Positions 1 to 64,000 of a stretch of DNA of 64,000 bases are shown here, one piece after another; position 1 is the first letter of the stretch, and each line of letters opens with the position of its first letter. Location of the stretch: positions 1,178,001 to 1,242,000 of the forward strand of contig NZ_CP041216.1 in assembly GCF_020511155.1 (NCBI RefSeq). The letters are read 5' to 3'. The notes beneath the pieces are model-generated. The model was not told the DNA's origin and ran no database searches. It saw only the letters and a list, made by a program, of their open reading frames with translations. Both the position numbers and the translations under genes were made by a program. The stretch comes from Shewanella glacialimarina. GTDB lineage: Bacteria; Pseudomonadota; Gammaproteobacteria; Enterobacterales; Shewanellaceae.

Positions 1-1718
1 GCACCTGTAACCAAACAAATGCAGCCGGTGTATGTACAGACATCACTCATTCAGGTGTTGGTGGTTTTGCTTGGAACCAAGCTTGGGCTCGTGAAGCTGA
101 AATGAATTCAGATACTATTGATTTCGATTTCACTTATAACAACGATAACTTCAAACTTGAAGGTCGCGTAGGTAATACTTCGGCTGACGGTGGTACTAGC
201 TTAACGTCTAACTATGGTGGCTCTATTGGTCAGCCTGGCGACTTCGCAGGTCACTATGATGCAACTGGCGATATTATTAATATCGATATTGCTAAGAAAG
301 ATTTTGCTGCAAGTGATTATAATGGCCAATTATCTGGTGCGGGTTGGGCGTTAAAGAAACAACCTAACACAGATGAAGAGACCTATGCACAGTTTGATAT
401 CACTGTACCAACTGATTTAGGTGCGATTTCATCGATTAAAACCGGTTTACGCTATGCTGATCATGATGTAACCCAAGAAACTGATGCAGCCATTGTCGGT
501 GATATTGCAATGCGTGATGCATCATACTATTACGATGGTACGATGAGTTCAGGTGCAGGCTTTACTTTGCCTAGACCAAACTTTGATAACATGATTAATG
601 ATGCTAAAGCGGCAATTGATGGCTTTACACGTGATAAATCTGGTTATGGTACTCTGAACGAGAAGAACCTTTCTTTATATGCAATGGCTAACTTCGAGTC
701 AGAAGGTATCCGTGGTAACTTTGGTTTACGCTATATTTCTACCGATGTTGAGTCAGATTATTATGATTTGAGCAGCACGGGTCAGTTTGCTGATGCATTG
801 TCGACCGATTCATCAAGCTACAGCGACGTGCTACCAAGCATTAACGTGGCATTTGATTTAGCACCAGACTTAATACTACGTACATCAGCATCACAAGTTA
901 TTTCTCGTCCTAACTATGCTGAATTATTTGCTACCTCGACTTTACCTGGCTTAAATGATGGTACTCCTGGTAATGAAAAGCTTAACCGTGGTGCAGTATC
1001 ATTAGACCCGTTTAAAGCTTCTCAAGCTGATTTAAGCTTAGAGTGGTATTTCAGTGATTCTGGCTTAGCTGCGGCAACTTACTTTATCAAAGATGTTAAT
1101 TCGTTTATTTCTACTCGTCAGAAGTTGAATCAACAAATTGGTATTAATGACAATGATTTAATTGGCCAAGGCGAAAGCTCATGTGGTGTTGGCGTTTATG
1201 ACTGCTGGACGGTAAGCGAGAAATACAATGCTACTGGTGGTCGTATTGAAGGTCTTGAATTACAACTACAAGACTCTTATGACAGCGGTTTAGGTTATTC
1301 TGTTAACTATACTTATGCAGATGCAGGTTCTCCTGCTGAAAACTATCCTGATCAAGTGGGTGTGTTCTCTGATTCTTCTAAGCACACCGTTAACTTAGTC
1401 GGTTATTATGAAATGGATGCATTCTCTGCCCGTTTAGCTTATAACTGGCGCAGCGAGTACATGATGCGCGAACTACCAGGTTTCTATGGTAACCGTCAAC
1501 ATCAAGACTATGGCACACTTGATTTAAGTACAACTTACAGTGTGACAGAGTGGATGGATGTGACTTTTGAAGCAGTTAACTTAACTGAAGAAGACAGTAT
1601 CCAAACGGGTGTTGCGCCATTAGATGCTGAAGTGATCCCTGAGTTCAAAGCTGATTATCCAGTTTGGAGCTTTGAAGGTGAAGCACGTTATAAAGTGGGT
1701 GTTGCGTTCCGTTTCTAA
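1..1718 (+). CDS. TonB-dependent outer-membrane receptor, 5' truncated by window edge
   Basis: The reading frame is open from base 3 to the stop at 1718, so the signal peptide, TonB box and most of the plug lie upstream of the window. What remains is the beta-barrel of a large TonB-dependent receptor: alternating amphipathic strands, many Tyr/Asp/Gly turns, and a C-terminal strand ending in Phe (VGVAFRF), the usual barrel assembly signal. The receptor imports a scarce ligand across the outer membrane using TonB energy. It lies beside a halogenase-like gene, a SapC gene and a GlcNAc catabolic block, the arrangement seen in carbohydrate-utilisation loci of Alteromonadales. Chitin oligosaccharides are therefore the likely ligand, but this is inferred from context only. 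A strong terminator follows. Confidence 0.9.
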   Translation, partial: TCNQTNAAGVCTDITHSGVGGFAWNQAWAREAEMNSDTIDFDFTYNNDNFKLEGRVGNTSADGGTSLTSNYGGSIGQPGDFAGHYDATGDIINIDIAKKDFAASDYNGQLSGAGWALKKQPNTDEETYAQFDITVPTDLGAISSIKTGLRYADHDVTQETDAAIVGDIAMRDASYYYDGTMSSGAGFTLPRPNFDNMINDAKAAIDGFTRDKSGYGTLNEKNLSLYAMANFESEGIRGNFGLRYISTDVESDYYDLSSTGQFADALSTDSSSYSDVLPSINVAFDLAPDLILRTSASQVISRPNYAELFATSTLPGLNDGTPGNEKLNRGAVSLDPFKASQADLSLEWYFSDSGLAAATYFIKDVNSFISTRQKLNQQIGINDNDLIGQGESSCGVGVYDCWTVSEKYNATGGRIEGLELQLQDSYDSGLGYSVNYTYADAGSPAENYPDQVGVFSDSSKHTVNLVGYYEMDAFSARLAYNWRSEYMMRELPGFYGNRQHQDYGTLDLSTTYSVTEWMDVTFEAVNLTEEDSIQTGVAPLDAEVIPEFKADYPVWSFEGEARYKVGVAFRF

Positions 1719-1746
1719 TCAAATAATATAGTTGATTAAAAATCTT

Positions 1747-1773
1747 AAAGCCCAGCCTACGCTGGGCTTTTTA
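1747..1773 (+). terminator. Rho-independent terminator after the TonB receptor
   Basis: A GC-rich hairpin, AAGCCCAGC paired with GCTGGGCTT around a four-base loop, runs into a T tract. It lies only 20 bp before the next start codon, so the downstream gene is reached by read-through or by a promoter inside this short gap. Confidence 0.85.
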
Positions 1774-1793
1774 TTATGTACAAAGGTGGTCGT

Positions 1794-3317
1794 ATGAATA
1801 TTCAATCAATTGCGATTATTGGTGGTGGCACAGCTGGCTGGTTAGCGGCAAATCACCTTGGTAAGGCGTTACTTAATAGGAATGTATCAATTACCTTAAT
1901 TGAGTCGCCTGATATTCCAACCATTGGCGTAGGTGAGGGAACTGTTCCTACCATACGTAAAACATTACAAAGCTTTGGCATTAGTGAAACTGAATTCATT
2001 AAGCGCTGTGATGTAACATTTAAGCAGTCGATCAAATTTCAAAACTGGCTAGATAAAAATTGCCATGGAAATGATAACTTCTACCATCATCTTTTTGATC
2101 CACCAAGCCCAATGGGCGATGATTTATCTGATTTTTGGCTTCAAGGCTCAAATATGTCTTATGCAGATTTTGTGTCAAGTCAGCATGCTGTTTGTGAAGC
2201 TAATTTAGCACCTAAATTGATCACTACCCCTGAGTATCAGGCGGTACAAGGATATGCATATCATCTAAATGCGGCTAAGTTTGCCCTGTTACTCGCTGAC
2301 AACGCAAAGCAAAAATTTGCCGTTAAGCATGTTAAAGCTAATGTACTGGAGACTCGTTTAGGTCAAGATGGCAGTATTGATTGCTTAATATTAGATACTT
2401 GTGGTGAACAAAAATTCGATTTTTATATAGATTGCAGCGGCTTTGAGTCTGTGTTGTTAGCTAAAGCGTTAAAAGTGCCATTTGTCGATAAGTCACAACA
2501 ATTGTTTATTAACAAAGCGGTTGTTGTACAAGTGCCGACTGAGCCTGAAGCCATTATTCCACCCTATACCAAAGCGACTGCGCATCAAGCCGGTTGGATT
2601 TGGGATATTGCATTAACAAATCGCCGGGGCATTGGTTTAGTGTATTCCAATTCGCATCTTGATGATGAGCAAGCAGAGCAAAAGTTAAATCGTTACCTTA
2701 ACGGACAGTTAGACCAATATTCTTATCGCACTATTCCAATGCAAGTGGGTTATCGAAAACAATTTTGGGCTAAAAACTGTGTCGGACTTGGGTTAGCTCA
2801 AGGCTTTTTAGAACCAATTGAAGCAACTTCGATTATGCTAACCGATTTTGCTGCTGGGTATTTAGCTAGTCGTTTCCCTACAGATAGCAGCCAGTGCGAA
2901 AGCTTATCAGTGCGCTTTAATCACACCATGACATATGCTTGGGAGAGGGTAGTTGAGTTTGCTAAAATGCATTATTGTTTATCCGATAGAACGGATTCAG
3001 ACTTTTGGATGGATAATAAAGACGCTAGCACTATTCCAGAAGCTCTAAAGCAGAAGTTAGCTTTATGGCAGCACTATAGTCCATTGAGTGAAGATTTATT
3101 TTCAAAATTTGAAGTCTTTAATGTCGAGAATTACCTCTATGTATTGTACGGGATGAAGTACAAAACCAAGGCGCCTCAATTAACGCCTAAATCAGCGCAA
3201 GTAGCTCAACAGCATGCGGCGCAGATAGCATTAAGAGGTAAACAACTGAGTGAACATTTACCTCGACATAGAGAGTTACTGCAAAAAATTCACCAGTATG
3301 GTTTACAAAAAATCTAA
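1794..3317 (+). CDS. Tryptophan halogenase-family flavoprotein (PrnA-like)
   Basis: The protein has 507 residues from the ATG at 1794, chosen because AAAGGTGG lies 5 bp upstream; an in-frame ATG at 1776 has no ribosome site. Near the N terminus is the dinucleotide-binding motif IGGGTAGWLAANHL, then a second fold region with GVGEGT typical of the PF04820 family. The family signature WxWxIP appears as WIWDIA, with Ala in place of Pro. True tryptophan halogenases use FADH2, oxygen and halide. Members found beside TonB receptors and SapC in sugar-utilisation loci have no proven halogenase role, so the substrate here is unknown. It follows the receptor terminator and precedes sapC by 187 bp. Confidence 0.8.
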   Translation: MNIQSIAIIGGGTAGWLAANHLGKALLNRNVSITLIESPDIPTIGVGEGTVPTIRKTLQSFGISETEFIKRCDVTFKQSIKFQNWLDKNCHGNDNFYHHLFDPPSPMGDDLSDFWLQGSNMSYADFVSSQHAVCEANLAPKLITTPEYQAVQGYAYHLNAAKFALLLADNAKQKFAVKHVKANVLETRLGQDGSIDCLILDTCGEQKFDFYIDCSGFESVLLAKALKVPFVDKSQQLFINKAVVVQVPTEPEAIIPPYTKATAHQAGWIWDIALTNRRGIGLVYSNSHLDDEQAEQKLNRYLNGQLDQYSYRTIPMQVGYRKQFWAKNCVGLGLAQGFLEPIEATSIMLTDFAAGYLASRFPTDSSQCESLSVRFNHTMTYAWERVVEFAKMHYCLSDRTDSDFWMDNKDASTIPEALKQKLALWQHYSPLSEDLFSKFEVFNVENYLYVLYGMKYKTKAPQLTPKSAQVAQQHAAQIALRGKQLSEHLPRHRELLQKIHQYGLQKI

Positions 3318-3504
3318 AAAAATCTTTTTTGATGGATATTTAAGCGGTTAACACATTGTTATCTCGATAAGCTCAGTTCCCGCTTGAAAAATCTGAGTAT
3401 CTTGGTAGTTTCAAGTACTGATTTATTTTAAACATATTATAACAAGCCTCAAAAGTTGTTATTACCATAGCCATATTTAATGAGAAGCGCCTCAAGGAGC
3501 CAAG

Positions 3505-4206
3505 ATGTCTAACCAAATTACTCTAATTGATCATACTAAGCACGGTGATCTAAAAATCATTCCTAGTGATTTTTCTCACGTTGCAGACCAGCATATTGTA
3601 CCTGTTACATTACACGAGATTGCCAGAGCAGCAACTGAGTATCCAATCGTATTTGTTAAGAACACTGATACCGGTGAGTTTCAATCTGTTGCTATGTTAG
3701 GCTTGAAGCCAGGTCAAAACTTAAGTGTTAAAGACGGTAAGTGGCTAGGCTTATATATCCCTGCAGTGGTTCGTGACTATCCATTAGGTTTAATATTAAA
3801 CCCTGACGTTAAAGATAAAGTTTGGATAGGAATTCGTGAAGAAGCGAAGGACGTGAGTAAAACCGAAGGACAAGCGTTATTTGAAGGTGAGCAAGAAACC
3901 CCATTTTTAGAGTCTCGCAAAAAAGCGCTCATTAAACATTTTGAAGAGGATCAGTCTACTCGCAGTATTCTGGGGCTCTTAGCTGAAAAAGAACTGCTTG
4001 TTAGCCAAACACTTACAGTTGATGTTGCAGGTGAAAAACGTAACATTAACGGTCTATATTTGATTGATGAGCAGAAGCTAAATCAACTTTCGGACGAAGA
4101 CTTTTTAGATCTTAAAAAGCGTGGGTTATTAGGTCCAATTTTTGGTCATTTAGGATCGTTAAACCAAGTTAACCGTTTAGCGCGTATGGAAGTATTAGGG
4201 CGTTAA
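3505..4206 (+). CDS. SapC family protein
   Basis: This 233-residue protein matches the SapC family (PF07277) along its whole length. Recognisable stretches are an N-terminal half rich in beta structure (EYPIVFVKNTDTGEFQSVAM, LKPGQNL, WLGLYIPAVVRDYPLGL) and a C-terminal part ending in LARMEVLG. No signal peptide or membrane segment is evident. The ribosome site AAGGAG lies 6 bp before the ATG. SapC proteins repeatedly accompany TonB receptors and halogenase-like flavoproteins in marine proteobacteria, but their biochemical role is unsettled; the family name comes from a Campylobacter surface-protein locus and should not be taken as evidence of a link to the S-layer-like gene at 53.9 kb. A hairpin terminator follows. 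Confidence 0.8.
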   Translation: MSNQITLIDHTKHGDLKIIPSDFSHVADQHIVPVTLHEIARAATEYPIVFVKNTDTGEFQSVAMLGLKPGQNLSVKDGKWLGLYIPAVVRDYPLGLILNPDVKDKVWIGIREEAKDVSKTEGQALFEGEQETPFLESRKKALIKHFEEDQSTRSILGLLAEKELLVSQTLTVDVAGEKRNINGLYLIDEQKLNQLSDEDFLDLKKRGLLGPIFGHLGSLNQVNRLARMEVLGR

Positions 4207-4223
4207 GTTTTAATATTGCTAAT

Positions 4224-4252
4224 AAAATGGCGCTGATAAAGCGCCATTTTTA
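4224..4252 (+). terminator. Terminator after sapC
   Basis: AAAATGGCGC and GCGCCATTTT form a 10-bp stem around a short loop, with a T tract on the plus strand and an A tract on the other side. It can act in both directions and would also stop transcripts coming from the convergent permease gene. Confidence 0.8.
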
Positions 4253-4257
4253 ATTAA

Positions 4258-4278
4258 TACCCGCTAAATCCGCGGGTA
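4258..4278. repeat. Short inverted repeat between convergent genes
   Basis: TACCCGC and GCGGGTA face each other over a 7-base spacer just downstream of the permease stop codon. There is no adjoining T run on either strand, so it is at best an accessory terminator hairpin. Confidence 0.5.
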
Positions 4279-4311
4279 GAACTCAGTGAATACAGATAAG
4301 GCAGTTTAAAG

Positions 4312-5214
4312 CTAAGCAATAAACAGCATTATCGTCCCGGTTAATATTATCCATACCGCAAAAAATAACTTAAGTTTCACAACTGAAAAAAACAGTGCGA
4401 CCCGTTTGGCTAGCAATCCGCCGATTAATGCCCCTGGCCCAGCAAAAAGTAACACCTCAAAATTGGCTAATGAGTCTGACCCTAAGGTGATAGGTGTTGC
4501 CGACCAAACAGTGAGTGCACTGACTACAACCCCTACCGCTATTGACAGTTTGGTGCAATATCCCCGCAGCATTAAGTAAATTACCGCTATCTCTCCAACG
4601 CCAACAGATAACCAAGCAGTAATAATGCCACCGATAAAGCCTATGCAACATAATAAGACACAGTCGAATAAAGGTTTGGCCTCAAACTGAGTCGCGATGC
4701 CATTGTTCGTTTTTTTTAGGCTGTTTATAATGATAATGCTGCCTAAAATGATTGAAAATAGGCTAAAGCTGATATGTAAAGATGCAGGAGCGTTAATGTG
4801 TATTAGTTTACTACACCATAAACCTGCAATAGAGGATATCGAACAACAGATGATCATGGTACTGAAGCCATGCCAGGTTTTGTTATGATGATGTTGTTTT
4901 ATATAATGATGGCACCAGGTTAATGCACCAGCTGTCATGCCAAAGCATTGGATCAGAAATGAGGTTGATATCGCTTCTTCGGGACTAAATCCTAATGCAG
5001 AAAATGCTGGAATAAATATTACACCTCCTCCCGCTCCTGTCGCATTCGCAAATATAGCTCCACATATTCCTAGCAGTGTAAAAACACTATGACTATTCAA
5101 TAGCTGTGAAATATTGGGTGTGTGCCAAGCCCATAACACCCAAGAGCTAAATAAGGTAATTGTAATAATTAAACTCGTAAGTGGAATTTTGGTAATTAGA
5201 CGATTCATTGGCAT
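4312..5214 (-). CDS. TauE/SafE (TSUP) family permease
   Basis: The 300-residue protein is very hydrophobic, with about eight predicted membrane spans. It carries the family's glycine-rich repeats in both halves: GICGAIFANATGAGGGVIFIPAF with SPEEAISTSFL near residues 48-85, and a second half with GFIGGIITAWLSVGVGEIAVI. TSUP permeases (PF01925) move sulfite, sulfoacetate, taurine or other small organic anions across the inner membrane; the substrate cannot be read from sequence. The start is the ATG at 5214; no convincing ribosome site precedes it, and another ATG lies two codons inside. It is transcribed away from the chitin block and starts about 215 bp from a NagR-type operator, so NagR control is possible but unproven. 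Confidence 0.8.
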   Translation of the reverse strand: MPMNRLITKIPLTSLIITITLFSSWVLWAWHTPNISQLLNSHSVFTLLGICGAIFANATGAGGGVIFIPAFSALGFSPEEAISTSFLIQCFGMTAGALTWCHHYIKQHHHNKTWHGFSTMIICCSISSIAGLWCSKLIHINAPASLHISFSLFSIILGSIIIINSLKKTNNGIATQFEAKPLFDCVLLCCIGFIGGIITAWLSVGVGEIAVIYLMLRGYCTKLSIAVGVVVSALTVWSATPITLGSDSLANFEVLLFAGPGALIGGLLAKRVALFFSVVKLKLFFAVWIILTGTIMLFIA

Positions 5215-5429
5215 ATAAAAAAGTGCAGCGTAAAGGAAAGAGGATTAATCCTATCAGTGTGTAGATAACATGTCATCGTACTATGTTAACAATCTGTTGT
5301 AGTATTGGAGGTGTGGCATGGTTAATGTAACTAGCTGATTCTTAATTGGTTAGTGTTTTTTTAATATTGAGTTAATAAAATTGTGTCAAAAAGATGTAGA
5401 TCTCTCGTCATTTTTTAGGTAACTTAAGC

Positions 5430-5447
5430 AATGACAGCGTTGTCATT
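5430..5447. promoter_or_regulatory. NagR-type operator 1
   Basis: AATGACAGCGTTGTCATT is an 18-bp near-perfect palindrome. Its reverse complement is identical to the site at 8660, and a third copy lies at 13246. Sites of this form are bound by NagR, the LacI-type GlcNAc repressor of Shewanella (established for the genus). This copy overlaps the -35 box of a plus-strand promoter. Confidence 0.85.
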
Positions 5448-5468
5448 GCTTGTAGGTAACGTTGTTAT
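5440..5468 (+). promoter_or_regulatory. Promoter with its -35 box inside the NagR operator
   Basis: TTGTCA at 5440-5445 and TGTTAT at 5463-5468 are separated by 17 bp. The same geometry occurs at nagP (13256-13284). A repressor on the operator would cover the -35 box. Start of transcription is expected near 5475. Confidence 0.6.
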
Positions 5469-5474
5469 TTAAGG

Positions 5475-5632
5475 TCAACATGAATAGGAAGAGGTCTCCA
5501 ATTCATGAGTGATAATGATTTCTCGGTCGGGCGAGGTATCATTTTCCATTTTAATATACTTTTAGTCTCTCCCCAGAAACGAGTATAGGCTGGGAACATG
5601 TCTTAACTGATTTATGTCCCAGCTTTTTTTTT
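5475..5632 (+). ncRNA. Candidate NagR-controlled small RNA or terminated leader
   Basis: No long reading frame fits here, yet a promoter lies just upstream and a strong intrinsic terminator closes the unit. The terminator pairs GCTGGG and CCCAGC, extended by ACAT/ATGT, at 5589-5623 and is followed by nine T residues. A first hairpin at 5514-5543 pairs AATGAT with ATCATT and CTCG with CGAG. Between promoter and hairpin a ten-codon frame (5480-5512, MNRKRSPIHE) follows AAGG at good spacing, so the unit might be a leader-peptide attenuator. A free small RNA of about 155 nt is equally possible. The hexosaminidase gene starts 178 bp beyond the terminator. Function is not known. Confidence 0.5.
5589..5632 (+). 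terminator. Intrinsic terminator closing the candidate RNA
   Basis: The stem GCTGGG-A-ACAT pairs with ATGT-CCCAGC (one bulged A), and nine consecutive T residues follow. It lies upstream of the hexosaminidase gene rather than after a coding region, which is why a small RNA or attenuator is suspected. Confidence 0.85.
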
Positions 5633-5809
5633 CCTTAAATTTAACATTGAACATTTATCAAGCACTCATTTTACAATGTGGTGTGCTGAATCAAACCAGC
5701 AGGATACTATTTTATAGGCAGCAGCCTAACCTCAGTATTTATTGGTTATGATATCAATCGGCCACACTAAATAAGCCCTAATAAAAACAAAATTTATAAC
5801 GAGGACGCT

Positions 5810-8497
5810 ATGAAAACGACTTGGGCGCTCAGTGCCATCATGATGTCATTAAGTTTGACTGCATGCTCTCCATCACAATCGACTGTATCAACTTCAGCAA
5901 CAGCCACCTGGCAGCAAAGTCATCTTGCTGAATTTGCAGATGAACTGATGGTTAAATATCGTTTAGTCTCCAATTTACCAGAAGAAGCATGCCCAGCAGA
6001 TGCTAAAGCAGATGAGCGTTGTTTTATTGCTGAGATTGATTTCACTAGTCCAAAAGATATGCTGAACGGTGATTGGGAAATCTATTTTAGCCAAATGCGC
6101 CCTGTACAATCTGTGCTGAACGATGAGTTTGATATTGAGCGTGTTAAAGGCGATCTTCACCGTTTAACGCCAACCGACAAATTTACTGGTTTTAAAGCAG
6201 GACAGGTAAAAACAGTACGTTTTCGTGGCGAGTTATGGCAATTATCAGAAACTGACGCTATGCCTAGTTACTATATCGTTGCTAAAGATGCTAAAGGTAT
6301 TGAGCTAGCACCACAGATCATTAGCAGTACGCGTGTTGAAATTGATGCTGACACGGGCATGGAAGTTAGGCCATACGTCGAAGCATTTGTTGATGCTAAA
6401 AGACAATATCAGCGTAGCGATAAAGATAAATTGGTTTGGGCAAAACCCGCTGTGTTATTTGAACAGAATAAATCCGTATCTTTAGCACCTGCATTAATCG
6501 CTAATTCTTTATTACCCACACCTCAAACACAAGTCCTGCTAGATAACGTCAGAGCGGTATCTTTATCTCAAGGGATCACCTTAGACACTCAAAGTGCCAC
6601 TGATGCAAAGTTGAATGTTGATGGCATTCAAGCGGCTTTAGCCCGCCTAGAACGCATTGGCGTGCCACAATCAGAAAATGGCGTGAAAGTCTCATTTACA
6701 ACGTTATCGCCAGTTGATAACCTAAACACGGGCTCATATCAGCTAACGGTTGCTGATTCGGGGATTGTGATTAAGGCTAACGAACCGAGTGGATTTAGCT
6801 ATGGTATTGCGTCAATAACCTCGCTAGTTAATTTAAACGATCTAACCATAAATGCGATGAAAATTGATGACAGCCCACGTTATCAATACCGTGGTATGCA
6901 TGTGGATGTGTCGCGCAATTTTCACAGTAAACAATTCTTGTTAGATCTGCTTGATCAAATGGCCGCCTATAAACTTAACAAACTTCATTTGCATATGGGT
7001 GATGACGAAGGTTGGCGTTTAGAGATTGATGGCTTACCTGAATTGACGGATATTGGCAGCAAACGATGCCATGATGTAACCGAATCAAGTTGTATTTTAC
7101 CTCAATTAGGCAGTGGACCTTTTGTTGACACCAGAGTGAATGGTTACTACACAAAAGCTGATTATATTGACATTCTTCAGTATGCGAATGCGCGCCAAAT
7201 TCAGGTGATTCCGTCAATGGATATGCCTGGCCATTCACGCGCCGCGATTAAATCAATGGATGCTCGATACCGTAACCTTATGGCCAAGGGCGATGAGCAA
7301 GCCGCAAAAGAGTTCGTTCTCACAGATCCTAATGATACCACCCAGTATTCGTCAGTACAGTATTATGACGACAACACGCTGAACGTGTGTATGGAATCGA
7401 CTTATCATTTTGTCGATAAAATTATTACCGAAATAGCAGCCCTGCACACTCAAGCGGGTCAGCCTTTAACAACTTACCATATTGGCGCAGATGAGACCGC
7501 GGGCGCCTGGTTAGAATCACCTATTTGTCATGATTTTATTGCCAATAACCAATACGGCGTGACAGATATCAAGCTAGTGGGTCCTTACTTTATTGAGCGC
7601 GTAGCGAATATGTTAGCTGAAAAAGGTATTCAGCCAGCAGGTTGGAGCGATGGTATGAGCCATACTAATCCAGCGAATATGCCGTCTAACTCGCAAAGTA
7701 ATGTCTGGGATGTGGTATCTCATAAGGGCTATCAGCGTGCTCATCAGCAAGTTAACAATGGTTGGACAACGATTCTTTCAAATCCAGAAGTGCTTTATTT
7801 TGATTTCCCTTATGAAGCGGATCCAAAAGAGCATGGTTATTACTGGGCATCTAGAGGCTTAAATAGCAGACACATATTCAGTTTCATGCCAGGTAATTTA
7901 CCTGCCAATGCTGAACAGTGGTTAGATATTGAAGGTAACCCATTTGAGGCTGATGATCGTCCTCAAGTAGATGAAAATGGAAAGCAAACCAGTGGCCCTA
8001 TTGTTGCCGGAAAAGCCTTTGATGGTATTCAGGGACAGTTATGGAGCGAAACATTACGTAGCGATCAAACTGTTGAATATATGATTTACCCAAGATTGTT
8101 AATGCTGGCAGAAAGAGCGTGGAACAAACCTGAATGGGAAGTTCCGTATCAACATGATGGCGCGTTATATAACCAATCTACTCGGCACTTTAGTGCACAA
8201 ATGAGACAGCAGCAGGCGACTGAATGGCAAAAAATGGCTAATCATTTGGGCCACAAAGAATTAGCTAAACTTGATAAAGCAGGTATTGAATATCGAGTGC
8301 CTACAGTAGGTGCAATTATTGATGACAAAGGCGTATTAACGGCAAATATTGCTTTCCCTGGTCTACAAATTGAATATAAAGAGCAAGGTAAAGCGTGGCA
8401 GTCTTATCTTAGCCCTGTAGCGGTTAAAGGCCCGGTTGAAGTTCGTGCGATTACACCTGACGGTAAGCGAAAAGGGCGCACTCTAGTTGTGAATTAG
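5810..8497 (+). CDS. hex: Beta-N-acetylhexosaminidase (chitobiase), GH20 lipoprotein
   Basis: The 895-residue enzyme removes GlcNAc from the non-reducing ends of chitin oligosaccharides. A lipoprotein signal ends in the lipobox LTAC with Cys19, placing it on a membrane, probably the outer membrane facing periplasm or surface. After this come a chitobiase N-terminal carbohydrate-binding domain (around residues 55-200, with DWEIYFSQMRP), a GH20b domain, the GH20 barrel with the catalytic pair Asp561-Glu562 in HIGADETAGAW, and a C-terminal CHB_HEX_C-like domain. The length fits chitobiases of the Serratia type. GAGGA lies 5 bp before the ATG. It supplies monomers to the nag genes that follow and ends at its own terminator. 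Confidence 0.93.
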   Translation: MKTTWALSAIMMSLSLTACSPSQSTVSTSATATWQQSHLAEFADELMVKYRLVSNLPEEACPADAKADERCFIAEIDFTSPKDMLNGDWEIYFSQMRPVQSVLNDEFDIERVKGDLHRLTPTDKFTGFKAGQVKTVRFRGELWQLSETDAMPSYYIVAKDAKGIELAPQIISSTRVEIDADTGMEVRPYVEAFVDAKRQYQRSDKDKLVWAKPAVLFEQNKSVSLAPALIANSLLPTPQTQVLLDNVRAVSLSQGITLDTQSATDAKLNVDGIQAALARLERIGVPQSENGVKVSFTTLSPVDNLNTGSYQLTVADSGIVIKANEPSGFSYGIASITSLVNLNDLTINAMKIDDSPRYQYRGMHVDVSRNFHSKQFLLDLLDQMAAYKLNKLHLHMGDDEGWRLEIDGLPELTDIGSKRCHDVTESSCILPQLGSGPFVDTRVNGYYTKADYIDILQYANARQIQVIPSMDMPGHSRAAIKSMDARYRNLMAKGDEQAAKEFVLTDPNDTTQYSSVQYYDDNTLNVCMESTYHFVDKIITEIAALHTQAGQPLTTYHIGADETAGAWLESPICHDFIANNQYGVTDIKLVGPYFIERVANMLAEKGIQPAGWSDGMSHTNPANMPSNSQSNVWDVVSHKGYQRAHQQVNNGWTTILSNPEVLYFDFPYEADPKEHGYYWASRGLNSRHIFSFMPGNLPANAEQWLDIEGNPFEADDRPQVDENGKQTSGPIVAGKAFDGIQGQLWSETLRSDQTVEYMIYPRLLMLAERAWNKPEWEVPYQHDGALYNQSTRHFSAQMRQQQATEWQKMANHLGHKELAKLDKAGIEYRVPTVGAIIDDKGVLTANIAFPGLQIEYKEQGKAWQSYLSPVAVKGPVEVRAITPDGKRKGRTLVVN

Positions 8498-8515
8498 TTG
8501 TTGTCTTGTTCACTT

Positions 8516-8553
8516 AAAAAGTCGCTGGCAATGACATTGTTGGCGACTTTTTT
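8516..8553 (+). terminator. Terminator after hex
   Basis: AAAAAGTCGC pairs with GCGACTTTTT around a partly self-complementary loop, followed by a T tract. It separates hex from the nagK operon. Confidence 0.85.
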
Positions 8554-8659
8554 ATTTTAGAAAGCCAAGTTTATATCTCTCTATTATCCATCTATCATAT
8601 TGTTTTTAAATGATTAAGTTTTAAATTCCATTTGGTGTGATATTTTTACGCAAAAAACA

Positions 8660-8677
8660 AATGACAACGCTGTCATT
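8660..8677. promoter_or_regulatory. NagR-type operator 2 (nagK operon)
   Basis: AATGACAACGCTGTCATT is the exact reverse complement of the site at 5430. It lies 87 bp before the nagK start and is the obvious control point for the nagK-nagB-II-nagA-nagX genes. No clear -10 box at consensus spacing was found beside it. Confidence 0.85.
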
Positions 8678-8764
8678 TTAAGTGTAACATAGCCTTAACT
8701 TATTCATTGGCTCGAATACAATCAAAAAAATAGTAGCCATAAACTGAATACCGAGAGGGAAGTC

Positions 8765-9670
8765 ATGGGTGAAAATCAGCTTAGCAATTCGCAGCTTTAC
8801 ATTGGCATCGATGGCGGTGGCAGTAAATGTCGCGCAACCATTTATACTGAAGATTATAAGCTATTAGGCACTGGTGTCTCAGGCCGGGCTAATCCATTAC
8901 ATGGCTTAGATCAAACTTTTCAATCAATAATAGAGTCAACCCAGCTTGCTTTAGCCAATGCAGGTTTACCCGTTGAAGCCTGTAGCCAACTTGTAGCGGG
9001 TCTAGGTCTTGCTGGCGTCAATGTAGGTCATTTCTACGATCAAATTTCAAATTGGCAACATCCATTTAAATGCATGTATTTAACAACCGATCTGCATACT
9101 GCTTGTATTGGCGCACACAATGGTGCCGACGGCGCCGTGATTATTACCGGTACAGGCTCATGCGGATATGCCCATGTCGGCCATCAGAGCATCGGCTTAG
9201 GTGGACATGGTTTTGCCCTTGGTGATAAAGGCAGTGGCGCATGGCTGGGCTTAAAAGCAGCTGAGCATGTGTTACTCGCCCTTGATGGATTTGCAACCAA
9301 CACTCAGCTTACACAAAAGTTACTGACTCACTTCAATGTTTCAGAGGCTATCGGTCTGGTTGAAAATCTTGCGGGTAAGTCATCGAGTGTCTACGCCCAA
9401 TTAGCCCGGTTAGTGATAGAAAGTGCCCATGACGGTGATGACGTTGCTACGGCTATCGTTAAAGAGGGAGCCAGTTATATCAGTGAGCTTGCCCGAAGAC
9501 TTTTCACTATTAATCCTAGCAGATTCTCAATGATTGGTGGATTAGCAGAACCCTTATTGCCTTGGCTAGATGACGATGTAGCGGATAAGGTTTCCCCTGC
9601 GCTTTCTCCTCCTGAATTTGGCGCGTGTTTATTTGCTCAAAAACAATTTAAAACCCAGTCGGTAGCTTAA
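8765..9670 (+). CDS. nagK: N-acetylglucosamine kinase, BadF/BadG-type
   Basis: This 301-residue cytoplasmic kinase phosphorylates GlcNAc to GlcNAc-6-phosphate with ATP, needed because NagP imports the free sugar without phosphorylation. The phosphate-1 loop is GIDGGGSKCRA near residue 14, and the middle of the protein has ITGTGSCGYA and GLGGHGFALGDKGSGAWLG, typical of the BcrAD_BadFG fold (PF01869). The gene order nagK-nagB-II-nagA-nagX is that described for Shewanella. The ATG at 8765 follows AGAGGGA with 5-bp spacing. It is the first gene behind NagR operator 2, and a 12-bp-stem hairpin follows it. Confidence 0.92.
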   Translation: MGENQLSNSQLYIGIDGGGSKCRATIYTEDYKLLGTGVSGRANPLHGLDQTFQSIIESTQLALANAGLPVEACSQLVAGLGLAGVNVGHFYDQISNWQHPFKCMYLTTDLHTACIGAHNGADGAVIITGTGSCGYAHVGHQSIGLGGHGFALGDKGSGAWLGLKAAEHVLLALDGFATNTQLTQKLLTHFNVSEAIGLVENLAGKSSSVYAQLARLVIESAHDGDDVATAIVKEGASYISELARRLFTINPSRFSMIGGLAEPLLPWLDDDVADKVSPALSPPEFGACLFAQKQFKTQSVA

Positions 9671-9677
9671 TACAAAT

Positions 9678-9723
9678 AACTTGATTTAACCGTTTGAAGA
9701 CACGTAATTAAATCAAGTTTTTT
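9678..9723 (+). terminator. Hairpin between nagK and nagB-II
   Basis: AACTTGATTTAA and TTAAATCAAGTT form a perfect 12-bp stem over an 18-base loop, followed by a short T run (TTTT). It is AT-rich and lies inside an otherwise continuous operon, so it may reduce read-through or set a processing boundary rather than end transcription completely. Confidence 0.55.
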
Positions 9724-9770
9724 AAATAAGTTACTGGTTATGACATAACAATTTTGTATAAAGGTTTATT

Positions 9771-10772
9771 ATGACAACTAATACCATCATGGAACAAGAA
9801 GCCCGCACAGCCCCTCAAAAAATAGCTGAGCAGTTAAAAGCGAATGAAAGCATTACTACATTACTGGGTGAAAAGTTACGAGAATTTAAACCAAAGTTTG
9901 TCATGATAGTTGGCCGAGGCTCATCTGATCATGCAGGGGTGTTTGCTAAATATTTATTTGAAATTGAAGCTGGCATTCCAACATTTGCAGCAGCACCATC
10001 TGTGGCAAGCGTTTATGGTAAAACGTTACAACTTGAAGGCGGTTTAGTGATTGTTATTTCACAATCTGGCCGTAGCCCTGATATTCTTGCCCAAGCAAGA
10101 ATGGCTAAAAATGCTGGCGCATACTGTGTCGCGTTAGTGAATGATGAAACTGCGCCAATTAAAGATATCGTTGATGTGGTTGTGCCATTGCGCGCAGGTG
10201 AAGAGAAAGCCGTTGCGGCCACTAAAAGTTATTTAGCGACCCTTTCTGCCATTTTACAAGTTGCCGCTAAATGGACTCAAAGTGAGTCCTTAGCACAAGC
10301 GGTAGACTCTTTACCACAGGCGTTACAGACCGCTGTTGATGCTGAACCACAATTAACCGCAGAGTCATTAGATGGCGTTAAAAACCTTGTCGTACTCGGC
10401 CGTGGTTTAGGTTATGCAGTGTCAAAAGAAATAGCATTAAAAATGAAAGAAGTGTGTTCAATACATGCCGAAGCTTTCAGTAGTGCTGAATTTTTACATG
10501 GCCCAGTAACCTTAGTTGAAAAGAAACTGGCAATTGTAGATGTGTGTATTAATGATGAATCTTACGCAAGCCATGTAGAGCAAATTGATAACGTTAAGCA
10601 ACGTGGTGCTGATTTAGTTCATTTGAATCAAACGGCAGCAGATATTCACCCTCGTGTAGCACCTTTAGCGTTATTACAGCGTTTTTACATTGATGTAGCA
10701 GCTGTTGCTATTGCTCGCGGTATTAATCCAGACCAACCTGCTGGCTTAAAGAAAGTAACACAAACACTGTAA
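9771..10772 (+). CDS. nagB-II: Glucosamine-6-phosphate deaminase, SIS-domain type (NagB-II)
   Basis: The 333-residue protein is the non-classical deaminase NagB-II, which converts glucosamine-6-phosphate to fructose-6-phosphate and ammonia. It has two SIS domains (PF01380): the first with VMIVGRGSSDHAGVFAKY and VIVISQSGRSPDILAQ, the second with NLVVLGRGLGYAVSKEIALK and EAFSSAEFLHGPVTLV. It resembles the isomerase half of GlmS but lacks the glutaminase half. The start at 9771 follows AAAGG. It sits between nagK and nagA (35-bp gap) and catalyses the last committed step before glycolysis. Confidence 0.9.
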   Translation: MTTNTIMEQEARTAPQKIAEQLKANESITTLLGEKLREFKPKFVMIVGRGSSDHAGVFAKYLFEIEAGIPTFAAAPSVASVYGKTLQLEGGLVIVISQSGRSPDILAQARMAKNAGAYCVALVNDETAPIKDIVDVVVPLRAGEEKAVAATKSYLATLSAILQVAAKWTQSESLAQAVDSLPQALQTAVDAEPQLTAESLDGVKNLVVLGRGLGYAVSKEIALKMKEVCSIHAEAFSSAEFLHGPVTLVEKKLAIVDVCINDESYASHVEQIDNVKQRGADLVHLNQTAADIHPRVAPLALLQRFYIDVAAVAIARGINPDQPAGLKKVTQTL

Positions 10773-10807
10773 TATCTTTAATAAAACTAAAATAAAACGA
10801 GAGCATT

Positions 10808-11998
10808 ATGAAACAAATCCTGATTGTTGAGCGATTATTCGATGGAGAAGATTTTCATCAAAATATGGCGGTCACTATCGAAGCAGGCTGTATTATCGCA
10901 GTTCAATCTGCTGAAGCTATAGACATTGATATTGATCCTAATACCATCTCTAAGCTAGCGGGTACGCTAACGCCAGGGTTTGTTGATGTTCAAGTTAATG
11001 GCGGTGGCGGGGCATTATTTAATGCCCAGCCCAATGTTGAATGCATTGAAACAATTGGCCGCGCCCATGCAAGGTTTGGGACCACAGGTTTTCTACCGAC
11101 TTTAATCACTGATGATGTTGAAGTGATGGCAAAAGCGGCTGATGCCGTTGCGCTTGCTATTAAGCAAAATAAAGCGGGTGTATTAGGTGTTCACTTTGAA
11201 GGGCCGCATTTGAGCATCCCTAAAAAAGGCGTTCATTCGCAGCAGTATATCCGCAATATCAGTGATGCAGAGCTGGCTATATTTAGCCGCCAAGATCTGG
11301 GTATTAAAGTGGTTACCTTAGCGCCTGAAAACGTTTCAACCCAAGTGATTAAAAGTCTAGTTAAAGCTGGCGTCAGAGTATGTCTTGGCCATTCAAATGC
11401 AGATTATGACACGGTTGTTGCAGCACTTAATGCTGGCGCTACTGGCTTTACTCATTTATTCAATGCCATGTCAGCTTTAGGTTCACGTGAACCGGGTATG
11501 GTTGGCGCAGCACTTGAAAGCCAGGATGCCTGGTGTGGTCTTATTGTAGATGGGCATCATGTACACAGTGCTGCAGCCAGAATCGCAATTAATGCCAAAC
11601 CACGCGGCAAAATGATGTTAGTCACTGATGCTATGCCACCAGTTGGCATGAGTGAAGATGCAAGTTTTGAATTATTTGGCATAAAAGTAGTACGTCAAGG
11701 CGATCGACTTAATGCCACAACAGGCGAGCTGGCGGGTTGTGTGTTAGATATGGTTGGTGCAGTGAATAACAGTGTCAGCATGCTGGGCTTATCTCATGGT
11801 GAAGCATTGCGCATGGCATCATTATATCCGGCCCAGTTCCTTGGTTTCGAATGCGGCCCAGGCTCAACAAGTAACTTAGGTTCATCAAATAGCTTAGGCT
11901 TTATTAAACCTGGGTATCGAGCTGATTTGGTATTACTTAATCAAAAAAATCAGGTCAGTCGAACTTACATTGGTGGCAAAATTGTTTTTGCCCAGTAA
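10808..11998 (+). CDS. nagA: N-acetylglucosamine-6-phosphate deacetylase
   Basis: The 396-residue amidohydrolase removes acetate from GlcNAc-6-phosphate. Family motifs appear in order: TPGFVDVQVNGGGG, HFEGPHLS (metal Glu), LGHSNADY, FTHLFNAM (metal His), GLIVDGHHVH, and VTDAMPP with the catalytic Asp274, equivalent to Asp273 of the E. coli enzyme. The product passes to NagB-II, encoded directly upstream. The ATG at 10808 lies behind a GAGAG ribosome site, and nagX follows after 54 bp in the same direction. Confidence 0.95.
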   Translation: MKQILIVERLFDGEDFHQNMAVTIEAGCIIAVQSAEAIDIDIDPNTISKLAGTLTPGFVDVQVNGGGGALFNAQPNVECIETIGRAHARFGTTGFLPTLITDDVEVMAKAADAVALAIKQNKAGVLGVHFEGPHLSIPKKGVHSQQYIRNISDAELAIFSRQDLGIKVVTLAPENVSTQVIKSLVKAGVRVCLGHSNADYDTVVAALNAGATGFTHLFNAMSALGSREPGMVGAALESQDAWCGLIVDGHHVHSAAARIAINAKPRGKMMLVTDAMPPVGMSEDASFELFGIKVVRQGDRLNATTGELAGCVLDMVGAVNNSVSMLGLSHGEALRMASLYPAQFLGFECGPGSTSNLGSSNSLGFIKPGYRADLVLLNQKNQVSRTYIGGKIVFAQ

Positions 11999-12052
11999 TC
12001 GATTTATTCGTTCAGTTTCAGCTTCTCGATAATAATAACAATAGAGGCCAGT

Positions 12053-13213
12053 ATGTCTGTTAAGCCCGCTACTATAATAAATAGTGAACAAACTAAGCCA
12101 GATAAACCAAGACTAAAGTCCCTTGATGCTTTACGTGGCTTTGATATGTTTTGGATTATAGGTGGCGAAGGCTTATTTGCCGCCATGTTTGCATTAACCG
12201 GTTGGGCGGGGTGGCAGTTAGCTGCGGGTCAAATGCAACATAGTCAATGGCATGGTTTTACCCTGTATGATTTAATTTTTCCGCTATTTATTTTCTTATC
12301 AGGTGTGGCACTAGGCTTATCGCCTAAGCGATTAGATAAGCTTCCTTATAATTTACGAATGCCTTTATATCGACATGCGGTCAAGCGTTTAGCGTTGTTG
12401 ATTTCTCTTGGGGTACTTTACAACCATGGTTGGGGAGCGGGTATCCCTTCAGATCCTGAACAAATTCGGTTTTCTAGTGTATTGGCGCGTATTGGATTCG
12501 CCTGGTTTTTAGCGGCATTTTTAGTTTGGCATACTTCATTACGAACTCAAATTTTTACCGCTGTAGGTATACTCGTTTTCTACTCATTACTATTATGTTT
12601 TATGCCTTTTCCTGGTGGTCAAGCAGGTGTTTTCACTATGGATGGCAGCATCAATGCTTATATCGATGGCTTGCTTCGCCCAGGTATTGCTTATCAGCAT
12701 AGGGCACTCGATCCTGAAGGTGTGTTATCAACCTTGCCAGCTGTCGTCAATGCGTTAGTAGGTGTGTTTGTTGGGCAATTTATTGTTAGACCGCATGATA
12801 AAGGCGATTGGGCAAAAGTTGGGGTTATGGCGCTTTCTGGGTTGGTGTTGTTAGCTTTAGGCTGGTTGCTAAACCCCCTAATTCCGGTCAATAAAGACTT
12901 ATGGACCCCTAGCTTTGTATTGGTTACCTCTGGCTGGAGTTTACTCTTTTTAGCGTTATTTTATGCCACTATCGATGTGCTGAAATGGCAGAAGTGGTCG
13001 TTTGTATTTGTCGTGATAGGTACCAATGCAATTATTATTTACCTTGGTTCAAGTTTAATTGATTGGCAGTACATTACTCGCAGTGTGTTTGGTGGCGTTA
13101 TTCAAGCATTTCCTTCAGCAAGCCGGCCGCTTGTTGGTGTGGTGGGTTTTATCACTGTGCAGTGGTTAATTTTATGGTGGATGTATCGTCGTAATATATT
13201 TATTCGAATTTAA
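12053..13213 (+). CDS. nagX: NagX, integral membrane protein of GlcNAc utilisation
   Basis: NagX has 386 residues and about ten hydrophobic spans. It belongs to COG4299, related to the transmembrane heparan-alpha-glucosaminide N-acetyltransferase family. The N-terminal signature LKSLDALRGFDMFWIIGGEG carries the conserved DALRGFDM box, and an amphipathic segment HGFTLYDLIFPLFIFLSGVA follows. The gene is a standing member of the Shewanella nag operon, but its biochemical role is not settled; transport or trimming of amino sugars across the inner membrane is suggested by context. AGAGG precedes the ATG at 12053. It ends the nagK operon, and nagP starts behind its own operator. Confidence 0.87.
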   Translation: MSVKPATIINSEQTKPDKPRLKSLDALRGFDMFWIIGGEGLFAAMFALTGWAGWQLAAGQMQHSQWHGFTLYDLIFPLFIFLSGVALGLSPKRLDKLPYNLRMPLYRHAVKRLALLISLGVLYNHGWGAGIPSDPEQIRFSSVLARIGFAWFLAAFLVWHTSLRTQIFTAVGILVFYSLLLCFMPFPGGQAGVFTMDGSINAYIDGLLRPGIAYQHRALDPEGVLSTLPAVVNALVGVFVGQFIVRPHDKGDWAKVGVMALSGLVLLALGWLLNPLIPVNKDLWTPSFVLVTSGWSLLFLALFYATIDVLKWQKWSFVFVVIGTNAIIIYLGSSLIDWQYITRSVFGGVIQAFPSASRPLVGVVGFITVQWLILWWMYRRNIFIRI

Positions 13214-13245
13214 ATTAAAGGCAGGTCTAGCTGCTACTAGTTATA

Positions 13246-13284
13246 AATGACAGCGTTGTCTTGGTGGTTAAAGTGTTCTATTAT
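13246..13284 (+). promoter_or_regulatory. NagR-type operator 3 and nagP promoter
   Basis: AATGACAGCGTTGTCTTG at 13246-13263 matches the other two sites except at the right end. TTGTCT (13256-13261) and TATTAT (13279-13284) at 17-bp spacing form a sigma-70-type promoter whose -35 box lies in the operator. It gives nagP its own NagR-controlled start, about 90 bp before the gene. Confidence 0.75.
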
Positions 13285-13377
13285 CGAACAAGATAGTCTA
13301 TATGTGACTCAATCCATATCTAGATTATTCAAACTACAAAGGCCCTATAAATAAAAATAATGAGCAGGTTTATGGAA

Positions 13378-14676
13378 ATGACAACAACAGAACAACAATC
13401 TAAAAGCAGCTTTGTCCCTATGGCAATTGTCGCAGTGCTGTTTTTTATTCTTGGCTTTGCCACATGGTTGAATGGCTCTTTGATGCCATATCTTAAACAA
13501 ATTTTGCAACTGACTCCCTTTCAAGCTTCGCTGATATTATTCTCATTTTATATTGCGGTAACGTTCACCGCATTACCTTCTGCCTGGGTGATCCGTAAAG
13601 TGGGCTATAAGAATGGTATGGCTTTGGGTATGGGCATCATGATGCTTGCCGGATTATTGTTTATTCCTGCTGCGCAAACGCAAATTTTTGTATTGTTTTT
13701 ACTTGCGCAGTTAGTTATGGGAACGGGGCAAACGTTACTGCAAACCGCGGTAAATCCTTATGTTGTGCGTTTAGGGCCTGAAGAGTCGGCTGCTGCTCGC
13801 GTCAGTGTGATGGGTATTTTGAATAAAGGCGCGGGCGTGATTGCGCCAATGGTATTCACAGCATTAATATTAGACAGTTTTAAAGATCGTGTTGGTACTG
13901 AACTAAGCCAAATTCAAATTGATGAGATGGCTAATAGCTTGATTTATCCTTATTTAGGCATGGCTATATTCATTGGTATTTTAGCTATAGCAGTTAAGAA
14001 ATCGCCACTGCCTGAGCTTGAAAAAGATGAGCAAGAACAAGGTTCTGAAAAAGGTCAAATCAAACAAGCTTTGGCCCATCCTAATTTAGCATTAGGTGTT
14101 GTTGCTTTATTTGTCTATGTTGCCGTTGAAGTGATTGCTGGTGATACTATTGGTACCTTTGCATTAACTCTTGGCGTTGAAAATTATGGAGTAATGACCT
14201 CATATACTATGCTGTGTATGGTGTTCGGTTACACTTTAGGTATCATTTGTATCCCACGGTTTATTTCACAGCCTAACGCATTAATGGTCAGTGCTATTTT
14301 GGGATTAGTGTTAACCGCTGGAATCGTATTTGGTGACAGTCAGTCCTATGCTATTGCCGATGTGTTATTGGTCCCGTTTGGCGGAGCTCAGCTTCCCGAT
14401 ACCTTACTGATGATCGCCTTTTTAGGTTTAGCTAATGCTATTGTTTGGCCTGCTGTATGGCCATTGGCATTGTCAGGTATGGGTAAGTTAACCAGTACGG
14501 GTTCTGCCTTATTAATTATGGGTATTGCTGGCGGCGCCTTTGGGCCACTATTTTGGGGTTTAACCAGTTCTGCAACCTCACTAGGTATGCAGGGCGGTTA
14601 TATGGTGATGTTCCCATGTTACTTATTCATTCTATTCTATGCTGTTAAAGGCTATAAAATGCAAAGCTGGAAATAG
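13378..14676 (+). CDS. nagP: N-acetylglucosamine transporter NagP, MFS family
   Basis: This is a 12-span major facilitator of the FucP/GluP sugar-proton symporter branch, importing GlcNAc across the inner membrane. Typical stretches are FFILGFATWLNGSLMPYLK in span 1, YIAVTFTALPSAWVIRKVGYKNG in the span 2-3 loop, and MGTGQTLLQTAVNPYVVRLGP. Three in-frame ATGs are possible (13360, 13372, 13378). The third is used because AGCAGG ends 9 bp before it, while the first has no ribosome site; the second has the site only 3 bp away. The gene is monocistronic between operator 3 and a strong terminator. Imported GlcNAc is phosphorylated by NagK. Confidence 0.9.
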   Translation: MTTTEQQSKSSFVPMAIVAVLFFILGFATWLNGSLMPYLKQILQLTPFQASLILFSFYIAVTFTALPSAWVIRKVGYKNGMALGMGIMMLAGLLFIPAAQTQIFVLFLLAQLVMGTGQTLLQTAVNPYVVRLGPEESAAARVSVMGILNKGAGVIAPMVFTALILDSFKDRVGTELSQIQIDEMANSLIYPYLGMAIFIGILAIAVKKSPLPELEKDEQEQGSEKGQIKQALAHPNLALGVVALFVYVAVEVIAGDTIGTFALTLGVENYGVMTSYTMLCMVFGYTLGIICIPRFISQPNALMVSAILGLVLTAGIVFGDSQSYAIADVLLVPFGGAQLPDTLLMIAFLGLANAIVWPAVWPLALSGMGKLTSTGSALLIMGIAGGAFGPLFWGLTSSATSLGMQGGYMVMFPCYLFILFYAVKGYKMQSWK

Positions 14677-14703
14677 CTTTTCATTATTAAGCCTTGTTAA
14701 CAA

Positions 14704-14733
14704 TAAAAAAGAGAGCGTTAGCTCTCTTTTTTA
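14704..14733. terminator. Bidirectional terminator between nagP and the convergent thioesterase-like gene
   Basis: AAAAAAGAGAGC and GCTCTCTTTTTT form an uninterrupted stem over a GTTA loop with A and T tracts on both sides, so it can stop transcripts arriving from either direction. Confidence 0.88.
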
Positions 14734-14780
14734 TGCCTGTTAAAGTATGTTAAGTAGATTCACTTTTTTGGAATGGCAAT

Positions 14781-15299
14781 TTATTCGTTTTTCATGCTTA
14801 ACTCAACTTTCATCAGTTCTTTAATAACATCCGGCATCTCTAATTTCGCAACTTGATGGCCATACGCTTCTATAACCTCAGTGATTGGCACCATACCATC
14901 TGGCCCCACAAATGTAATTTTAGTGATTCCTACGGCTGTTATTTTGCCATTCCTTTCAAATTTGTGTTCAGTCCAAACCCACTCATCATCCCAATAAATT
15001 ATTTTTGATTTCAGTACATACTTCTGAAAAATTTTAAGCGGATAGCGGTAACGGATGGTGGCAACTCTAGAGACAGGTACCCATTTGTTTTTCAGAAATG
15101 CATTCAGCAGACCGGCTTGAAGAATAATGTTTATTCGACCAAGATCCATAATCGGTAAATATCTATCGCTGCTCATCCGTTTGATATCCACATCGTTGAT
15201 AAAAACGCGAAAGTGCAGTGTGTTTTCATCCATAACCCCAATAACACGTTTGAAATAATGAATTAATATCAAAAACAAAAATCGAAACCTTAAAATCAT
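14781..15299 (-). CDS. Acyl-CoA thioesterase-like protein (THEM6/hotdog type)
   Basis: The protein has 172 residues. An N-terminal hydrophobic stretch (residues 3-16) precedes a single hotdog-type domain: FRVFINDVDIKRMSSDRYLPIMDLGR resembles the substrate-pocket start of 4HBT_2/THEM6-like proteins, and WDDEWVWTEHKFERNGKITAVGI follows as paired strands. Such proteins hydrolyse acyl-CoA or acyl-ACP esters, but the substrate here is unknown. The first hydrophobic residues could be a membrane anchor, or the real start could be the Met at residue 23 (VMDENTLHF), which would remove it. It is transcribed toward nagP and shares its terminator. Confidence 0.65.
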   Translation of the reverse strand: MILRFRFLFLILIHYFKRVIGVMDENTLHFRVFINDVDIKRMSSDRYLPIMDLGRINIILQAGLLNAFLKNKWVPVSRVATIRYRYPLKIFQKYVLKSKIIYWDDEWVWTEHKFERNGKITAVGITKITFVGPDGMVPITEVIEAYGHQVAKLEMPDVIKELMKVELSMKNE

Positions 15300-15507
15300 C
15301 GTATTTCCTTATGAAATCTTGTACGGCTCTTATGTAGTGTCATTTTTACTGAGTTAGTGAGAGTTCATTGTTAAGGATTATAGAATACTCTAGCGCAAAC
15401 GAGCTAAATGTTAGCTTTTATAGACTTGATGTATGCAGATTAGATTTACACCATTATTGCACCCCATGCCAACGATGACGGCATATGCTTGCACTTAAGT
15501 ATGCCTT

Positions 15508-15795
15508 TTGGCCGTTATTATTGATGATACGGTTTGGTATCCCCTAAGACTGACAGAGGAATTTCTTAACCCATGTATTTCGATGCTTCCTCCATATTTT
15601 CCCAGAGCTGAATCCGATAGGACAGGAATGAAAATGGTTACGCCCGGGTTGTCTGGCAAATCACTGTTGTTATGGCTATACGATATTGTTGAGCAATGCT
15701 TAAAAACATGGAATATGTTTATTGAACCACAACCAAACTTGATTAAGTTATGTTTTCGAGAATGGATTACTTTGGCCAATCAATTAATGGAATGA
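15508..15795 (+). pseudogene. Decayed IS630-family transposase remnant (C-terminal part)
   Basis: Pieces of an IS630-type transposase C terminus are spread over two frames. Frame one gives VIIDDTVWYPL and ISMLPPY. The other frame then gives PELNPIGQE, an in-frame stop, and KWLRPGCLANHCC. Frame one resumes with YDIVEQCLKTWNMF and LCFREWITLANQ. Read together these follow the usual order D...LPPYSPELNPIE...WLR..LAN...YDDIVE..AWN.F....REW of the family. At least two frameshifts, one stop and loss of the catalytic Glu (PIG instead of PIE) make it non-functional. No intact terminal repeats were recognised. It lies beside two tRNA genes. Confidence 0.72.
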
Positions 15796-15828
15796 GTAAT
15801 AATGAATATGAACAAAAATCGTAGATAC

Positions 15829-15857
15829 AAAAAAACCACTCATTGAGTGGTTTTTTT
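15829..15857. terminator. Terminator downstream of the tRNA pair
   Basis: AAAAAAACCACTC and GAGTGGTTTTTTT form a perfect stem around a short loop with strong A and T tracts on both sides. It lies 7 bp past the CCA end of tRNA-Thr on the minus strand and ends that transcript. Confidence 0.88.
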
Positions 15858-15864
15858 GTTTATA

Positions 15865-15940
<76 letters not shown>

Positions 15941-15947
15941 TAAATTG

Positions 15948-16023
15948 TGGTGCCCGAACCCGGAATCGAACCAGGGACACGAGGATTTTCAATCCTCTGC
16001 TCTACCGACTGAGCTATTCGGGC
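15948..16023 (-). tRNA. tRNA-Phe (anticodon GAA)
   Basis: The minus strand gives acceptor arms GCCCGAA and TTCGGGC, D-loop AGCTCAGTCGGTAGAGC, anticodon loop TTGAAAA and T-loop GTTCGATTC, with an encoded CCA end. Only 7 bp separate it from tRNA-Thr, so both are cut from one precursor. Confidence 0.96.
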
Positions 16024-16102
16024 AACTAAACTAAGTGTTTAGTTATCTACTTCAAACTCAACAATCTTACTTAGTAAGGCCTGTCTCGTCTGGAGTGCGC
16101 AC

Positions 16103-16131
16103 ATAATATAGTGATGGTTTTTATCGTGCAA
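16103..16131 (-). promoter_or_regulatory. Promoter of the tRNA-Phe/tRNA-Thr transcript
   Basis: On the minus strand TTGCAC (16126-16131) and TATTAT (16103-16108) are spaced 17 bp, followed by the GC-rich discriminator GTGCGC. A GC-rich discriminator is typical of stable-RNA promoters under stringent control. The start site would be near 16096, leaving a leader of about 70 nt before tRNA-Phe. Confidence 0.65.
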
Positions 16132-16408
16132 GTGGTTTTTAAAAGTTTTTACTCGTTCGGTTAGTTTGTGCGCAAGATGGTGGTTTTTTAAATACTATTA
16201 TGGATTTTTAAAGCAAACATGAGCTTAAGTGAGTATTTAGATAGAGTTATTAGCTGGTATTTAGCGAGTAAATATCAATTTTTTACAATGGTTCTATTTA
16301 TTAGAACGATTTCAACAATTTTTAGAGGTTTTATTTCAATAAATAGTAAGTAAACTGTTTAGATTAGTTTTAGTCGCAGTTACTGAGTAAAAAAACAAGG
16401 ACCTGTTA
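16132..16408. other. Intergenic stretch upstream of yceJ
   Basis: AT-rich and without a credible reading frame. A second, imperfect copy of the tRNA upstream sequence (GTGCGCAAG then GTGGTTTTTTAAA) lies near 16170-16195. The yceJ promoter must lie in the right half, but no consensus boxes stood out. Confidence 0.4.
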
Positions 16409-16960
16409 ATGTTAAACAATACTCCGACTCGATATGGGTTGCTTAATATCTTAGTTCACTGGATATCCGCTATTGCTGTTATAGGATTATTTGGCCTAGG
16501 TTTTTGGATGGTAGAGTTAACCTATTACAGTAGTTGGTATAAGACCGCACCAGATATTCATAAAAGTGTCGGGGTTATATTATTATTTTTAACTCTTATC
16601 AGAGTTTTTTGGCGAGCAACAACCGTAAAACCTAACGCAATCTCAACCCATAAAACCTGGGAGAAAAGCAGCGCTCATTTAGCACATAAATTACTTTATG
16701 TGCTGATGATAGCCATTATGGTATCAGGAATATTAATTTCGACCGCTGATGGACGTGGAATATGGGTATTTAACTGGTTTGAGTTACCCGGTGTCGGTGA
16801 GCTATTTACCGACCAGGCTGACTTAGCCGGATTGTTCCATCAATATGCTGCATATAGCTTAATTACTCTGGTGATAGTCCATGCAGTGGGTGCGTTAAAA
16901 CATCACTTTATTGATAAAGATTCAACCTTAACCCGTATGTTATGGGTTAAGCATAAATAA
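16409..16960 (+). CDS. yceJ: Cytochrome b561 family protein (YceJ-like)
   Basis: This 183-residue inner-membrane cytochrome has four membrane spans. Conserved His residues at the usual places serve as b-type haem ligands: LVHWISAIAV in span 1, PDIHKSVGVI in span 2, AHLAHKLLYVLM in span 3 and VIVHAVGALKHHFI in span 4. It belongs to the CybB-like family that passes electrons between quinone and a periplasmic partner. AAGGA precedes the ATG. The gene is followed 33 bp later by yceI, the same pair as in E. coli, suggesting joint action with the isoprenoid-binding YceI protein. Confidence 0.88.
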   Translation: MLNNTPTRYGLLNILVHWISAIAVIGLFGLGFWMVELTYYSSWYKTAPDIHKSVGVILLFLTLIRVFWRATTVKPNAISTHKTWEKSSAHLAHKLLYVLMIAIMVSGILISTADGRGIWVFNWFELPGVGELFTDQADLAGLFHQYAAYSLITLVIVHAVGALKHHFIDKDSTLTRMLWVKHK

Positions 16961-16993
16961 TCACCAAATCATTTATACAAAGGAAGGATTAAC

Positions 16994-17581
16994 ATGAAAA
17001 AACATCTAATAGCAGCATTAATGAGCACGGCAATGCTAACGCCTATGTTTGCCACAAGTACTGCCAATGCAGCTGATTACGTTATCGATACCCAAGGTGC
17101 CCATGCTTTTATTCAATTTAAAGTAAGCCACTTAGGTTATAGCTTTGTGATGGGGCGCTTTAATGATTTTTCTGGTGATTTTAGCTTCGATAGTAAGGAT
17201 GTGAGCAAAGGTAACATTAAGGTTAACATCAATACCACTAGCGTTGATTCAAATCATGCCGAGCGTGATAAGCATTTACGTAGCGCCGATTTTTTAAATA
17301 CCGATAAATTCCCTCAGGCCAGTTTTAAATCAACGTCGGTAGAAGATAAAGGCGAGGGTAAGTTTGTTGTTAATGGCGACTTTACCTTTAACGGCGTGAC
17401 TAAGCCTATAGCGATTGATGCGGTGATGATTGGCGAAGGTAACGACCCATGGGGCGGATACCGTGCAGGTTTTACCGGAACAACCAGCTTTAAAATGAAA
17501 GATTACGGTATAAAAATGGATCTGGGTCCTGCATCTGCCAATGTCGAGCTTGAATTAGTTGTTGAAGGCATTAAGAAGTAA
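16994..17581 (+). CDS. yceI: YceI family periplasmic lipid-binding protein
   Basis: A cleavable signal (MKKHLIAALMSTAMLTPMFA, with cleavage near ANA) precedes a YceI lipocalin-like beta-barrel of about 165 residues. Family landmarks are DTQGAHAFIQFKVSHLGYS, GDFSFD, a middle segment with HAERDKHLRSADFLNTDKFP, and the strand GDFTFNGVTKPI. Homologues bind polyisoprenoids or amphiphiles in the periplasm. The SD AAGGAAGG is strong. It is the second gene of the yceJ-yceI operon and is followed by a GC-rich terminator. Confidence 0.92.
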   Translation: MKKHLIAALMSTAMLTPMFATSTANAADYVIDTQGAHAFIQFKVSHLGYSFVMGRFNDFSGDFSFDSKDVSKGNIKVNINTTSVDSNHAERDKHLRSADFLNTDKFPQASFKSTSVEDKGEGKFVVNGDFTFNGVTKPIAIDAVMIGEGNDPWGGYRAGFTGTTSFKMKDYGIKMDLGPASANVELELVVEGIKK

Positions 17582-17639
17582 TATTTAAATCATAATGGCT
17601 TAGTAGCCTAAGTGATTGAATCAAGTGTGATCGAATATA

Positions 17640-17672
17640 GAAACGGCCAGTAATTATTTTACTGGCCGTTTC
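17640..17672 (+). terminator. Terminator after yceI
   Basis: GAAACGGCCAGTAA pairs with TTACTGGCCGTTTC around a short loop. The T run on the plus strand is short, so it may work partly through stem stability alone. Confidence 0.7.
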
Positions 17673-17905
17673 TATGTCTGGGATATTGTCTATTTGACCA
17701 ATTTAATAGAACCAACATTTTTCCGCATTGATTTTTCTCATTGAGCAAATGATGGTTTAACGTTACTCATTGAATAAATTAATTACTTGAGATAGCGATA
17801 AGTGTAAATGTTAGTTGTGAAGCAGTAGGTGGAGAATTCGGTGACTCAATGGCAATAAAAAAGGATAAGTTAATAACTTATCCTTTAATCAAAAAACGTG
17901 CTGAA
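17673..17905. other. Convergent intergenic stretch between yceI and yggX
   Basis: Apart from the two flanking terminators (yceI on the left, the mutY-yggX transcript on the right) I see no reading frame, repeat or RNA signature here. Confidence 0.4.
17855..17886 (-). terminator. Terminator of the mutY-yggX transcript
   Basis: AAAGGATAAGTT and AACTTATCCTTT pair closely around a very small loop; on the minus strand the stem runs into six T residues. It lies 20 bp past the yggX stop codon. Confidence 0.85.
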
Positions 17906-18181
17906 TTAGTCTTCGGCTGGTGGCACATAACCTTCGATTTCAACGTCTTTGCCTTCAAATAAGAAGTTAACCATTTGTTCTTCAAGAAACTTACGGTCCT
18001 CAACATTCATCATGCTAAGTTTTTTCTCATTGATCAACATGGTTTGTTTTTTCTGCCACAAACCCCACGCTTCTTTGCCAATATTATCAAAGATACGTTT
18101 ACCCAGATCGCCTGGATAAAGTTGAAAATCTAAGCCATCAGCTGACTTGTTTAAATGAACGCAATTTACCGTGCGAGCCAT
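17906..18181 (-). CDS. yggX: YggX, Fe(II)-trafficking / oxidative-damage protection protein
   Basis: The 91-residue cytoplasmic protein begins [10 protein letters not shown] and continues with [19 protein letters not shown], both hallmarks of the Iron_traffic family (PF04362). Cys7 is the conserved residue linked to protection of Fe-S enzymes. It starts 2 bp after the mutY stop codon, so the two are co-translated. MutY carries an oxidation-sensitive Fe-S cluster, which makes the pairing sensible. The length is that of the E. coli protein. Confidence 0.95.
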
Positions 18182-18183
18182 GT

Positions 18184-19302
18184 TTACTCCTTAACGTGAA
18201 CGGGGGAAGCGACAGAATCAGATTGTTGATTTAACACCGCACCAAGATTGGCAAGAATCTTTTCTGTTGCGGCGGCTAATCCGACTTTGGCTGGATGCTT
18301 GATGTTATACCAGAGTGGTGGACTTTGTTCCATCACCCCAGTAAATTCCTGTGGAATTCTACCGTCATTTTGAGTAGACACTTCAACTACAATAGGCTGA
18401 ATATCTAAATGAAAATGACTAAATGTATGCCGAAAACCGACTAACTCAATGACAGATTTTTGCAGCGATTGTAACGCTAGATACTCATCTATTGATGCTT
18501 GGTCATCAAATTGTGGAAAACACCATAACCCGCCCCAAATCCCAGCTGGTGGTCGCTGCACTAATTGTACTTGGCCTTGATTAAGCATGACTAACATCCA
18601 GGCTTGTTTAGTGGGGATCGTCTTTTTAGGTTTTTTACCCGGATATAAGGTTTGTTTGCCACTAAGTTGAGCAATACAATCAATGGCAACTGGACAAGAT
18701 GCGCATTGAGGTTTGCTTCTGCTACAAATGCTAGCGCCTAAATCCATCATAGCTTGATTGTACTTTTGCACATCATCACTTGGGGTTAACTGCTCCGTTA
18801 GTTGCCATAGGGCTTGTTCAACGGCTTTTTGTCCGGGCCATCCTTCAACGGCACCATGTCGAGCCAATACGCGTTTAACATTACCGTCTAAAATAGGGTG
18901 GTGCTGACCAAGTGACAATGACAAAATGGCTCCAGCGGTTGAACGGCCAACGCCCGATAATGCTAGCACTTGTTCAAATTCAATGGGAAATTCACCCTTA
19001 AACACATCGCGAACATGAATAGCGGCTTTATGAAGATTACGGGCTCTGGCGTAATAGCCAAGGCCAGTCCAAAGATGAAGCACTTCATCCTGTGGCGCAT
19101 TTGCTAAATCGACAATGGTAGGAAACCTTGCCATAAATTTTTCGTAATAGGGGATCACTGTTGCAACTTGGGTTTGTTGTAACATTATCTCTGAAACCCA
19201 TACACTATATGGGGTTTTATTGATTTGCCACGGCAACTTTTTACGACCGTGAACATCATACCAAGCGATAATACGCTCAGCGAAAGTGGCTGATATTTTC
19301 AT
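18184..19302 (-). CDS. mutY: A/G-specific adenine DNA glycosylase MutY
   Basis: MutY removes adenine mispaired with 8-oxoguanine. The 372-residue protein shows the catalytic Glu38 in [13 protein letters not shown], the helix-hairpin-helix [12 protein letters not shown] near 115-126, and catalytic Asp139 in [11 protein letters not shown]. The [4Fe-4S] cluster cysteines are 193, 200, 203 and 209 in the C-x6-C-x2-C-x5-C pattern. The C-terminal part (from about 230) is the Nudix-like 8-oxoG recognition domain with [12 protein letters not shown]. It is the first gene of a two-gene operon with yggX and is divergent from trmB. Confidence 0.96.
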
Positions 19303-19461
19303 GCGGGCAGTGTAGCGATACGCCTATAATCAAACAAGGTTTATATAAACAATTGTTAGTAGATTAGGTATACTGTGCCGCTGAAATAAAAAATTTAAGA
19401 TTAACTATTATGATCCGGGCCGTTTCGTTGGAAATTGCACCATTGTAATAAAGAGGCAAAA

Positions 19462-20178
19462 ATGAGCGACGTTACCACAGCTGAATTTAATGAGGAAGGT
19501 AAGTACCTTCGTAAAATCAGAAGCTTTGTATTACGTGAAGGCCGTTTAACTAAAGGTCAGTCACAAGCTATTGAATCACATTGGCCAGCAATGGGGCTTG
19601 ATTATAGTCCTGAAGCATTAAATCTCAGCCAAGTATTTGGCCGTGAAGCTGATACCGTATTAGAGATCGGTTTCGGTATGGGAGGCTCTTTAGTACAAAT
19701 GGCTAAAGCTGCTCCTGAGCTTAACTACATAGGCATTGAAGTACATAAACCAGGTGTTGGCGCATGTTTAGGCGATGCGGGTGAAGCGCAAGTGACTAAT
19801 TTACGCGTTTATCATCACGATGCTATGGAAGTGCTAGAGCACAGTATTGCAGATGGTTCATTATCACGTGTGCAGTTATTCTTCCCGGATCCTTGGCACA
19901 AAAAACGTCATAATAAACGTCGTATAGTGCAGCCTGAATTTGCGCAGCTAATTCGCCGTAAACTTAAAATTGGTGGCGTATTTCATATGGCGACCGACTG
20001 GGAAAATTACAGCGAGTATATGCTTGAAGTAATGCAAGTTGCTGAAGGTTATAGAAACCAATCAGCCACTGGCACAGTGGTTGAAAGACCAGATTATCGT
20101 CCATTAACAAAATTTGAAGCACGGGGTCATCGCTTAGGCCATGGTGTTTGGGATATTATGTTCGAACGTATTAGTTAA
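19462..20178 (+). CDS. trmB: tRNA (guanine-N7-)-methyltransferase TrmB
   Basis: TrmB methylates G46 in the variable loop of tRNAs using S-adenosylmethionine. The SAM-binding loop is [12 protein letters not shown], and the family signature [15 protein letters not shown] lies in the middle. From the ATG at 19462 (AGAGG 6 bp before it) the protein has 238 residues, the usual length; an upstream TTG at 19435 lacks a ribosome site. It is divergent from mutY and followed by yggL and glsA in one direction. This mutY/trmB/yggL order is shared with enterobacteria. Confidence 0.95.
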
Positions 20179-20204
20179 TAACGTCTAAATTAGGAGACAG
20201 TATC

Positions 20205-20531
20205 ATGGCAACAAATCGTAGCCGTCGTTTACGTAAGAAATTACGAGTTGATGAGTTCCAAGAGTTTGGTTTTGACATCCAATGGACGTTTGAAGAGTCT
20301 GTGTCAGAACAAGACATTGACAGCTTAATCGATCAATTTATTCATGAAGTGATCGAGCCACGCCAATTAGGTTTCCATGGCGGCGGACATAAAGAATGGC
20401 AAGGTATTATTGCGACTCAACACATTGGTAAATGTACCGATGAAGACATTGCAGTGATTACTGATTTTTGGAAAAGTAAGCCAGTAAAAGATGTAGAAGC
20501 AACAACCTTATATGATATTTGGTGGGGTTAA
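20205..20531 (+). CDS. yggL: YggL (DUF469 family) protein
   Basis: This is a 108-residue, single-domain protein with a basic N terminus (RSRRLRKKLRVDEFQEFGF), the family stretch EVIEPRQLGFHGGGHKEWQG and a C-terminal LYDIWWG. Members of this family have been linked to ribosome assembly in E. coli; I rely on family knowledge for that. The ATG follows TAGGAGA. Its TAA stop directly abuts the TTG start of glsA, and its last codons supply the glsA ribosome site. Confidence 0.9.
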   Translation: MATNRSRRLRKKLRVDEFQEFGFDIQWTFEESVSEQDIDSLIDQFIHEVIEPRQLGFHGGGHKEWQGIIATQHIGKCTDEDIAVITDFWKSKPVKDVEATTLYDIWWG

Positions 20532-21446
20532 TTGCTAAACCAAGCATTATTACAAGAGGCGGTCGACAGTGTTCGGCCGCTTTTAGGTAAAGGCAAAGTA
20601 GCCAATTACATACCGGCATTAGCTAATATTGATAGTACTAAACTTGCAATTGCAGTAACCACAGTTGATGGTCAAACAATTGGAGCTGGAGACTATCTTG
20701 AACCCTTCTCTATCCAATCTATTTCAAAAGTATTTAGTCTAACCCTCGCACTCAATCTTTATAGTGAAGATGAGATATGGAGCCGAGTAGGTAAAGAACC
20801 GTCAGGGCATTCGTTTAACTCGTTAGTCCAAGTTGAATTAGAACGGGGTAAACCGCGTAATCCATTTATTAATGCTGGCGCGTTAGTCATTGCTGATTTG
20901 TTACAAACCAGAAGCAGTGCACCAAAACATCAAATGTTAGAAGTGGTGCGTAAGCTGAGTATGAATCCAACTATAAGTTACGACAAAGTAGTAGCTGATT
21001 CTGAGTTTGCTTTTAGTGCGCGTAATGCGGCGATTGCTTACTTAATGAAGTCGTTTGGTAATTTTAACGGCGTAGTTGAAAATGTACTTAAAAACTACTT
21101 CCATTACTGTGCCTTAAAAATGAATTGTGCTGACTTATCTAAGTCGATGCTTTACCTTGCTAATCGCGGTAAAACCTTGTCAGGTGAACAATGGATAACC
21201 CCAATTCAAACAAGGCAACTTAATGCTCTGTTAGCAACCTCGGGTTTATACGATGGTGCGGGAGAGTTTGCCTATAGGGTAGGTATGCCGGGTAAAAGTG
21301 GAGTCGGTGGCGGTATTATTGCCGTGATCCCTGGTGATATGTCGGTATGTGTTTGGTCTCCAGAATTAGACGGTAATGGCAATTCATTGGCCGGAACCGC
21401 AATGTTAGAACATCTTTGTCAAAAATTAGGTCGTTCGATCTTTTAA
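20532..21446 (+). CDS. glsA: Glutaminase (serine-dependent beta-lactamase-like fold)
   Basis: The 304-residue enzyme hydrolyses glutamine to glutamate and ammonia. The catalytic Ser63-x-x-Lys66 pair sits in [10 protein letters not shown], followed by [25 protein letters not shown] and GKSGVGGGI, all diagnostic of the glutaminase family (PF04960). The start is a TTG immediately after the yggL stop codon; GGTGGGG at the end of yggL acts as ribosome site, so translation is coupled to yggL. No ATG lies at a comparable position, and the length from TTG fits the family. Confidence 0.92.
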
Positions 21447-21681
21447 ACATATTTCAATCTAGATAAAAATGATTAATTTAACTAAGTTTTAGTTTTTTTG
21501 GCTAATGCAATTAAGCCATTCGATTAATGATATCTTTAATTTCACCTTAAGTTGCTGAAATAAAGCGGTTTATTACTTTTGGCACACAACATGCTATATC
21601 ATTAGTAACTTATCAATAATTGTTGATTGACTGCTTCTTCATAGTCAATTGTGATTCCCGTATAGCAAAAGGATTTATTAA

Positions 21682-22533
21682 ATGACTCAACATAATCAAG
21701 CGACTAAAAGCATGCTTAATAGCCAGAAATTACTAACGGGCCTTGTATTTTCTGGACTGATTTTTACTGCTGGTGCATTTACTCCTGCAATGGCTAAAAT
21801 GTCTTTGAAGGATCAAAGCTGTAATGTCACCTTGAATTACGATGTGACAGTAGAACCGAAATCGCTGAAAGTGAGCGAAAAGGGATTAGAGAAATACCGA
21901 ATCGATGTTGGGCAATTATTTGTTGAAGGTAAAGCGGTAAATTTATCCGCGCAACAGCAAAAGCTGTTGACTCAATACTCTGATGAAGTGTCTCGCCAAG
22001 TACCAGAGGTAATCGATCTTGTTGGTGAAGTTGTCGGCTTAGCGACTCAAGCTGTGACAATGGCAATGACACCATTACTAGGTGATGCAGCTGGAAGCCA
22101 AATAGATAAGTTGATGAATGGCATCGAACAGCGTATTGATACCATGGCTTATCAACATGGCGATAAATTTTTCATTGGCTCAACAGAGTCGTCGTTAGAA
22201 GAAACCTTTAATGATGAATTTGAGCAAGAAATGGAAAATATTATTTCAAACTCAATCGGCAGTTTAATGATGAGTATGGGTAGCCAAATCATGTCTTCAG
22301 AAGGTGGTTCATTTGAAGAGAAAATGAATGCTTTTGCTATTAAAATGGAAAATGTAGGTAAGGACATTGAGCTACAAATGGAATCACAATCTGAGGCTCT
22401 AGAAGCAAGAGCTGACAAAGTCTGCGGCGATTTTGAACAGTTGATGGTACTAGAAAATCAACTTAGAAAAGATATTCCGCAATTAGCACCTTATAAACTA
22501 GCCAGTTTAGAGGAGCAGCCTTTATCTGAATAA
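21682..22533 (+). CDS. yggN: YggN family (DUF2884) exported protein
   Basis: The 283-residue protein has a signal peptide after a short leader (hydrophobic core LLTGLVFSGLIFTAGAF, cleavage near AMA). A DUF2884 domain follows with CNVTLNYDVTVEP, a long helical section from about 95 to 250 with EVIDLVGEVVGLATQAVTMAMTPLLGDAAG, and a conserved Cys late in the protein. It is predicted periplasmic; function is unknown. AAAGGA precedes the ATG. It follows glsA after 235 bp without a strong terminator. The E. coli homologue also neighbours yggL and mutY, so the neighbourhood is conserved. Confidence 0.82.
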   Translation: MTQHNQATKSMLNSQKLLTGLVFSGLIFTAGAFTPAMAKMSLKDQSCNVTLNYDVTVEPKSLKVSEKGLEKYRIDVGQLFVEGKAVNLSAQQQKLLTQYSDEVSRQVPEVIDLVGEVVGLATQAVTMAMTPLLGDAAGSQIDKLMNGIEQRIDTMAYQHGDKFFIGSTESSLEETFNDEFEQEMENIISNSIGSLMMSMGSQIMSSEGGSFEEKMNAFAIKMENVGKDIELQMESQSEALEARADKVCGDFEQLMVLENQLRKDIPQLAPYKLASLEEQPLSE

Positions 22534-22642
22534 TCTTTTCTACCTCCCTTACCCGATAATTTTTACGCGACTCAAGCGCGTTAACTTGAGGAAGACTTTG
22601 TAAGTCATTGGTTTCACTGTCTTATGTATGTCACCTGACTTT

Positions 22643-22679
22643 CCCCCTGCTTGTGCTTATTTGGCAGGGGGCTTTTTAT
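22643..22679 (+). terminator. Terminator after yggN
   Basis: CCCCCTGC and GCAGGGGG form an 8-bp GC stem over a loop of about a dozen bases, followed by CTTTTTAT. Confidence 0.85.
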
Positions 22680-23001
22680 ATCCGTTATGTACCTTCCTGC
22701 AGCACCTCTTCAAGTAAACTACCAAGTTTGTTCTGATAAAAAAATTCTCAATTATAAATATAGAGCAATGATATAGTTTTTTGTTATACTCATAAAAATT
22801 ATAAGAAAAATGCACTCTATTTAAATTTTTGCTAGTTTTTCGGATAATTGGCGTAACTTTACAACTTATTGGGTTTATTGAGCGTTTAATAATGCTATTT
22901 AAGCCAACGGCTTCCATTGATATGACATTCATGGAAGGTAAAGTGAGTAAAGAAATTGCCGAAAATCGTTTTCAATGTCGTAACAGCTTAAGGCGACTTT
23001 C
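22680..23001. other. AT-rich region before the LysR gene, with a possible 38-codon upstream frame
   Basis: Most of this stretch is AT-rich and uninformative. A plus-strand frame from the ATG at 22892 to the TAG at 23006-23008 would encode 38 residues (starting MLFKPTASIDMTF) and overlaps the LysR start codon by a few bases. Its ribosome site (GAGCG) is weak. It could be an upstream regulatory frame or chance. Confidence 0.3.
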
Positions 23002-23943
23002 ATGTTAGAACTGTTAGAACCAATTGCCATTTTTACCCATGTTGCTCGTGCAGGCAGTTTTAGTGCTGCTGCAAGACGCCTTGGAATATCCAAATCTAAA
23101 GTAAGTACGCAGGTGGCTGATTTAGAACATAAATTAGGTGTGCAGCTTATTCAGCGAACGACTCGTAGTTTAAGTTTAACAGAAGCGGGTAATTTACTTT
23201 ATTTACAAGGTGAAGAGCTGCTTCGCGATGCTGAACAAGCGGTTTCTAGTGTGCATAATTTGAATGATGCCACACGTGGTGTACTTAAAGTGGGAATTTC
23301 ACAATCATTTGGTACCATGCATCTTATCCCTGCACTACCAGCGTTTATGGCTAAACATCCTGATCTAGAGTTGCAAGTAAGTTTGTTGGACCATAAGGTT
23401 GATGTTGTTAGTGAAGGTTTAGATTTATTGCTAACGATGTCTGAGCAACTCCCTTTAGGCATGGTGGCTCGTCCATTAATGAAGTGTCAGTTCTTATTAG
23501 CAGCATCGCCTGAGTATGTGGCTAAGCACGGTAACATATCGCGCCCTGAACAGCTTGTTGAACACAATTGCCTAGTTTACCAAGGTGAATGGCATGAACA
23601 CAGCATGTGGCAGTTCAAGAGAGGTGACGATTATTGTGAGATTGGTGTATCAGGCAATTTCCGCGTTGATAATGCACCGGCTTTAAAATCAGCAGCAGTT
23701 AGCGGGTTAGGTATAGCCTATCTTGCCAGTTATTTGATGGAAGATGAAATCGAGAAAGGCACATTAGTTCCTTTACTGACAGATTGGCAATTGACCAACA
23801 ACTTACCTTTGCAAGCCGTATACCCAAGACGTAAGCACTTAGCCCCTAAAGTCAGTGCCTTTATTGACTTCATTAAAGGCCATATTGGTACATCGCCATA
23901 TTGGGACGTTAAATTCGAACATTTGTATAAATTGCGTAAGTAA
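23002..23943 (+). CDS. LysR-family transcriptional regulator
   Basis: The 313-residue regulator has an N-terminal winged helix-turn-helix (residues 3-62: FTHVARAGSFSAAARRLG, SKSKVSTQVADLEHKLG, RTTRSLSLTEAG). A LysR substrate-binding domain runs from about 90 to 295, with VLKVGISQSFGTMHLIPALPAFM at its start. It belongs to the CrgA/AaeR-like branch common in proteobacteria. AAGGCGA lies a few bases before the ATG. No adjacent divergent target gene is present, so its regulon cannot be inferred. A hairpin follows the gene. Confidence 0.9.
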   Translation: MLELLEPIAIFTHVARAGSFSAAARRLGISKSKVSTQVADLEHKLGVQLIQRTTRSLSLTEAGNLLYLQGEELLRDAEQAVSSVHNLNDATRGVLKVGISQSFGTMHLIPALPAFMAKHPDLELQVSLLDHKVDVVSEGLDLLLTMSEQLPLGMVARPLMKCQFLLAASPEYVAKHGNISRPEQLVEHNCLVYQGEWHEHSMWQFKRGDDYCEIGVSGNFRVDNAPALKSAAVSGLGIAYLASYLMEDEIEKGTLVPLLTDWQLTNNLPLQAVYPRRKHLAPKVSAFIDFIKGHIGTSPYWDVKFEHLYKLRK

Positions 23944-23965
23944 TTTTGGAAACATTGTTCTTTAA

Positions 23966-24003
23966 ATAAAATAAAGCCATGCAACCCAGCACGGCTTTTT
24001 TAT
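23966..24003 (+). terminator. Terminator after the LysR gene
   Basis: AAATAAAGCC and GGCTTTTTTATTT pair imperfectly around a 15-base loop, with a run of T residues inside the right arm. Confidence 0.65.
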
Positions 24004-24216
24004 TTGTGTTTTTTATCAAAAGCTTAAGTTGATTATTATGCAGTAAAAGCTAAAGTAGCAAATCAATGAGTTAACAGTTATTTACTAAGAGGGTGTTGCA
24101 GTCTGTTCTTATTTGAATACAATAAGATTCAGTTGATTCGAAATGATTTGAATAAGTACGATTTTGAGAAATGACCCCTTTTCATTAGCGTTTACAAATC
24201 AGCCACTTCGCAAATT

Positions 24217-24245
24217 TTGAGTCACGGCTGGCAGCAGTTTATAAT
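24217..24245 (+). promoter_or_regulatory. Strong sigma-70-type promoter of the candidate small RNA
   Basis: TTGAGT (24217-24222) and a perfect TATAAT (24240-24245) are spaced exactly 17 bp. No coding frame of any length follows; a terminator lies about 70 bp downstream. Confidence 0.65.
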
Positions 24246-24251
24246 TAAAAC

Positions 24252-24322
24252 AATGTTAGCTTTGAAACCATCATCCTAGTTTTATTGGTTTACCCCAGAC
24301 TTTGTCTGGGGTTATTTTTTTG
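24252..24322 (+). ncRNA. Candidate ~70-nt intergenic small RNA
   Basis: A consensus promoter and an intrinsic terminator (ACCCCAGAC pairing with GTCTGGGGT over a TTT loop, then TATTTTTTT) bracket about 70 nt with no gene. The 5' part is unstructured and AT-rich, as in Hfq-type small RNAs that end in a hairpin and U tail. An eight-codon frame from 24254 lacks a ribosome site. It lies on the plus strand, facing the convergent DUF885 gene whose own terminator begins 4 bp further. Target and name unknown. Confidence 0.5.
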
Positions 24323-24325
24323 TGT

Positions 24326-24358
24326 AAAAAAAAGCAACAACCCATGGTTGCTGCTTTA
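24326..24358 (-). terminator. Terminator of the DUF885 gene
   Basis: On the minus strand AAGCAGCAACC pairs with GGTTGTTGCTT over an ATG loop (one G-U pair), followed by eight T residues. It lies back to back with the small-RNA terminator. Confidence 0.82.
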
Positions 24359-24388
24359 TTTTCAAAAACTCATCTTATTGTAACCTTG

Positions 24389-26251
24389 TTACTTAATCGA
24401 TTTAACCCACTGGTTCACTTTAGTTTCCAACACATCTAATGGTAATGGTCCATACTGTAAAACGAGTGTGTGGAAGTCGCGAATGTCGAACTTGTCGCCT
24501 AATTGTTTCTTGGCTTGTTCACGTAGCTCAAGGATTTTAATCATTCCCACTTTATATGCAGTGGCCTGTGAAGGCATAACCACATGACGTTCAACCATTT
24601 TTATGGCATCAGACTCAGCATTAGGAGTATTTTCAACGTAGTAAGCAATCCCTTGTTCACGGGTCCACTTTTTAGTGTGGATACCTGTATCTACCACTAA
24701 GCGACAGGCACGCCATAATTCCATCGCTAAGCGGCCAAAGTCTGAATAAGGATCAGCATATAAGCCCATTTCTTTTGGGAAGTATTCAGTATATAACCCC
24801 CAACCTTCACTATAGGCAGTGTAACGACCATACTTACGGAATTGTGGAATACCTTCTAATTCTTGTGCTATGGCAATTTGCATATGATGACCAGGAATAC
24901 CTTCATGGTAAGCCAGTGCTTCCATTTGGTATTTAGGCATAGCGCTCATGTCATAAAGATTAGCGTAGTAAATTCCTGGTCGTGAACCATCTGGCGCAGG
25001 CTGATCATAAAAGGCTTTTCCGGCCGACTTTTCACGGAATGCTTCAACCGGACGTACAATCAAGTCCGCTTTAGGTTTGATTTTAAACACTTCATCTATA
25101 CGTGACTCCATGTTATCAATCAGGGCTTTAGCATCAGTAATGTAAGCATCACGACCCGCTTGTGTATCTGGATAGTAGAATTGCTTGTCATCCCGCATAA
25201 AGGCGAAAAATGCTTGCAGATTACCTTCAAAGCCAACTTTTTTCATAATAATACGCATTTCATCTTGAATGCGCGCGACTTCACTTAACCCTAAATCATG
25301 GATTTGATCCGAAGTCATATCGGTAGTCGTTGTACGAGCTAAGGCATTATTAAAGTAAGTCTCACCTTCAGGGAACTTCCAGGCACCATCTCGGTTATCT
25401 GCTTTTTCCTCTAATTTAACAAGGTAACTTACCAGGCTTTCATAGCCTGGTTTTACACTGTCTATTAAAGCTGACTTGGCGTCTCCAAGTAATATTTCTT
25501 TTTCTGATTCAGTAATAGATAATTTTGCCACTTTACGATTAAAATCAGCCCATAATGCGCTGTCTTCTCCCGTTGAATCAAAAGGTGCTCCAGTAATAAT
25601 ATTCTTGCTGTCTGATATCACGTAAGGAAACACGAATTTCGGCGCAATAATATTTTTATCAGCACGTATGGTTAATTCAGCTTCAAGTTGTGTCAGCAGA
25701 GGCTTGACGCCTTCTAAACGGCTGATATAAGCCTTAGCATCGCTTACATCGGTAATTTGATGTTGGTTAATTAAAAATGAGGCAATCATTGAATGCATGC
25801 CATACATCTGGTTAACCGGGTAAGTATGGTAACGCCATTTATCATCAGCAATAGCTTGCTCTAAGCTTGCTTTAAATAGCTCAAAACTTAAGCTTGTTTG
25901 TTGATCAAGTTTGCTGACATCTAATGTCAGTAATTTAGCTAATTGTGCTTTAGCGAGAGCAAGGTTTTTATCTGCACCTGCATCTGAAATATCACCCCAT
26001 TTATCATAATCTTGCTTTATACCTAAATAGGTTTGATTGATAGGATCAGCCATAATGCTTTGCATGAATAACTCATCAAACAATGCATTAGCTTTTTGAG
26101 ATTCAGTCTGTGGTGAACTGACTTTTGTAACACTTTCTTCAGCACTATCAGCAGGCATTGAATTTGAGTGAGCGTAAATATTACCGCTTAAAAGGCTAGA
26201 AAGAGTTAACGCAAGTAAAGTTGTTTTAGTTTTTATCAGCATTGCAGGCAT
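24389..26251 (-). CDS. DUF885 family exported metallohydrolase
   Basis: The 620-residue protein carries a signal peptide (hydrophobic core LLALTLSSLLSGNIYA, cleavage near YAHS) and one DUF885 domain (PF05960) over the rest. The zinc-site-like motif HEGIPGHH in LAYHEGIPGHHMQIAIAQ is followed about 40 residues later by SEGWGLYTEYFPKEMG, where the Glu could be the third ligand. This layout resembles zinc carboxypeptidases and dipeptidases, and a peptidase role in the periplasm is likely but not proven. The start may be the ATG at 26251 or the one three codons later; neither has a strong ribosome site. It is monocistronic. Confidence 0.82.
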   Translation of the reverse strand: MPAMLIKTKTTLLALTLSSLLSGNIYAHSNSMPADSAEESVTKVSSPQTESQKANALFDELFMQSIMADPINQTYLGIKQDYDKWGDISDAGADKNLALAKAQLAKLLTLDVSKLDQQTSLSFELFKASLEQAIADDKWRYHTYPVNQMYGMHSMIASFLINQHQITDVSDAKAYISRLEGVKPLLTQLEAELTIRADKNIIAPKFVFPYVISDSKNIITGAPFDSTGEDSALWADFNRKVAKLSITESEKEILLGDAKSALIDSVKPGYESLVSYLVKLEEKADNRDGAWKFPEGETYFNNALARTTTTDMTSDQIHDLGLSEVARIQDEMRIIMKKVGFEGNLQAFFAFMRDDKQFYYPDTQAGRDAYITDAKALIDNMESRIDEVFKIKPKADLIVRPVEAFREKSAGKAFYDQPAPDGSRPGIYYANLYDMSAMPKYQMEALAYHEGIPGHHMQIAIAQELEGIPQFRKYGRYTAYSEGWGLYTEYFPKEMGLYADPYSDFGRLAMELWRACRLVVDTGIHTKKWTREQGIAYYVENTPNAESDAIKMVERHVVMPSQATAYKVGMIKILELREQAKKQLGDKFDIRDFHTLVLQYGPLPLDVLETKVNQWVKSIK

Positions 26252-26368
26252 TCCAATCTTATTTTTAAAAACGCTATCCTAATAAAGCTGGAGGTAAAAG
26301 TGTAAATTGAAGTGTTAGTAAGTGTTTCGATAATGTGAAATTAACCTGAAAGACACTCAAATTAGTTA

Positions 26369-26399
26369 CAGTCTGGTGCTACTAGTTAGCACCAGACTG
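26369..26399. repeat. Perfect 12-bp inverted repeat between hemW and the DUF885 gene
   Basis: CAGTCTGGTGCT and AGCACCAGACTG face each other over seven bases. It is stable enough to end the hemW transcript arriving on the minus strand, but no T run follows on either strand, so termination without a U tail or protein binding are both possible. Confidence 0.55.
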
Positions 26400-26454
26400 A
26401 TATGTTATGTGAAGCTTATTTGTTGCCTTGCTTTAATTAACTTCTTCGTTACGG

Positions 26455-27591
26455 TTAAATAAACTGTGACAGCAGGTCATTAACAAACATATGACCTTTT
26501 GACGTTAGCTGCCAATGGGTGTCGGTTTCAGTTAATAGCCCTCGATTAATCGATTTCACCATACCTTCTTTTACAACTGCCGCACTTTGACCTGTTCGCG
26601 CTTCAAATTCTGCTTTAGGAATTGGCGTCATCAAACGTAAGCGATTCATTAAATACTCTAAAGCTCTGTCTTCGGTTATGACCTCTGTGGTTTCTGAGGT
26701 GTAATTACTCGCCGCCAAGTAGCCCTTAGGGTGCTTAATTTTGACTGTGCGAATAATGCTGTCCGTATCTGGCTGAGTAATTTTTCCGTGGGCGCCACAA
26801 CCAATACCTAAGTAGTCACCAAATTTCCAATAGTTAAGATTATGTCGACACTGAAAACCAGGCTTGGCGTAAGCTGATATTTCGTATTGCTCATAGCCTA
26901 ACGCTGCAAGTCTTTCTTGTCCTTGCTCATAAATATGCCACAATTTCTCATCATCGGGTAATTGTGGTGGTTTAGAGTGAAACAAAGTATTAGGTTCAAT
27001 GGTAAGTTGATACCAAGACAGATGCGGCGGCATTAAAGCGCCAGCGGTATCAATATCATGCATGGCTTCATCAAAGCTTTGATTTGGCAGACCATGCATT
27101 AAGTCTAAGTTGAAACTCAAGTAATTGGCTTGTTTGGCTTTCTCTGCAGCTGTTTTAGCCTCATCTTGATCATGTATGCGCCCCAATAGATTAAGCTTTT
27201 CTTTAGAGAAGCTTTGCACTCCAATAGATAAACGCGTTACGCCAGCGGCGCGGTATGCGGCAAAATCGTCATGTTCAAGCGTGCCAGGGTTGGCTTCCAT
27301 GGTAATTTCAATGTCTGTTTCGAACGGGATCATGGCTTCAACCCCTTCGAGTAAACGTTGTATTTGGCTAGCATCGAATAGCGAAGGAGTGCCACCACCA
27401 ATAAAAATGGTGTGAATAGGTCTTTGCTGGACATAACTCAGATCATTTTTAAGATCTGCTAATAACGCGTCGACATATTCTTGCTGTGGTAATTCGCCAT
27501 TTTGACCATGGGAATTAAAGTCACAATAAGGACATTTTTGCACGCACCACGGAATATGGATGTACAAACTTAGTGGTGGTAATGACAACAT
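26455..27591 (-). CDS. hemW: HemW, radical SAM haem chaperone
   Basis: The 378-residue protein has the radical SAM cluster motif C16-x3-C20-x2-C23 in IPWCVQKCPYCDFN, the GGGTPS motif soon after, and the HemW signature RLSIGVQSF. The C-terminal HemN_C domain begins around residue 300 (EDRALEYLMNRLRL). It was long annotated as an oxygen-independent coproporphyrinogen oxidase. HemW lacks that activity and instead binds haem for insertion into membrane cytochromes (established for homologues). The gene follows rdgB by 80 bp in the same direction; the rdgB-hemW pairing is conserved in gammaproteobacteria. Confidence 0.92.
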   Translation of the reverse strand: MLSLPPLSLYIHIPWCVQKCPYCDFNSHGQNGELPQQEYVDALLADLKNDLSYVQQRPIHTIFIGGGTPSLFDASQIQRLLEGVEAMIPFETDIEITMEANPGTLEHDDFAAYRAAGVTRLSIGVQSFSKEKLNLLGRIHDQDEAKTAAEKAKQANYLSFNLDLMHGLPNQSFDEAMHDIDTAGALMPPHLSWYQLTIEPNTLFHSKPPQLPDDEKLWHIYEQGQERLAALGYEQYEISAYAKPGFQCRHNLNYWKFGDYLGIGCGAHGKITQPDTDSIIRTVKIKHPKGYLAASNYTSETTEVITEDRALEYLMNRLRLMTPIPKAEFEARTGQSAAVVKEGMVKSINRGLLTETDTHWQLTSKGHMFVNDLLSQFI

Positions 27592-27671
27592 CGATGGTTA
27601 GCCTATTTAAGTGGGTATGATTACACTATTCGCTTAGCGGTAGCTTTTAAAAACGGGTATTCAAGTCATTG

Positions 27672-28289
27672 TTAGCCTTGAATAATGCCTTTCTCTTGCA
27701 TGGCTGCCACTAACATGGCTAATGCCTTGCCCCGGTGGCTATGAGCATTTTTCTCATCACTGGTTAATTCTGCGGCGGTTTTATCAAATCCGTGCGGAAT
27801 AAAAATAGGATCATAGCCGTGGCCTTGCTCGCCTTGGGGGGCTAAATTAATGCTGCCTTCCCACGCAGCTTGGCAAATAATTGGTGTAGGGTCTTTGGCA
27901 TGGCGCATATACACTAATACACATTGGAAACGAGCGGCACGATTTTGATGTAATTTCATTTCTGTAAGTAACTTTTGATAGTTGCTGACTTCTGTCGCGC
28001 CCTGGCCTGAATAACGCGCCGAATAGATACCTGGTTGACCGTCTAATGCATCAACTTCGATACCTGAGTCATCGGCTATAGCTGGTTTACCCGTGATTTC
28101 AGCAGCATGACGAGCCTTAATAATGGCATTTTCAACAAACGTGGTGCCGGTTTCAGCGACTTCAGGGACATCAAATTGGCTTTGGGCAAGCACTTGAATA
28201 TTGAATTGAGCCAGCATTTGATCAAACTCATTAAGTTTGCCTTTATTACCACTGGCTAACACAATTTGTTGGGAAACGGGTGCTTGCAT
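27672..28289 (-). CDS. rdgB: dITP/XTP pyrophosphatase RdgB
   Basis: This 205-residue house-cleaning enzyme hydrolyses inosine and xanthosine triphosphates to monophosphates, keeping them out of DNA. Diagnostic motifs are VLASGNKGKLNEF at the N terminus, IADDSGIEVDALDGQPGIYSARY in the middle, and GYDPIFIPHG followed by SHRGKAL near the end. AAGG precedes the ATG. It is upstream of hemW in the same minus-strand unit, with DUF4426 further upstream. Confidence 0.95.
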   Translation of the reverse strand: MQAPVSQQIVLASGNKGKLNEFDQMLAQFNIQVLAQSQFDVPEVAETGTTFVENAIIKARHAAEITGKPAIADDSGIEVDALDGQPGIYSARYSGQGATEVSNYQKLLTEMKLHQNRAARFQCVLVYMRHAKDPTPIICQAAWEGSINLAPQGEQGHGYDPIFIPHGFDKTAAELTSDEKNAHSHRGKALAMLVAAMQEKGIIQG

Positions 28290-28428
28290 GAGATTGCCTT
28301 ATTTTGTCATCTGAAAAGTTCGGCATTATACCTCAAGCAAGCAGTAAAAGAAGGCAGCAAATCAGCACGCAAGATTAACCCGTTTAAGTTTAGCTAACCA
28401 AATACTGAGTTATCAGTCCGTATTTTAA

Positions 28429-28869
28429 TCAATCAACATAAAACTTTTGCTTAAATTTTAGCGAGGTATTTAATTTTTTGGCGTGTTTAATCGCGATAGA
28501 AAAATTAATCTCCTGGTCGTCACGATAGGGGACCTGGGCAATATAATAAATAGCATCGCCTTCACGAATTTCTTTAAAATTGAGATCCATTTTGGCATCA
28601 AGTAAATTATTAGCAATGCCCGATATTTCAACCGCAACAGCCGGATTGCCTTCTTGGCTTGTATCTAACACAGCAATATTGATAATGCCGTTATAGCGGC
28701 TGCGTTCAATACCGTAGGTTTTGGCAATAGCGGGTGTGATAAAGGTGCTGTTAAGCGCCATATAATGAATGTCAAAATTACCGACTTGTTGTTTCTGCTC
28801 TGCTTGTGCTGGTGCAATTAACAGCATTAAGCTTATGACGAGTGCGAACGGGAGTATTTTGTTAAACAT
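28429..28869 (-). CDS. DUF4426 family exported protein
   Basis: A signal peptide (core LPFALVISLMLLIAPAQA) is followed by a 120-residue DUF4426 domain: GNFDIHYMALNSTFITPAIAKTYGI is the family hallmark, ahead of several beta strands ending in FKQKFYVD. It is predicted periplasmic, and function is unknown. AAGGA lies 7 bp before the ATG. Its place between yggT and rdgB is the same in many Shewanella and Vibrio relatives. Confidence 0.85.
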   Translation of the reverse strand: MFNKILPFALVISLMLLIAPAQAEQKQQVGNFDIHYMALNSTFITPAIAKTYGIERSRYNGIINIAVLDTSQEGNPAVAVEISGIANNLLDAKMDLNFKEIREGDAIYYIAQVPYRDDQEINFSIAIKHAKKLNTSLKFKQKFYVD

Positions 28870-29020
28870 TTTAATATCCTTTTTAAAAGCAGCACAAAAC
28901 TGCTATATGGCGGAATTGTAAGTATAGCGCTATATAATGTGTCGCGGTTAATGCTAGCGTTAGGTGTTGCAATTAGCGTAACGCCATTTTTACATCAATC
29001 TAGTGCCAGTTTTCAGTATG

Positions 29021-29049
29021 AAAAAGGCAGTCTAAAAAGACTGCCTTTC
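29021..29049 (-). terminator. Terminator of the proC-yggT unit
   Basis: AAAGGCAGTCT and AGACTGCCTTT form an 11-bp stem over an AAAA loop, with a T run on the minus strand. It lies 19 bp past the yggT stop codon. Confidence 0.88.
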
Positions 29050-29067
29050 AATATGATACGTTTTATG

Positions 29068-29616
29068 CTAAATCATCGCCCAAAATGGAATGTATTGGGA
29101 AAATAAAATATTGATAAAATTCATCGCAATAAACAGCACTAATACCGATAAATCTAAACCACCAATCGCCGGGATCACTTTACGGATTGGCGCTAAAATT
29201 GGGTCAGTAAGCTGAGACATTATCATTATAATGGGATTGTTGCCCTGGTTAAACCAGCTTAACACCGCACGAATAAGTAGCATCCAAAATAGCAGCACTC
29301 CAGCATTTTTCAGCACCGAGACTACCGAGAAAAGTAATAAGGTAGCAATATCAATTCCAGCGCCTGCAATGAATGTCAGCACTAACATCTTTAGTATTAC
29401 TACGATTAAAGCTAAAAGTAGCGATGCTGTGTCAATGCTACCTATAGAAGGGATAACTCTGCGCATTGGCGCGACAATCGGTTGGGTAGCTTTTACTACA
29501 AATTGGCTAAATGGGTTGTAAAAATCGGCTTTAACTAGCTGTAGCCAAAAACGTAAAATAACAACCATTAAATATAAATCAAACAAGGTGCTAACTAAAA
29601 AACTCATTGCATTCAT
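29068..29616 (-). CDS. yggT: YggT family inner-membrane protein
   Basis: The 182-residue protein contains two YggT repeats (PF02325), each a pair of membrane spans: the first with RFWLQLVKADFYNPFSQF and ATQPIVAPMRRVIPSIG, the second with RAVLSWFNQGNNPI and LTDPILAPIRKVIPAIGGLD. Function is not firmly known; homologues have been tied to osmotic tolerance and division-site proteins. AAGG precedes the ATG. It follows proC and yggS, a group conserved across bacteria. Confidence 0.9.
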   Translation of the reverse strand: MNAMSFLVSTLFDLYLMVVILRFWLQLVKADFYNPFSQFVVKATQPIVAPMRRVIPSIGSIDTASLLLALIVVILKMLVLTFIAGAGIDIATLLLFSVVSVLKNAGVLLFWMLLIRAVLSWFNQGNNPIIMIMSQLTDPILAPIRKVIPAIGGLDLSVLVLFIAMNFINILFSQYIPFWAMI

Positions 29617-29748
29617 GATGTTGCCTTACCATTGTAGTGTTCAGGGTATAGTCATTGGCCTGATTTATTAACCAATGATGTCAAAATAACTTGAGTGATT
29701 TTAGCACTCAAAACCGCGAAAACACGTAATTTAAGTCAATTTATAAAC

Positions 29749-30567
29749 TTAAAATGTTTTTGCCATTTCTTCTGCTTTAGCAACACAATTACTCATTGCG
29801 CTATCGACTAATTCTCGTAAGCCACCTTTTTCAAAGGTTTCAACGGCTTGGGCTGTTGTCCCACCTTTTGAAGTGACATTATTACGCAATGTCGCTAAAG
29901 ATAAATCTTGATTCTGAATCACCATTTGCGCCGCACCTAATGCCGCTTGCTCTGCTAATGCCCGTGCTTTGGCTTCATCCATACCCATTCTTTTGCCTGT
30001 TTCTATCATTGATTCAATGAACAAGAAAAAATAAGCTGGTGAGCTGCCAGCAAGCGCGATAACTTGATTAAGTTCGCTTTCTTTTTCGACCCAAATGACT
30101 TTGCCACCGCTTTCCATCAGGGTTTGGCATATGGCTTTATGTGCTTCAGTAATACTCTCATCAGCAAAAATGCCTGTCATGCCATAACCTAATTGTGTTG
30201 GCGTATTTGGCATAGTGCGAATAAGTTTAATGGGTTGGTTGAAGTATTCTGGGTATCTCGATGCTGGAATGCCTGCAGCAATAGTGATAACTAACTTATT
30301 GGATAAATCGAGAGTTTGCATAGACTCACAAACTTGTTGCATCAATTGGGGCTTGACGCTTAGTACAATCACATCGGCATCTTTTGCAGCCTGAATATTA
30401 TCGTTAGATACCAGAATACCAAAGTCAGTATTAAGTGCATCAAGCTTAGGTTGACTGGGATTAGTCGCGTGAACTAACTCACTTGGATAACCGTTTTTTA
30501 CCAGTCCGCTAATAATGCTACGGGTCATATTTCCTGCACCAATAAAACATACTTTTGCTTGTGTCAT
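29749..30567 (-). CDS. proC: Pyrroline-5-carboxylate reductase
   Basis: ProC reduces pyrroline-5-carboxylate to proline with NAD(P)H. The 272-residue form starting at the ATG 30567 is preferred over a TTG four codons upstream because GGA sits 8 bp ahead and the length fits the family. The Rossmann motif is CFIGAGNMTRSI, the middle has RTMPNTPTQLGYGM, and the C-terminal dimerisation domain carries ALAGSSPAYFFLFIE and NVTSKGGTTAQAV. It lies between yggS and yggT. Confidence 0.95.
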   Translation of the reverse strand: MTQAKVCFIGAGNMTRSIISGLVKNGYPSELVHATNPSQPKLDALNTDFGILVSNDNIQAAKDADVIVLSVKPQLMQQVCESMQTLDLSNKLVITIAAGIPASRYPEYFNQPIKLIRTMPNTPTQLGYGMTGIFADESITEAHKAICQTLMESGGKVIWVEKESELNQVIALAGSSPAYFFLFIESMIETGKRMGMDEAKARALAEQAALGAAQMVIQNQDLSLATLRNNVTSKGGTTAQAVETFEKGGLRELVDSAMSNCVAKAEEMAKTF

Positions 30568-30776
30568 TATATTGTCCAACTTTTAATTCGATTACGTATC
30601 ATGTTTGTTTATATGAGGGCAAAAAAGTCATTTTCAATGTTAGCCACTGTGCAGCAGTGTCCATTAGCTATCACTTTTAGAACAACTTGAAGGTGAAACG
30701 ACTCATATTTCTATCGTTATTGAGCTTGTTAATGTTGCATGCACTAACATTTAGAAGGCGTTAATACAGCGCTAGC

Positions 30777-31469
30777 TTACGCTCTGTCACCAAATATCGC
30801 ACTGCCTATTCTTACCATGGTAGAACCATTAGCAATGGCCATATCTAAATCGCCACTCATTCCCATTGAAAGGGTATCAATACCTTCAAATTGTTGCTGC
30901 AATTGCTGATATATTTGCTTAAGTTGACTGAACTCAGCTTGCTGAACGTTGGCATCATCTGTCGCGGTCGGAATGGCCATGACTCCCCTTAGCGATAAAT
31001 TTGGCATTTGACTGATTTGCTTGGCTAATTCAATAACAGCTAACGCATCAATACCTGATTTGGTGTCTTCTTGGCTGATATTGACTTGAATGCACACCTG
31101 AAGCGGTGCTTTTTGCGCAGGGCGTTGATCATTTAGCCGTTTTGCCGTTTTCTCACGGCTTAAGGTATGCATCCAATCAAAGTGTTCTGCAACAATTTTA
31201 GTTTTGTTCGATTGTAATGGTCCAATAAAGTGCCATTCAATATCTGGATGCGCCTGTTGCATTGCGATAATTTTTTGCTCACCTTCCTGGACATAATTTT
31301 CGCCAAAAAGTCGCTGTCCAGCCTGATAAGCTTCTATAATGTCGCTAATAGGTTTAGTTTTACTCACTGCAAGCAGCTTTATCTCGCTGGGCGAGCGTGA
31401 ACATTTTTGCGCCGCTTGATTCATTCTACTCTGGGCGATTGATAATCTGTCTGCTATTGTTGTATTCAT
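30777..31469 (-). CDS. yggS: YggS, pyridoxal-phosphate homeostasis protein
   Basis: This 230-residue alanine-racemase-like single-domain protein holds PLP without a known catalytic role. The PLP-Lys lies in IKLLAVSKTKP near residue 36. Other hallmarks are FGENYVQEG, WHFIGPLQSNK, VCIQVNISQE and SMGMSGDLDMAIANGSTMVRIG. Its start codon is only 24 bp from the pilT start on the opposite strand. It heads the yggS-proC-yggT series. Confidence 0.95.
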   Translation of the reverse strand: MNTTIADRLSIAQSRMNQAAQKCSRSPSEIKLLAVSKTKPISDIIEAYQAGQRLFGENYVQEGEQKIIAMQQAHPDIEWHFIGPLQSNKTKIVAEHFDWMHTLSREKTAKRLNDQRPAQKAPLQVCIQVNISQEDTKSGIDALAVIELAKQISQMPNLSLRGVMAIPTATDDANVQQAEFSQLKQIYQQLQQQFEGIDTLSMGMSGDLDMAIANGSTMVRIGSAIFGDRA

Positions 31470-31493
31470 ATTGTTAAAATGGACATCTCTATA

Positions 31494-32531
31494 ATGGAAA
31501 TCACTGAATTACTGGCTTTTAGTGTAAAACATAAAGCATCAGATCTACATCTTTCTGCAGGTGTTTCACCTATGATCCGTGTTGACGGTGAAGTAAGAAA
31601 AATTAACTTGCCGCCGTTAGATCATCAAGGTGTACACAGTTTAGTGTACGACATTATGAATGATAAGCAGCGTAAAGATTACGAAGAACATCTTGAAATA
31701 GATTTCTCGTTTGAAGTACCTAACTTAGCACGTTTTCGTGTTAACGCATTCAACCAATCCCGTGGTGCTGGTGCTGTTTTTCGTACCATTCCTTCTGACA
31801 TTTTGTCACTTGAGCAGCTTGGCGCCCCGGATATTTTTAAAAAAATCTCCAGCTATCCTCGTGGATTAGTATTAGTAACAGGACCTACAGGCTCTGGTAA
31901 ATCCACCACTTTAGCGGCAATGGTCGATTACATTAATGAAAATCGCCATGAGCATATTTTAACGATTGAAGACCCAATCGAATTCGTTCACCAAAATAAG
32001 CAATGTTTGGTCAACCAACGTGAAGTGCATAAGCATACCCACAGTTTCAATGCAGCGCTTAGAAGTGCACTGCGTGAAGATCCCGATGTTATTCTAGTGG
32101 GTGAGATGCGTGACTTAGAAACCATTCGCTTAGCCATGACAGCGGCTGAAACCGGCCACTTAGTATTTGGTACCTTACATACCACTTCAGCGGCAAAAAC
32201 CATTGACCGTATTGTGGATGTATTCCCCGCGGGTGAAAAAGGCATGGTACGGACTATGTTATCTGAATCATTGCAGGCTGTTATTTCACAAACGCTAGTT
32301 AAAAAGGTCGGCGGAGGACGTGTAGCCGCACATGAAATTATGATGGGTACGCCCGCTATTCGTAATTTAATACGTGAAGATAAAGTGGCGCAAATGTATT
32401 CAGCTATTCAAACCGGTATGGCCCATGGTATGCAAACGTTAGATCAATGCCTACAAACGTTAGTCAATCGTGGTTTGATTACGCGTGAAGATGCAATGCA
32501 GAAGAGCGGAAATAAACAAGCCAACTTTTAA
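31494..32531 (+). CDS. pilT: Twitching motility ATPase PilT
   Basis: PilT is the hexameric retraction ATPase of type IV pili. The ATG at 31494 gives MEITELLAFSVKHKASDLHL, matching the family N terminus and the usual length (345 residues); an upstream ATG at 31479 would add five residues. Walker A GPTGSGKS is at 130-137. The Asp box HILTIEDPIEF, Walker B DPDVILVGEMRD and His box follow. The C terminus has AIRNLIRE. It is followed 11 bp later by pilU. It could act on type IV pili; the pseudopilus genes at 42.8 kb have their own ATPase. Confidence 0.96.
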   Translation: MEITELLAFSVKHKASDLHLSAGVSPMIRVDGEVRKINLPPLDHQGVHSLVYDIMNDKQRKDYEEHLEIDFSFEVPNLARFRVNAFNQSRGAGAVFRTIPSDILSLEQLGAPDIFKKISSYPRGLVLVTGPTGSGKSTTLAAMVDYINENRHEHILTIEDPIEFVHQNKQCLVNQREVHKHTHSFNAALRSALREDPDVILVGEMRDLETIRLAMTAAETGHLVFGTLHTTSAAKTIDRIVDVFPAGEKGMVRTMLSESLQAVISQTLVKKVGGGRVAAHEIMMGTPAIRNLIREDKVAQMYSAIQTGMAHGMQTLDQCLQTLVNRGLITREDAMQKSGNKQANF

Positions 32532-32542
32532 GGAATAGTACA

Positions 32543-33655
32543 ATGGATGTTCGCCCTTTTTTAGCCATTATGGTTGAAAAAAAAGCTTCTGATTTATTTA
32601 TCACAGCTATGTTTCCACCAAGTGCCAAAATTGATGGTGAGTTACATCCACTGTCAGAAGAAAAACTCACGCCTGCCCAGTCATTAGAGTTTGTTGAATC
32701 TTTAATGACCGATGTGCAGAAAAAAGAGTTTAAAGAATCTCGCGAATGTAACTTTGCCTATGCGGTTTCGGGCTTAGGGCGTTTTCGTGTGAGTGCATTT
32801 TGGCAGCGTGACTCTGCTGGCTGCGTGATGCGCCGTATTGAAACCAACATTCCTGAAATGGATGATTTGAAACTGCCGCCCATTCTTAAAGATTTAGTCA
32901 TGAGCAAACGCGGCTTAATTATTATGGTTGGCGGCACGGGTACGGGTAAGTCAACATCGCTAGCCGCGTTAGTGGGTTATCGTAACGCCCATGCTCGGGG
33001 ACATATTTTAACCATTGAAGACCCGGTCGAATTTGTGCATAACCACCGTAAAAGTATTGTGACTCAAAGAGAGGTGGGTATTGATACCGTGTCTTTTGAT
33101 GCAGCACTTAAAAGCTCTTTACGCCAAGCGCCCGATGTTATTTTGATTGGTGAAATTCGTACCCAAGAAACCATGGAATTTGCATTATCGTTCGCTGAAA
33201 CGGGTCACTTATGTATGGCAACCTTGCATGCCAACAATGCCAACCAAGCACTAGATCGAATTATGCATTTAGTACCGGAAAGTAAGCATGCTCAGTTATT
33301 ATTCGATTTGTCGCTGAACTTACGGGGTATTGTTGCTCAACAGCTTATTGCTAAATCAGATGGTACAGGCCGCCGTGCTGCAATTGAAATCCTTATCAAT
33401 ACACCGCGTATTGGTAGTTTGATCGCAAAAAATGAACTGCATTTGTTAAAAGAAACCATGGCTAAATCGAATGAGCAGGGCATGCAAACCTTTGACCAGG
33501 CCTTACTTGGTTTGTACTCTGAAGGTGAAATTAGTTACGCCGATGCATTACACCACGCCGATTCTCCTAATGATCTGCGCTTAATGATTAAGCTTAAAAC
33601 CAATGACACTTCTAATTCAGGCTTTTTGGAAGGTGTGACATTAGACATGGATTAA
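32543..33655 (+). CDS. pilU: PilT-like accessory retraction ATPase PilU
   Basis: PilU assists PilT in pilus retraction. The 370-residue protein begins with MDVRPFLAIMVEKKASDLF, has Walker A GGTGTGKS near residue 130, the Asp box ILTIEDPVEFVH, Walker B APDVILIGEIR and ETGHLCMATLHANNANQALDRI. The C-terminal tail beyond the PilT core is typical of PilU. AAGGA precedes the start. A strong terminator ends the pilT-pilU unit. Confidence 0.95.
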   Translation: MDVRPFLAIMVEKKASDLFITAMFPPSAKIDGELHPLSEEKLTPAQSLEFVESLMTDVQKKEFKESRECNFAYAVSGLGRFRVSAFWQRDSAGCVMRRIETNIPEMDDLKLPPILKDLVMSKRGLIIMVGGTGTGKSTSLAALVGYRNAHARGHILTIEDPVEFVHNHRKSIVTQREVGIDTVSFDAALKSSLRQAPDVILIGEIRTQETMEFALSFAETGHLCMATLHANNANQALDRIMHLVPESKHAQLLFDLSLNLRGIVAQQLIAKSDGTGRRAAIEILINTPRIGSLIAKNELHLLKETMAKSNEQGMQTFDQALLGLYSEGEISYADALHHADSPNDLRLMIKLKTNDTSNSGFLEGVTLDMD

Positions 33656-33689
33656 GCGACGTTAATTAACGCTTTGTGCCATTTATAAT

Positions 33690-33718
33690 TAAGCCGCAAC
33701 AATCGTTGCGGCTTTTTG
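33690..33718 (+). terminator. Terminator after pilU
   Basis: AAGCCGCAAC and GTTGCGGCTT form a 10-bp stem over a four-base loop, followed by a TTTTTG tract. Confidence 0.88.
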
Positions 33719-33833
33719 TTATAATAGTTGCCCTTTTTCTGTACATTTACCATCACTAATTAAGCTATCACTTTACAGCCGCTCAAATGGGAATTTGCTC
33801 TTATCACGTTAACACCACCGTAAGGATTATTTC

Positions 33834-34958
33834 ATGTCTTTTATCAAGAAATCATCACCATTACTGCTCGCTATTTTATCTTTCCAACCTCAAGCAGTTG
33901 AGGTCACTGATGAGTTAGATATTGGTGGCGCAGTTCGCGTTAATTACGGCTGGAAAGATTATGACAATAAAGCAAAATTAGAGTTTGAGTTATTTCGTGC
34001 CGATGTGAATTACAAATCCGATGATGGCTTGTTTGCTTCAGCCCAATATCGTTGGTACCAGGATATGGACGTCATCCACCATGCGTATATGGGTTATCAA
34101 TTTGATGAGGCACAATCATTACAGCTAGGTGTTACCCAAGTGCCATTTGGACTACTGCCTTACGCTGCGCATTCTTTTTGGTTTGGTGCGACGTATTACA
34201 TGGGTTTTGAAGATGATTACGATGCCGGGTTACATTATCAATATCAGCGCAATAATTTGCGTGTTGATTTAGCTTATTTTGCCAATGATGAGTACGGTAA
34301 AGGTAGTCGCTTTGATCGCTATTCTTTTGATATAGCAACCACAGAACAGTCACCCTATCAGGAGTCCGGGCAATTAGATGCCCGTATTGAATATGAGATA
34401 AGCCAAAATAGTTTTAGCCAAAAGATTGGTAGTTCTATTCAATATGGTCAACTCGATTATGTTGCTAGCGTTAACGGGGTAGAGGGCATTGATGGCAATA
34501 CACCTAATACAGATGACATCAGCACATTTGCCGGAGCAGTGCATTGGCAAGTAGATTGGCAAACTTGGCAACTTCAATTGCAGTATTTACATTACAATTA
34601 TGATGTTAAGTATGGTAATCGTATGGCATTATCTGCATTTTCATACCCATTTGAGATAGCAGCACAAGCTGATGTAGTAACCGCTAACCTATCAAAATCT
34701 ATCGATGTAAATTTTGGACCTATTTCAAATATTAACTGTTATAACGATTATAGTACGGTACTTGCATCGGGTAGTGGGCTTGCTGATTCGGTTCAAAATG
34801 TAACGGGCTGTGCTATTACCGCAGGTAAATTTTATTCGTATCTTGACTGGATAGCGGGTAAGAATATGTACTTTGTTGGCGGCGATGGTGTTGGCATTGA
34901 TAATGGTGATACCTCGTGGCGCTCCCGATTAAACATTAATATTGGGTTTTATTTTTAA
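33834..34958 (+). CDS. Porin-like outer-membrane beta-barrel protein
   Basis: The 374-residue protein has a short signal peptide (SSPLLLAILSFQPQAVE) and then regularly alternating amphipathic strands rich in Tyr, Asp and Asn. The last strand ends in Phe (NINIGFYF), as barrel proteins do. Segments such as GLFASAQYRWYQDMD and YQFDEAQSLQLGVTQVPFG resemble the phosphate-selective porin O/P type family. Two Cys residues, one in SNINCYN and one in VTGCAIT, might form a loop disulphide. Substrate unknown. AAGGA lies 8 bp before the ATG. It stands alone between pilU and the peroxidase gene. Confidence 0.7.
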   Translation: MSFIKKSSPLLLAILSFQPQAVEVTDELDIGGAVRVNYGWKDYDNKAKLEFELFRADVNYKSDDGLFASAQYRWYQDMDVIHHAYMGYQFDEAQSLQLGVTQVPFGLLPYAAHSFWFGATYYMGFEDDYDAGLHYQYQRNNLRVDLAYFANDEYGKGSRFDRYSFDIATTEQSPYQESGQLDARIEYEISQNSFSQKIGSSIQYGQLDYVASVNGVEGIDGNTPNTDDISTFAGAVHWQVDWQTWQLQLQYLHYNYDVKYGNRMALSAFSYPFEIAAQADVVTANLSKSIDVNFGPISNINCYNDYSTVLASGSGLADSVQNVTGCAITAGKFYSYLDWIAGKNMYFVGGDGVGIDNGDTSWRSRLNINIGFYF

Positions 34959-35252
34959 TTAGGCTTAGATTTAACGATGTGCAAGAGTTAATTTAGCTAT
35001 ATCAATGATTTCAAGCTAGTGATCCAAGTCAGCATTACAACCGTATATATGGAAAATATTCTGGTATGTAAATAGTGCTGATAATGTTGATTTAATCTTC
35101 GCTAGCACCTACTCAGTTAGTGCTTACTAGCTAACTAGCCATTTTCTAAAAGTCAGGTTTTAAAAGTCAGTGTTTAGTAAAACTAGTCCTCAGTAAGTTT
35201 AGTTAGAAATCGCAGCAATTTTACGTGCTCATCAATTTAATAAGGATTACTT

Positions 35253-35858
35253 ATGTCAGATTTGTCGCAAATGTCTTCAAAAACGCTTCCTTCTATAGCG
35301 AAGCTTTCATTGGTTGCAACATCACTAGTGGCTCTAACTATTGGTATGACATTTTTCAGTGCTAATGCCAGTGCAGCAAGTTGCCCTGACTACCTAAATG
35401 TAGAAGCGCGTAAACTGCATTCAGACGATAACGTCAACTTGTGTGAGCTCACCCAAGGTAAAACAGTGTTAATAGTCAACACGGCTTCAAACTGTGGCTT
35501 TACCTCACAATTTGAAGGGCTTGAAGCCTTACACAAACAATATAAAGACAAAGGATTAGTTGTTATTGGTTTTCCATCTGATGATTTTTTCCAAGAAGAA
35601 AAAGATGAAGCAAAAACTGCCGATGTCTGTTTTATCAATTATGGTGTGACATTCACTATGGTCTCCACCTCACCAGTGCGTGGCAATGATGCTAACTCAG
35701 TGTTTCAGCACTTAAACGAGAAGAGTACTGCGCCAAAGTGGAACTTTTACAAATATTTAGTTTCGGGTGACGGTGAGACTGTCACTGAGTTTAGCTCGCG
35801 CGTAAAACCCGATAGTGAAGAGCTTAAAAAAGCTATCGACAAACAATTAAGTATTTAA
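35253..35858 (+). CDS. Exported glutathione peroxidase-family protein
   Basis: The 201-residue protein has an N-terminal export signal (core LVATSLVALTIGMTFFSANASA) and a thioredoxin-fold GPx domain. The peroxidatic Cys81 sits in NTASNCGFTSQFEGLE, the Trp in WNFYKYLV is kept, and Cys126 in DVCFINYGVTF matches the resolving Cys of thioredoxin-dependent GPx enzymes. The usual GFPCNQF box reads GFPSDDF, so the active-site Gln is replaced by Asp111. It is probably a periplasmic peroxide or lipid-peroxide reductase; the electron donor there is unclear. The gene is monocistronic. Confidence 0.82.
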   Translation: MSDLSQMSSKTLPSIAKLSLVATSLVALTIGMTFFSANASAASCPDYLNVEARKLHSDDNVNLCELTQGKTVLIVNTASNCGFTSQFEGLEALHKQYKDKGLVVIGFPSDDFFQEEKDEAKTADVCFINYGVTFTMVSTSPVRGNDANSVFQHLNEKSTAPKWNFYKYLVSGDGETVTEFSSRVKPDSEELKKAIDKQLSI

Positions 35859-35906
35859 TTATTTAATTATTTAATTTCAGTCGCAATTTTAATAAAAAAT
35901 TGAGAC

Positions 35907-35935
35907 AAGAGGATATTTTCCAAATATCCTCTTAT
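35907..35935 (+). terminator. Hairpin after the peroxidase gene
   Basis: AAGAGGATATTT and AAATATCCTCTT form a perfect 12-bp stem over a TCC loop. The following TATCATAAA is only weakly T-rich. It lies between the peroxidase stop codon and the hemH ribosome site. Confidence 0.6.
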
Positions 35936-35979
35936 CATAAATAAACATATTCATCAGTACATTATACTAGGAGCGAGCT

Positions 35980-36993
35980 TTGGCGCGATTTTCAGGGTTA
36001 GATAAAGAGACAGGGCACAGTGCTCGCGGTAAAACAGGCGTATTATTGCTTAACTTAGGTACGCCAGATGCTCCAACCACCTCTGCCGTTAGACGTTATT
36101 TGGCAGAGTTTTTGGCCGACCCTCGTGTAGTCGAAATTCCTAAACTAGTATGGATGATGATACTTCACGGTATTATTTTACGCGTTCGTCCAGCAAAATC
36201 AGCGGCTTTATACAAGCAGATTTGGACTGAGAATGGCTCTCCGTTGCTTGCTATAAGTCAACAACAGCAGGCTAAGCTCGATAAGTTATTAGCTTCAACC
36301 GGAATGGATGCTAGCGTACACCTAGCCATGCGATACGGTTCACCCTCCGTCGCTTCAACTTTGCAAAAAATGCACAAGCAAGGAATTGATAATTTAGTGG
36401 TATTACCGCTTTATCCTCAATATGCCGCGCCCACAACTGCTTCGGCATTTGATGCAATCGCCAAAGAGTTATGCAAATGGCGCTACTTACCCGCATTACA
36501 CTTTATTAATACCTATCATGATCATCCTGATTTAATATCAGCACTGGCTAATTCAATTGAGCAAGATTTTGCTAAGCATGGCAAACCGCAAAAGTTAGTG
36601 CTGTCCTATCACGGTATGCCAGAACGTAATTTACACCTAGGCGACCCTTACTATTGTTTTTGTATGAAAACCAGCCGCTTAGTGGTCGAGAAATTAGGCT
36701 TAACGGAAGACGATTACGTCGTTACTTTCCAATCTCGTTTCGGTAAAGCAAAATGGTTACAGCCCTATACTGACGTCACTATTGAGGCTTTACCTGCTAA
36801 AGGCATCAATAATATTGCTGTTATTTGCCCTGCATTTAGCGCTGACTGTTTAGAAACCTTGGAAGAAATTCAAGGGGAAAATCGTCATGTATTTGAAGGC
36901 GCTGGTGGCACAGACTTCAGATATATTGAATGTTTAAATGATAATGACGACCATATTCAAATGATGGCTAACATTGTAAAACCTTATTGTTAG
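35980..36993 (+). CDS. hemH: Ferrochelatase
   Basis: HemH inserts ferrous iron into protoporphyrin IX, the last step of haem synthesis. The 337-residue protein begins from a TTG with AGGAG 7 bp upstream, and no better start is available. It has GVLLLNLGTPDAPTT, the catalytic His region LSYHGMPERNLHLGDPY, FCMKTSRLV, and the iron-site CPAFSADCLETLEEI. Its last codons are duplicated downstream (see the repeats at 36956 and 37289). Confidence 0.94.
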   Translation: MARFSGLDKETGHSARGKTGVLLLNLGTPDAPTTSAVRRYLAEFLADPRVVEIPKLVWMMILHGIILRVRPAKSAALYKQIWTENGSPLLAISQQQQAKLDKLLASTGMDASVHLAMRYGSPSVASTLQKMHKQGIDNLVVLPLYPQYAAPTTASAFDAIAKELCKWRYLPALHFINTYHDHPDLISALANSIEQDFAKHGKPQKLVLSYHGMPERNLHLGDPYYCFCMKTSRLVVEKLGLTEDDYVVTFQSRFGKAKWLQPYTDVTIEALPAKGINNIAVICPAFSADCLETLEEIQGENRHVFEGAGGTDFRYIECLNDNDDHIQMMANIVKPYC

Positions 36994-37209
36994 AAACAGA
37001 TCCCGGCCCACAAGCATTGCCGGGATGACGTATATAAGCATTGTCAGCATGACGTATAAAGTCTTTCGTCAGCCTACATGCTTCCCATGCGTCATCCCCG
37101 AGTGCTTTTGTCGGGGATCTGCTTTTGTTTCAACTAAACACCATTAACACAGCATAAAAATGTACTTTCTCGCCTCATCTATCTCAATTTCATAGACTAA
37201 AACCATTGT
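36956..37209 (+). repeat. Direct repeat copy 1: hemH tail plus REP-like hairpins
   Basis: Copy 1 contains the last 12 codons and stop of hemH, then two GC-rich hairpins (ATCCCGGC...GCCGGGAT and ATCCCCGA...TCGGGGAT) and an AT-rich tail reaching CATAGACTAAAA. Copy 2 at 37289-37513 repeats this with few base changes and a shorter middle. The hairpins look like dispersed REP-type elements and also serve as a terminator for hemH. Confidence 0.85.
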
Positions 37210-37288
37210 TCCCAATCATCATTTCTTAAGCCTGCATACTTCCAATCCATCATCCTCAATGCTTCATTTTCAATGTTTCCCATGCGTC

Positions 37289-37513
37289 TTCAAATGATGG
37301 CTAACATTGTAAAACTTTATTGTTAGAAACAGATCCCGGCCCACAAGCATTGCCGGGATGACGTTAGAAGCATCATCACGGATGCTTCCCATGCGTCATC
37401 CCCGAGTGTTTTTGTCGGGGATCTGCTTTTGTTTCAACTAAACACCATTAGCACAGCATAAAAATTTACTTTCTCGCCTCATCTATCTCAATTTGATAGA
37501 CTAAATCTATTGT
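37289..37513 (+). repeat. Direct repeat copy 2: duplicated hemH tail plus REP-like hairpins
   Basis: Copy 2 begins with the same bases as the hemH 3' end, including the stop codon, but is detached from any gene. It keeps both hairpins and the AT-rich tail and ends 19 bp before yciH. Relative to copy 1 it lacks about 30 bp between the hairpins. The stretch 37210-37288 between copies holds another fragment of the same type (CCCATGCGTC). Confidence 0.85.
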
Positions 37514-37532
37514 AAAAAAGCACACATAAATT

Positions 37533-37862
37533 ATGAAAATAGATCCTAATATAAGATTAGTATTCAGTACCGATAAAGGCCGTATTGAACCTGAAAAAGA
37601 AGTAGAAGCAGTACCCGATGGTGACGGCATAGTTCGGATCCATAAAGATACTAAAGGCCGTAAAGGCAAAGGGGTGAGTGTGCTAAAGGGCCTAGGTTTA
37701 GATCAAACTGAACTTAAAGCCTTAGCGCAGAAACTAAAAAAACAGTGTGGTTGTGGCGGTACTGTAAAAGACTTTGATATCGAGGTTCAAACAGATAACC
37801 GTGAACAATTGAAAACCCTATTAGAAAAAATGGGTTACACGGTGAAGCTAGCCGGTGGATAA
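37533..37862 (+). CDS. yciH: SUI1/eIF1-family protein YciH
   Basis: The 109-residue protein is the bacterial relative of eukaryotic initiation factor 1. A short N-terminal extension is followed by the SUI1 fold (PF01253): VRIHKDTKGRKGKGVSVLKG, LKKQCGCGGTVKDF and IEVQTDNREQLKTLLEKMGY. The E. coli homologue influences fidelity of start-codon choice. It sits directly after the duplicated hemH-tail repeat, which forms its upstream region, so its promoter must lie in or near that repeat. Confidence 0.92.
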   Translation: MKIDPNIRLVFSTDKGRIEPEKEVEAVPDGDGIVRIHKDTKGRKGKGVSVLKGLGLDQTELKALAQKLKKQCGCGGTVKDFDIEVQTDNREQLKTLLEKMGYTVKLAGG

Positions 37863-37988
37863 CCCCTTAAACATTAAGCCATAGTTAATATCAAATGATT
37901 ATTAACATAAAGTATTGGTTTATATACTTGTACACTCTGTTTTAATAAGTAAGTATTAGAGCTAAGTATTTAAGCAAGGGAAGTTATT

Positions 37989-38594
37989 ATGGATGGTTCA
38001 GAAGTCAGTATTGCCAAAAAAAGCCGTCTACAAGGTGACTGTTTACAAGGTTATCTATTAATTGCTATGCCATCGCTTGAAGAGACTTTTTTTGAGCGCA
38101 GTGTTATCTACATTTGTGAGCATGATGAAAAAGGCGCAATGGGATTGGTCGTGAATCGCCCAATCGGTCTTGAGCTCGAAGACTTACTAGAGCAAATGGG
38201 GCTTAATCCTTCACCTGAGTCGGCTTTCTATATTAATTCTCAAGTATTATCGGGCGGCCCAGTGTCACCAGATCGTGGCTTTGTACTTCATAGTCCACAG
38301 CCAGATTGGATTAATAGCCATCAAGTAACAGACTACTGCATGCTGACGACATCACGCGATGTATTATCAGCAATTGGTACCCAAAAATCGCCCGCAGATT
38401 ACGTCGTCGCATTAGGTTATGCCGGTTGGGGAAAAGATCAATTAGAGCAAGAATTAGCAAACAATACCTGGTTAACCATTAAAGCAACTCCAGAATTGTT
38501 GTATACCAAAGACCCTGAACACCTGTGGGATATCGCCTCTAAGCAACTGGGCTTTGATATGTGGCAAATATCATCTCAGGTAGGCCATGCTTGA
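37989..38594 (+). CDS. yqgE: YqgE/AlgH family protein
   Basis: The 201-residue cytoplasmic protein belongs to UPF0301 (PF02622). The family core starts at [39 protein letters not shown] and includes [15 protein letters not shown] and [17 protein letters not shown]. An N-terminal extension of about 18 residues precedes it; AAGGGAAG supports the ATG at 37989. Function is not settled. In many gammaproteobacteria it is followed by ruvX, as here. Confidence 0.92.
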
Positions 38595-38653
38595 GACAAA
38601 AATACGACACTAGACACTATGCCAAGCCTACATTATCTACCTGAAGGAACATC

Positions 38654-39079
38654 ATGCAACCTCAAACCGTATTAGGTTTTGACTATGGTACCAAAAGTAT
38701 TGGTATCGCAATTGGTCAGGCCATTACAGCCAGTGCCAGTCCATTAATGTCGATTAAAGCGGTTGATGGCATTCCCAACTGGGATGATATTGGCAAGTTG
38801 ATAATCGAATGGCAACCAGATCTAGTGGTAGTAGGATTACCGTTAAATATGGATGGTACAGAGCAAGAAATGACCCAGCGGGCTCGTAAATTTGCTAATC
38901 GCATTAATGGGCGCTTTGGTATAAAAGTGGCTACTCAAGATGAGCGCTTAACAACGGCAGATGCCAAAGCCAGATTGTTTGAACTTGGTGGATTTAAAGC
39001 ACTATCGAAAGGGCAAATTGATGCAGTTTCTGCGGTACTGATTGTCGAAAGTTACTTTGAAAATCAATTCGGAGACTAA
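38654..39079 (+). CDS. ruvX: Holliday-junction resolvase-like RuvX (YqgF)
   Basis: This 141-residue RNase H-fold nuclease has been implicated in 16S rRNA 5' processing and is essential in E. coli. Motifs are [33 protein letters not shown], and [11 protein letters not shown], with the final acidic site near [22 protein letters not shown] precedes the start. It is downstream of yqgE. Confidence 0.94.
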
Positions 39080-39212
39080 TCGGTTTTATCGTATTTTTAA
39101 ATCCGCACTTTCGTTACCTTTAATAGTATTTAATTTATTGATTAAATGCTGAACTTGACAATCATTTAACTGTCTATAAGCTGGTGATTATTTAAATGTT
39201 TTTGGAGTTTGT

Positions 39213-39767
39213 ATGAAAAAGTTAGTTTTAGCGATAGCAGTATTAGCCTTAAGTGCATGTAGCACATTAAAAACCAATACTGATTTTGACCCAGCTGTGT
39301 CATTTGACCAATATAAAACATTCACTTGGGTTGCAGCCAAAGAAGAAGACAAAGGTTATCACTTAGATGGATTACTTGATCAGCGAGTGAGAGATGCTGT
39401 CGATAGTCAAATGGTAGCTAAAGGGTTAACTAAAGTCGCAGCTGATGCTGATTTGTTAGTTAACTACCTGACCAAAGTAGACAAAAAGATTAATGTTGAT
39501 ACGTTTAATAACAACTTTGGCTATAACCCATATTATGGACCAGGTTGGGGATGGAGTGGTTCGATGCACACTCAAACCACGGTGCGTGAATATGAAGTAG
39601 GTACATTAATAATTGATTTAATTGATAATAAAACTGGAAAACTTGTATGGCGTGGTAGTGTTGAAGACACCATACGCGATCAAAATACGCCACAAGAGCG
39701 TGTAGAGATTATCAATAATGCGATTGGACATGTAATGTCAGCTTATCCTCCTCAGCTTAACAAGTAG
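39213..39767 (+). CDS. DUF4136 lipoprotein
   Basis: The 184-residue protein has a short lipoprotein signal with lipobox LSAC (Cys16) and one DUF4136 domain: FDQYKTFTWV at the start, then LLDQRVRDAVDSQMVAKGL, DLLVNYLTKVD, a Tyr/Gly-rich loop YNPYYGPGWGWSGS, and GTLIIDLIDNKTGKLVWRGSVEDTI. It is probably outer-membrane anchored; function unknown. It stands 290 bp ahead of the SLBB export gene and may or may not belong to that system. Confidence 0.85.
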   Translation: MKKLVLAIAVLALSACSTLKTNTDFDPAVSFDQYKTFTWVAAKEEDKGYHLDGLLDQRVRDAVDSQMVAKGLTKVAADADLLVNYLTKVDKKINVDTFNNNFGYNPYYGPGWGWSGSMHTQTTVREYEVGTLIIDLIDNKTGKLVWRGSVEDTIRDQNTPQERVEIINNAIGHVMSAYPPQLNK

Positions 39768-40054
39768 CTTTGCAACAATCATCTACCTATTAGCAGACGT
39801 ATCAAGTTAAAGATTTATCATCCGCTTATGTAGCACTGACCATTTCTGTTGTTGAATCTAAATCAACTGCAGAAAAGGTCTGTGTGACAAATGATACAAA
39901 AAATGGCTTTAAATTAAACTTTATTTAACTAATGCCATCCCACCAGTCTTAATCGTTCGAATAAGGTATATTATCAGCCCACTTTTAGATATGATCTAAT
40001 GCATATTAGCTTACTTAATCAATTTTAAAACATGAATCAGGTCGGAGATAACTG

Positions 40055-42790
40055 GTGTTAGATATAACCAAGAAACTACTCATAGCAAGTTTTGTCATCC
40101 TAAGTACTCTGAACTTGCCTGCACAGGCTATTACTCCATCACCTCAGATGATTGAGCAATTTAAAAAATTGCCACAGTCAGAGCAACAACGAATATCTCA
40201 ACAGTACGGCATAGATCCATCAGTTTTGTCAGGTGGAGTAAGGCAGGATACTAAGGTGACGTCACCTGATGTGGTTGGTCAACGAAACTTTGAGGAAGCA
40301 GTCAATTCACAATTGAAACAAGAAGAAGATTTAGATTTTACTGACGACTCAAATAAAAATGAATTAAAACGCTTCGGTTACAACATGTTTGCAGGTGAAC
40401 CGTCTACCTTTGCGCCTGTTTCCGATGTGCCAGTGCCAAATGAATATATGGTCGGGCCTGGGGACGTTATTAACGTTCAATTATTTGGTAAAGAAAATAA
40501 AGAATATAAATTAACTATCAATCGCGATGGCACAATTCAATTCCCTGAACTTGGGCCTATATCTGTAAATGGACTGAACTTTGCAGCATTACGCCAACAG
40601 TTACAGCAGCAGATTAAAAGCCAAATGATTGGTATTGAATCTAACATCTCCATGGGAGAGTTACGCTCAATTAGAATTTTTGTTGCTGGAGATGCATATA
40701 AGCCTGGTTCATATACAGTATCTAGTTTATCAACAATTACTCAAGCATTGTTTGTTTCTGGTGGCGTGAATGAAATAGGTAGCTTACGTAACGTTCAGGT
40801 TAAGCGTAGCGGTAAATTGATTGGTAAGTTTGACCTATATGATCTGCTATTAAGAGGCGATGCCTCGGGTGATATTAATCTCCGTTCAGGTGACGTGGTA
40901 TTTATTCCTTCTGTTGGTGGATTAGTCACCATTACTGGTGAGGTACGTCGCCCAGCAATATATGAACTTAGTCCAGGTGAAACTATTGCTGATGTCGTTG
41001 ATATGGCAGCTGGCGTGAAAAGTGGCAGTTATTCACAATTGACAAGTGTAGAAAGATTCAATAAAAGTGGTTTAAAAACAATAGTAAATGTTGATTTAAC
41101 ATCTGCAAATGGTCGTCAAGTTAAAGCAAAGGCTGGGGATTACGTTTGGGTTAAAAATTCATCTCCTCAGTTTGAAAATGCCGTCACTATAGTTGGTGCT
41201 GTTGTTCGTCCGGGTAAGTATCAATGGAGCCCAAACACTAAAGTGAGTGACTTATTGCCTTCCATATGGGGTGATCTAGCAGCGACAGCTGATTTAGAGT
41301 ATGCATTAGTCGTAAGGGAGCTCAATAAGTATGGTGATATTGAAGTGCACCAATTCTCACCAGGAAAGGCAATTAATGATAACCACTCGGCTGACAATAT
41401 AAGTTTAACTGCTAGGGATAGAATAATTGTATTTAATTTTAACGATGACACTCTAAATAGATATGAATTAAATAAACTTGTTCAAGACAGAGTTAAAAAA
41501 GTTAATAGCTTAAGGGGCAATAACCTAGTTGGTAATGATGCTTTCCAAAGTGGCTTTAATTTAGTCAGTAATAAAGGCAACTCACAATACAAAGATGAAA
41601 TTGCCGGTATAGTCGTTACTGAACAACAAAATATTGAACAAGATACAGTCAGAAACGAAGTTGAAAAAATGCTTGTTAATCTTTTCGACGACAAAGACTT
41701 AATTGCTTTAAGTAAGTCAATGAGAAGAAGTGAATTACTCTTTCCCGTGATCAGCAAGCTCACTCAACAACGGAAAGTGCGTGAAGGCGTTCAAATTGTT
41801 TCCGTTACAGGTAAAGTACGCCATCCAGGCATTTACCCTCTGTCACAAAATGCTCGAGTTAAAGATTTAATTCTAGCAGGAGGCGGCCTTCAAGAAGGCG
41901 CTTATGTCGAGAGAGCTGAGTTAACAAGAGAGAATAATACCAATGCTCAAGCAGATATCATGCATTCTAATATTAGCATTAGTGGTGTTTTTGATAATGC
42001 AGCCGAAGATAACCTAGTGTTACAAAGCCGGGATATGTTAAATGTTTTAACAACACCTGAATGGCAAGAGTCAAAATTAATTGAAGTGCGTGGCGAAGTT
42101 AAGTTTCCTGGATCTTATAATATTCGTCGTGGTGAAAAGTTATCAGATGTATTAATTAGAGCTGGTGGCTTTACTGATTATGCTTACCCTAGTGCAGCAG
42201 TTTTTGTAAGGCAGTCAATTAGACAGCAAGAACAGATTGAAATTAAAAAGCTAGCAGATCAGTTGCGAAGAGATATTGCCACTAGAGGGGTATCTAAAGA
42301 TGGGACGTTAATTAACTATGCTGATGCACAATTAATGCTTACCGATCTTGAAAATATCAAGGCTGTAGGAAGATTAGTTGTTGATTTGACTGCTATTAAT
42401 GTTGGAATACCTGAAGCAGATATTCAGCTTGAAGAAAGTGACATATTGTACGTACCATCGACTAAGCAAACTGTCGCCGTTATGGGTGAAGTACAGCATC
42501 CTGCTACCCACAGGTTTAAAAATGGATTAACACTTGATAACTACTTAGCTATGTCAGGTGGGTCAAGAGAGCGTGGCGATGCAGACAGAATCTATATCAT
42601 AAAAGCAGATGGTTCTGTGGTATTACCGACAAAGAGTTTATGGTTTAGCTCTGATGAGCTTATACAAGCCGGTGATACTGTAATTGTTCCTCTTAATACT
42701 GAGTATAAAGATAACTTAACCTTATGGACTCAGGTAACTCAGGTTATTTACAACTCTGCAGTGGCTTTGGCTACTATTGCGACACTGTAA
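40055..42790 (+). CDS. Wza-like polysaccharide export protein with six SLBB domains
   Basis: The 911-residue protein starts at a GTG with GGAG 7 bp upstream. A signal peptide (LLIASFVILSTLNLPAQA) leads to a Poly_export domain with YMVGPGDVINVQLFGKENK near residues 131-150. Six SLBB modules follow, each with a core like VTITGEVRRPAIYELSPG: IFVAGDAYKPGSY, VTITGEVRRPAIY, VTIVGAVVRPGKY, VSVTGKVRHPGIY, IEVRGEVKFPGSY and VAVMGEVQHPATH. Wza-type proteins form the outer-membrane channel for surface polysaccharide. No lipobox is present. It precedes the pseudopilin gene by 5 bp, tying polysaccharide export to the secretion operon. It is longer than classical Wza. Confidence 0.88.
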   Translation: MLDITKKLLIASFVILSTLNLPAQAITPSPQMIEQFKKLPQSEQQRISQQYGIDPSVLSGGVRQDTKVTSPDVVGQRNFEEAVNSQLKQEEDLDFTDDSNKNELKRFGYNMFAGEPSTFAPVSDVPVPNEYMVGPGDVINVQLFGKENKEYKLTINRDGTIQFPELGPISVNGLNFAALRQQLQQQIKSQMIGIESNISMGELRSIRIFVAGDAYKPGSYTVSSLSTITQALFVSGGVNEIGSLRNVQVKRSGKLIGKFDLYDLLLRGDASGDINLRSGDVVFIPSVGGLVTITGEVRRPAIYELSPGETIADVVDMAAGVKSGSYSQLTSVERFNKSGLKTIVNVDLTSANGRQVKAKAGDYVWVKNSSPQFENAVTIVGAVVRPGKYQWSPNTKVSDLLPSIWGDLAATADLEYALVVRELNKYGDIEVHQFSPGKAINDNHSADNISLTARDRIIVFNFNDDTLNRYELNKLVQDRVKKVNSLRGNNLVGNDAFQSGFNLVSNKGNSQYKDEIAGIVVTEQQNIEQDTVRNEVEKMLVNLFDDKDLIALSKSMRRSELLFPVISKLTQQRKVREGVQIVSVTGKVRHPGIYPLSQNARVKDLILAGGGLQEGAYVERAELTRENNTNAQADIMHSNISISGVFDNAAEDNLVLQSRDMLNVLTTPEWQESKLIEVRGEVKFPGSYNIRRGEKLSDVLIRAGGFTDYAYPSAAVFVRQSIRQQEQIEIKKLADQLRRDIATRGVSKDGTLINYADAQLMLTDLENIKAVGRLVVDLTAINVGIPEADIQLEESDILYVPSTKQTVAVMGEVQHPATHRFKNGLTLDNYLAMSGGSRERGDADRIYIIKADGSVVLPTKSLWFSSDELIQAGDTVIVPLNTEYKDNLTLWTQVTQVIYNSAVALATIATL

Positions 42791-42795
42791 GCATT

Positions 42796-43206
42796 ATGGA
42801 ATTTGAAATGAAAAAAATACAAAAAGGTTTTACGTTAATTGAACTGTTGATTGTGATTGTCATCTTAGGGTTACTAATGTCACTAGTTGCGCCTACTATG
42901 TTTTCAAAAGTTGAATCAAGTAAGTCAAAAACAGCAATGGTGCAAATGGAGATGATTGCTACCTCTCTTGATACTTATCGTCTTGATATAGGTAGCTACC
43001 CAAAGTCATTAGAAGAGCTAAGAAGCTCAACTCTTCCTAAATGGGATGGCCCATATTTACCTAAAAACGTCCCATTAGACCCATGGAATAATCCTTATAT
43101 TTATTCAGTACCTGGTGAGAATGGCGAGCCCTATACAATGAAATCCTATGGTAAAGACGGACAAGTTGGTGGCGAAGGTGATAATGCGGAAATCGTCTAC
43201 AAATGA
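42796..43206 (+). CDS. Major pseudopilin, GspG-like
   Basis: The start at 42796 gives about 136 residues; an alternative ATG at 42808 (GGA 7 bp upstream) begins MKKIQKGFTLIELL, the usual form. The prepilin peptidase site is KG-FTLIE, with Glu5 present. The C-terminal part is a T2SSG domain: LDIGSYPKSLEELR, DPWNNPYIYSVPG and SYGKDGQVGGEGDNAEI, which carries the calcium-site residues of GspG. It would form the body of the pseudopilus piston. It follows the SLBB gene by 5 bp and overlaps gspE by 4 bp. No prepilin peptidase is encoded here, so a PilD elsewhere must process it. Confidence 0.9.
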   Translation: MEFEMKKIQKGFTLIELLIVIVILGLLMSLVAPTMFSKVESSKSKTAMVQMEMIATSLDTYRLDIGSYPKSLEELRSSTLPKWDGPYLPKNVPLDPWNNPYIYSVPGENGEPYTMKSYGKDGQVGGEGDNAEIVYK

Positions 43207-44873
43207 TTGATGTTAATTCTTTATTACATCAAGAGTTTCATATATCTCAAACAGACTTAGATAAAGCGCTAACCTTTCAAAAGAAGTATGCTGGCAGGCT
43301 AGAGCATATTTTGATAAACATGGGAGCATTATCAGAAGATCTGCTCCCGAGTTTTTACGCAAAAGTACTTGATGTTGATATTTTTGAGGCTGAAAACTTT
43401 CAGAATATAGAGATAGCAATATTAAAAAGCTTCGCTGTTAATAATGAGTTGTCTGCTTTTAATTGGTTTGTGATAGAGAAGCTGGATACAACTGAACAGC
43501 ATTACTTAGTCATCACCAGTGATCCATTTTCTGTTGAAGCCAACCAGTTTCTGAGCCAGAATAACATTCTGGTCAAGGTCAAAGTTGCCTCTGAAGAACA
43601 AATACAGTCAATTAAGGTTTTGTTTGCTAAAGCCGACACTGATGATATTTCTATAGTAGAAGAGCTGTCTGATCTTGAAGAAGATAGATTAAGGGAGTTG
43701 GCTGGTGAAGCGCCAACAGTTAACCTATTAAACTCATTAATTTCTCGTGCGCTAAAAGCTAGGGCATCAGACATGCATCTTGAGCCTATTGGAAATCGCT
43801 ACCGAGTGAGATTTCGAATTGATGGCGTGCTTAAAGAGGCTGACTGGATTGCTCCAAGAATGCGTCTACCTGTTGCTTCTAGACTTAAAATTTTGTCTGG
43901 AATGGATATTGCCGAAAAACGTCGTCCTCAGGATGGTAAAATAGGCATGAAGATATCAAATGAAGACCTTGATATTCGAGTATCTGTTTTACCTTTGCAT
44001 GATGGCGAAAGTATTGTAATGCGCTTTTTAAGGCAAGATGCAATTAGCTACAGTATGGATATGCTTGGGCTTTCTGCCGATATTGAAAAAAACATTCGTG
44101 AAGATATTGCTAAAACCGCAGGCGTGATATTGCTAACAGGCCCGACAGGTTCTGGTAAAACAACAACCTTATACACATTCTTAAATGCCATAAATGATGA
44201 AACAATTAAAATCATCACGTTAGAAGATCCTGTTGAGTATCAGATTGAAGGTATTAATCAGGTACAAATTCAATCTAGTATCGGCTTTGACTTTGCTGCC
44301 GGATTAAGAAGTATTGTCAGGCAAGATCCCGATGTCATTATGCTAGGGGAAATTCGTGACAAAGAAACTGCTCAAGTTGCAATGCAATCTGCTTTAACTG
44401 GGCATTTAGTGTTTTCGACAGTGCACACAAATGACGCTTCAAGTGCCTATACCCGTTTGCTTGACCTAGGTGCTGAAGAGTATTTACTCAATGCCGCCAT
44501 TATTTCGATAATAGCCCAGCGCCTTGTTAGAAAGTTATGCGTACACTGCTGTCAACCAGATGCTAATCAAGACGCTAATATTGTGAAATATAATTTGCAG
44601 CCTCTAGCGGATGCCTATGGTTCTAAAATTCAACTGCATACAGCTGTTGGGTGTGAACATTGTTCAAATACTGGATACCGGGGCCGTATTGGCATTATTG
44701 AGTATCTGCGATGTGATGACGCTATCAAAACATTACCCAAAGATGAAAACTTTCCAACCAATGCAGTTCGTTTAAATCAAGATCGTGGCGGTCGAACACT
44801 TTTACAGGACGGCTTTATAAAGGCTATTGATGGCCAAACGACAATAGAAGAAGTGATTCGAGTAGCAGGATAA
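43203..44873 (+). CDS. Type II secretion ATPase, GspE-like
   Basis: The 556-residue cytoplasmic ATPase powers pseudopilus assembly. An N-terminal N1E-like domain (residues 1-150) precedes the core with PTVNLLNSLISRALKARASD, Walker A GPTGSGKT at 313-320, the Asp box IKIITLEDPVEYQ and Walker B DPDVIMLGEIRD. A tetracysteine zinc site is formed by Cys446/449 and Cys484/487. The length and the zinc site fit GspE and PilB types. The ATG overlaps the gspG-like stop by 4 bp. It is distinct from PilT and PilU at 31-33 kb. Confidence 0.93.
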   Translation: MIDVNSLLHQEFHISQTDLDKALTFQKKYAGRLEHILINMGALSEDLLPSFYAKVLDVDIFEAENFQNIEIAILKSFAVNNELSAFNWFVIEKLDTTEQHYLVITSDPFSVEANQFLSQNNILVKVKVASEEQIQSIKVLFAKADTDDISIVEELSDLEEDRLRELAGEAPTVNLLNSLISRALKARASDMHLEPIGNRYRVRFRIDGVLKEADWIAPRMRLPVASRLKILSGMDIAEKRRPQDGKIGMKISNEDLDIRVSVLPLHDGESIVMRFLRQDAISYSMDMLGLSADIEKNIREDIAKTAGVILLTGPTGSGKTTTLYTFLNAINDETIKIITLEDPVEYQIEGINQVQIQSSIGFDFAAGLRSIVRQDPDVIMLGEIRDKETAQVAMQSALTGHLVFSTVHTNDASSAYTRLLDLGAEEYLLNAAIISIIAQRLVRKLCVHCCQPDANQDANIVKYNLQPLADAYGSKIQLHTAVGCEHCSNTGYRGRIGIIEYLRCDDAIKTLPKDENFPTNAVRLNQDRGGRTLLQDGFIKAIDGQTTIEEVIRVAG

Positions 44874-44875
44874 TT

Positions 44876-46072
44876 ATGGCACTGTTTGAATATAAAGCTT
44901 ATGACAGCAATGGTTCTATAATTCAGAGCGAAGTCACTGCAGAAACGCTTGAGTCTGCAAAACAAAAGCTGCTTATAGAAAAGCTTATTATTGTAAATAT
45001 TAGCGAAAAAATCGCCAAAGATCCCTTCCACTTAGGTTTGTCCCAAAAACTAAGTTTAGATGAGCTTGAGTTTATTACCTCTGAATTGTCACTTCTATTA
45101 AGAAGTGGAGTTAAGATTGATAAAAGCCTACATATTTTAAGTAAAGGTAAAAGTAATACACCTTCAGGGAAATTGTTAACCGCTTTATCACAATCGGTTA
45201 AGCGAGGTGAGTCTCTATCAGAGGCTTTCTCACGCCACCCTGATTTCGACAATCTATATGTCAATCTTGTCAAAATAGGAGAGGCTAGTGGTGAACTCAG
45301 CAAAGTATTTGCAGGATTAGCCCGTGACTTGATTTTCAGGAAAGAATTAAAAAGTAAAATTATTCAATCACTAACTTATCCAAGTGTTATTTTAGTGGTT
45401 TGTATCTTAGCCATTTTATTTGTTTTCAACTTTATCGTACCTCAAATGGGTGGCTTGTTTGATGGTAATGACAACTTACCTTTTTATACACTATTTTTAC
45501 TAGACGCTAGTCGATGGATGCAATCCTACCAGTGGTTTTTAATTGGAGGTGTGCTTACATTTAGTATAGGTATCAAAATAGCATTACAAAAAGGACTGAT
45601 TAACGAACAGTTTGACGAGTTATTAATTAAGCTACCTTTATTCAAATCAGCCGTGCATCAAATAGAGCGCATTAGGTTTAATACCAGTATGTCGCTTATG
45701 TTAGACGCTGGCGTTCAACTTGACACTGCGATAGAACTTGCTGCAGGAACAGTTAAAAACAAATTTTTGAGAAATGGCTTGTTGTCTGCAAAATCAAAAG
45801 TGAAGCGCGGTGTAAGCTTAACTGAGGCGTTAAGTGCTAGCCCTATTTACCCTGACTTTTTCATTTCATTACTTGAGGTGGGTGAAGAAAGTGGACAGCT
45901 TACTCCCGTTTTTGAAGAAATTGCCAACAGAAGTCGTAATGACTTTGGTAGTTGGACGAGTAAAGTCACCAGCTTACTCGAGCCTTTAATGATTTTATTG
46001 ATGGGAGGCATTGTTGGATCTGTCGTTGTGGTGATGTTGCTAAGCATTATGTCGGTTAATGACGGTTTTTAA
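44876..46072 (+). CDS. Type II secretion inner-membrane platform protein, GspF-like
   Basis: The 398-residue protein begins MALFEYKAYDSNGSI, the standard N terminus of GspF/PilC. It carries two T2SSF domains (around 65-190 and 270-390), each followed by membrane spans: IIQSLTYPSVILVVCILAILFVFNFIVPQM and LLEPLMILLMGGIVGSVVVVML. A third span lies near 215. The motif GEASGELSKVF and its repeat GEESGQLTPVF are family signatures. It starts 2 bp after the ATPase gene and binds it at the membrane. Confidence 0.93.
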   Translation: MALFEYKAYDSNGSIIQSEVTAETLESAKQKLLIEKLIIVNISEKIAKDPFHLGLSQKLSLDELEFITSELSLLLRSGVKIDKSLHILSKGKSNTPSGKLLTALSQSVKRGESLSEAFSRHPDFDNLYVNLVKIGEASGELSKVFAGLARDLIFRKELKSKIIQSLTYPSVILVVCILAILFVFNFIVPQMGGLFDGNDNLPFYTLFLLDASRWMQSYQWFLIGGVLTFSIGIKIALQKGLINEQFDELLIKLPLFKSAVHQIERIRFNTSMSLMLDAGVQLDTAIELAAGTVKNKFLRNGLLSAKSKVKRGVSLTEALSASPIYPDFFISLLEVGEESGQLTPVFEEIANRSRNDFGSWTSKVTSLLEPLMILLMGGIVGSVVVVMLLSIMSVNDGF

Positions 46073-46678
46073 ATGAGCTTATTTATTAATTCTCTCAATA
46101 AAAACCAGACAGTTAAAAAAGGTATTGCTGGGGTAACACTGATTGAGTTGCTTGTTGTTATAGTGCTTCTTGGAATAACAATTACATTAGTTGGGCCGTT
46201 TACGTTTAAGCAAATAGAAAGCTCAAAGGCGCGTAATGAGCAGCTTTCTCTCCAACGCTGGCTACAGAAACAGAGCTTCTATGCCTTTACAAGTCAAAGT
46301 AACATAACAATTAAATTTGATGGTAAAGCAATATACAGCGTTGTAGAGCCTCAAACCTCACCGTTAGAACAGCAATTGTTAAATCACAATGCTAACCAGG
46401 ATACAGCATCTCTAGTCGCAAAAAATCAGCTTACAACTGAAACAAATTCTCGTTTTAAAAGTATAGATGACTTCCTGCAATTTGATGACAATCAGCAAGA
46501 CTTAACCAATGCATTGATACCAACGCATACCTTTGATTTCATTTTTTTTGAACCGCAGCAGCTTAATATTAATAATCATGGCTACTTCGATACAGGTATT
46601 TTAACTTATAGGATTAGAGGCGTAATTGTTGAGTTAAATGTATTAGACCTAATTGAAGGTGTCTCTAATGAGTCATAA
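46073..46678 (+). CDS. Minor pseudopilin, GspH-like
   Basis: This is a 201-residue type IV pilin-like protein. The processing site GIAG-VTLIELLVVIVLLG is preceded by a 20-residue basic leader, longer than usual. The globular part is Gln/Asn-rich with no Cys and no clear family domain. It begins directly at the gspF stop codon, and its end overlaps the next ATG. Assignment to the GspH position rests on order and pilin fold. Confidence 0.75.
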   Translation: MSLFINSLNKNQTVKKGIAGVTLIELLVVIVLLGITITLVGPFTFKQIESSKARNEQLSLQRWLQKQSFYAFTSQSNITIKFDGKAIYSVVEPQTSPLEQQLLNHNANQDTASLVAKNQLTTETNSRFKSIDDFLQFDDNQQDLTNALIPTHTFDFIFFEPQQLNINNHGYFDTGILTYRIRGVIVELNVLDLIEGVSNES

Positions 46679-47090
46679 ACAACAAGGTTTCACCCTTATT
46701 GAAGTGTTAATTGCGGCAACAATATTATTTGCCGTTATAGGTGCTGTTAGCCAAACATATCAAGGGGCATTAATTGCTAGCACTAAAGCGACTAGAAGTG
46801 CTGAATTGTTGGGCGTTACGCCATTATTACTCGACACAATAAGGTTTAGGCTTAAATTAGAAAACAAAACTAATACCATTAATGATGAGGGCATTATTAA
46901 TGGTTTTGAGTTTTATTGGACAGCAACCGTTATTGAAAAAGGCTCTCCACCATCAAGATTTAGTCCTGAGGATGGTGAGATAATTAACTTTAACGATAAG
47001 TTTTATATTTGGGAAGTTGAGTTAACCTTGAAAAAACAGGACTTCACCAAATCTTTTGTGTTTAATGAGTTAACCTGGGGTGCTATGTAA
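46668..47090 (+). CDS. Minor pseudopilin, GspI-like
   Basis: A 140-residue pilin-like protein starts at the ATG 46668, which overlaps the previous stop codon; an upstream GTG-type start would duplicate 5 residues. Processing site QQG-FTLIEVLIAATILFAV, Glu5 present. Short globular domain with WTATVIEKG and FYIWEVELTLKK strands as in GspI. Its TAA stop shares a base with the next ATG (TAATG), indicating tight translational coupling. Confidence 0.78.
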   Translation: MSHKQQGFTLIEVLIAATILFAVIGAVSQTYQGALIASTKATRSAELLGVTPLLLDTIRFRLKLENKTNTINDEGIINGFEFYWTATVIEKGSPPSRFSPEDGEIINFNDKFYIWEVELTLKKQDFTKSFVFNELTWGAM

Positions 47091-47785
47091 TGTTCATTCG
47101 ACATAGCAGCGTAAGTCGTGGTTTTACATTAATAGAATTGCTAATAGCAATGCTCGTCATGAGTATGGTTATGTATGTGGGGAGTTTGAGTTTTGCCACT
47201 TTTAGTCAGCGATGGCAAAAAGATGTTGGTAGTTTCAATTATGAAGTTAATAAAGCTAAAAACTTAGTACTTTTACAACAAATGTTGCGTGGCGTTTCAA
47301 ATTATATTGTCAAAAATGATGACGATAAGATGATTTATTTTTTTCAAGGTAACGCTAAATATCTATTGTTTGTCACTAATAATCCTCTTTTTAACTCTGG
47401 AAGTCCCGCACTTGTAAGGTTAAGTGTTAGGGTTCAAGAGGACGGCAAGCAACAGCTTAAATATGAAGAGTCCTCATTTGAGCATAACCCGTTAATCAAC
47501 GCAGCAAAACTGCCTCAGCCTGAATTCAGTAAAGTGTTATTTACCGATGATAATATTAGATTTAATTTTTATGGCTGGGAAAGTCAAAATCATAGAGCAG
47601 CTTTTTTTGAAGGGGAGGAGGAAGTTGCCCCTAAGTGGCTTGCTGAATACTTTTCGGACAAAACAGGAATGTTACCTTATGCAGTTAACATTACTTGGGC
47701 AGAAAACGAGCCAATTATATTTCCATTAGCCAACGATAATGCCTACCAACTATTGTTTAGTCACAACGTAAAAGATAATGGTTAA
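47090..47785 (+). CDS. Minor pseudopilin, GspJ-like
   Basis: The 231-residue pilin-like protein has processing site RG-FTLIELLIAMLVMSMV with Glu5, then a larger globular domain (NLVLLQQMLRGVSNYI, LPYAVNITWAEN) that fits the usual size of GspJ. With the GspI- and GspK-like proteins it should form the pseudopilus tip complex. The start overlaps the preceding stop codon by one base. No signal of transfer or decay was seen. Confidence 0.78.
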   Translation: MFIRHSSVSRGFTLIELLIAMLVMSMVMYVGSLSFATFSQRWQKDVGSFNYEVNKAKNLVLLQQMLRGVSNYIVKNDDDKMIYFFQGNAKYLLFVTNNPLFNSGSPALVRLSVRVQEDGKQQLKYEESSFEHNPLINAAKLPQPEFSKVLFTDDNIRFNFYGWESQNHRAAFFEGEEEVAPKWLAEYFSDKTGMLPYAVNITWAENEPIIFPLANDNAYQLLFSHNVKDNG

Positions 47786-47788
47786 CCT

Positions 47789-48685
47789 ATGCATATTCTA
47801 ATAGCCTCACCTAGCCAGCTAAGGGCTTGCCAATCTTTTCAACAAGGTATCGCTTTGATACAGGTATTATTGCTAAGTGCTATTTTAGCAATGATGGCGC
47901 TACATTTTACCTTATCAAGTCGGCAACAGGTTAACATAGCAACTGATTTACAAAATAAAATAGACGCTGAAGTTCAAATGCGCACGTTAGAAAGTAAGGT
48001 ACTTTTTGCTTTACTCACACTGCCAAGAAGCGAGCTAGAACAAGATGAACAACAAAGTAATGTGATAGGCCGTAACTGGAATTTTTTTGGAAAGCCTTTT
48101 AAAGCCGCCAATAATGCCACTGTAAGTTTTCAAGATATTAATGGTTTGCTGTCTGTTTATGGCACGGCATATAGCAAACCTTTAGAGCGTTTGCTACTAC
48201 AATTTGGTCAGTCATCGCAACAAGCAAAAATTATTCTTTCCAATTTACACCATTGGCAGGGTTTGACCAGAGAGAGTTTTAATCGTGCTGAAAACCAGCA
48301 AGTACGCGGCGATTATCTGGCAAATGTGGCTGAACTCAAATTGATAGCCGGTATTGACGACATTCTTTATGAAAAACTTGCACCTGTAGTAACAACATTG
48401 CAGAATGTGCTGTTTAATCCTATGACAGCACCGCTGCCAGTACTGGAAGTGCTTATGCCTGCTGATATAGCACAAGAGGTTGAGCGGTTACGTCAAGAAG
48501 GGCAGCTAACAAAGCAGCGGTTCACCGAGCTGACCCAAATTGTTGAAGATGACACCATTACATTCGCGCCCGGTCGTCGGCAATTTATAAATATGAACGT
48601 ACTGGTAGGCCATTCAATTGTTACTCGTCGTATGGTTGTCTATATTCGCCCAGAGAATCAGATCCCTTTAGTATGGTTCCAGTAA
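47789..48685 (+). CDS. Minor pseudopilin GspK-like, tip protein without Glu5
   Basis: The 298-residue protein has the processing site QQG-IALIQVLLLSAILAMMA, where position 5 is Gln rather than Glu, the hallmark of GspK. The long alpha-helical insertion (around 110-245) with DINGLLSVYG and VAELKLIAGIDDILYEKL fits the GspK family. It would sit at the pseudopilus tip. It starts 3 bp after the gspJ-like stop. Confidence 0.82.
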   Translation: MHILIASPSQLRACQSFQQGIALIQVLLLSAILAMMALHFTLSSRQQVNIATDLQNKIDAEVQMRTLESKVLFALLTLPRSELEQDEQQSNVIGRNWNFFGKPFKAANNATVSFQDINGLLSVYGTAYSKPLERLLLQFGQSSQQAKIILSNLHHWQGLTRESFNRAENQQVRGDYLANVAELKLIAGIDDILYEKLAPVVTTLQNVLFNPMTAPLPVLEVLMPADIAQEVERLRQEGQLTKQRFTELTQIVEDDTITFAPGRRQFINMNVLVGHSIVTRRMVVYIRPENQIPLVWFQ

Positions 48686-48708
48686 TCGTTAAACTTTAAG
48701 AGCAAAAA

Positions 48709-49935
48709 ATGCGCAATGTTATTGATAACCTTTTAAATAAAATAAAAACAATAGTTTTAAATCAGGTTATATATCTTGATTCAACAGCTTTTCGCTTTCA
48801 CAAAAATGACGTTCGAGCAGATGGGGTTTACTCATTTATTCCGTTAGAAAGTGTTCAAGATGACACGCAAATCCCTAAATCAGTAGTGACTATCTTAAGT
48901 CGCAATTGCTACCATGAGCACGTGCAGTGGTATCCAATTACTAAAAAATCTGATGTGTTGAAGGTGGTTAAATTACAGTCGCAAACTTCGACTTTGCCTG
49001 TTTTATTTATTATCGGCAAAGTATTCAATGGCCAAACTCCGGTCACTTATTATCATCTTAATGATTTATCTACCAAGGTTAACTCCTGGTTAATGGTGCC
49101 GGAAACTAGCCTGCTGTCACAACCATTTGTAGCTGAAACACTAATAAGCTATCAAACCTTAGCGCCTTCCAATACTGTTTTTATAGCAAAAGGGGTGTCT
49201 GGTAGTTCATCCACTTTGAAAGGAGGCGTTATTCAAAGTGATCAACAGTTCGCTATGTCAACGGGTGTTGTTCTAACCAATAGGGTGACATTAGCAACAG
49301 ATGAGCATGCAAAAATATTAAACATGCAGCTGAAAAAGCTCTATAAAATTTCTTTATCGGGGTTATTTAGCAAAGCAAGGTTGTCATCAGCAAGTTTTAC
49401 CACTTTATTTTCAAAACTAGTTTTGCCTACACTTGCTGTTATAACCGTCTATTTAGTGCTATCAGTTCAAATATCCAGTGTGATTGCACAGCACACCAAA
49501 AGTGAATTAAGCGCTGCAACAAAAGAGGCTAATGAAGTCTTAAACCAGTATAATCAAATCAACAATATGATTGCACGGTATAAGCTAGTGGCAGATAAAG
49601 TGCCAGTACGTACCGAGCTACTGGCTGTTTGGCAAGTATTAGCGCCTTTATATCAATCAGGCATGACCATCAGCTCTGTGCGTCAGAATCAACAAAAAAT
49701 CACCTTACAATTCTCAGCGGCGTCAGCCTCTAATTCATTACAATTATTAATACAACAACCAGGTGTAACCAATGCCAGTTTTGTCGGGCCAGTAAATCGC
49801 CAGGGCAACTTTGACACAGCTACCGTTTTATTTGAGCTAGCAACAATTGAAATCGATGAACAGTCTGTTGAAGTGCAGCTAGGTTCTAACGAGTTATCAT
49901 CAAACGAAATATCGTTAACTGCGGAGGAACGTTAA
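48709..49935 (+). CDS. Inner-membrane assembly protein, GspL-like
   Basis: The 408-residue protein has an N-terminal cytoplasmic part (about 1-235), one membrane span (LVLPTLAVITVYLVLSVQI), a periplasmic coiled coil and a small ferredoxin-like domain with SGMTISSVRQNQQKITLQF. This layout (actin-like cytoplasmic part, single span, small periplasmic domain) fits GspL or a PilM-PilN fusion, but similarity to classical GspL is weak. It should couple the ATPase to the periplasmic machinery. AAGAG precedes the ATG. Confidence 0.68.
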   Translation: MRNVIDNLLNKIKTIVLNQVIYLDSTAFRFHKNDVRADGVYSFIPLESVQDDTQIPKSVVTILSRNCYHEHVQWYPITKKSDVLKVVKLQSQTSTLPVLFIIGKVFNGQTPVTYYHLNDLSTKVNSWLMVPETSLLSQPFVAETLISYQTLAPSNTVFIAKGVSGSSSTLKGGVIQSDQQFAMSTGVVLTNRVTLATDEHAKILNMQLKKLYKISLSGLFSKARLSSASFTTLFSKLVLPTLAVITVYLVLSVQISSVIAQHTKSELSAATKEANEVLNQYNQINNMIARYKLVADKVPVRTELLAVWQVLAPLYQSGMTISSVRQNQQKITLQFSAASASNSLQLLIQQPGVTNASFVGPVNRQGNFDTATVLFELATIEIDEQSVEVQLGSNELSSNEISLTAEER

Positions 49936-50501
49936 TGCAGGAGTTAATGAAGTATAAACATTATTTACTGTTGATTGGGTTGCTCATTTTAATCAAATAT
50001 ATTTGGTTACCATTATGGGACTCAAAACAAGACAACTGGCAAAATCAGCAGTATTTACAGTCTAATTTGAATAAGACCCGTGCTTTATTAGCGATAAAAC
50101 AAGACATGAGCCATGCCCACATGGTTATGTCACAGCGTTTAGCCGAGGCTGAGTCGGGTTTAGCATCAACCGATAACCTTATTAGCTATAAGTTAACTAC
50201 GCAGTCTAATTTAGAGAAGTTATTTAAACGATTTGACATAGTCATCAGTAACTCTACATGGCGCGATGGCTTAATTGATGAAGGTGTTCAATCTTTGTTC
50301 TTAGATATACGTTATAGTGGGTCGTTGATCCAGTATCTAAGCTTTTTAGATGACCTACAGCAAGGTGAGCAATATTCAAATATTACTATCGATACCAATC
50401 AGATTAATGTCAGCGGTCAGTCTGCAGATAATCTTGGCTCTATTAATGGGGCGATGTCGTTAAGTTTGGCTGTCAAAATAACTTCAGTGGAGGAGCTGTA
50501 A
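49935..50501 (+). CDS. Inner-membrane assembly protein, GspM/PilO-like
   Basis: The 188-residue protein has one N-terminal span (HYLLLIGLLILIKYIWLPLW), a coiled coil around 35-85, then a ferredoxin-like periplasmic domain (LFLDIRYSGSLIQYLSFLDDLQQ). This is the plan of PilO and GspM, partner of GspL. Its ATG overlaps the gspL-like TAA (TAATG), with GGAGG ahead. Confidence 0.7.
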   Translation: MQELMKYKHYLLLIGLLILIKYIWLPLWDSKQDNWQNQQYLQSNLNKTRALLAIKQDMSHAHMVMSQRLAEAESGLASTDNLISYKLTTQSNLEKLFKRFDIVISNSTWRDGLIDEGVQSLFLDIRYSGSLIQYLSFLDDLQQGEQYSNITIDTNQINVSGQSADNLGSINGAMSLSLAVKITSVEEL

Positions 50502-51175
50502 TGTCAGTACTTTCTTTCGATAATGCAGTTGATTCAAACAGTCATAATAAATTACCAACTATGTTCGCCACTAAGTTAAAAACCGTATTAATGGCATTAG
50601 CGTGCGTAATCACTTTATTACTGGTTGACTACATGTTGTCGCCATCGGCGGAGCAATTTGGCGAGTCAGACTTACTGCCTGAACTTCCGCAATCATTCAA
50701 AGCAAAGGCTTCTGCTACACTGGGCGAGCAGGTTATTGCTCAGTATAATCAGTTTGAAAAAACAGAGGTGGCAGAAGTTGTTGAAGATAAGCAAAACAGC
50801 ACAACTGAACAACATCTCTCAATTGAACAACAAAATAAACAGTCCGGTTTATTACGCCAACTGTATATGGGTAATGTCATTTACCGCCTCAGTGGCATTG
50901 TAAAGTCAACCAATGCCAATAACCAATATAAAGCAGCTCTCAGTTTGACATACCTAGACACAGCAACCGAGCGCTTGGCTATAGAAGTTAATGACAGCAA
51001 TGAAAGCGAACAAAAAGTAGATAAAAAAGACAAACCTTATGTCACTCTGGTTCAAGGTGAAAGGTTAAATAAATATGTGGTTGAGTCCGTCAGTCACAAA
51101 CGTATTGTGTTAAATGATAATGGCCGCAGGCTTTGGTTGGAGTTATTTCTTCAATCAGAAACAAGTGAAAATTGA
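50501..51175 (+). CDS. Inner-membrane clamp protein, GspC/PilP-like
   Basis: The 224-residue protein has a short cytoplasmic start, one span (TVLMALACVITLLLVDYML) and a periplasmic region with a Glu/Gln-rich linker and a C-terminal beta domain (YRLSGIVKSTNANNQYKAAL, VQGERLNKYVVESVSHKRIVL). The latter resembles the homology region of GspC, which contacts the secretin N0 domain. No PDZ domain is visible. It starts by TAATG overlap with GGAGGAG ahead. Its place just before the secretin gene supports the call. Confidence 0.68.
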   Translation: MSVLSFDNAVDSNSHNKLPTMFATKLKTVLMALACVITLLLVDYMLSPSAEQFGESDLLPELPQSFKAKASATLGEQVIAQYNQFEKTEVAEVVEDKQNSTTEQHLSIEQQNKQSGLLRQLYMGNVIYRLSGIVKSTNANNQYKAALSLTYLDTATERLAIEVNDSNESEQKVDKKDKPYVTLVQGERLNKYVVESVSHKRIVLNDNGRRLWLELFLQSETSEN

Positions 51176-51204
51176 TTTAAAGGCCAATTTTTGCAATTAT
51201 CGCC

Positions 51205-51236
51205 AAACCAAACGCGCAAGAGTTTGGTTTCTTTCT
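51205..51236 (+). terminator. Weak hairpin between the gspC-like and secretin genes
   Basis: AAACCAAAC and GTTTGGTTT form a 9-bp stem over 8 bases, followed by CTTTCTTAATT. The interrupted T tract suggests a partial terminator, so the secretin gene may be transcribed at a different level from the rest. Confidence 0.5.
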
Positions 51237-51300
51237 TAATTGGTATCTATTTATTTTTTATAAAGCCATAAAAATTAACTGTTAATAGCAAAATAGACGA

Positions 51301-53421
51301 ATGAAAACTAAAGTGGAAATTTTAAATATGCCAGATCAAACGGCTAAAACAAGCTTCAAAATACAACGACTTTTAGGTCAGCTAAAAGTCGTTATGCTAG
51401 TGTCTAGTAGCATAATGCTTATTAATGGGTGTGCCAATAGTCAACAAGCCGATAATCGGCCCGCTAAAAAGTTAGATTCATCATATCTTGTTAGCACTAA
51501 TGTTGACGGGAAACCTGTCGTCAATAACAATGCCGTGGTTCAAGAGAGTCTTAACGATGAAGATGTCAATACTTCGCTGATAAGAGTGCCATCGTTAGTT
51601 AAAAATAAAGTCGGCTTCAGCAATGATGAAGCAATTGCAGACAGTTTTTCGGCGCAACCGACTATGACTATCGCAGCTGACAACATGCCATTGAATGATT
51701 TTTTGCATTACTCTTTTGGCGAACTGTTGCAAACAAGTTATGTATTAGGCCAAAACCTAGCAGACGATTCAAATTCAGTAACGTTAAATTTACAAGAAAA
51801 AATCAGTCCACAAAAATTGTTTAGTTTAGTTGAGCAATTATTGCTGCAGCGCAACATTGGTATTAAAAGGCAGAATGAGGTTTTATACATACACAAACTC
51901 AGCGCCGAAAGTGGTCAAGCTACCGCTGTGGGCTATGGCCGTACAGTAGACAGCGTGCCAAATGCAATCAATGTTCAGCAAATAGTGCCATTAAGATATT
52001 TGATTAATCCAAACTCACTAAAAACATTAAGAGATATTACCGGCGTCGCGACCGATGCTGATGTTTCTCAAGGCGTTTTATTTTTAACCGGTAGTAAAGA
52101 GCAAGTTATACGCTCTCTTGAATTACTGGCACTACTAGATGCCCCCGGCAGCATTAGCCGAAATATTGGTTTTTTAAAATTAATGTATGTTGATACCGAC
52201 ACCTTTATAAAAGCAATTACTGAAATTTTGCAAAATGAGGGCATTATGGGCGATAGCGGCAGTAGAGATAATCGTATCTCCCTAGTGCCTATTAGCCAAT
52301 TGGGTGCGGTAGCCGTTTTTGCAAGTGAAGCAGACTTTATCAACAGGGTAGAGTTTTGGGCTAAACAAATCGATAAACCAAGTAAAGGTAACGAAAAACA
52401 ATATTTTGTTTATACGCCTAAATTTGCCAGGGCATCTGATCTTGGCCAAAGTGTATCAGCGTTAATCTCAGGCAGAAGCGTGTCAAGCCAGCAGGCTGAA
52501 CAATCTTCTGTAGATAAAGCTGCCGCGATAGAAAATACCGCTGCCAACCAATCAAACATCAGTAGCGCAAGTAACGATGAAATCAATATGGTGGTTGATG
52601 AGCGATCAAATGCATTGATATTTTATACCTCAGGCACAGAATATCAGGCAATACTGCCGTTGGTATCCCGCCTAGATGTTATGCCAAAACAAGTGGTACT
52701 AGAGGTGTCTATTGTTGAGGTGACATTAACTGAAGAATTTAAGTTTGGGGTTGATATGGCATTTAGCTCAGGTAACTTTAATTTAAGTAACGCTTTTGGC
52801 GCTGCTGATATTAGTGGCTCGGTGTTAAAGTGGGCCAGTGGCGGCAACAGTATTGACGCCCAAGCCTTTGAAAGTAATAAATGGGTCAATGTATTATCTA
52901 AGCCGAGCTTACTAGTAAGAGATGGTGTTTCAGCCACAATTCAAGTCGGTACCGACATTCCGGTTGTGGGTAAAACAACCACAGACCCAACCAACGGTAT
53001 CACTAAGTCGGTAGAGTATCGTAAAACCGGTATTGAATTAACGGTAACACCAACCATTAACGCCCAGGGCGTGGTGATAATGACCATAAGTCAAAGTAAC
53101 TCTAATCAAGTCGATGGCGGCACTGATGTAGAAGGTAACCCACAAATATTTGAGCGCAGTATTGATACTGAAGTAGTTGCTGAAAGTGGTCAAACGGTTA
53201 TTTTAGGCGGTTTAATAAGCGAAAACTCGAATGATAATAAATCTGGCTTACCCTGGTTAAGCCAAATCCCCGTTTTTGGTAGCTTATTTGGCACCACAAC
53301 AGAAAGTAAAGTGAAAACTGAGCTAGTAATAATGGTGACCCCAAAAGTGATTCAGCGCAGCGATGAGTGGAATGAAGTGAAAGAGCAGTTTTCAAAGGGA
53401 TTGCAATTCATTGAACTTTAA
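51301..53421 (+). CDS. Secretin, GspD-like, with lipoprotein signal
   Basis: The 706-residue outer-membrane secretin has a basic leader and a lipobox LINGC (Cys44), so it is probably lipid-anchored and may not need a pilotin. N0/N1-type modules lie in about 110-390. The secretin core follows with LEVSIVEVTLTEEFKFGVD, GVSATIQVGTDIPVVG, GIELTVTPTINAQGVV and VILGGLISENSND, closing with GLPWLSQIPVFGSLFGT. A second start at 51328 is possible. It lies 125 bp from the rest of the operon, after a weak hairpin, and is the last secretion gene before the S-layer-like gene. Confidence 0.92.
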   Translation: MKTKVEILNMPDQTAKTSFKIQRLLGQLKVVMLVSSSIMLINGCANSQQADNRPAKKLDSSYLVSTNVDGKPVVNNNAVVQESLNDEDVNTSLIRVPSLVKNKVGFSNDEAIADSFSAQPTMTIAADNMPLNDFLHYSFGELLQTSYVLGQNLADDSNSVTLNLQEKISPQKLFSLVEQLLLQRNIGIKRQNEVLYIHKLSAESGQATAVGYGRTVDSVPNAINVQQIVPLRYLINPNSLKTLRDITGVATDADVSQGVLFLTGSKEQVIRSLELLALLDAPGSISRNIGFLKLMYVDTDTFIKAITEILQNEGIMGDSGSRDNRISLVPISQLGAVAVFASEADFINRVEFWAKQIDKPSKGNEKQYFVYTPKFARASDLGQSVSALISGRSVSSQQAEQSSVDKAAAIENTAANQSNISSASNDEINMVVDERSNALIFYTSGTEYQAILPLVSRLDVMPKQVVLEVSIVEVTLTEEFKFGVDMAFSSGNFNLSNAFGAADISGSVLKWASGGNSIDAQAFESNKWVNVLSKPSLLVRDGVSATIQVGTDIPVVGKTTTDPTNGITKSVEYRKTGIELTVTPTINAQGVVIMTISQSNSNQVDGGTDVEGNPQIFERSIDTEVVAESGQTVILGGLISENSNDNKSGLPWLSQIPVFGSLFGTTTESKVKTELVIMVTPKVIQRSDEWNEVKEQFSKGLQFIEL

Positions 53422-53476
53422 TGTGTTTTAAAGTTGATGTTAAATATATGTTATTATGGTTTTTTTTATGTTGCAG

Positions 53477-53505
53477 TTGTTTGCAATAGCGGTTTCTCTT
53501 ATAAT
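53477..53505 (+). promoter_or_regulatory. Likely promoter of the abundant exported-protein gene
   Basis: TTGTTT (53477-53482) and a perfect TATAAT (53500-53505) are spaced 17 bp. Transcription would start near 53512, leaving a leader of about 345 nt. Confidence 0.5.
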
Positions 53506-53667
53506 CAACGCACTGGTTTTTATAAGGCCTGATTAACGGAATTAACTTTTTAAAAGTTTGATGTTTGCCACAATATTTCAATAAGTTATTAGTGGTAGGT
53601 CGTTTTGTGAGCACATGTTCATTCTGTTATTGACATATGATGGTGAATACATAAAACTATAGTCGGA

Positions 53668-53849
53668 AAGTTAAAGTAATGTGCGCTAGAGGATACTAGT
53701 GCTTCTAGCTTAACTTTACAAAAGCCATTGAGAAATTATAGAATCAACTGAATGGTTTAAATTTAGCTTTCTATCGAAAGTTGTAATATAACGGAACAAA
53801 TAAGTTAATAAATGATTTATTGCTGCTTGTTCCAATTTCATGAAATTGG
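53668..53849 (+). promoter_or_regulatory. Structured 5' leader of the abundant exported-protein gene
   Basis: Several nested inverted repeats are visible. AAGTTAA plus GCTAGA (53669-53690) face TCTAGC plus TTAACTT (53704-53716). GGAACAA (53793-53799) faces TTGTTCC (53827-53833) around the small palindrome AATAAAT-G-ATTTATT. The perfect 18-bp palindrome CCAATTTCATGAAATTGG (53832-53849) ends in the first bases of the ribosome site GGAG. The last two structures share the CC at 53832-53833, so they compete or stack. Such leaders stabilise mRNAs of very abundant envelope proteins; that role is inferred. Confidence 0.55.
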
Positions 53850-53858
53850 AGATTTAAA

Positions 53859-55280
53859 ATGAAAAAGGTATTCAATGCCTCTATACTTGCTGCTGCTGTA
53901 GCACTATCTTTTGGTGCTAACGCTGCTGACGTTTCTGTTGGTACTAAATTAAGTATCACCAACGAAGCTTCTGCTGCTGGTGTGGCTTCAGCTACTTATG
54001 CAAACGACATCACGTTCTATAACCGTCAAGAACTAGCTGCAGGCGACGTTGTTACTCTAACATTCCCAGTTGGTTCAGTTGTAACTAGCGCTACTATTTC
54101 TACAGGTTCAGGTGTTGGTTCTTTTGGTGCTGCAGTAATTGCTGACTCTGGTTCATCTACTAAAAACCTTACTATTAAATTTACTGTTGCTACAGGTAGC
54201 CCAGTATTAAACAACTCAAAAACTGTTGTTTCTCTAGTAGATTTTTTACCTAAAGTTGGTGACGTTGTATACACTGCTGCTGATGGTTTCTCTGGCGCAG
54301 CTAAAGATACAACAGGTACAAATTCAGTTGCTCTAACAACTTCAACTGCTCAAGAAGTAGTTTCAGTTGCAACTAAATTCAACGGTTTTATCAAGCGTGA
54401 TGCTCGTGGAACATATGAAACAACTAAAGGTACTTTAGCTGCTGAAGTTTCAATTTCACGTCCAGCTGCTACTACTGTAGCTGCTGTAGCTACTGAAACT
54501 TTAGTTATCACTGGCAAAAACTTCGACACAGTTACTTCTATCGAAGCTGCAATCTGTGATAACGGTACAACTCCAACTGCAGTTAACACTACTGGTCAGC
54601 CAGTATTAACTTGTGCTACAGGTACTAAAGTACCAGTGACAGTTGCTGCTGCTGCTGCAACTTGTGGTGGCGTAGCATGTGTTTCTCCAGCGAAACCTGA
54701 TACTTTCACAATTAACACAGTTACTCTAACTGATGAATTAGTTGCTGCTGTTTCTCCAGCTACTGGTTTAGCTGGTAAAATTGCTGTTGCAATTACTTCA
54801 GATACAGCAAAAACTTTCCCAGTAGGTTCTGTTGCAGTAACTCGTAATGTTACTTACACGCAAATTGCTCCAGCAGGCGCTAACAAGTCTTATGATTATA
54901 TCAAAGATGCTGACTTCGGTTTATTCAAGTTAGACGCTTCTGTAGTTAACGTTCCTTACCTACCAGTAGGTTATGATTTAACACCTAACGTTGAAATTGC
55001 TAACGCTGGTTCAACTGATGCTGAAATCCAGTTAGAAGCTTTCGACCAAAATGGTGTTGCTTATGGTCCAGTTACTCTTACTACAAAAGCTGGTAAGAAA
55101 GCTGTTACTAAAGTAAGCGAAGGCGATATCGAAACTGCATTCGGCTTAGCTGCTAACTCTAAGAAGAAGTTAAGCGTAACTTTCGTTCTTGACGCAGATG
55201 CTGCTGATATCACATTAGCACCTTACTACCGTCAAAATGAAAGCCGTGTAAACGTAATGTCTGACCAATACAAGAAGTAA
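53859..55280 (+). CDS. Abundant exported surface protein, possibly S-layer (Slr4-like)
   Basis: The 473-residue protein has a Sec signal (core SILAAAVALSFGANA, cleavage before ADVSVG) and a mature part very rich in Ala, Thr, Val and Ser with no Trp, no His and only one Met beyond the start. Four Cys (233, 252, 269, 274) cluster in one segment. Codons are strongly biased to GCT, GTT, ACT, GGT and CGT, as in the most highly expressed genes. It directly follows a dedicated type II operon. Size, composition and setting resemble the Slr4 S-layer proteins of marine gammaproteobacteria. I cannot confirm homology by eye, so the S-layer call is inference; an adhesin or matrix protein is the alternative. 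Confidence 0.6.
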   Translation: MKKVFNASILAAAVALSFGANAADVSVGTKLSITNEASAAGVASATYANDITFYNRQELAAGDVVTLTFPVGSVVTSATISTGSGVGSFGAAVIADSGSSTKNLTIKFTVATGSPVLNNSKTVVSLVDFLPKVGDVVYTAADGFSGAAKDTTGTNSVALTTSTAQEVVSVATKFNGFIKRDARGTYETTKGTLAAEVSISRPAATTVAAVATETLVITGKNFDTVTSIEAAICDNGTTPTAVNTTGQPVLTCATGTKVPVTVAAAAATCGGVACVSPAKPDTFTINTVTLTDELVAAVSPATGLAGKIAVAITSDTAKTFPVGSVAVTRNVTYTQIAPAGANKSYDYIKDADFGLFKLDASVVNVPYLPVGYDLTPNVEIANAGSTDAEIQLEAFDQNGVAYGPVTLTTKAGKKAVTKVSEGDIETAFGLAANSKKKLSVTFVLDADAADITLAPYYRQNESRVNVMSDQYKK

Positions 55281-55309
55281 TCTTCTTTAGTCAAGCAAGT
55301 TTATGCTAA

Positions 55310-55338
55310 CAAAAACGAGCCTTAGGGCTCGTTTTTTT
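55310..55338 (+). terminator. Terminator after the exported-protein gene
   Basis: AAAAACGAGCC and GGCTCGTTTTT form a strong stem over a very short loop, followed by a T tract. The gene is therefore a separate monocistronic unit. Confidence 0.9.
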
Positions 55339-55339
55339 A

Positions 55340-55595
55340 TGTTTGCAATATGATAAACAAATGTATTTTGTGCAATGATTTACAGGTAAAAGTAGCGAGT
55401 TAACACAGTCCTTGTGTGTCTCAAAGTGACCGCGATATAAAAGTAAATAGCAAGGCTACATACATAGGGTAAATGCCAGTGACGTAATCTTGCTAAGTGG
55501 CATCACATTAAAATTGTAGAATATGATTGGCAAGGTTTATACTGTGGGATTATTATCCCAATTCAGCTTATTTATAAAAAGATTCAGTACTTTAG
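55340..55595. other. Intergenic stretch between the S-layer-like gene and the polysaccharide cluster
   Basis: No reading frame, RNA gene or recognisable JUMPStart/ops element was seen here. The region is moderately AT-rich and leads into the inverted-repeat element at 55596. Confidence 0.4.
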
Positions 55596-55813
55596 TTACT
55601 TAACCTCAACTCGGGTTAAGAGATGAATAAATGGCATTTTAATAGTCAAAATTCAAGTGTTTATCCTCGAACTTGAGCTTTGCGATGGTAACAAGGCGAA
55701 TTAACGCGTCAATAGCTGGCCTATTGCAAGTACTTTTGCGTAAATAATAACGCAGTTAACAGTGCAAAGAGCTGTTTGATATGCATTTATTAGCCCGAGC
55801 TGAGGTTACTTAA
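55596..55813. mobile_element. MITE-like element with imperfect terminal inverted repeats
   Basis: The outer 24 bp at 55596-55619 and 55790-55813 are inverted copies with 20 of 24 positions matching; the core is AACCTCARCTCGGG on each side. The 170-bp interior has no reading frame but contains GGCGAATTAACGCGTC and GCTGGCCTATTG, of the type seen in dispersed Shewanella repeats. Size and structure suggest a non-autonomous insertion at the edge of the polysaccharide cluster. No target duplication was clear. Confidence 0.55.
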
Positions 55814-55846
55814 TCATTCGCTAACAACAAAGTGGTATTACACCGT

Positions 55847-57151
55847 ATGGCCTTTTTTCAATCAAAAGTGTTCACTAATGCCAGTTGGCTTTTAACCGAA
55901 AAAATCCTGTTAACAGGAAGTGGATTACTGTTTGTTGTTTTACTGACACGACATTGGTCGGTAGAGCAGGTAGGTGACTACCAGTTTGTATTAGCAATAT
56001 TAGCCTTACTCGCGCCATTTTCGTCAATGGGATTAAATTCTATTGTCAGTCGTGAATTAGTGCTATTTCCCCATCGCACCGCTTCTATTTTAGGCACAGC
56101 ATTGGTTATTCGATGCAGTGGTGCGGCTGTAGCTATGCTGGTTAGTGCATTATTTTCTTTTTGGCTTGTCCCCAATGAGTTATTTTATATATTTTTATTA
56201 TTGTTACTGGCTCAATTAAGCCATGGTTTTTATGTAATAGATTACTATTTTGAAGCCCATGTTAAGTCTAAAGTGTCAGCACTATTACGCACAAGCATTG
56301 GCCTGCTGATGTTGTTAGTCAAATTTATCTGGGTGGTAAATGGCTTAGGTGTTGTAGGTGTGTTAGTCATTACCGCCATTGAATGGTGCTTGTTTGCTTT
56401 AGCCTGGGTGGGTGTGTACTACTTTTTTCATCAACCTAAACCCGCTTTTGAATGGTCGTCAGCACAAGCTAAACTGTTTTTATCAAAGGGTTGGTGGTTA
56501 ATTCTATCGGGTGTGGCCAGCATTATTTACTTAAAAATTGATCAAGTGATGCTTGGTTGGATGCAGGGCAGTGAAGCGGTAGCCTATTATAGTTTGGCAA
56601 GCCGCTTGTCTGAGGTGTGGTATTTGTTTCCAGGTATTATTGTTGCTTCATTATACCCTGGCTTAATTAAGGCCAAACAATTAGCTGATGTTTATCAAAT
56701 AAAGCTACAGCAAATATGTACTCTACTATGCTGGATGGCGGTATTGATTGCTGTTGTGATGACAATGATAGCGCCCATATTGGTTGAGCAGTTGTTTGGG
56801 GCAGAATACCAGCCCACGGTCTTGATATTGCAAATTCATATTTGGGCGGGAGTATTTATATTTATGCGGGCGCTGTTTAGCAAGTGGATATTGATTGAGG
56901 ATATTCCTAAATACTCTTTGCTGACCCATGGTGGTGGTGCCATTGTTAATGTCATTCTTAACTTTTGGCTGATCCCTGTTATGGGCGGTGTGGGCGCGGC
57001 CTGGGCAACACTTATTTCTTATGCGATGGCTTCTTACCTAGTGTTGTTTTTATGTAAACCTACACAAAAAATGGGCGTGATTATGTCAAGTTCTTTATTT
57101 GCCCCTATTCTTTTTATTGTAAGTAAAGTCAATAAACTGTTATCTAAATAA
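55847..57151 (+). CDS. Wzx-type polysaccharide repeat-unit flippase
   Basis: From the ATG at 55847 the protein has 434 residues and about 12-14 membrane spans. The start NASWLLTEKILLTGSGLLFVVLLTRH and the next loop EQVGDYQFVLAILALLAPFSSMGLNSIVSREL are typical of the MOP-superfamily flippases (PF01943/PF13440). It should move undecaprenyl-linked units across the inner membrane. A GTG five codons upstream (55832) is possible but has no ribosome site. It opens the polysaccharide cluster that runs to the window end. Confidence 0.88.
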   Translation: MAFFQSKVFTNASWLLTEKILLTGSGLLFVVLLTRHWSVEQVGDYQFVLAILALLAPFSSMGLNSIVSRELVLFPHRTASILGTALVIRCSGAAVAMLVSALFSFWLVPNELFYIFLLLLLAQLSHGFYVIDYYFEAHVKSKVSALLRTSIGLLMLLVKFIWVVNGLGVVGVLVITAIEWCLFALAWVGVYYFFHQPKPAFEWSSAQAKLFLSKGWWLILSGVASIIYLKIDQVMLGWMQGSEAVAYYSLASRLSEVWYLFPGIIVASLYPGLIKAKQLADVYQIKLQQICTLLCWMAVLIAVVMTMIAPILVEQLFGAEYQPTVLILQIHIWAGVFIFMRALFSKWILIEDIPKYSLLTHGGGAIVNVILNFWLIPVMGGVGAAWATLISYAMASYLVLFLCKPTQKMGVIMSSSLFAPILFIVSKVNKLLSK

Positions 57152-57243
57152 GGCTATTCTGCTGTTTTAAAAATGATTAACTATACGATGGTGTTGAAAA
57201 TCCCGTAAAATAGCTGCAAATGTGAATGCTTGACTTGGTACTT

Positions 57244-58335
57244 ATGAAAACTTTATTGCGTAATTGGCTTCCTAATAATGTTAAGCAGCAGATACGCCAC
57301 CTTTTTACGGCGGTAGATGAATACCAACTGATACTGTTATCCTTTTTGTTTGCTCGTTTCCCCCGTAGCGCTACCTGGCTGTATAGTTTGGTTAATCGCG
57401 ATTTTATGCGTGAACAGCAAGCCGTGTTATCAGGAAGGTTAGCTTATCGTAAGCAAGAGGGCATACAGGCGGTTTCAAGTGCTTTACTTAGGCGCAATAT
57501 ACATCGACTAGAAAAAGGCTTATGTATGCAGCCTAGGCGGAATGTATTTGCAACAGATTTTATATTAGCCACGGTTGAGTGTTTTGCCACTTGTATGAAC
57601 AACAAGCACATTGAAGCAAGCGAGCTTAAGTGGGCTTTAGATGTGCTAAGTGCTTATTTTGACGCTGTCACTCATGTCGAAAATATCGCCCAAGCCAATG
57701 CCATTTTTATCGCTATCGATAAAAGCGTAATAGCGGGCCAATCAGATCCTAAACATAGCTTTGTTCCTTATCAGCATAAAAGCATAATCGATACAGATAT
57801 TACGACCGCAAGCCTGCGTGATTTATGTATAAGAAGAAGATCGGTACGTTGGTTTACAGATAAAGCTGTAGCAGATGACCAATTGAATGAGGCAATCAGT
57901 ATAGCTTTACTTGCACCAAGTGCTTGTAATCGCCAGCCATTTCGATTTCATGTTTGTAATGACCAACAACTTGCACCTGACATTGCACGCCTAGCAGGTG
58001 GTACAGCTGGGTTTGCCGATAATATTCCTTGTGTCATTACCATAGTGGGTGATTTAAGTGCCTATCCTATGTCTCGGGACCGCCATGTTATTTATATTGA
58101 TGCAGCGTTGGCGGCCATGCAGCTGATGCTGGCGTTAGAAACGTTAGGGTTAAGCAGCTGCCCGATTAATTGGCCTGATATAGATGTACCAGAACAAAAA
58201 ATGGCAGACAGATTAAGGTTAACTGATTTTGAACGTCCTGTGATGCTGGTTGCTATTGGGTATGCTGATCCGCATGGGATGATCCCGTATTCTCAGAAAA
58301 AATCGATTAATGTCATTCGCACAGATGTGATTTGA
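57244..58335 (+). CDS. Nitroreductase-family protein of the polysaccharide cluster
   Basis: The 363-residue protein (from the ATG at 57244; another at 57226 adds six residues) has an N-terminal extension of about 185 residues with RRNIHRLEKGLCMQPRR, then an FMN-type nitroreductase domain: CIRRRSVRWFTDKAVADDQL, LLAPSACNRQPFRFHVC, YIDAALAAMQLMLALETLG and the closing GYADPHGMIPYSQKK. Related proteins occur in capsule and EPS operons of marine bacteria without a known reaction. The redox substrate is unknown; an oxidised sugar precursor is possible. Confidence 0.8.
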   Translation: MKTLLRNWLPNNVKQQIRHLFTAVDEYQLILLSFLFARFPRSATWLYSLVNRDFMREQQAVLSGRLAYRKQEGIQAVSSALLRRNIHRLEKGLCMQPRRNVFATDFILATVECFATCMNNKHIEASELKWALDVLSAYFDAVTHVENIAQANAIFIAIDKSVIAGQSDPKHSFVPYQHKSIIDTDITTASLRDLCIRRRSVRWFTDKAVADDQLNEAISIALLAPSACNRQPFRFHVCNDQQLAPDIARLAGGTAGFADNIPCVITIVGDLSAYPMSRDRHVIYIDAALAAMQLMLALETLGLSSCPINWPDIDVPEQKMADRLRLTDFERPVMLVAIGYADPHGMIPYSQKKSINVIRTDVI

Positions 58336-58455
58336 TCGCCCTAATATAACCGCGTCATGTTTGACGGTATATCAAGGATGTTAGGCTAAATATTTGTCAT
58401 GTTAACAGAGTGACTTTCGCTCTTCTTGCGACAAGGTTAAGTAACAGGTAAACCA

Positions 58456-59616
58456 ATGATTATTGAAATTAAAGGCACTCAGTTCATTAATAAAGGTGCT
58501 GAGTTAATGCTTTATGCCGCATTAGAGCAAATTAAACTCAAATGGCCCGAGGCTGAAATCGCTTTACGCCCCTCTTCACATTCTCCTTATTTAAAGCGCG
58601 CCAAAGTGGGGGCCTGGCAAAAGTTATGTTTGCATAAGCATGTTATTGATATCAACTGGCTAAGTTATTATTTTCCTCAACCGTTACGGTCTTTCCTTAA
58701 AGGGTGGGGAATAGTCACTGAAGCCGATATTGACTGTGTGTTAGATGCATCGGGTTTTGCTTATGGCGATCAATGGCCTATACGGCAGTTAACTCATACG
58801 AGTAAAGAGATCACTCGTTTTCATCACAATAAAAAGCCCTTTATTTTATTACCCCAGGCTTTAGGACCATTTGAACTGCCAATTCTAGCCGACTCTATTA
58901 AACAGCATTGGCAACATGCTGGGTTAATTTTTGCCCGAGACAAAGTGTCTTATCGTCATATTGAAGCCTGTGTTGGAGAGTCTCAAAAACTGAGTAACTT
59001 ACACTTAATGCCTGATTTTACTAATTTAGTTAAAGGGCAAGCTGTAGGGTTAGAAAATGCTAATCGAACTGTTTTATTTATTCCTAATAATAAAATGCTC
59101 AGCACTAAAAATAACAGGCGAGATTGGGTTGAGCATTATGTGGATATGATGGCCACTTATTGTGTTGATGTGGATAAATTGGGGTATATTCCGGTTTTGC
59201 TTAACCATGATGGTGATAAAGATCAGGGGCTGTGTTTAGCAATAGCTAAGCAAGCAAATTTACCTATTCGGATTGTTAAAATTGATGATCCTCTACAAGT
59301 AAAAGGCTTGATTGGCGAAGTTGCCGCGGTAATTAGTTCACGTTTTCATGGCTGCGTTAGTGCTTTGAGCCAGGGTGTACCTTGTATTGGCACCAGTTGG
59401 AGTCATAAGTATGAAGAGTTATTCGCTGACTATCATCAACAAGCTTATCTTATTAGCCAGCCTAACAGTGACCACAAACCGCAAATAGACACTTTGTTAA
59501 CCGCGGACTATGCTAATGCTTGTCGCACCAATCCTGCTATTGCTGAACTTAAATCTCAGTCACAACAGATGTGGAATTTAGTGTTTGAAAAAGTGGAATC
59601 ATTACGTGGTAATTGA
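58456..59616 (+). CDS. Polysaccharide pyruvyl transferase family protein
   Basis: The 386-residue protein starts MIIEIKGTQFINKGAELML, the typical N terminus of PF04230, and holds the late signature VISSRFHGCVSALSQGVPCIGTSWSHKYEELF. Known members add pyruvate ketals to sugar units; others are only distantly related, so the donor is not certain. The end overlaps the next gene's region by a few codons. It lies in the same operon as the surrounding glycosyltransferases. Confidence 0.85.
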   Translation: MIIEIKGTQFINKGAELMLYAALEQIKLKWPEAEIALRPSSHSPYLKRAKVGAWQKLCLHKHVIDINWLSYYFPQPLRSFLKGWGIVTEADIDCVLDASGFAYGDQWPIRQLTHTSKEITRFHHNKKPFILLPQALGPFELPILADSIKQHWQHAGLIFARDKVSYRHIEACVGESQKLSNLHLMPDFTNLVKGQAVGLENANRTVLFIPNNKMLSTKNNRRDWVEHYVDMMATYCVDVDKLGYIPVLLNHDGDKDQGLCLAIAKQANLPIRIVKIDDPLQVKGLIGEVAAVISSRFHGCVSALSQGVPCIGTSWSHKYEELFADYHQQAYLISQPNSDHKPQIDTLLTADYANACRTNPAIAELKSQSQQMWNLVFEKVESLRGN

Positions 59617-60526
59617 CCCTGAAGACATAACACAAGATAGCAACACTGAGCAGCCGCTTGTGACTGTTTATATGCCTACGCATAATAGGTTGGCCTTACT
59701 CAAGCGTGCTGTTCAGTCTGTTTTAGAACAGAGCTTGCAAAATTTTGAATTAATCATTGTCAATGATGGCTCAGCCGATAACACAGAAAGCTACCTTGAA
59801 CAATTAGCCCAAACCGATAGTCGTATTAGGTGTTTCCATCAATCACCTGCTCAAGGCGCTTGTGCTGCGCGTAACTTTGCGATTCAACAAGCGAGGGGAA
59901 TGTTTATCACCGGGCTAGACGATGATGATGAGTTTTTACCGAATCGGCTGAAAATGTTTTCACAGGCGTGGGATCCCGACTATGCGTTTTTGTGTCATGG
60001 ATTTAGATGGCAATATGGTAAGCGCTTTAAGGTGGTTGATGCCACAGCCATGACGATTACTCTGCCATTATTACTGGATTATAACTATGCGACTAATCAG
60101 GTGTTTACTTTAACGAGCCGATTACGTGAAATAGCCGGTTTTGACCCAACATTTAAAGCATGTCAGGACTACGATACCTGGGTCAGATTAATCTTTAAAT
60201 TTGGCAATGCTAGTCGGTTAAGTGGTGACAGTTATATTCTTCATCAAGGCCATGAAGGGCCTAGAGTAACGGTTAAGTCTATAGAGGGTTTGAAGCAATT
60301 TTACGCTAAACATGATCATTTAATGAGTCGCCGAAATAGAAAAAACCAACACTTTTTACAATTAATTGCTCAAAAAGAGACATTGTCTTTTAAAGGCTTT
60401 ATGACCATTGCCACTGACGGTCATTTTCTGCGGAAGTTAAGATATTTTTTATCGAGTCATTTTCATGTCTTGGCGCGAGTTCGTCACCGCTATTTGAAAG
60501 AAGGTAAGTTTAATGGCTGGAAATAA
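59606..60526 (+). CDS. Glycosyltransferase family 2 protein
   Basis: A GTG at 59606 with GTGGA 8 bp upstream is preferred, giving 306 residues; a TTG at 59585 is an alternative. The GT-A fold shows VTVYMPTHNRLALLKRAVQSVLEQ, IIVNDGSADNT and the DxD-type GLDDDDEFLPNR. It transfers one sugar to the growing lipid-linked unit on the cytoplasmic side; donor and acceptor cannot be read. It overlaps the end of the pyruvyltransferase-like gene by 11 bp and the next gene by 14 bp. Confidence 0.87.
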   Translation: MVIDPEDITQDSNTEQPLVTVYMPTHNRLALLKRAVQSVLEQSLQNFELIIVNDGSADNTESYLEQLAQTDSRIRCFHQSPAQGACAARNFAIQQARGMFITGLDDDDEFLPNRLKMFSQAWDPDYAFLCHGFRWQYGKRFKVVDATAMTITLPLLLDYNYATNQVFTLTSRLREIAGFDPTFKACQDYDTWVRLIFKFGNASRLSGDSYILHQGHEGPRVTVKSIEGLKQFYAKHDHLMSRRNRKNQHFLQLIAQKETLSFKGFMTIATDGHFLRKLRYFLSSHFHVLARVRHRYLKEGKFNGWK

Positions 60527-61589
60527 GCTTATTATCGTTGGTACGCATTCTACAGAAACCCGTGGTGGGATCAGCGCCGCTGTATCGGGCTATGAACAGG
60601 GTTTTACCCAACAAAGTATTGAGTTTATTCGCGTCAATTCCCACAGTGATTTAAGAAGTAGAATATTCACTTGGCTGTCAGCCTGGTTTCAAGTATTGCA
60701 ACTGTCTGTAAAGTATCGCTCGCGTGCGGTATTTTGGTTTCATTGCGGTCCTTGGCTGTCTTTGACCCGTAAATGGAGTTTTGCAGTAATAGCAAGGCTT
60801 TTCGGCTGTCAAACCGTTGCGCATATGCACTCACCAACATTACATAATTACATCAATAGTCAGTATGGTCAGTTTTTGCTTAAATTGTTCTTTGCCCCTT
60901 TTGGGCGTGTTATCGCATTAACGCCCTGGTGGAAGGACCAATTAGTTTTATTTGGTATAAATAAGCCAATTGATGTGTGTGCTAATCCTGTCTCAGAAGA
61001 CATTTTGTCGGCAGCAATACAGACGTTATCTACGCCTAAAATAGTACGTGAACCTCAAGGTGATATCGTTATTTTATCTATGGCTAGATTAATTGAGGGC
61101 AAAGGTATTGAACATGTTATTGATGCCATGGCTATTTTACCTGAGCATTATCATTTAAAAGTTGCGGGTGAAGGCCCTTTAAAGCAGCTGCTTATTCAGC
61201 GCGCCGCCTCATTAAAACTTCAGCACAGGGTGACCTTTGTTGGTTGGGTAGACAGTGTTATTAAACATAACTTGTTTAACAGTGTAGATATTTTTTGTTT
61301 ACCCTCAAAATACGACTCATTTGGTGTTGTATTCATTGAAGCTATGGCGTTTGATTTACCCATAATCGCCTGTGACTGGGGGCCAATAACAGATGTTGTA
61401 ACATCTGAGGTTGGTTTGTTAGTGCCCTATTGTCATCCCCAAGCTATTGCCGATAGTGTTGAAACACTCGCTAAAAACTATCAAGATTATTGGGGCAAGG
61501 GGCCTCAGCGTGTAATGGATAACTTTTCCCCATTAACTTGTTGTAAAAATGTAATAAACTCATTTTTTCAGCAAGATAACTCAGCATAA
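60513..61589 (+). CDS. Glycosyltransferase family 4 protein
   Basis: The 358-residue GT-B enzyme has KLIIVGTHSTETRGGISAAVSGYEQ at its N terminus and the GT4 C-terminal domain with ILSMARLIEGKGIEHVIDAM, KVAGEGPLKQLL, VTFVGWVDS and PSKYDSFGVVFIEAMAFDLPIIA (the E-x7-E region). AAGG lies ahead of the ATG, and its first codons overlap the GT2 gene. A hairpin with T tract follows it. Confidence 0.9.
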   Translation: MAGNKLIIVGTHSTETRGGISAAVSGYEQGFTQQSIEFIRVNSHSDLRSRIFTWLSAWFQVLQLSVKYRSRAVFWFHCGPWLSLTRKWSFAVIARLFGCQTVAHMHSPTLHNYINSQYGQFLLKLFFAPFGRVIALTPWWKDQLVLFGINKPIDVCANPVSEDILSAAIQTLSTPKIVREPQGDIVILSMARLIEGKGIEHVIDAMAILPEHYHLKVAGEGPLKQLLIQRAASLKLQHRVTFVGWVDSVIKHNLFNSVDIFCLPSKYDSFGVVFIEAMAFDLPIIACDWGPITDVVTSEVGLLVPYCHPQAIADSVETLAKNYQDYWGKGPQRVMDNFSPLTCCKNVINSFFQQDNSA

Positions 61590-61680
61590 TGTTTTTTAAT
61601 TATGCGGTTCATGGCCGTGGTTTAAATTACACAGCGGGAATGTGGTCATATCCTAGGTTTTACATTACAATATCGCCCCT

Positions 61681-61708
61681 GGCACCTATTTAGGTGCATA
61701 TTTTTTTA
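61681..61708 (+). terminator. Terminator-like hairpin inside the polysaccharide cluster
   Basis: GCACCT and AGGTGC pair over an ATTT loop and run into ATATTTTTTTATTT. It lies between the GT4 gene and the Alg14-like gene, splitting the cluster into two transcription units or acting as a partial stop. Confidence 0.65.
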
Positions 61709-61737
61709 TTTGATTAGATTTGGTACAAGTAGTTTGT

Positions 61738-62220
61738 ATGCATGAAAAAGTCATTTTGGTGATATATGGACGTGGTGGCCACAAAGAACAGATGCGCCGT
61801 CTATTAAATGAATTAAAGAAGAACTCACCAAATCTTCAATTTGTATCTATTGCTGATGTCGATGATCCGTTTGGGTCTTTGCTTCATTATAAATGCCCTG
61901 AGCCTAGGGATAAATTTAATGTATGGAGCGCGCCATTCAAAATTCCTTATTCTGCATTAATCAGTTTAATTCAATGTATTAGGTTAATTGTGAAATATAA
62001 CATTACCGGCATTGTATCAACGGGTCCAGGTATGGCTGTTTTCCCATCTATCTTGTTTCGTTTACTCGGAAAACAAGTCGTGTATATAGAATCATGGTCT
62101 CGCTTTTATTCAGCCTCGCTAACGGGGCGTTTTATGTACTATATATCGACTGTTTTTTACGTGCAGAACGAGTCGATGAAGAGCATTTTTTCTAAAGCAA
62201 AATACCGTGGTCGCTTATGA
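61738..62220 (+). CDS. Alg14-like subunit of a two-part glycosyltransferase
   Basis: The 160-residue protein (ATG 61738; a TTG at 61720 is possible) matches the Alg14 family: VILVIYGRGGHKEQMRRLL at the N terminus, GIVSTGPGMAVFPSILFRLLGKQVVYIESW in the middle and a C-terminal hydrophobic stretch. In this family it anchors the catalytic Alg13-like partner at the membrane. The partner gene follows with an ATGA overlap. Confidence 0.85.
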   Translation: MHEKVILVIYGRGGHKEQMRRLLNELKKNSPNLQFVSIADVDDPFGSLLHYKCPEPRDKFNVWSAPFKIPYSALISLIQCIRLIVKYNITGIVSTGPGMAVFPSILFRLLGKQVVYIESWSRFYSASLTGRFMYYISTVFYVQNESMKSIFSKAKYRGRL

Positions 62221-62669
62221 ATATTTTTGTAACAGTAGGCCACACACGATTTGATTCTTTATTTAGAAAAATAGACAGCTATCAAAAAGATGAATGGTTT
62301 TTTATCTCTCAAATGTATGATGGTGAGTATATACCTGAGTCGGGTACATCAATCCGATACACAGATAAAATTGACCAATATTATAACAATGCTGATGTGG
62401 TGATAACCCATGCTGGAGCCGGTACGGTTTATCATTTACTCGAAATAGGTAAACCGATTATTGTTGTCGCTAATAGCGACAGAATTGATTCACACCAAGA
62501 AGATTTGATTCGCTATGTTGAGGATAATCACTTTGCACAGGTTTGTCGTGATTTAGATGACCTTGAAGGTTTATTGAATAATATCAACAGCTATAAGGCT
62601 ATTAAATATCATAGCGAGCCATTTTGTGCCGCAGCTGATATAGCAAAATTATTAAAATTAATTGATTAA
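62217..62669 (+). CDS. Alg13-like catalytic subunit of the two-part glycosyltransferase
   Basis: The 150-residue GT28 C-terminal-domain protein contains MNIFVTVGHTRFDSLFRKID and ADVVITHAGAGTVYHLLEIGKPIIVVANSD, the nucleotide-sugar binding core. It works with the Alg14-like protein upstream; together they correspond to split glycosyltransferases such as PssD/PssE. The start overlaps the previous stop codon by 4 bp. Confidence 0.88.
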   Translation: MNIFVTVGHTRFDSLFRKIDSYQKDEWFFISQMYDGEYIPESGTSIRYTDKIDQYYNNADVVITHAGAGTVYHLLEIGKPIIVVANSDRIDSHQEDLIRYVEDNHFAQVCRDLDDLEGLLNNINSYKAIKYHSEPFCAAADIAKLLKLID

Positions 62670-62716
62670 GTTCATGATTAATTTTTTGAACTTACGCTTG
62701 AATAAGGTGATTTTTG

Positions 62717-63664
62717 ATGTCTAGTGAGATAGAACGACTTAACTCAAATACTGAGGTAGTCTCTTTTAGCGCCATGTTTGCGATGTTGTGGCGTACAAAG
62801 TGGTTCATCATAATATTTACAATGGCAGTTTCAACCGCCACAGTGCTATACGCAATAAGTTTACCTAATGTATACCGAGCTTCAGCTTTATATTTGCCAA
62901 AAAGCGGAGATGAAGCTGGTGGTGGATTGGCTAAGTTAGCCGGACAATTTGGTGGTTTAGCCAGCATGGCTGGCATTAATATCGGTGGTGGCGGCACAGA
63001 TAAAACGGTTGCGGCACTGGAGTTTATGAAGTCTCGTGCATTTTTGCAGAGCTTTATCGAAAAACGTGATCTCTACGTACCCATTTTAGCCGCCCAAGGC
63101 TGGGATCAAGCATCAAATAAACTTATCATAGTGCCGGAACTCTATGATGAGACAAATAATACATGGGTTCGTGCAGCACCTCCAGGTTTCAAGGTTATCC
63201 CAACAGCGTGGGAAGCTTATGACGCGCTAAATAAGATGATCACCGTATCTGAGCAGTCTAAAAAAGGCTTTGTTAAAATCGAATTGGAATATTACTCGCC
63301 TGAATTAGCCGCAAAATGGTTAGCCTGGTTGGTAGAGGATTTAAATGCGTATTGGAAGGCTAGAGAACACGCACAAACTCAAAAAAGCATTGCATTTTTA
63401 ACTAAGCAAGCAGACGGAGCGCAATTGTCTGAATTAAAGAATGTTTTTTATCAGCTAATCGCTGAGCAAACTAAAACAACAGTACTCAATGAAGTCAGTG
63501 ACGAAGTGCTATTCGAGACAATAGCCCCTATTGTATTGCCAGAACAAAAAAGTGCACCATCGCGGGCTTTGTTATGCATAGTTGGTTTTGCACTTGCTTT
63601 TATGCTGTCGTGTGTTTTGGGACTCTTTTATTGTGTATTTCGACCTGTAAAAAACAGTCAATAA
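62717..63664 (+). CDS. Wzz-like chain-length determinant
   Basis: The 315-residue protein has a membrane span near 28-50 (IIIFTMAVSTATVLYAISL), a periplasmic part with a Gly-rich stretch (AKLAGQFGGLASMAGINIGGGG) and a C-terminal span (ALLCIVGFALAFMLSCVLGLFYCV). This is the Wzz layout (PF02706) without a kinase domain. ATG 62717 is chosen over the TTG at 62714 because AAGGTGA sits 7 bp before it. It controls polymer length in the periplasm with the polymerase. Confidence 0.87.
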   Translation: MSSEIERLNSNTEVVSFSAMFAMLWRTKWFIIIFTMAVSTATVLYAISLPNVYRASALYLPKSGDEAGGGLAKLAGQFGGLASMAGINIGGGGTDKTVAALEFMKSRAFLQSFIEKRDLYVPILAAQGWDQASNKLIIVPELYDETNNTWVRAAPPGFKVIPTAWEAYDALNKMITVSEQSKKGFVKIELEYYSPELAAKWLAWLVEDLNAYWKAREHAQTQKSIAFLTKQADGAQLSELKNVFYQLIAEQTKTTVLNEVSDEVLFETIAPIVLPEQKSAPSRALLCIVGFALAFMLSCVLGLFYCVFRPVKNSQ

Positions 63665-63701
63665 AAGAATGATTTATTTTTTGATTAAGATACTTTACTA
63701 A

Positions 63702-64000
63702 ATGAGCGAACATATAGTTCTGGAACGTGACGATAGAATTATTGTGCTATTACATCATATTGTGGTGTGGTTGATGGCAGGCTATTTGTTAGCTGATATG
63801 GTCTCTGGTTTTTCATTAATGAAGTTGGGCGTTGATCTAAAATTTTCGCTCATTTATAAAACACCATTATTTGGTATTTTATTGTTATTGATTGGTCGTT
63901 ATCAGTTTAAGTTGATGCTTACGATTCTTAGTTTTATCGTCGTGTTAATGATTGCTCCTGCAATTTCATATTTCAAGCTTGCTCAACCGAACATGTTCTT
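63702..64000 (+). CDS. Membrane protein, possible polysaccharide polymerase, 3' truncated
   Basis: An ATG at 63702 opens a frame that runs off the window. The visible 99 residues start MSEHIVLERDDRIIVLLHH and hold at least three hydrophobic segments (VVWLMAGYLLADMVSGF, IYKTPLFGILLLLIG, LMLTILSFIVVLMIAPAISY). Position after wzz in a Wzx-type cluster makes an O-antigen polymerase or ligase likely, but no signature is visible yet. Confidence 0.6.
   Translation, partial: MSEHIVLERDDRIIVLLHHIVVWLMAGYLLADMVSGFSLMKLGVDLKFSLIYKTPLFGILLLLIGRYQFKLMLTILSFIVVLMIAPAISYFKLAQPNMF

Follow-up and report, generated by a model that had tools for sequence, protein, structure and literature searches.

Is a type II secretion system (T2SS) that is encoded directly upstream of an S-layer gene devoted to the export of that one coat protein? 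This question is raised by a locus of Shewanella glacialimarina, located in a 64,000-nucleotide stretch of its genome that was analysed as a whole (hereafter, the window), where a T2SS operon is followed by slr4. In Pseudoalteromonas tunicata, Slr4 reportedly forms a square S-layer, which a deletion mutant no longer has, and a T2SS cluster is reported immediately upstream of slr4 (PMC7821379). The Slr4-T2SS pairing and the idea of dedicated export are already published (PMC7821379, PMC11094555), and Slr4 homologues have been listed for Shewanella, among other hosts (PMC7821379). Based on our analysis, the locus of the window is very probably an Slr4-family S-layer locus, whose coat is exported by a T2SS devoted to Slr4. 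The gene content, family membership, clade-level linkage, shared domain and polysaccharide context described below are established by computation.

The type II secretion operon

Every open reading frame (ORF) of an earlier note on this DNA was found at its coordinates. The T2SS genes occupy positions 42796-53421 of the forward strand, on which all other genes and sequence elements of the locus also lie, in the order G-E-F-H-I-J-K-L-M-C-D, and slr4 follows at 53859-55280; the ORF positions, and the Pfam matches of all but L, M and C, bear out the T2SS set that the note had described in this order. The secretin, ATPase, platform and major pseudopilin exceed the cut-offs of PF00263, PF00437, PF00482 and PF08334, respectively. 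They are encoded by gspD (51301-53421; PF00263, E 1.8e-45; PF03958; clade placement), gspE (43203-44873; PF00437, E 1.4e-124), gspF (44876-46072, the inner-membrane platform; PF00482, E 3.2e-52) and gspG (42796-43206; PF08334, E 2.6e-29; TIGR01710, 135.9 bits, above cut-off), while GspD and GspE fall short of the NCBIfam equivalog cut-offs (276.9 of 351.35 and 511.4 of 630.25). The minor pseudopilins are encoded by gspH-like (46073-46678; PF07963; TIGR01708, 32.6 bits, below cut-off), gspI-like (46653-47090; PF07963, E 8.9e-8), gspJ-like (47090-47785; PF07963, E 1.7e-7) and gspK genes (47789-48685), being recognized by the N-methyl motif in H, I and J, which Pfam also finds in G, and by PF21687 (T2SSK_1st) in K (26.6 bits, barely above the cut-off, 26.2).

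The Pfam scan of L, M and C yielded no match. By its AlphaFold2 model (pLDDT 73), the product of 48709-49935 is GspL, the inner-membrane assembly protein of the T2SS; the PDB matches of this model were PilM, PulL and the periplasmic domains of PulL/EpsL/XcpY (Foldseek E 2e-4 to 2.4e-2), with modest TM values over the query (0.14-0.30). When compared by hhalign with the ordinary GspL and GspM of the same genome, L (0.3%) and M (0.8%) showed no sequence similarity. The gspM-like gene (49935-50501) has no family match and was assigned by position; in the PDB sequence search, it matched ATP synthase b subunits best (E 0.0018), and PilO came behind them at E 0.087. Based on an alignment of 17 sequences, the short gspC (50501-51175) encodes a membrane segment and a homology-region-like domain and ends after this region, with no room for a PDZ domain. 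It aligns weakly with the ordinary GspC of the genome in the homology region (hhalign 51%; residues 103-178 of 304). M and C are therefore probable rather than firm identifications.

The MshEN ATPases that bind c-di-GMP carry two RLGxx..LxxxLxxQ motifs in their N-terminus (PMC5013675). GspE has an N-terminal MshEN-like domain, which just passes NF053729 (39.3 bits against 38), with a degenerate c-di-GMP motif: motif I is without RLG, motif II reads RLE and lacks the final Gln, and the GspE rows of the Slr4 clade show Glu in place of Gly wherever the position is visible. Because the binding motif is degraded in both the window and its relatives, c-di-GMP control of GspE was dropped as a candidate.

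As the earlier note had stated, the operon encodes no prepilin peptidase. The only A24_N_bact match (PF06750) of the genome is located at G000:C1:346727-347092, inside a 309-aa ORF that adjoins pilus-type F, E and G homologues. Our search for a second, standard gspC-N operon found an ordinary T2SS of C-N layout elsewhere in the genome (G000:C1, about 116-128 kb), and the Slr4-linked T2SS belongs to a clade separate from it.

The Slr4 protein and the slr4 leader

The 473-aa protein encoded by slr4 matches Pfam family PF19526, Slr4, over profile positions 1-366 of 370 (E 1.3e-20; 74.4 bits against a cut-off of 25); this family was the only one returned by the Pfam scan, which revealed no SLH domain. 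It lacks both Trp and His and contains 4 Cys, and its N-terminus, MKKVFNASILAAAVALSFGANA, resembles a Sec signal peptide as judged by eye. The effective codon number of slr4 is 32.1, as compared with 43.6-58.0 in 15 neighbouring genes of the window, a bias that speaks for an abundant product. The protein shares 14-57% identity with 23 aligned relatives, and the profile search indicates a single copy in the genome, because two further matches cover just the first 50-75 profile positions. Comparing the Slr4 profile with PDB sequences turned up one match at E 0.05 and no relative that was convincing.

The gap between gspD and slr4 (53422-53858, 437 bp) holds the slr4 leader region, with a conserved hairpin (53830-53851) that overlaps the ribosome-binding site. 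Its inner stem reads CCAATTT-CATG-AAATTGG at 53832-53849, and its core, TTTCATG(A/G)AA, is present in 38 of 61 leaders. By this core and by counts of base pairs, the hairpin is common to most Slr4 leaders. In the whole genome, the pattern occurs at this single site, the reverse-strand match being the same palindrome. A stem search placed an intrinsic-terminator-like stem at 55311-55336. Taken as a whole, the scan gave about as many elements as expected by chance (promoter-like, 7 and 6.5 expected; terminator-like, 2 and 1.6 expected); therefore, only the stem right after the slr4 stop codon was used. The earlier picture of an S-layer-like, Trp- and His-free, strongly codon-biased exported protein with its own leader and terminator is thus upheld by the family match, the composition, the codon number, the 437-bp gap and this stem.

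Linkage of the secretion system with Slr4

Based on 394 genomes drawn from the order (17 with and 377 without Slr4), a T2SS secretin is present at the locus in all 17 Slr4 genomes, and the linkage holds across 11 genera of the draw. Secretins linked to Slr4 group in a single clade of 39 loci, 38 of which carry Slr4, and the contig of the sole exception stops just after the secretin gene; the proposed co-occurrence is therefore supported, and the operon of this clade hardly ever lacks such a neighbour. Among the close secretins (478 bits or more), Slr4 was found in 16 of 16 genomes. At one locus (L059), slr4 is divergent from G and the order is G-E-F-H-D-I-J-K-L-M-C, yet the linkage is kept; at another (L072), Slr4 adjoins a secretin from outside the Slr4 clade.

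From this gene linkage, we infer that the T2SS would export Slr4, and Slr4 alone. Dedication is supported because linkage is found in 38 of the 39 clade loci, the system is separate from the standard T2SS and the genome holds a single Slr4. Several points weigh against this reading: the published Slr4-T2SS link is likewise genomic, the Slr4 of the window is no more than 14-57% identical to its aligned relatives, the identification of M and C is weak, the sister-clade secretins described below lack a standard Slr4, and L072 falls outside the clade. The T2SS could instead be a second general exporter, with Slr4 as its most conspicuous cargo beside unlinked enzymes or adhesins. T2SS substrates are often not linked to the T2SS genes, and tandem Slr4-type paralogues, with five matches at L115 and three each at L114 and L068, suggest that a single system may at times serve several cargoes. 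Nevertheless, the tie of the clade to Slr4, the single Slr4-like protein of the genome and a GspC that ends after its homology region make a general exporter unlikely.

Surface-polysaccharide context and predicted structure of Slr4

The T2SS and slr4 lie within surface-polysaccharide clusters. Upstream, a 911-aa Wza-like polysaccharide export protein with Poly_export and several SLBB domains is encoded at 40055-42790; its gene ends 5 bp before gspG and is therefore probably co-transcribed with the operon. Of the 38 other Slr4 loci, 19 have a Wza-like gene. Downstream are genes for a Wzx-like flippase (55832-57151; PF01943, E 8.3e-22), a nitroreductase-family protein (57226-58335; PF00881, E 7.9e-28) and a polysaccharide pyruvyl transferase (58456-59616; PF04230, E 8.1e-31). 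The nitroreductase-family gene, which 15 of these 38 loci have, often accompanies the pyruvyl transferase, which was identified in 11 of the 17 genomes with Slr4 and in 6 of the 377 without it.

The AlphaFold2 model of Slr4 (pLDDT 72, pTM 0.55) predicts a string of beta-sandwich beads, Ig/FN3/cohesin-like. Foldseek and VIA-align matched it, with low TM values, to domains of streptococcal adhesins and pilins, and most VIA-align rows left the C-terminal domain uncovered. An RsaA-like beta-helix, suggested by the reported I-TASSER threading (PMC7821379), was set aside in favour of the beads predicted by our model. RsaA was not among the structure-search matches listed for this model, an absence that excludes nothing.

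The sandwich string, a low-ranking match to V. cholerae RbmA (Z 6.5) and the location within a polysaccharide cluster would also suit a non-crystalline matrix protein bound to exopolysaccharide, which forms no S-layer, and published work reports that Slr4 makes up a major part of the biofilm matrix (PMC7821379; PMC12153261). This alternative seems improbable to us, since the studied family member reportedly surrounds the cells with an ordered square lattice (PMC7821379).

A C-terminal domain shared by other cargo proteins

The C-terminal domain of Slr4 (about residues 345-473; 54891-55277) has block-mean pLDDT values of 84-94 over residues 361-460. This domain of about 130 residues recurs outside Slr4, in other exported proteins encoded at related T2SS loci: it was found in 15 ORFs from 13 such loci without a standard Slr4, some with an upstream part unrelated to Slr4, and the decoys searched gave zero matches. 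Five sister-clade secretins (L073, L074, L075, L122 and L128) have the same gene layout without a standard Slr4, and at each of these loci another protein carries the domain; the sister-clade proteins measure 581-596 aa. The cargo is paired with a DsbA-like gene at 4 of the 13 loci; these belong to one branch, in which every locus (4 of 4) has the gene next to that of the cargo. An NCBIfam scan of eight cargo proteins from loci without a standard Slr4 named none of them.

In another alternative, Slr4 leaves through the ordinary T2SS (which the genome does possess) or another route, the linked T2SS exports a different product of the polysaccharide cluster, and the linkage arose because the genes of a surface island, which might move as one unit with its polysaccharide cluster, were inherited together. 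We consider this very unlikely, since the linkage survives rearrangement and spans genera and since the related T2SSs that lack Slr4 come with a different protein bearing this same domain.

The leading candidate for a region recognized by the T2SS and/or by the surface anchor is this shared domain. The many-genome comparison suggests a wider family of such T2SS machines, with a single tail domain common to their coat proteins. We tentatively extend this to a broad dedicated S-layer T2SS lineage, of which Slr4 would be one cargo, defined by a portable C-terminal cargo domain acting as a common export and/or surface-anchor tag, with a front part replaceable by unrelated coat domains (in one branch with a DsbA-like helper); in the Slr4 branch, the domain might dock the coat onto a pyruvylated surface polysaccharide from the flanking genes, as a Gram-negative counterpart of pyruvate-based S-layer anchoring. 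This extension is possible, although we regard it as doubtful.

Comparison with known S-layer systems

The closest described locus is that of P. tunicata D2 (Ali et al. 2020, PMC7821379; AnnoView, PMC11094555), with which the window shares the Pfam family, a T2SS directly upstream and a host among the marine Gammaproteobacteria; the two Slr4 sequences are divergent. NpdA of Paracidovorax and Delftia likewise has its S-layer gene linked to a gsp cluster and is a protein of about 52 kDa with a signal peptide, but it is described as a separate protein from mainly terrestrial and aquatic hosts and is set apart from Slr4 by this description (PMC10765051). Export of the Aeromonas S-layer proteins VapA/AhsA is reported to need T2SS-like proteins, and a link of this layer to homogeneous O-antigen is suspected (PMC3658858, PMC10765051). 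The likeness of this dedicated T2SS to the Slr4 locus is drawn from published descriptions, none of our loci having been identified as one of Aeromonas, and two loci of our set (L077 and L078) resemble the NpdA locus in described layout only.

In Gram-positive bacteria with SLH-domain S-layers, the gene of the CsaB pyruvyl transferase is associated with S-layer genes. Slr4 loci show a similar association; unlike those systems, Slr4 has no SLH domain, and its neighbouring transferase scores 59.3 bits against TIGR03609 (CsaB), below the equivalog cut-off of 213.1. In the published passages available to us, those of PMC7821379 included, we found no mention of the pyruvyl-transferase context, the shared C-terminal domain or the leader hairpin. 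While the Slr4-T2SS pairing itself is known, we did not find in print the recurrence of the domain, the polysaccharide context with its transferase or the hairpin.

Proposed export route and its significance

In the route that we propose, Slr4 would be produced in large amounts under a promoter and leader of its own and would cross the inner membrane via Sec, as its N-terminus suggests. It would then fold in the periplasm and be pushed through the GspD secretin by the devoted T2SS, whose pseudopilins are probably processed by the prepilin peptidase that is encoded among the type IV pilus genes. Finally, it would crystallize over the outer membrane, where it is presumably held by the polysaccharide that the products of the flanking genes export and assemble.

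Two open questions in the field are how coat subunits pass by the hundreds of thousands through a single kind of secretin in a Gram-negative cell and which feature of a folded cargo a T2SS recognizes. Linked cargoes that have one tail domain in common and are otherwise variable would make the recognition signal testable by domain swaps. Additionally, the pyruvyl-transferase link offers a concrete guess for how Slr4 coats may stay on the cell.

The T2SS operon and the Slr4 protein

ORF analysis of the window confirmed every gene position that the earlier note had given for the type II secretion system (T2SS) operon gspG-E-F-H-I-J-K-L-M-C-D. Pfam matches identified gspG (starting at 42796, with its N-methyl motif), gspE (43203), gspF (44876), gspK (47789) and the secretin gene gspD (51301-53421), while gspH (46073), gspI (46653) and gspJ (47090) were recognized by the N-methyl motif. 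The secretin has S. algidipiscicola as its nearest named relative (73% identity, tblastn), and the tree placed it with Shewanella. GspL (gene start 48709) had no Pfam match and no similarity to the ordinary GspL of the same genome (hhalign, 0.3%); it was named from its AlphaFold2 model (pLDDT 73), whose top Foldseek matches were PilM, PulL and EpsL/XcpY periplasmic domains (E 2e-4 to 2.4e-2). GspM (49935) was named by position, its PilO match (E 0.087) being outranked by ATP synthase b subunits. GspC (50501) aligned with the ordinary GspC of the genome (hhalign, 51%; residues 103-178 of 304) and stops where that alignment stops; other GspC proteins have a PDZ or coiled-coil domain beyond that point.

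The GspE N-terminus (43203-43400) is an MshEN-like domain that has largely lost its c-di-GMP residues, and the Gly of motif II is replaced by Glu in the rows of the Slr4 clade where it is visible. A c-di-GMP switch is unlikely: the motif model scored narrowly over the cut-off, but the binding residues, taken from the passages of PMC5013675 that name them, are largely absent.

The 473-residue protein encoded at 53859-55280, after a 437-bp gap following gspD, is identified by its profile match as Slr4 (PF19526, E 1.3e-20). It had been described as a highly biased protein free of Trp and His and followed by a terminator, and each of these features was observed: no Trp or His residue, an effective codon number of 32.1 vs 43.6-58.0 in 15 neighbouring genes, and a terminator-like stem directly 3′ of slr4. 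In its AlphaFold2 model (pLDDT 72, pTM 0.55), beta-sandwich domains are lined up in a row. The best-matching PDB entries were adhesin and pilin domains of streptococci and integrin legs, with low TM or high rmsd, which limits the conclusion to the general architecture.

According to the sections of PMC7821379 that deal with this protein, Slr4 of Pseudoalteromonas tunicata is an S-layer protein; it assembles into square sheets and disappears from the cells in a deletion mutant. The same sections, and those of PMC11094555, place a T2SS cluster immediately upstream of slr4 in P. tunicata, with similar arrangements in other species, and suggest a dedicated T2SS for Slr4, listing Shewanella among the hosts. 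The Slr4-T2SS pairing is thus already published, and the earlier note rediscovered it.

Other secretins and the prepilin peptidase

The genome encodes four secretins, that of the window included. A search for a second, standard T2SS operon elsewhere in the genome, as had been proposed, found one at about 116-128 kb in the order C-D-E-F-G-H-I-J-K-L-M-N (C, I, L, M and N assigned from their place in the order). The two remaining secretins lie in loci that, read from their neighbour genes, resemble type IV pilus and MSHA loci. The sole prepilin peptidase N-terminal domain of the genome (346727-347092) lies inside an ORF of 309 aa whose neighbours are pilus-type homologues of F, E and G; therefore, the T2SS of the window presumably borrows that enzyme.

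Linkage of Slr4 and its T2SS across genomes

Slr4 was found in 17 of the 394 genomes drawn from the order, and matches to the window secretin (E 1e-30 or better) in 43. All 16 genomes with a secretin of at least 478 bits carry Slr4; in G230, the 17th genome with Slr4, the secretin is more distant (212 bits) and lies about 0.9 kb upstream of the Slr4 match. A draw of 369 genomes across the class, at least 4 of them from the same order, yielded Slr4 only in the genome of the window.

Loci were fetched from 39 of the 43 genomes (G077, G037 and G085 were left out) and from the genome of the window, together with 80 named loci, the best 80 of 570. The secretin tree of 119 rows, built by a quick method with SH-aLRT support only, omits second copies or pilus loci (L076, L102, L116, L099, L100) and secretin ORFs shorter than 500 aa; L102 duplicates L058, and L116 duplicates L069. 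Comparison across genomes bore out the co-occurrence of the operon with the Slr4 family: Slr4-linked secretins form one clade of 39 rows, 38 of them with Slr4, and the contig of the 39th (L129) ends about 0.3 kb past gspD. The secretin of the G230 locus (L072) falls outside this clade.

The linkage survives a change of gene order, as in locus L059 (G-E-F-H-D-I-J-K-L-M-C), where slr4 sits ahead of gspG in divergent orientation. Both genus g48 loci, L058 and L059, have slr4 in this position, the full altered order being visible in L059; the L058 sequence is also that of Aliagarivorans marinus. Strict use of each T2SS for one cargo is at odds with tandem Slr4-like ORFs after a single T2SS in Pseudidiomarina and G365 (five in L115, three each in L114 and L068), which are possibly coat variants. 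In genome G052, slr4 (L067 13491-15037, turned) is split in the assembly into ORFs of 294 and 217 aa.

A hairpin in the slr4 leader

A hairpin with the core TTTCATG(A/G)AA, 12-25 bases before the chosen start codon, was present in 38 of the 61 leaders examined. Most of the 23 leaders lacking it precede genes for cargoes of other families, for remote Slr4 relatives or for secondary copies; the Slr4 genes in L060, L072, L127 and L108 (split) are also without it. In the window, the hairpin (53830-53851) overlaps the ribosome-binding site and is the single site in the genome.

Pairing outward from the core averaged 5.8 pairs vs 4.9 (highest 5.74) in 1000 exchanges of 3′ halves, and the pair adjoining the core was kept in 24 of 24 distinct leaders (G-C 14, A-U 8, U-A 2). 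The covariation score of these leaders was 0.329 vs 0.215 after shuffling, with 1 of 500 shuffles as high; the counts of doubly changed pairs and of pair types were not exceptional (245 and 95 of 500 shuffles). Related sequences inflate this pattern, and a palindromic DNA site instead of an RNA hairpin would produce it equally. The element may act in translation control, in mRNA stability or as an operator.

Polysaccharide gene context

A Wza-like exporter gene ends 5 bp ahead of the gspG start. Downstream of slr4 come a flippase gene, a nitroreductase-family gene, a pyruvyl transferase gene and then, by eye, glycosyltransferase genes and a Wzz-like gene. The nitroreductase-family gene (57226-58335) is often beside the pyruvyl transferase gene in Slr4 loci. 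One or more of four gene types of this kind occurred in 32 of the 38 Slr4 loci other than the window, using profiles built from the window and at most 15 Slr4 loci, and in 18 of the 22 named, non-duplicate Slr4 loci outside the training set. The corresponding counts were 3 of 13 loci with other cargoes bearing the C-terminal domain described below and none of the 67 remaining T2SS loci.

Pyruvyl transferase (E 1e-30 or better) was found in 17 of the 394 genomes: 11 of 17 with Slr4 and 6 of 377 without it (Fisher p 1.8e-13), or by genus 7 of 11 vs 4 of 104 (p 2e-6), both p values being inflated by relatedness. In all 11 Slr4 genomes it lies on the Slr4 contig, within about 12.5 kb in nine and 23 and 55 kb away in the others. 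Two of the six without Slr4 (G330, G357) have the sister T2SS considered below, with their transferases on other contigs. The relevant text of PMC7821379 reports a capsule over the S-layer and contains no pyruvyl-transferase link; that of PMC3658858 suspects a link of the Aeromonas S-layer with uniform O-antigen.

A C-terminal domain shared by different cargoes

A sister clade of secretins (L073, L074, L075, L122, L128) has the layout G-E-F-H-I-J-K-L-M-(C)-D and lacks standard Slr4. A profile of the last ~130 residues of 44 Slr4 sequences, window included, was searched against all 6170 ORFs of 124 loci. The iterated search settled on 63 ORFs from 53 loci, and an equal number of reversed decoys gave no match. 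Forty-three ORFs belonged to the training set; of the other 20, Slr4 loci contribute five, which are extra copies or a fragment (L067, L068, L114, L115 twice), and 15 lie in 13 loci without standard Slr4. The first pass (E < 1e-3) recovered the cargoes of L122 (583 aa), L073 (587 aa, upstream of gspG), L128 (a 425-aa fragment upstream of gspG, at the edge of the fetched stretch), L075 (581 aa), L074 (596 aa), L079, L081, L082 and L086 (459-489 aa), L077 (499 aa) and L078 (539 aa); later passes added L096 (0.0077 on the first pass), L125, and a second copy each from L079 and L082.

In profile-profile comparisons, where a secretin control gave 0.1%, Slr4 aligned with the L073/L074/L075/L128 family over its C-terminal 119 columns only (probability 93%) and with L077/L078 over the last ~150 columns (80%). 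The L079/L081/L082/L086/L096 family aligned over nearly the whole length (97%), so these cargoes are remote Slr4 relatives. More distant T2SS loci (L083-L085 and L080; f15, genus g17) are followed by genes for very large proteins (1142-1945 aa) that lack the C-terminal domain.

A DsbA/thioredoxin-like gene directly follows the cargo gene in four of four loci, the pair lying upstream of the T2SS in L073 (188-2919) and L128 (2-2070, partial) and downstream in L074 (14088-16707, turned) and L075 (13780-16357). These exported cargoes of 581-596 aa contain cysteines (four each in L074 and L075) and are candidates for a new family of S-layer proteins that has a disulphide helper of its own.

The open-licence literature on Slr4, S-layers with T2SS, NpdA/VapA and S-layer leaders, in the portions bearing on these subjects, describes neither the shared domain nor the pyruvyl-transferase association nor the leader hairpin, although this does not prove them unpublished.

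All 52 secretins linked to a protein with the C-terminal domain fall in one tree clade of 63 rows, and none in the other large clade (54 rows). For 11 of the 63 rows no such protein was found, contig ends accounting for some only. Judged from sequence, the T2SSs of this clade can be read as a lineage of dedicated systems whose cargoes share one tail, with this tail as the leading candidate for a module that serves recognition or anchoring.
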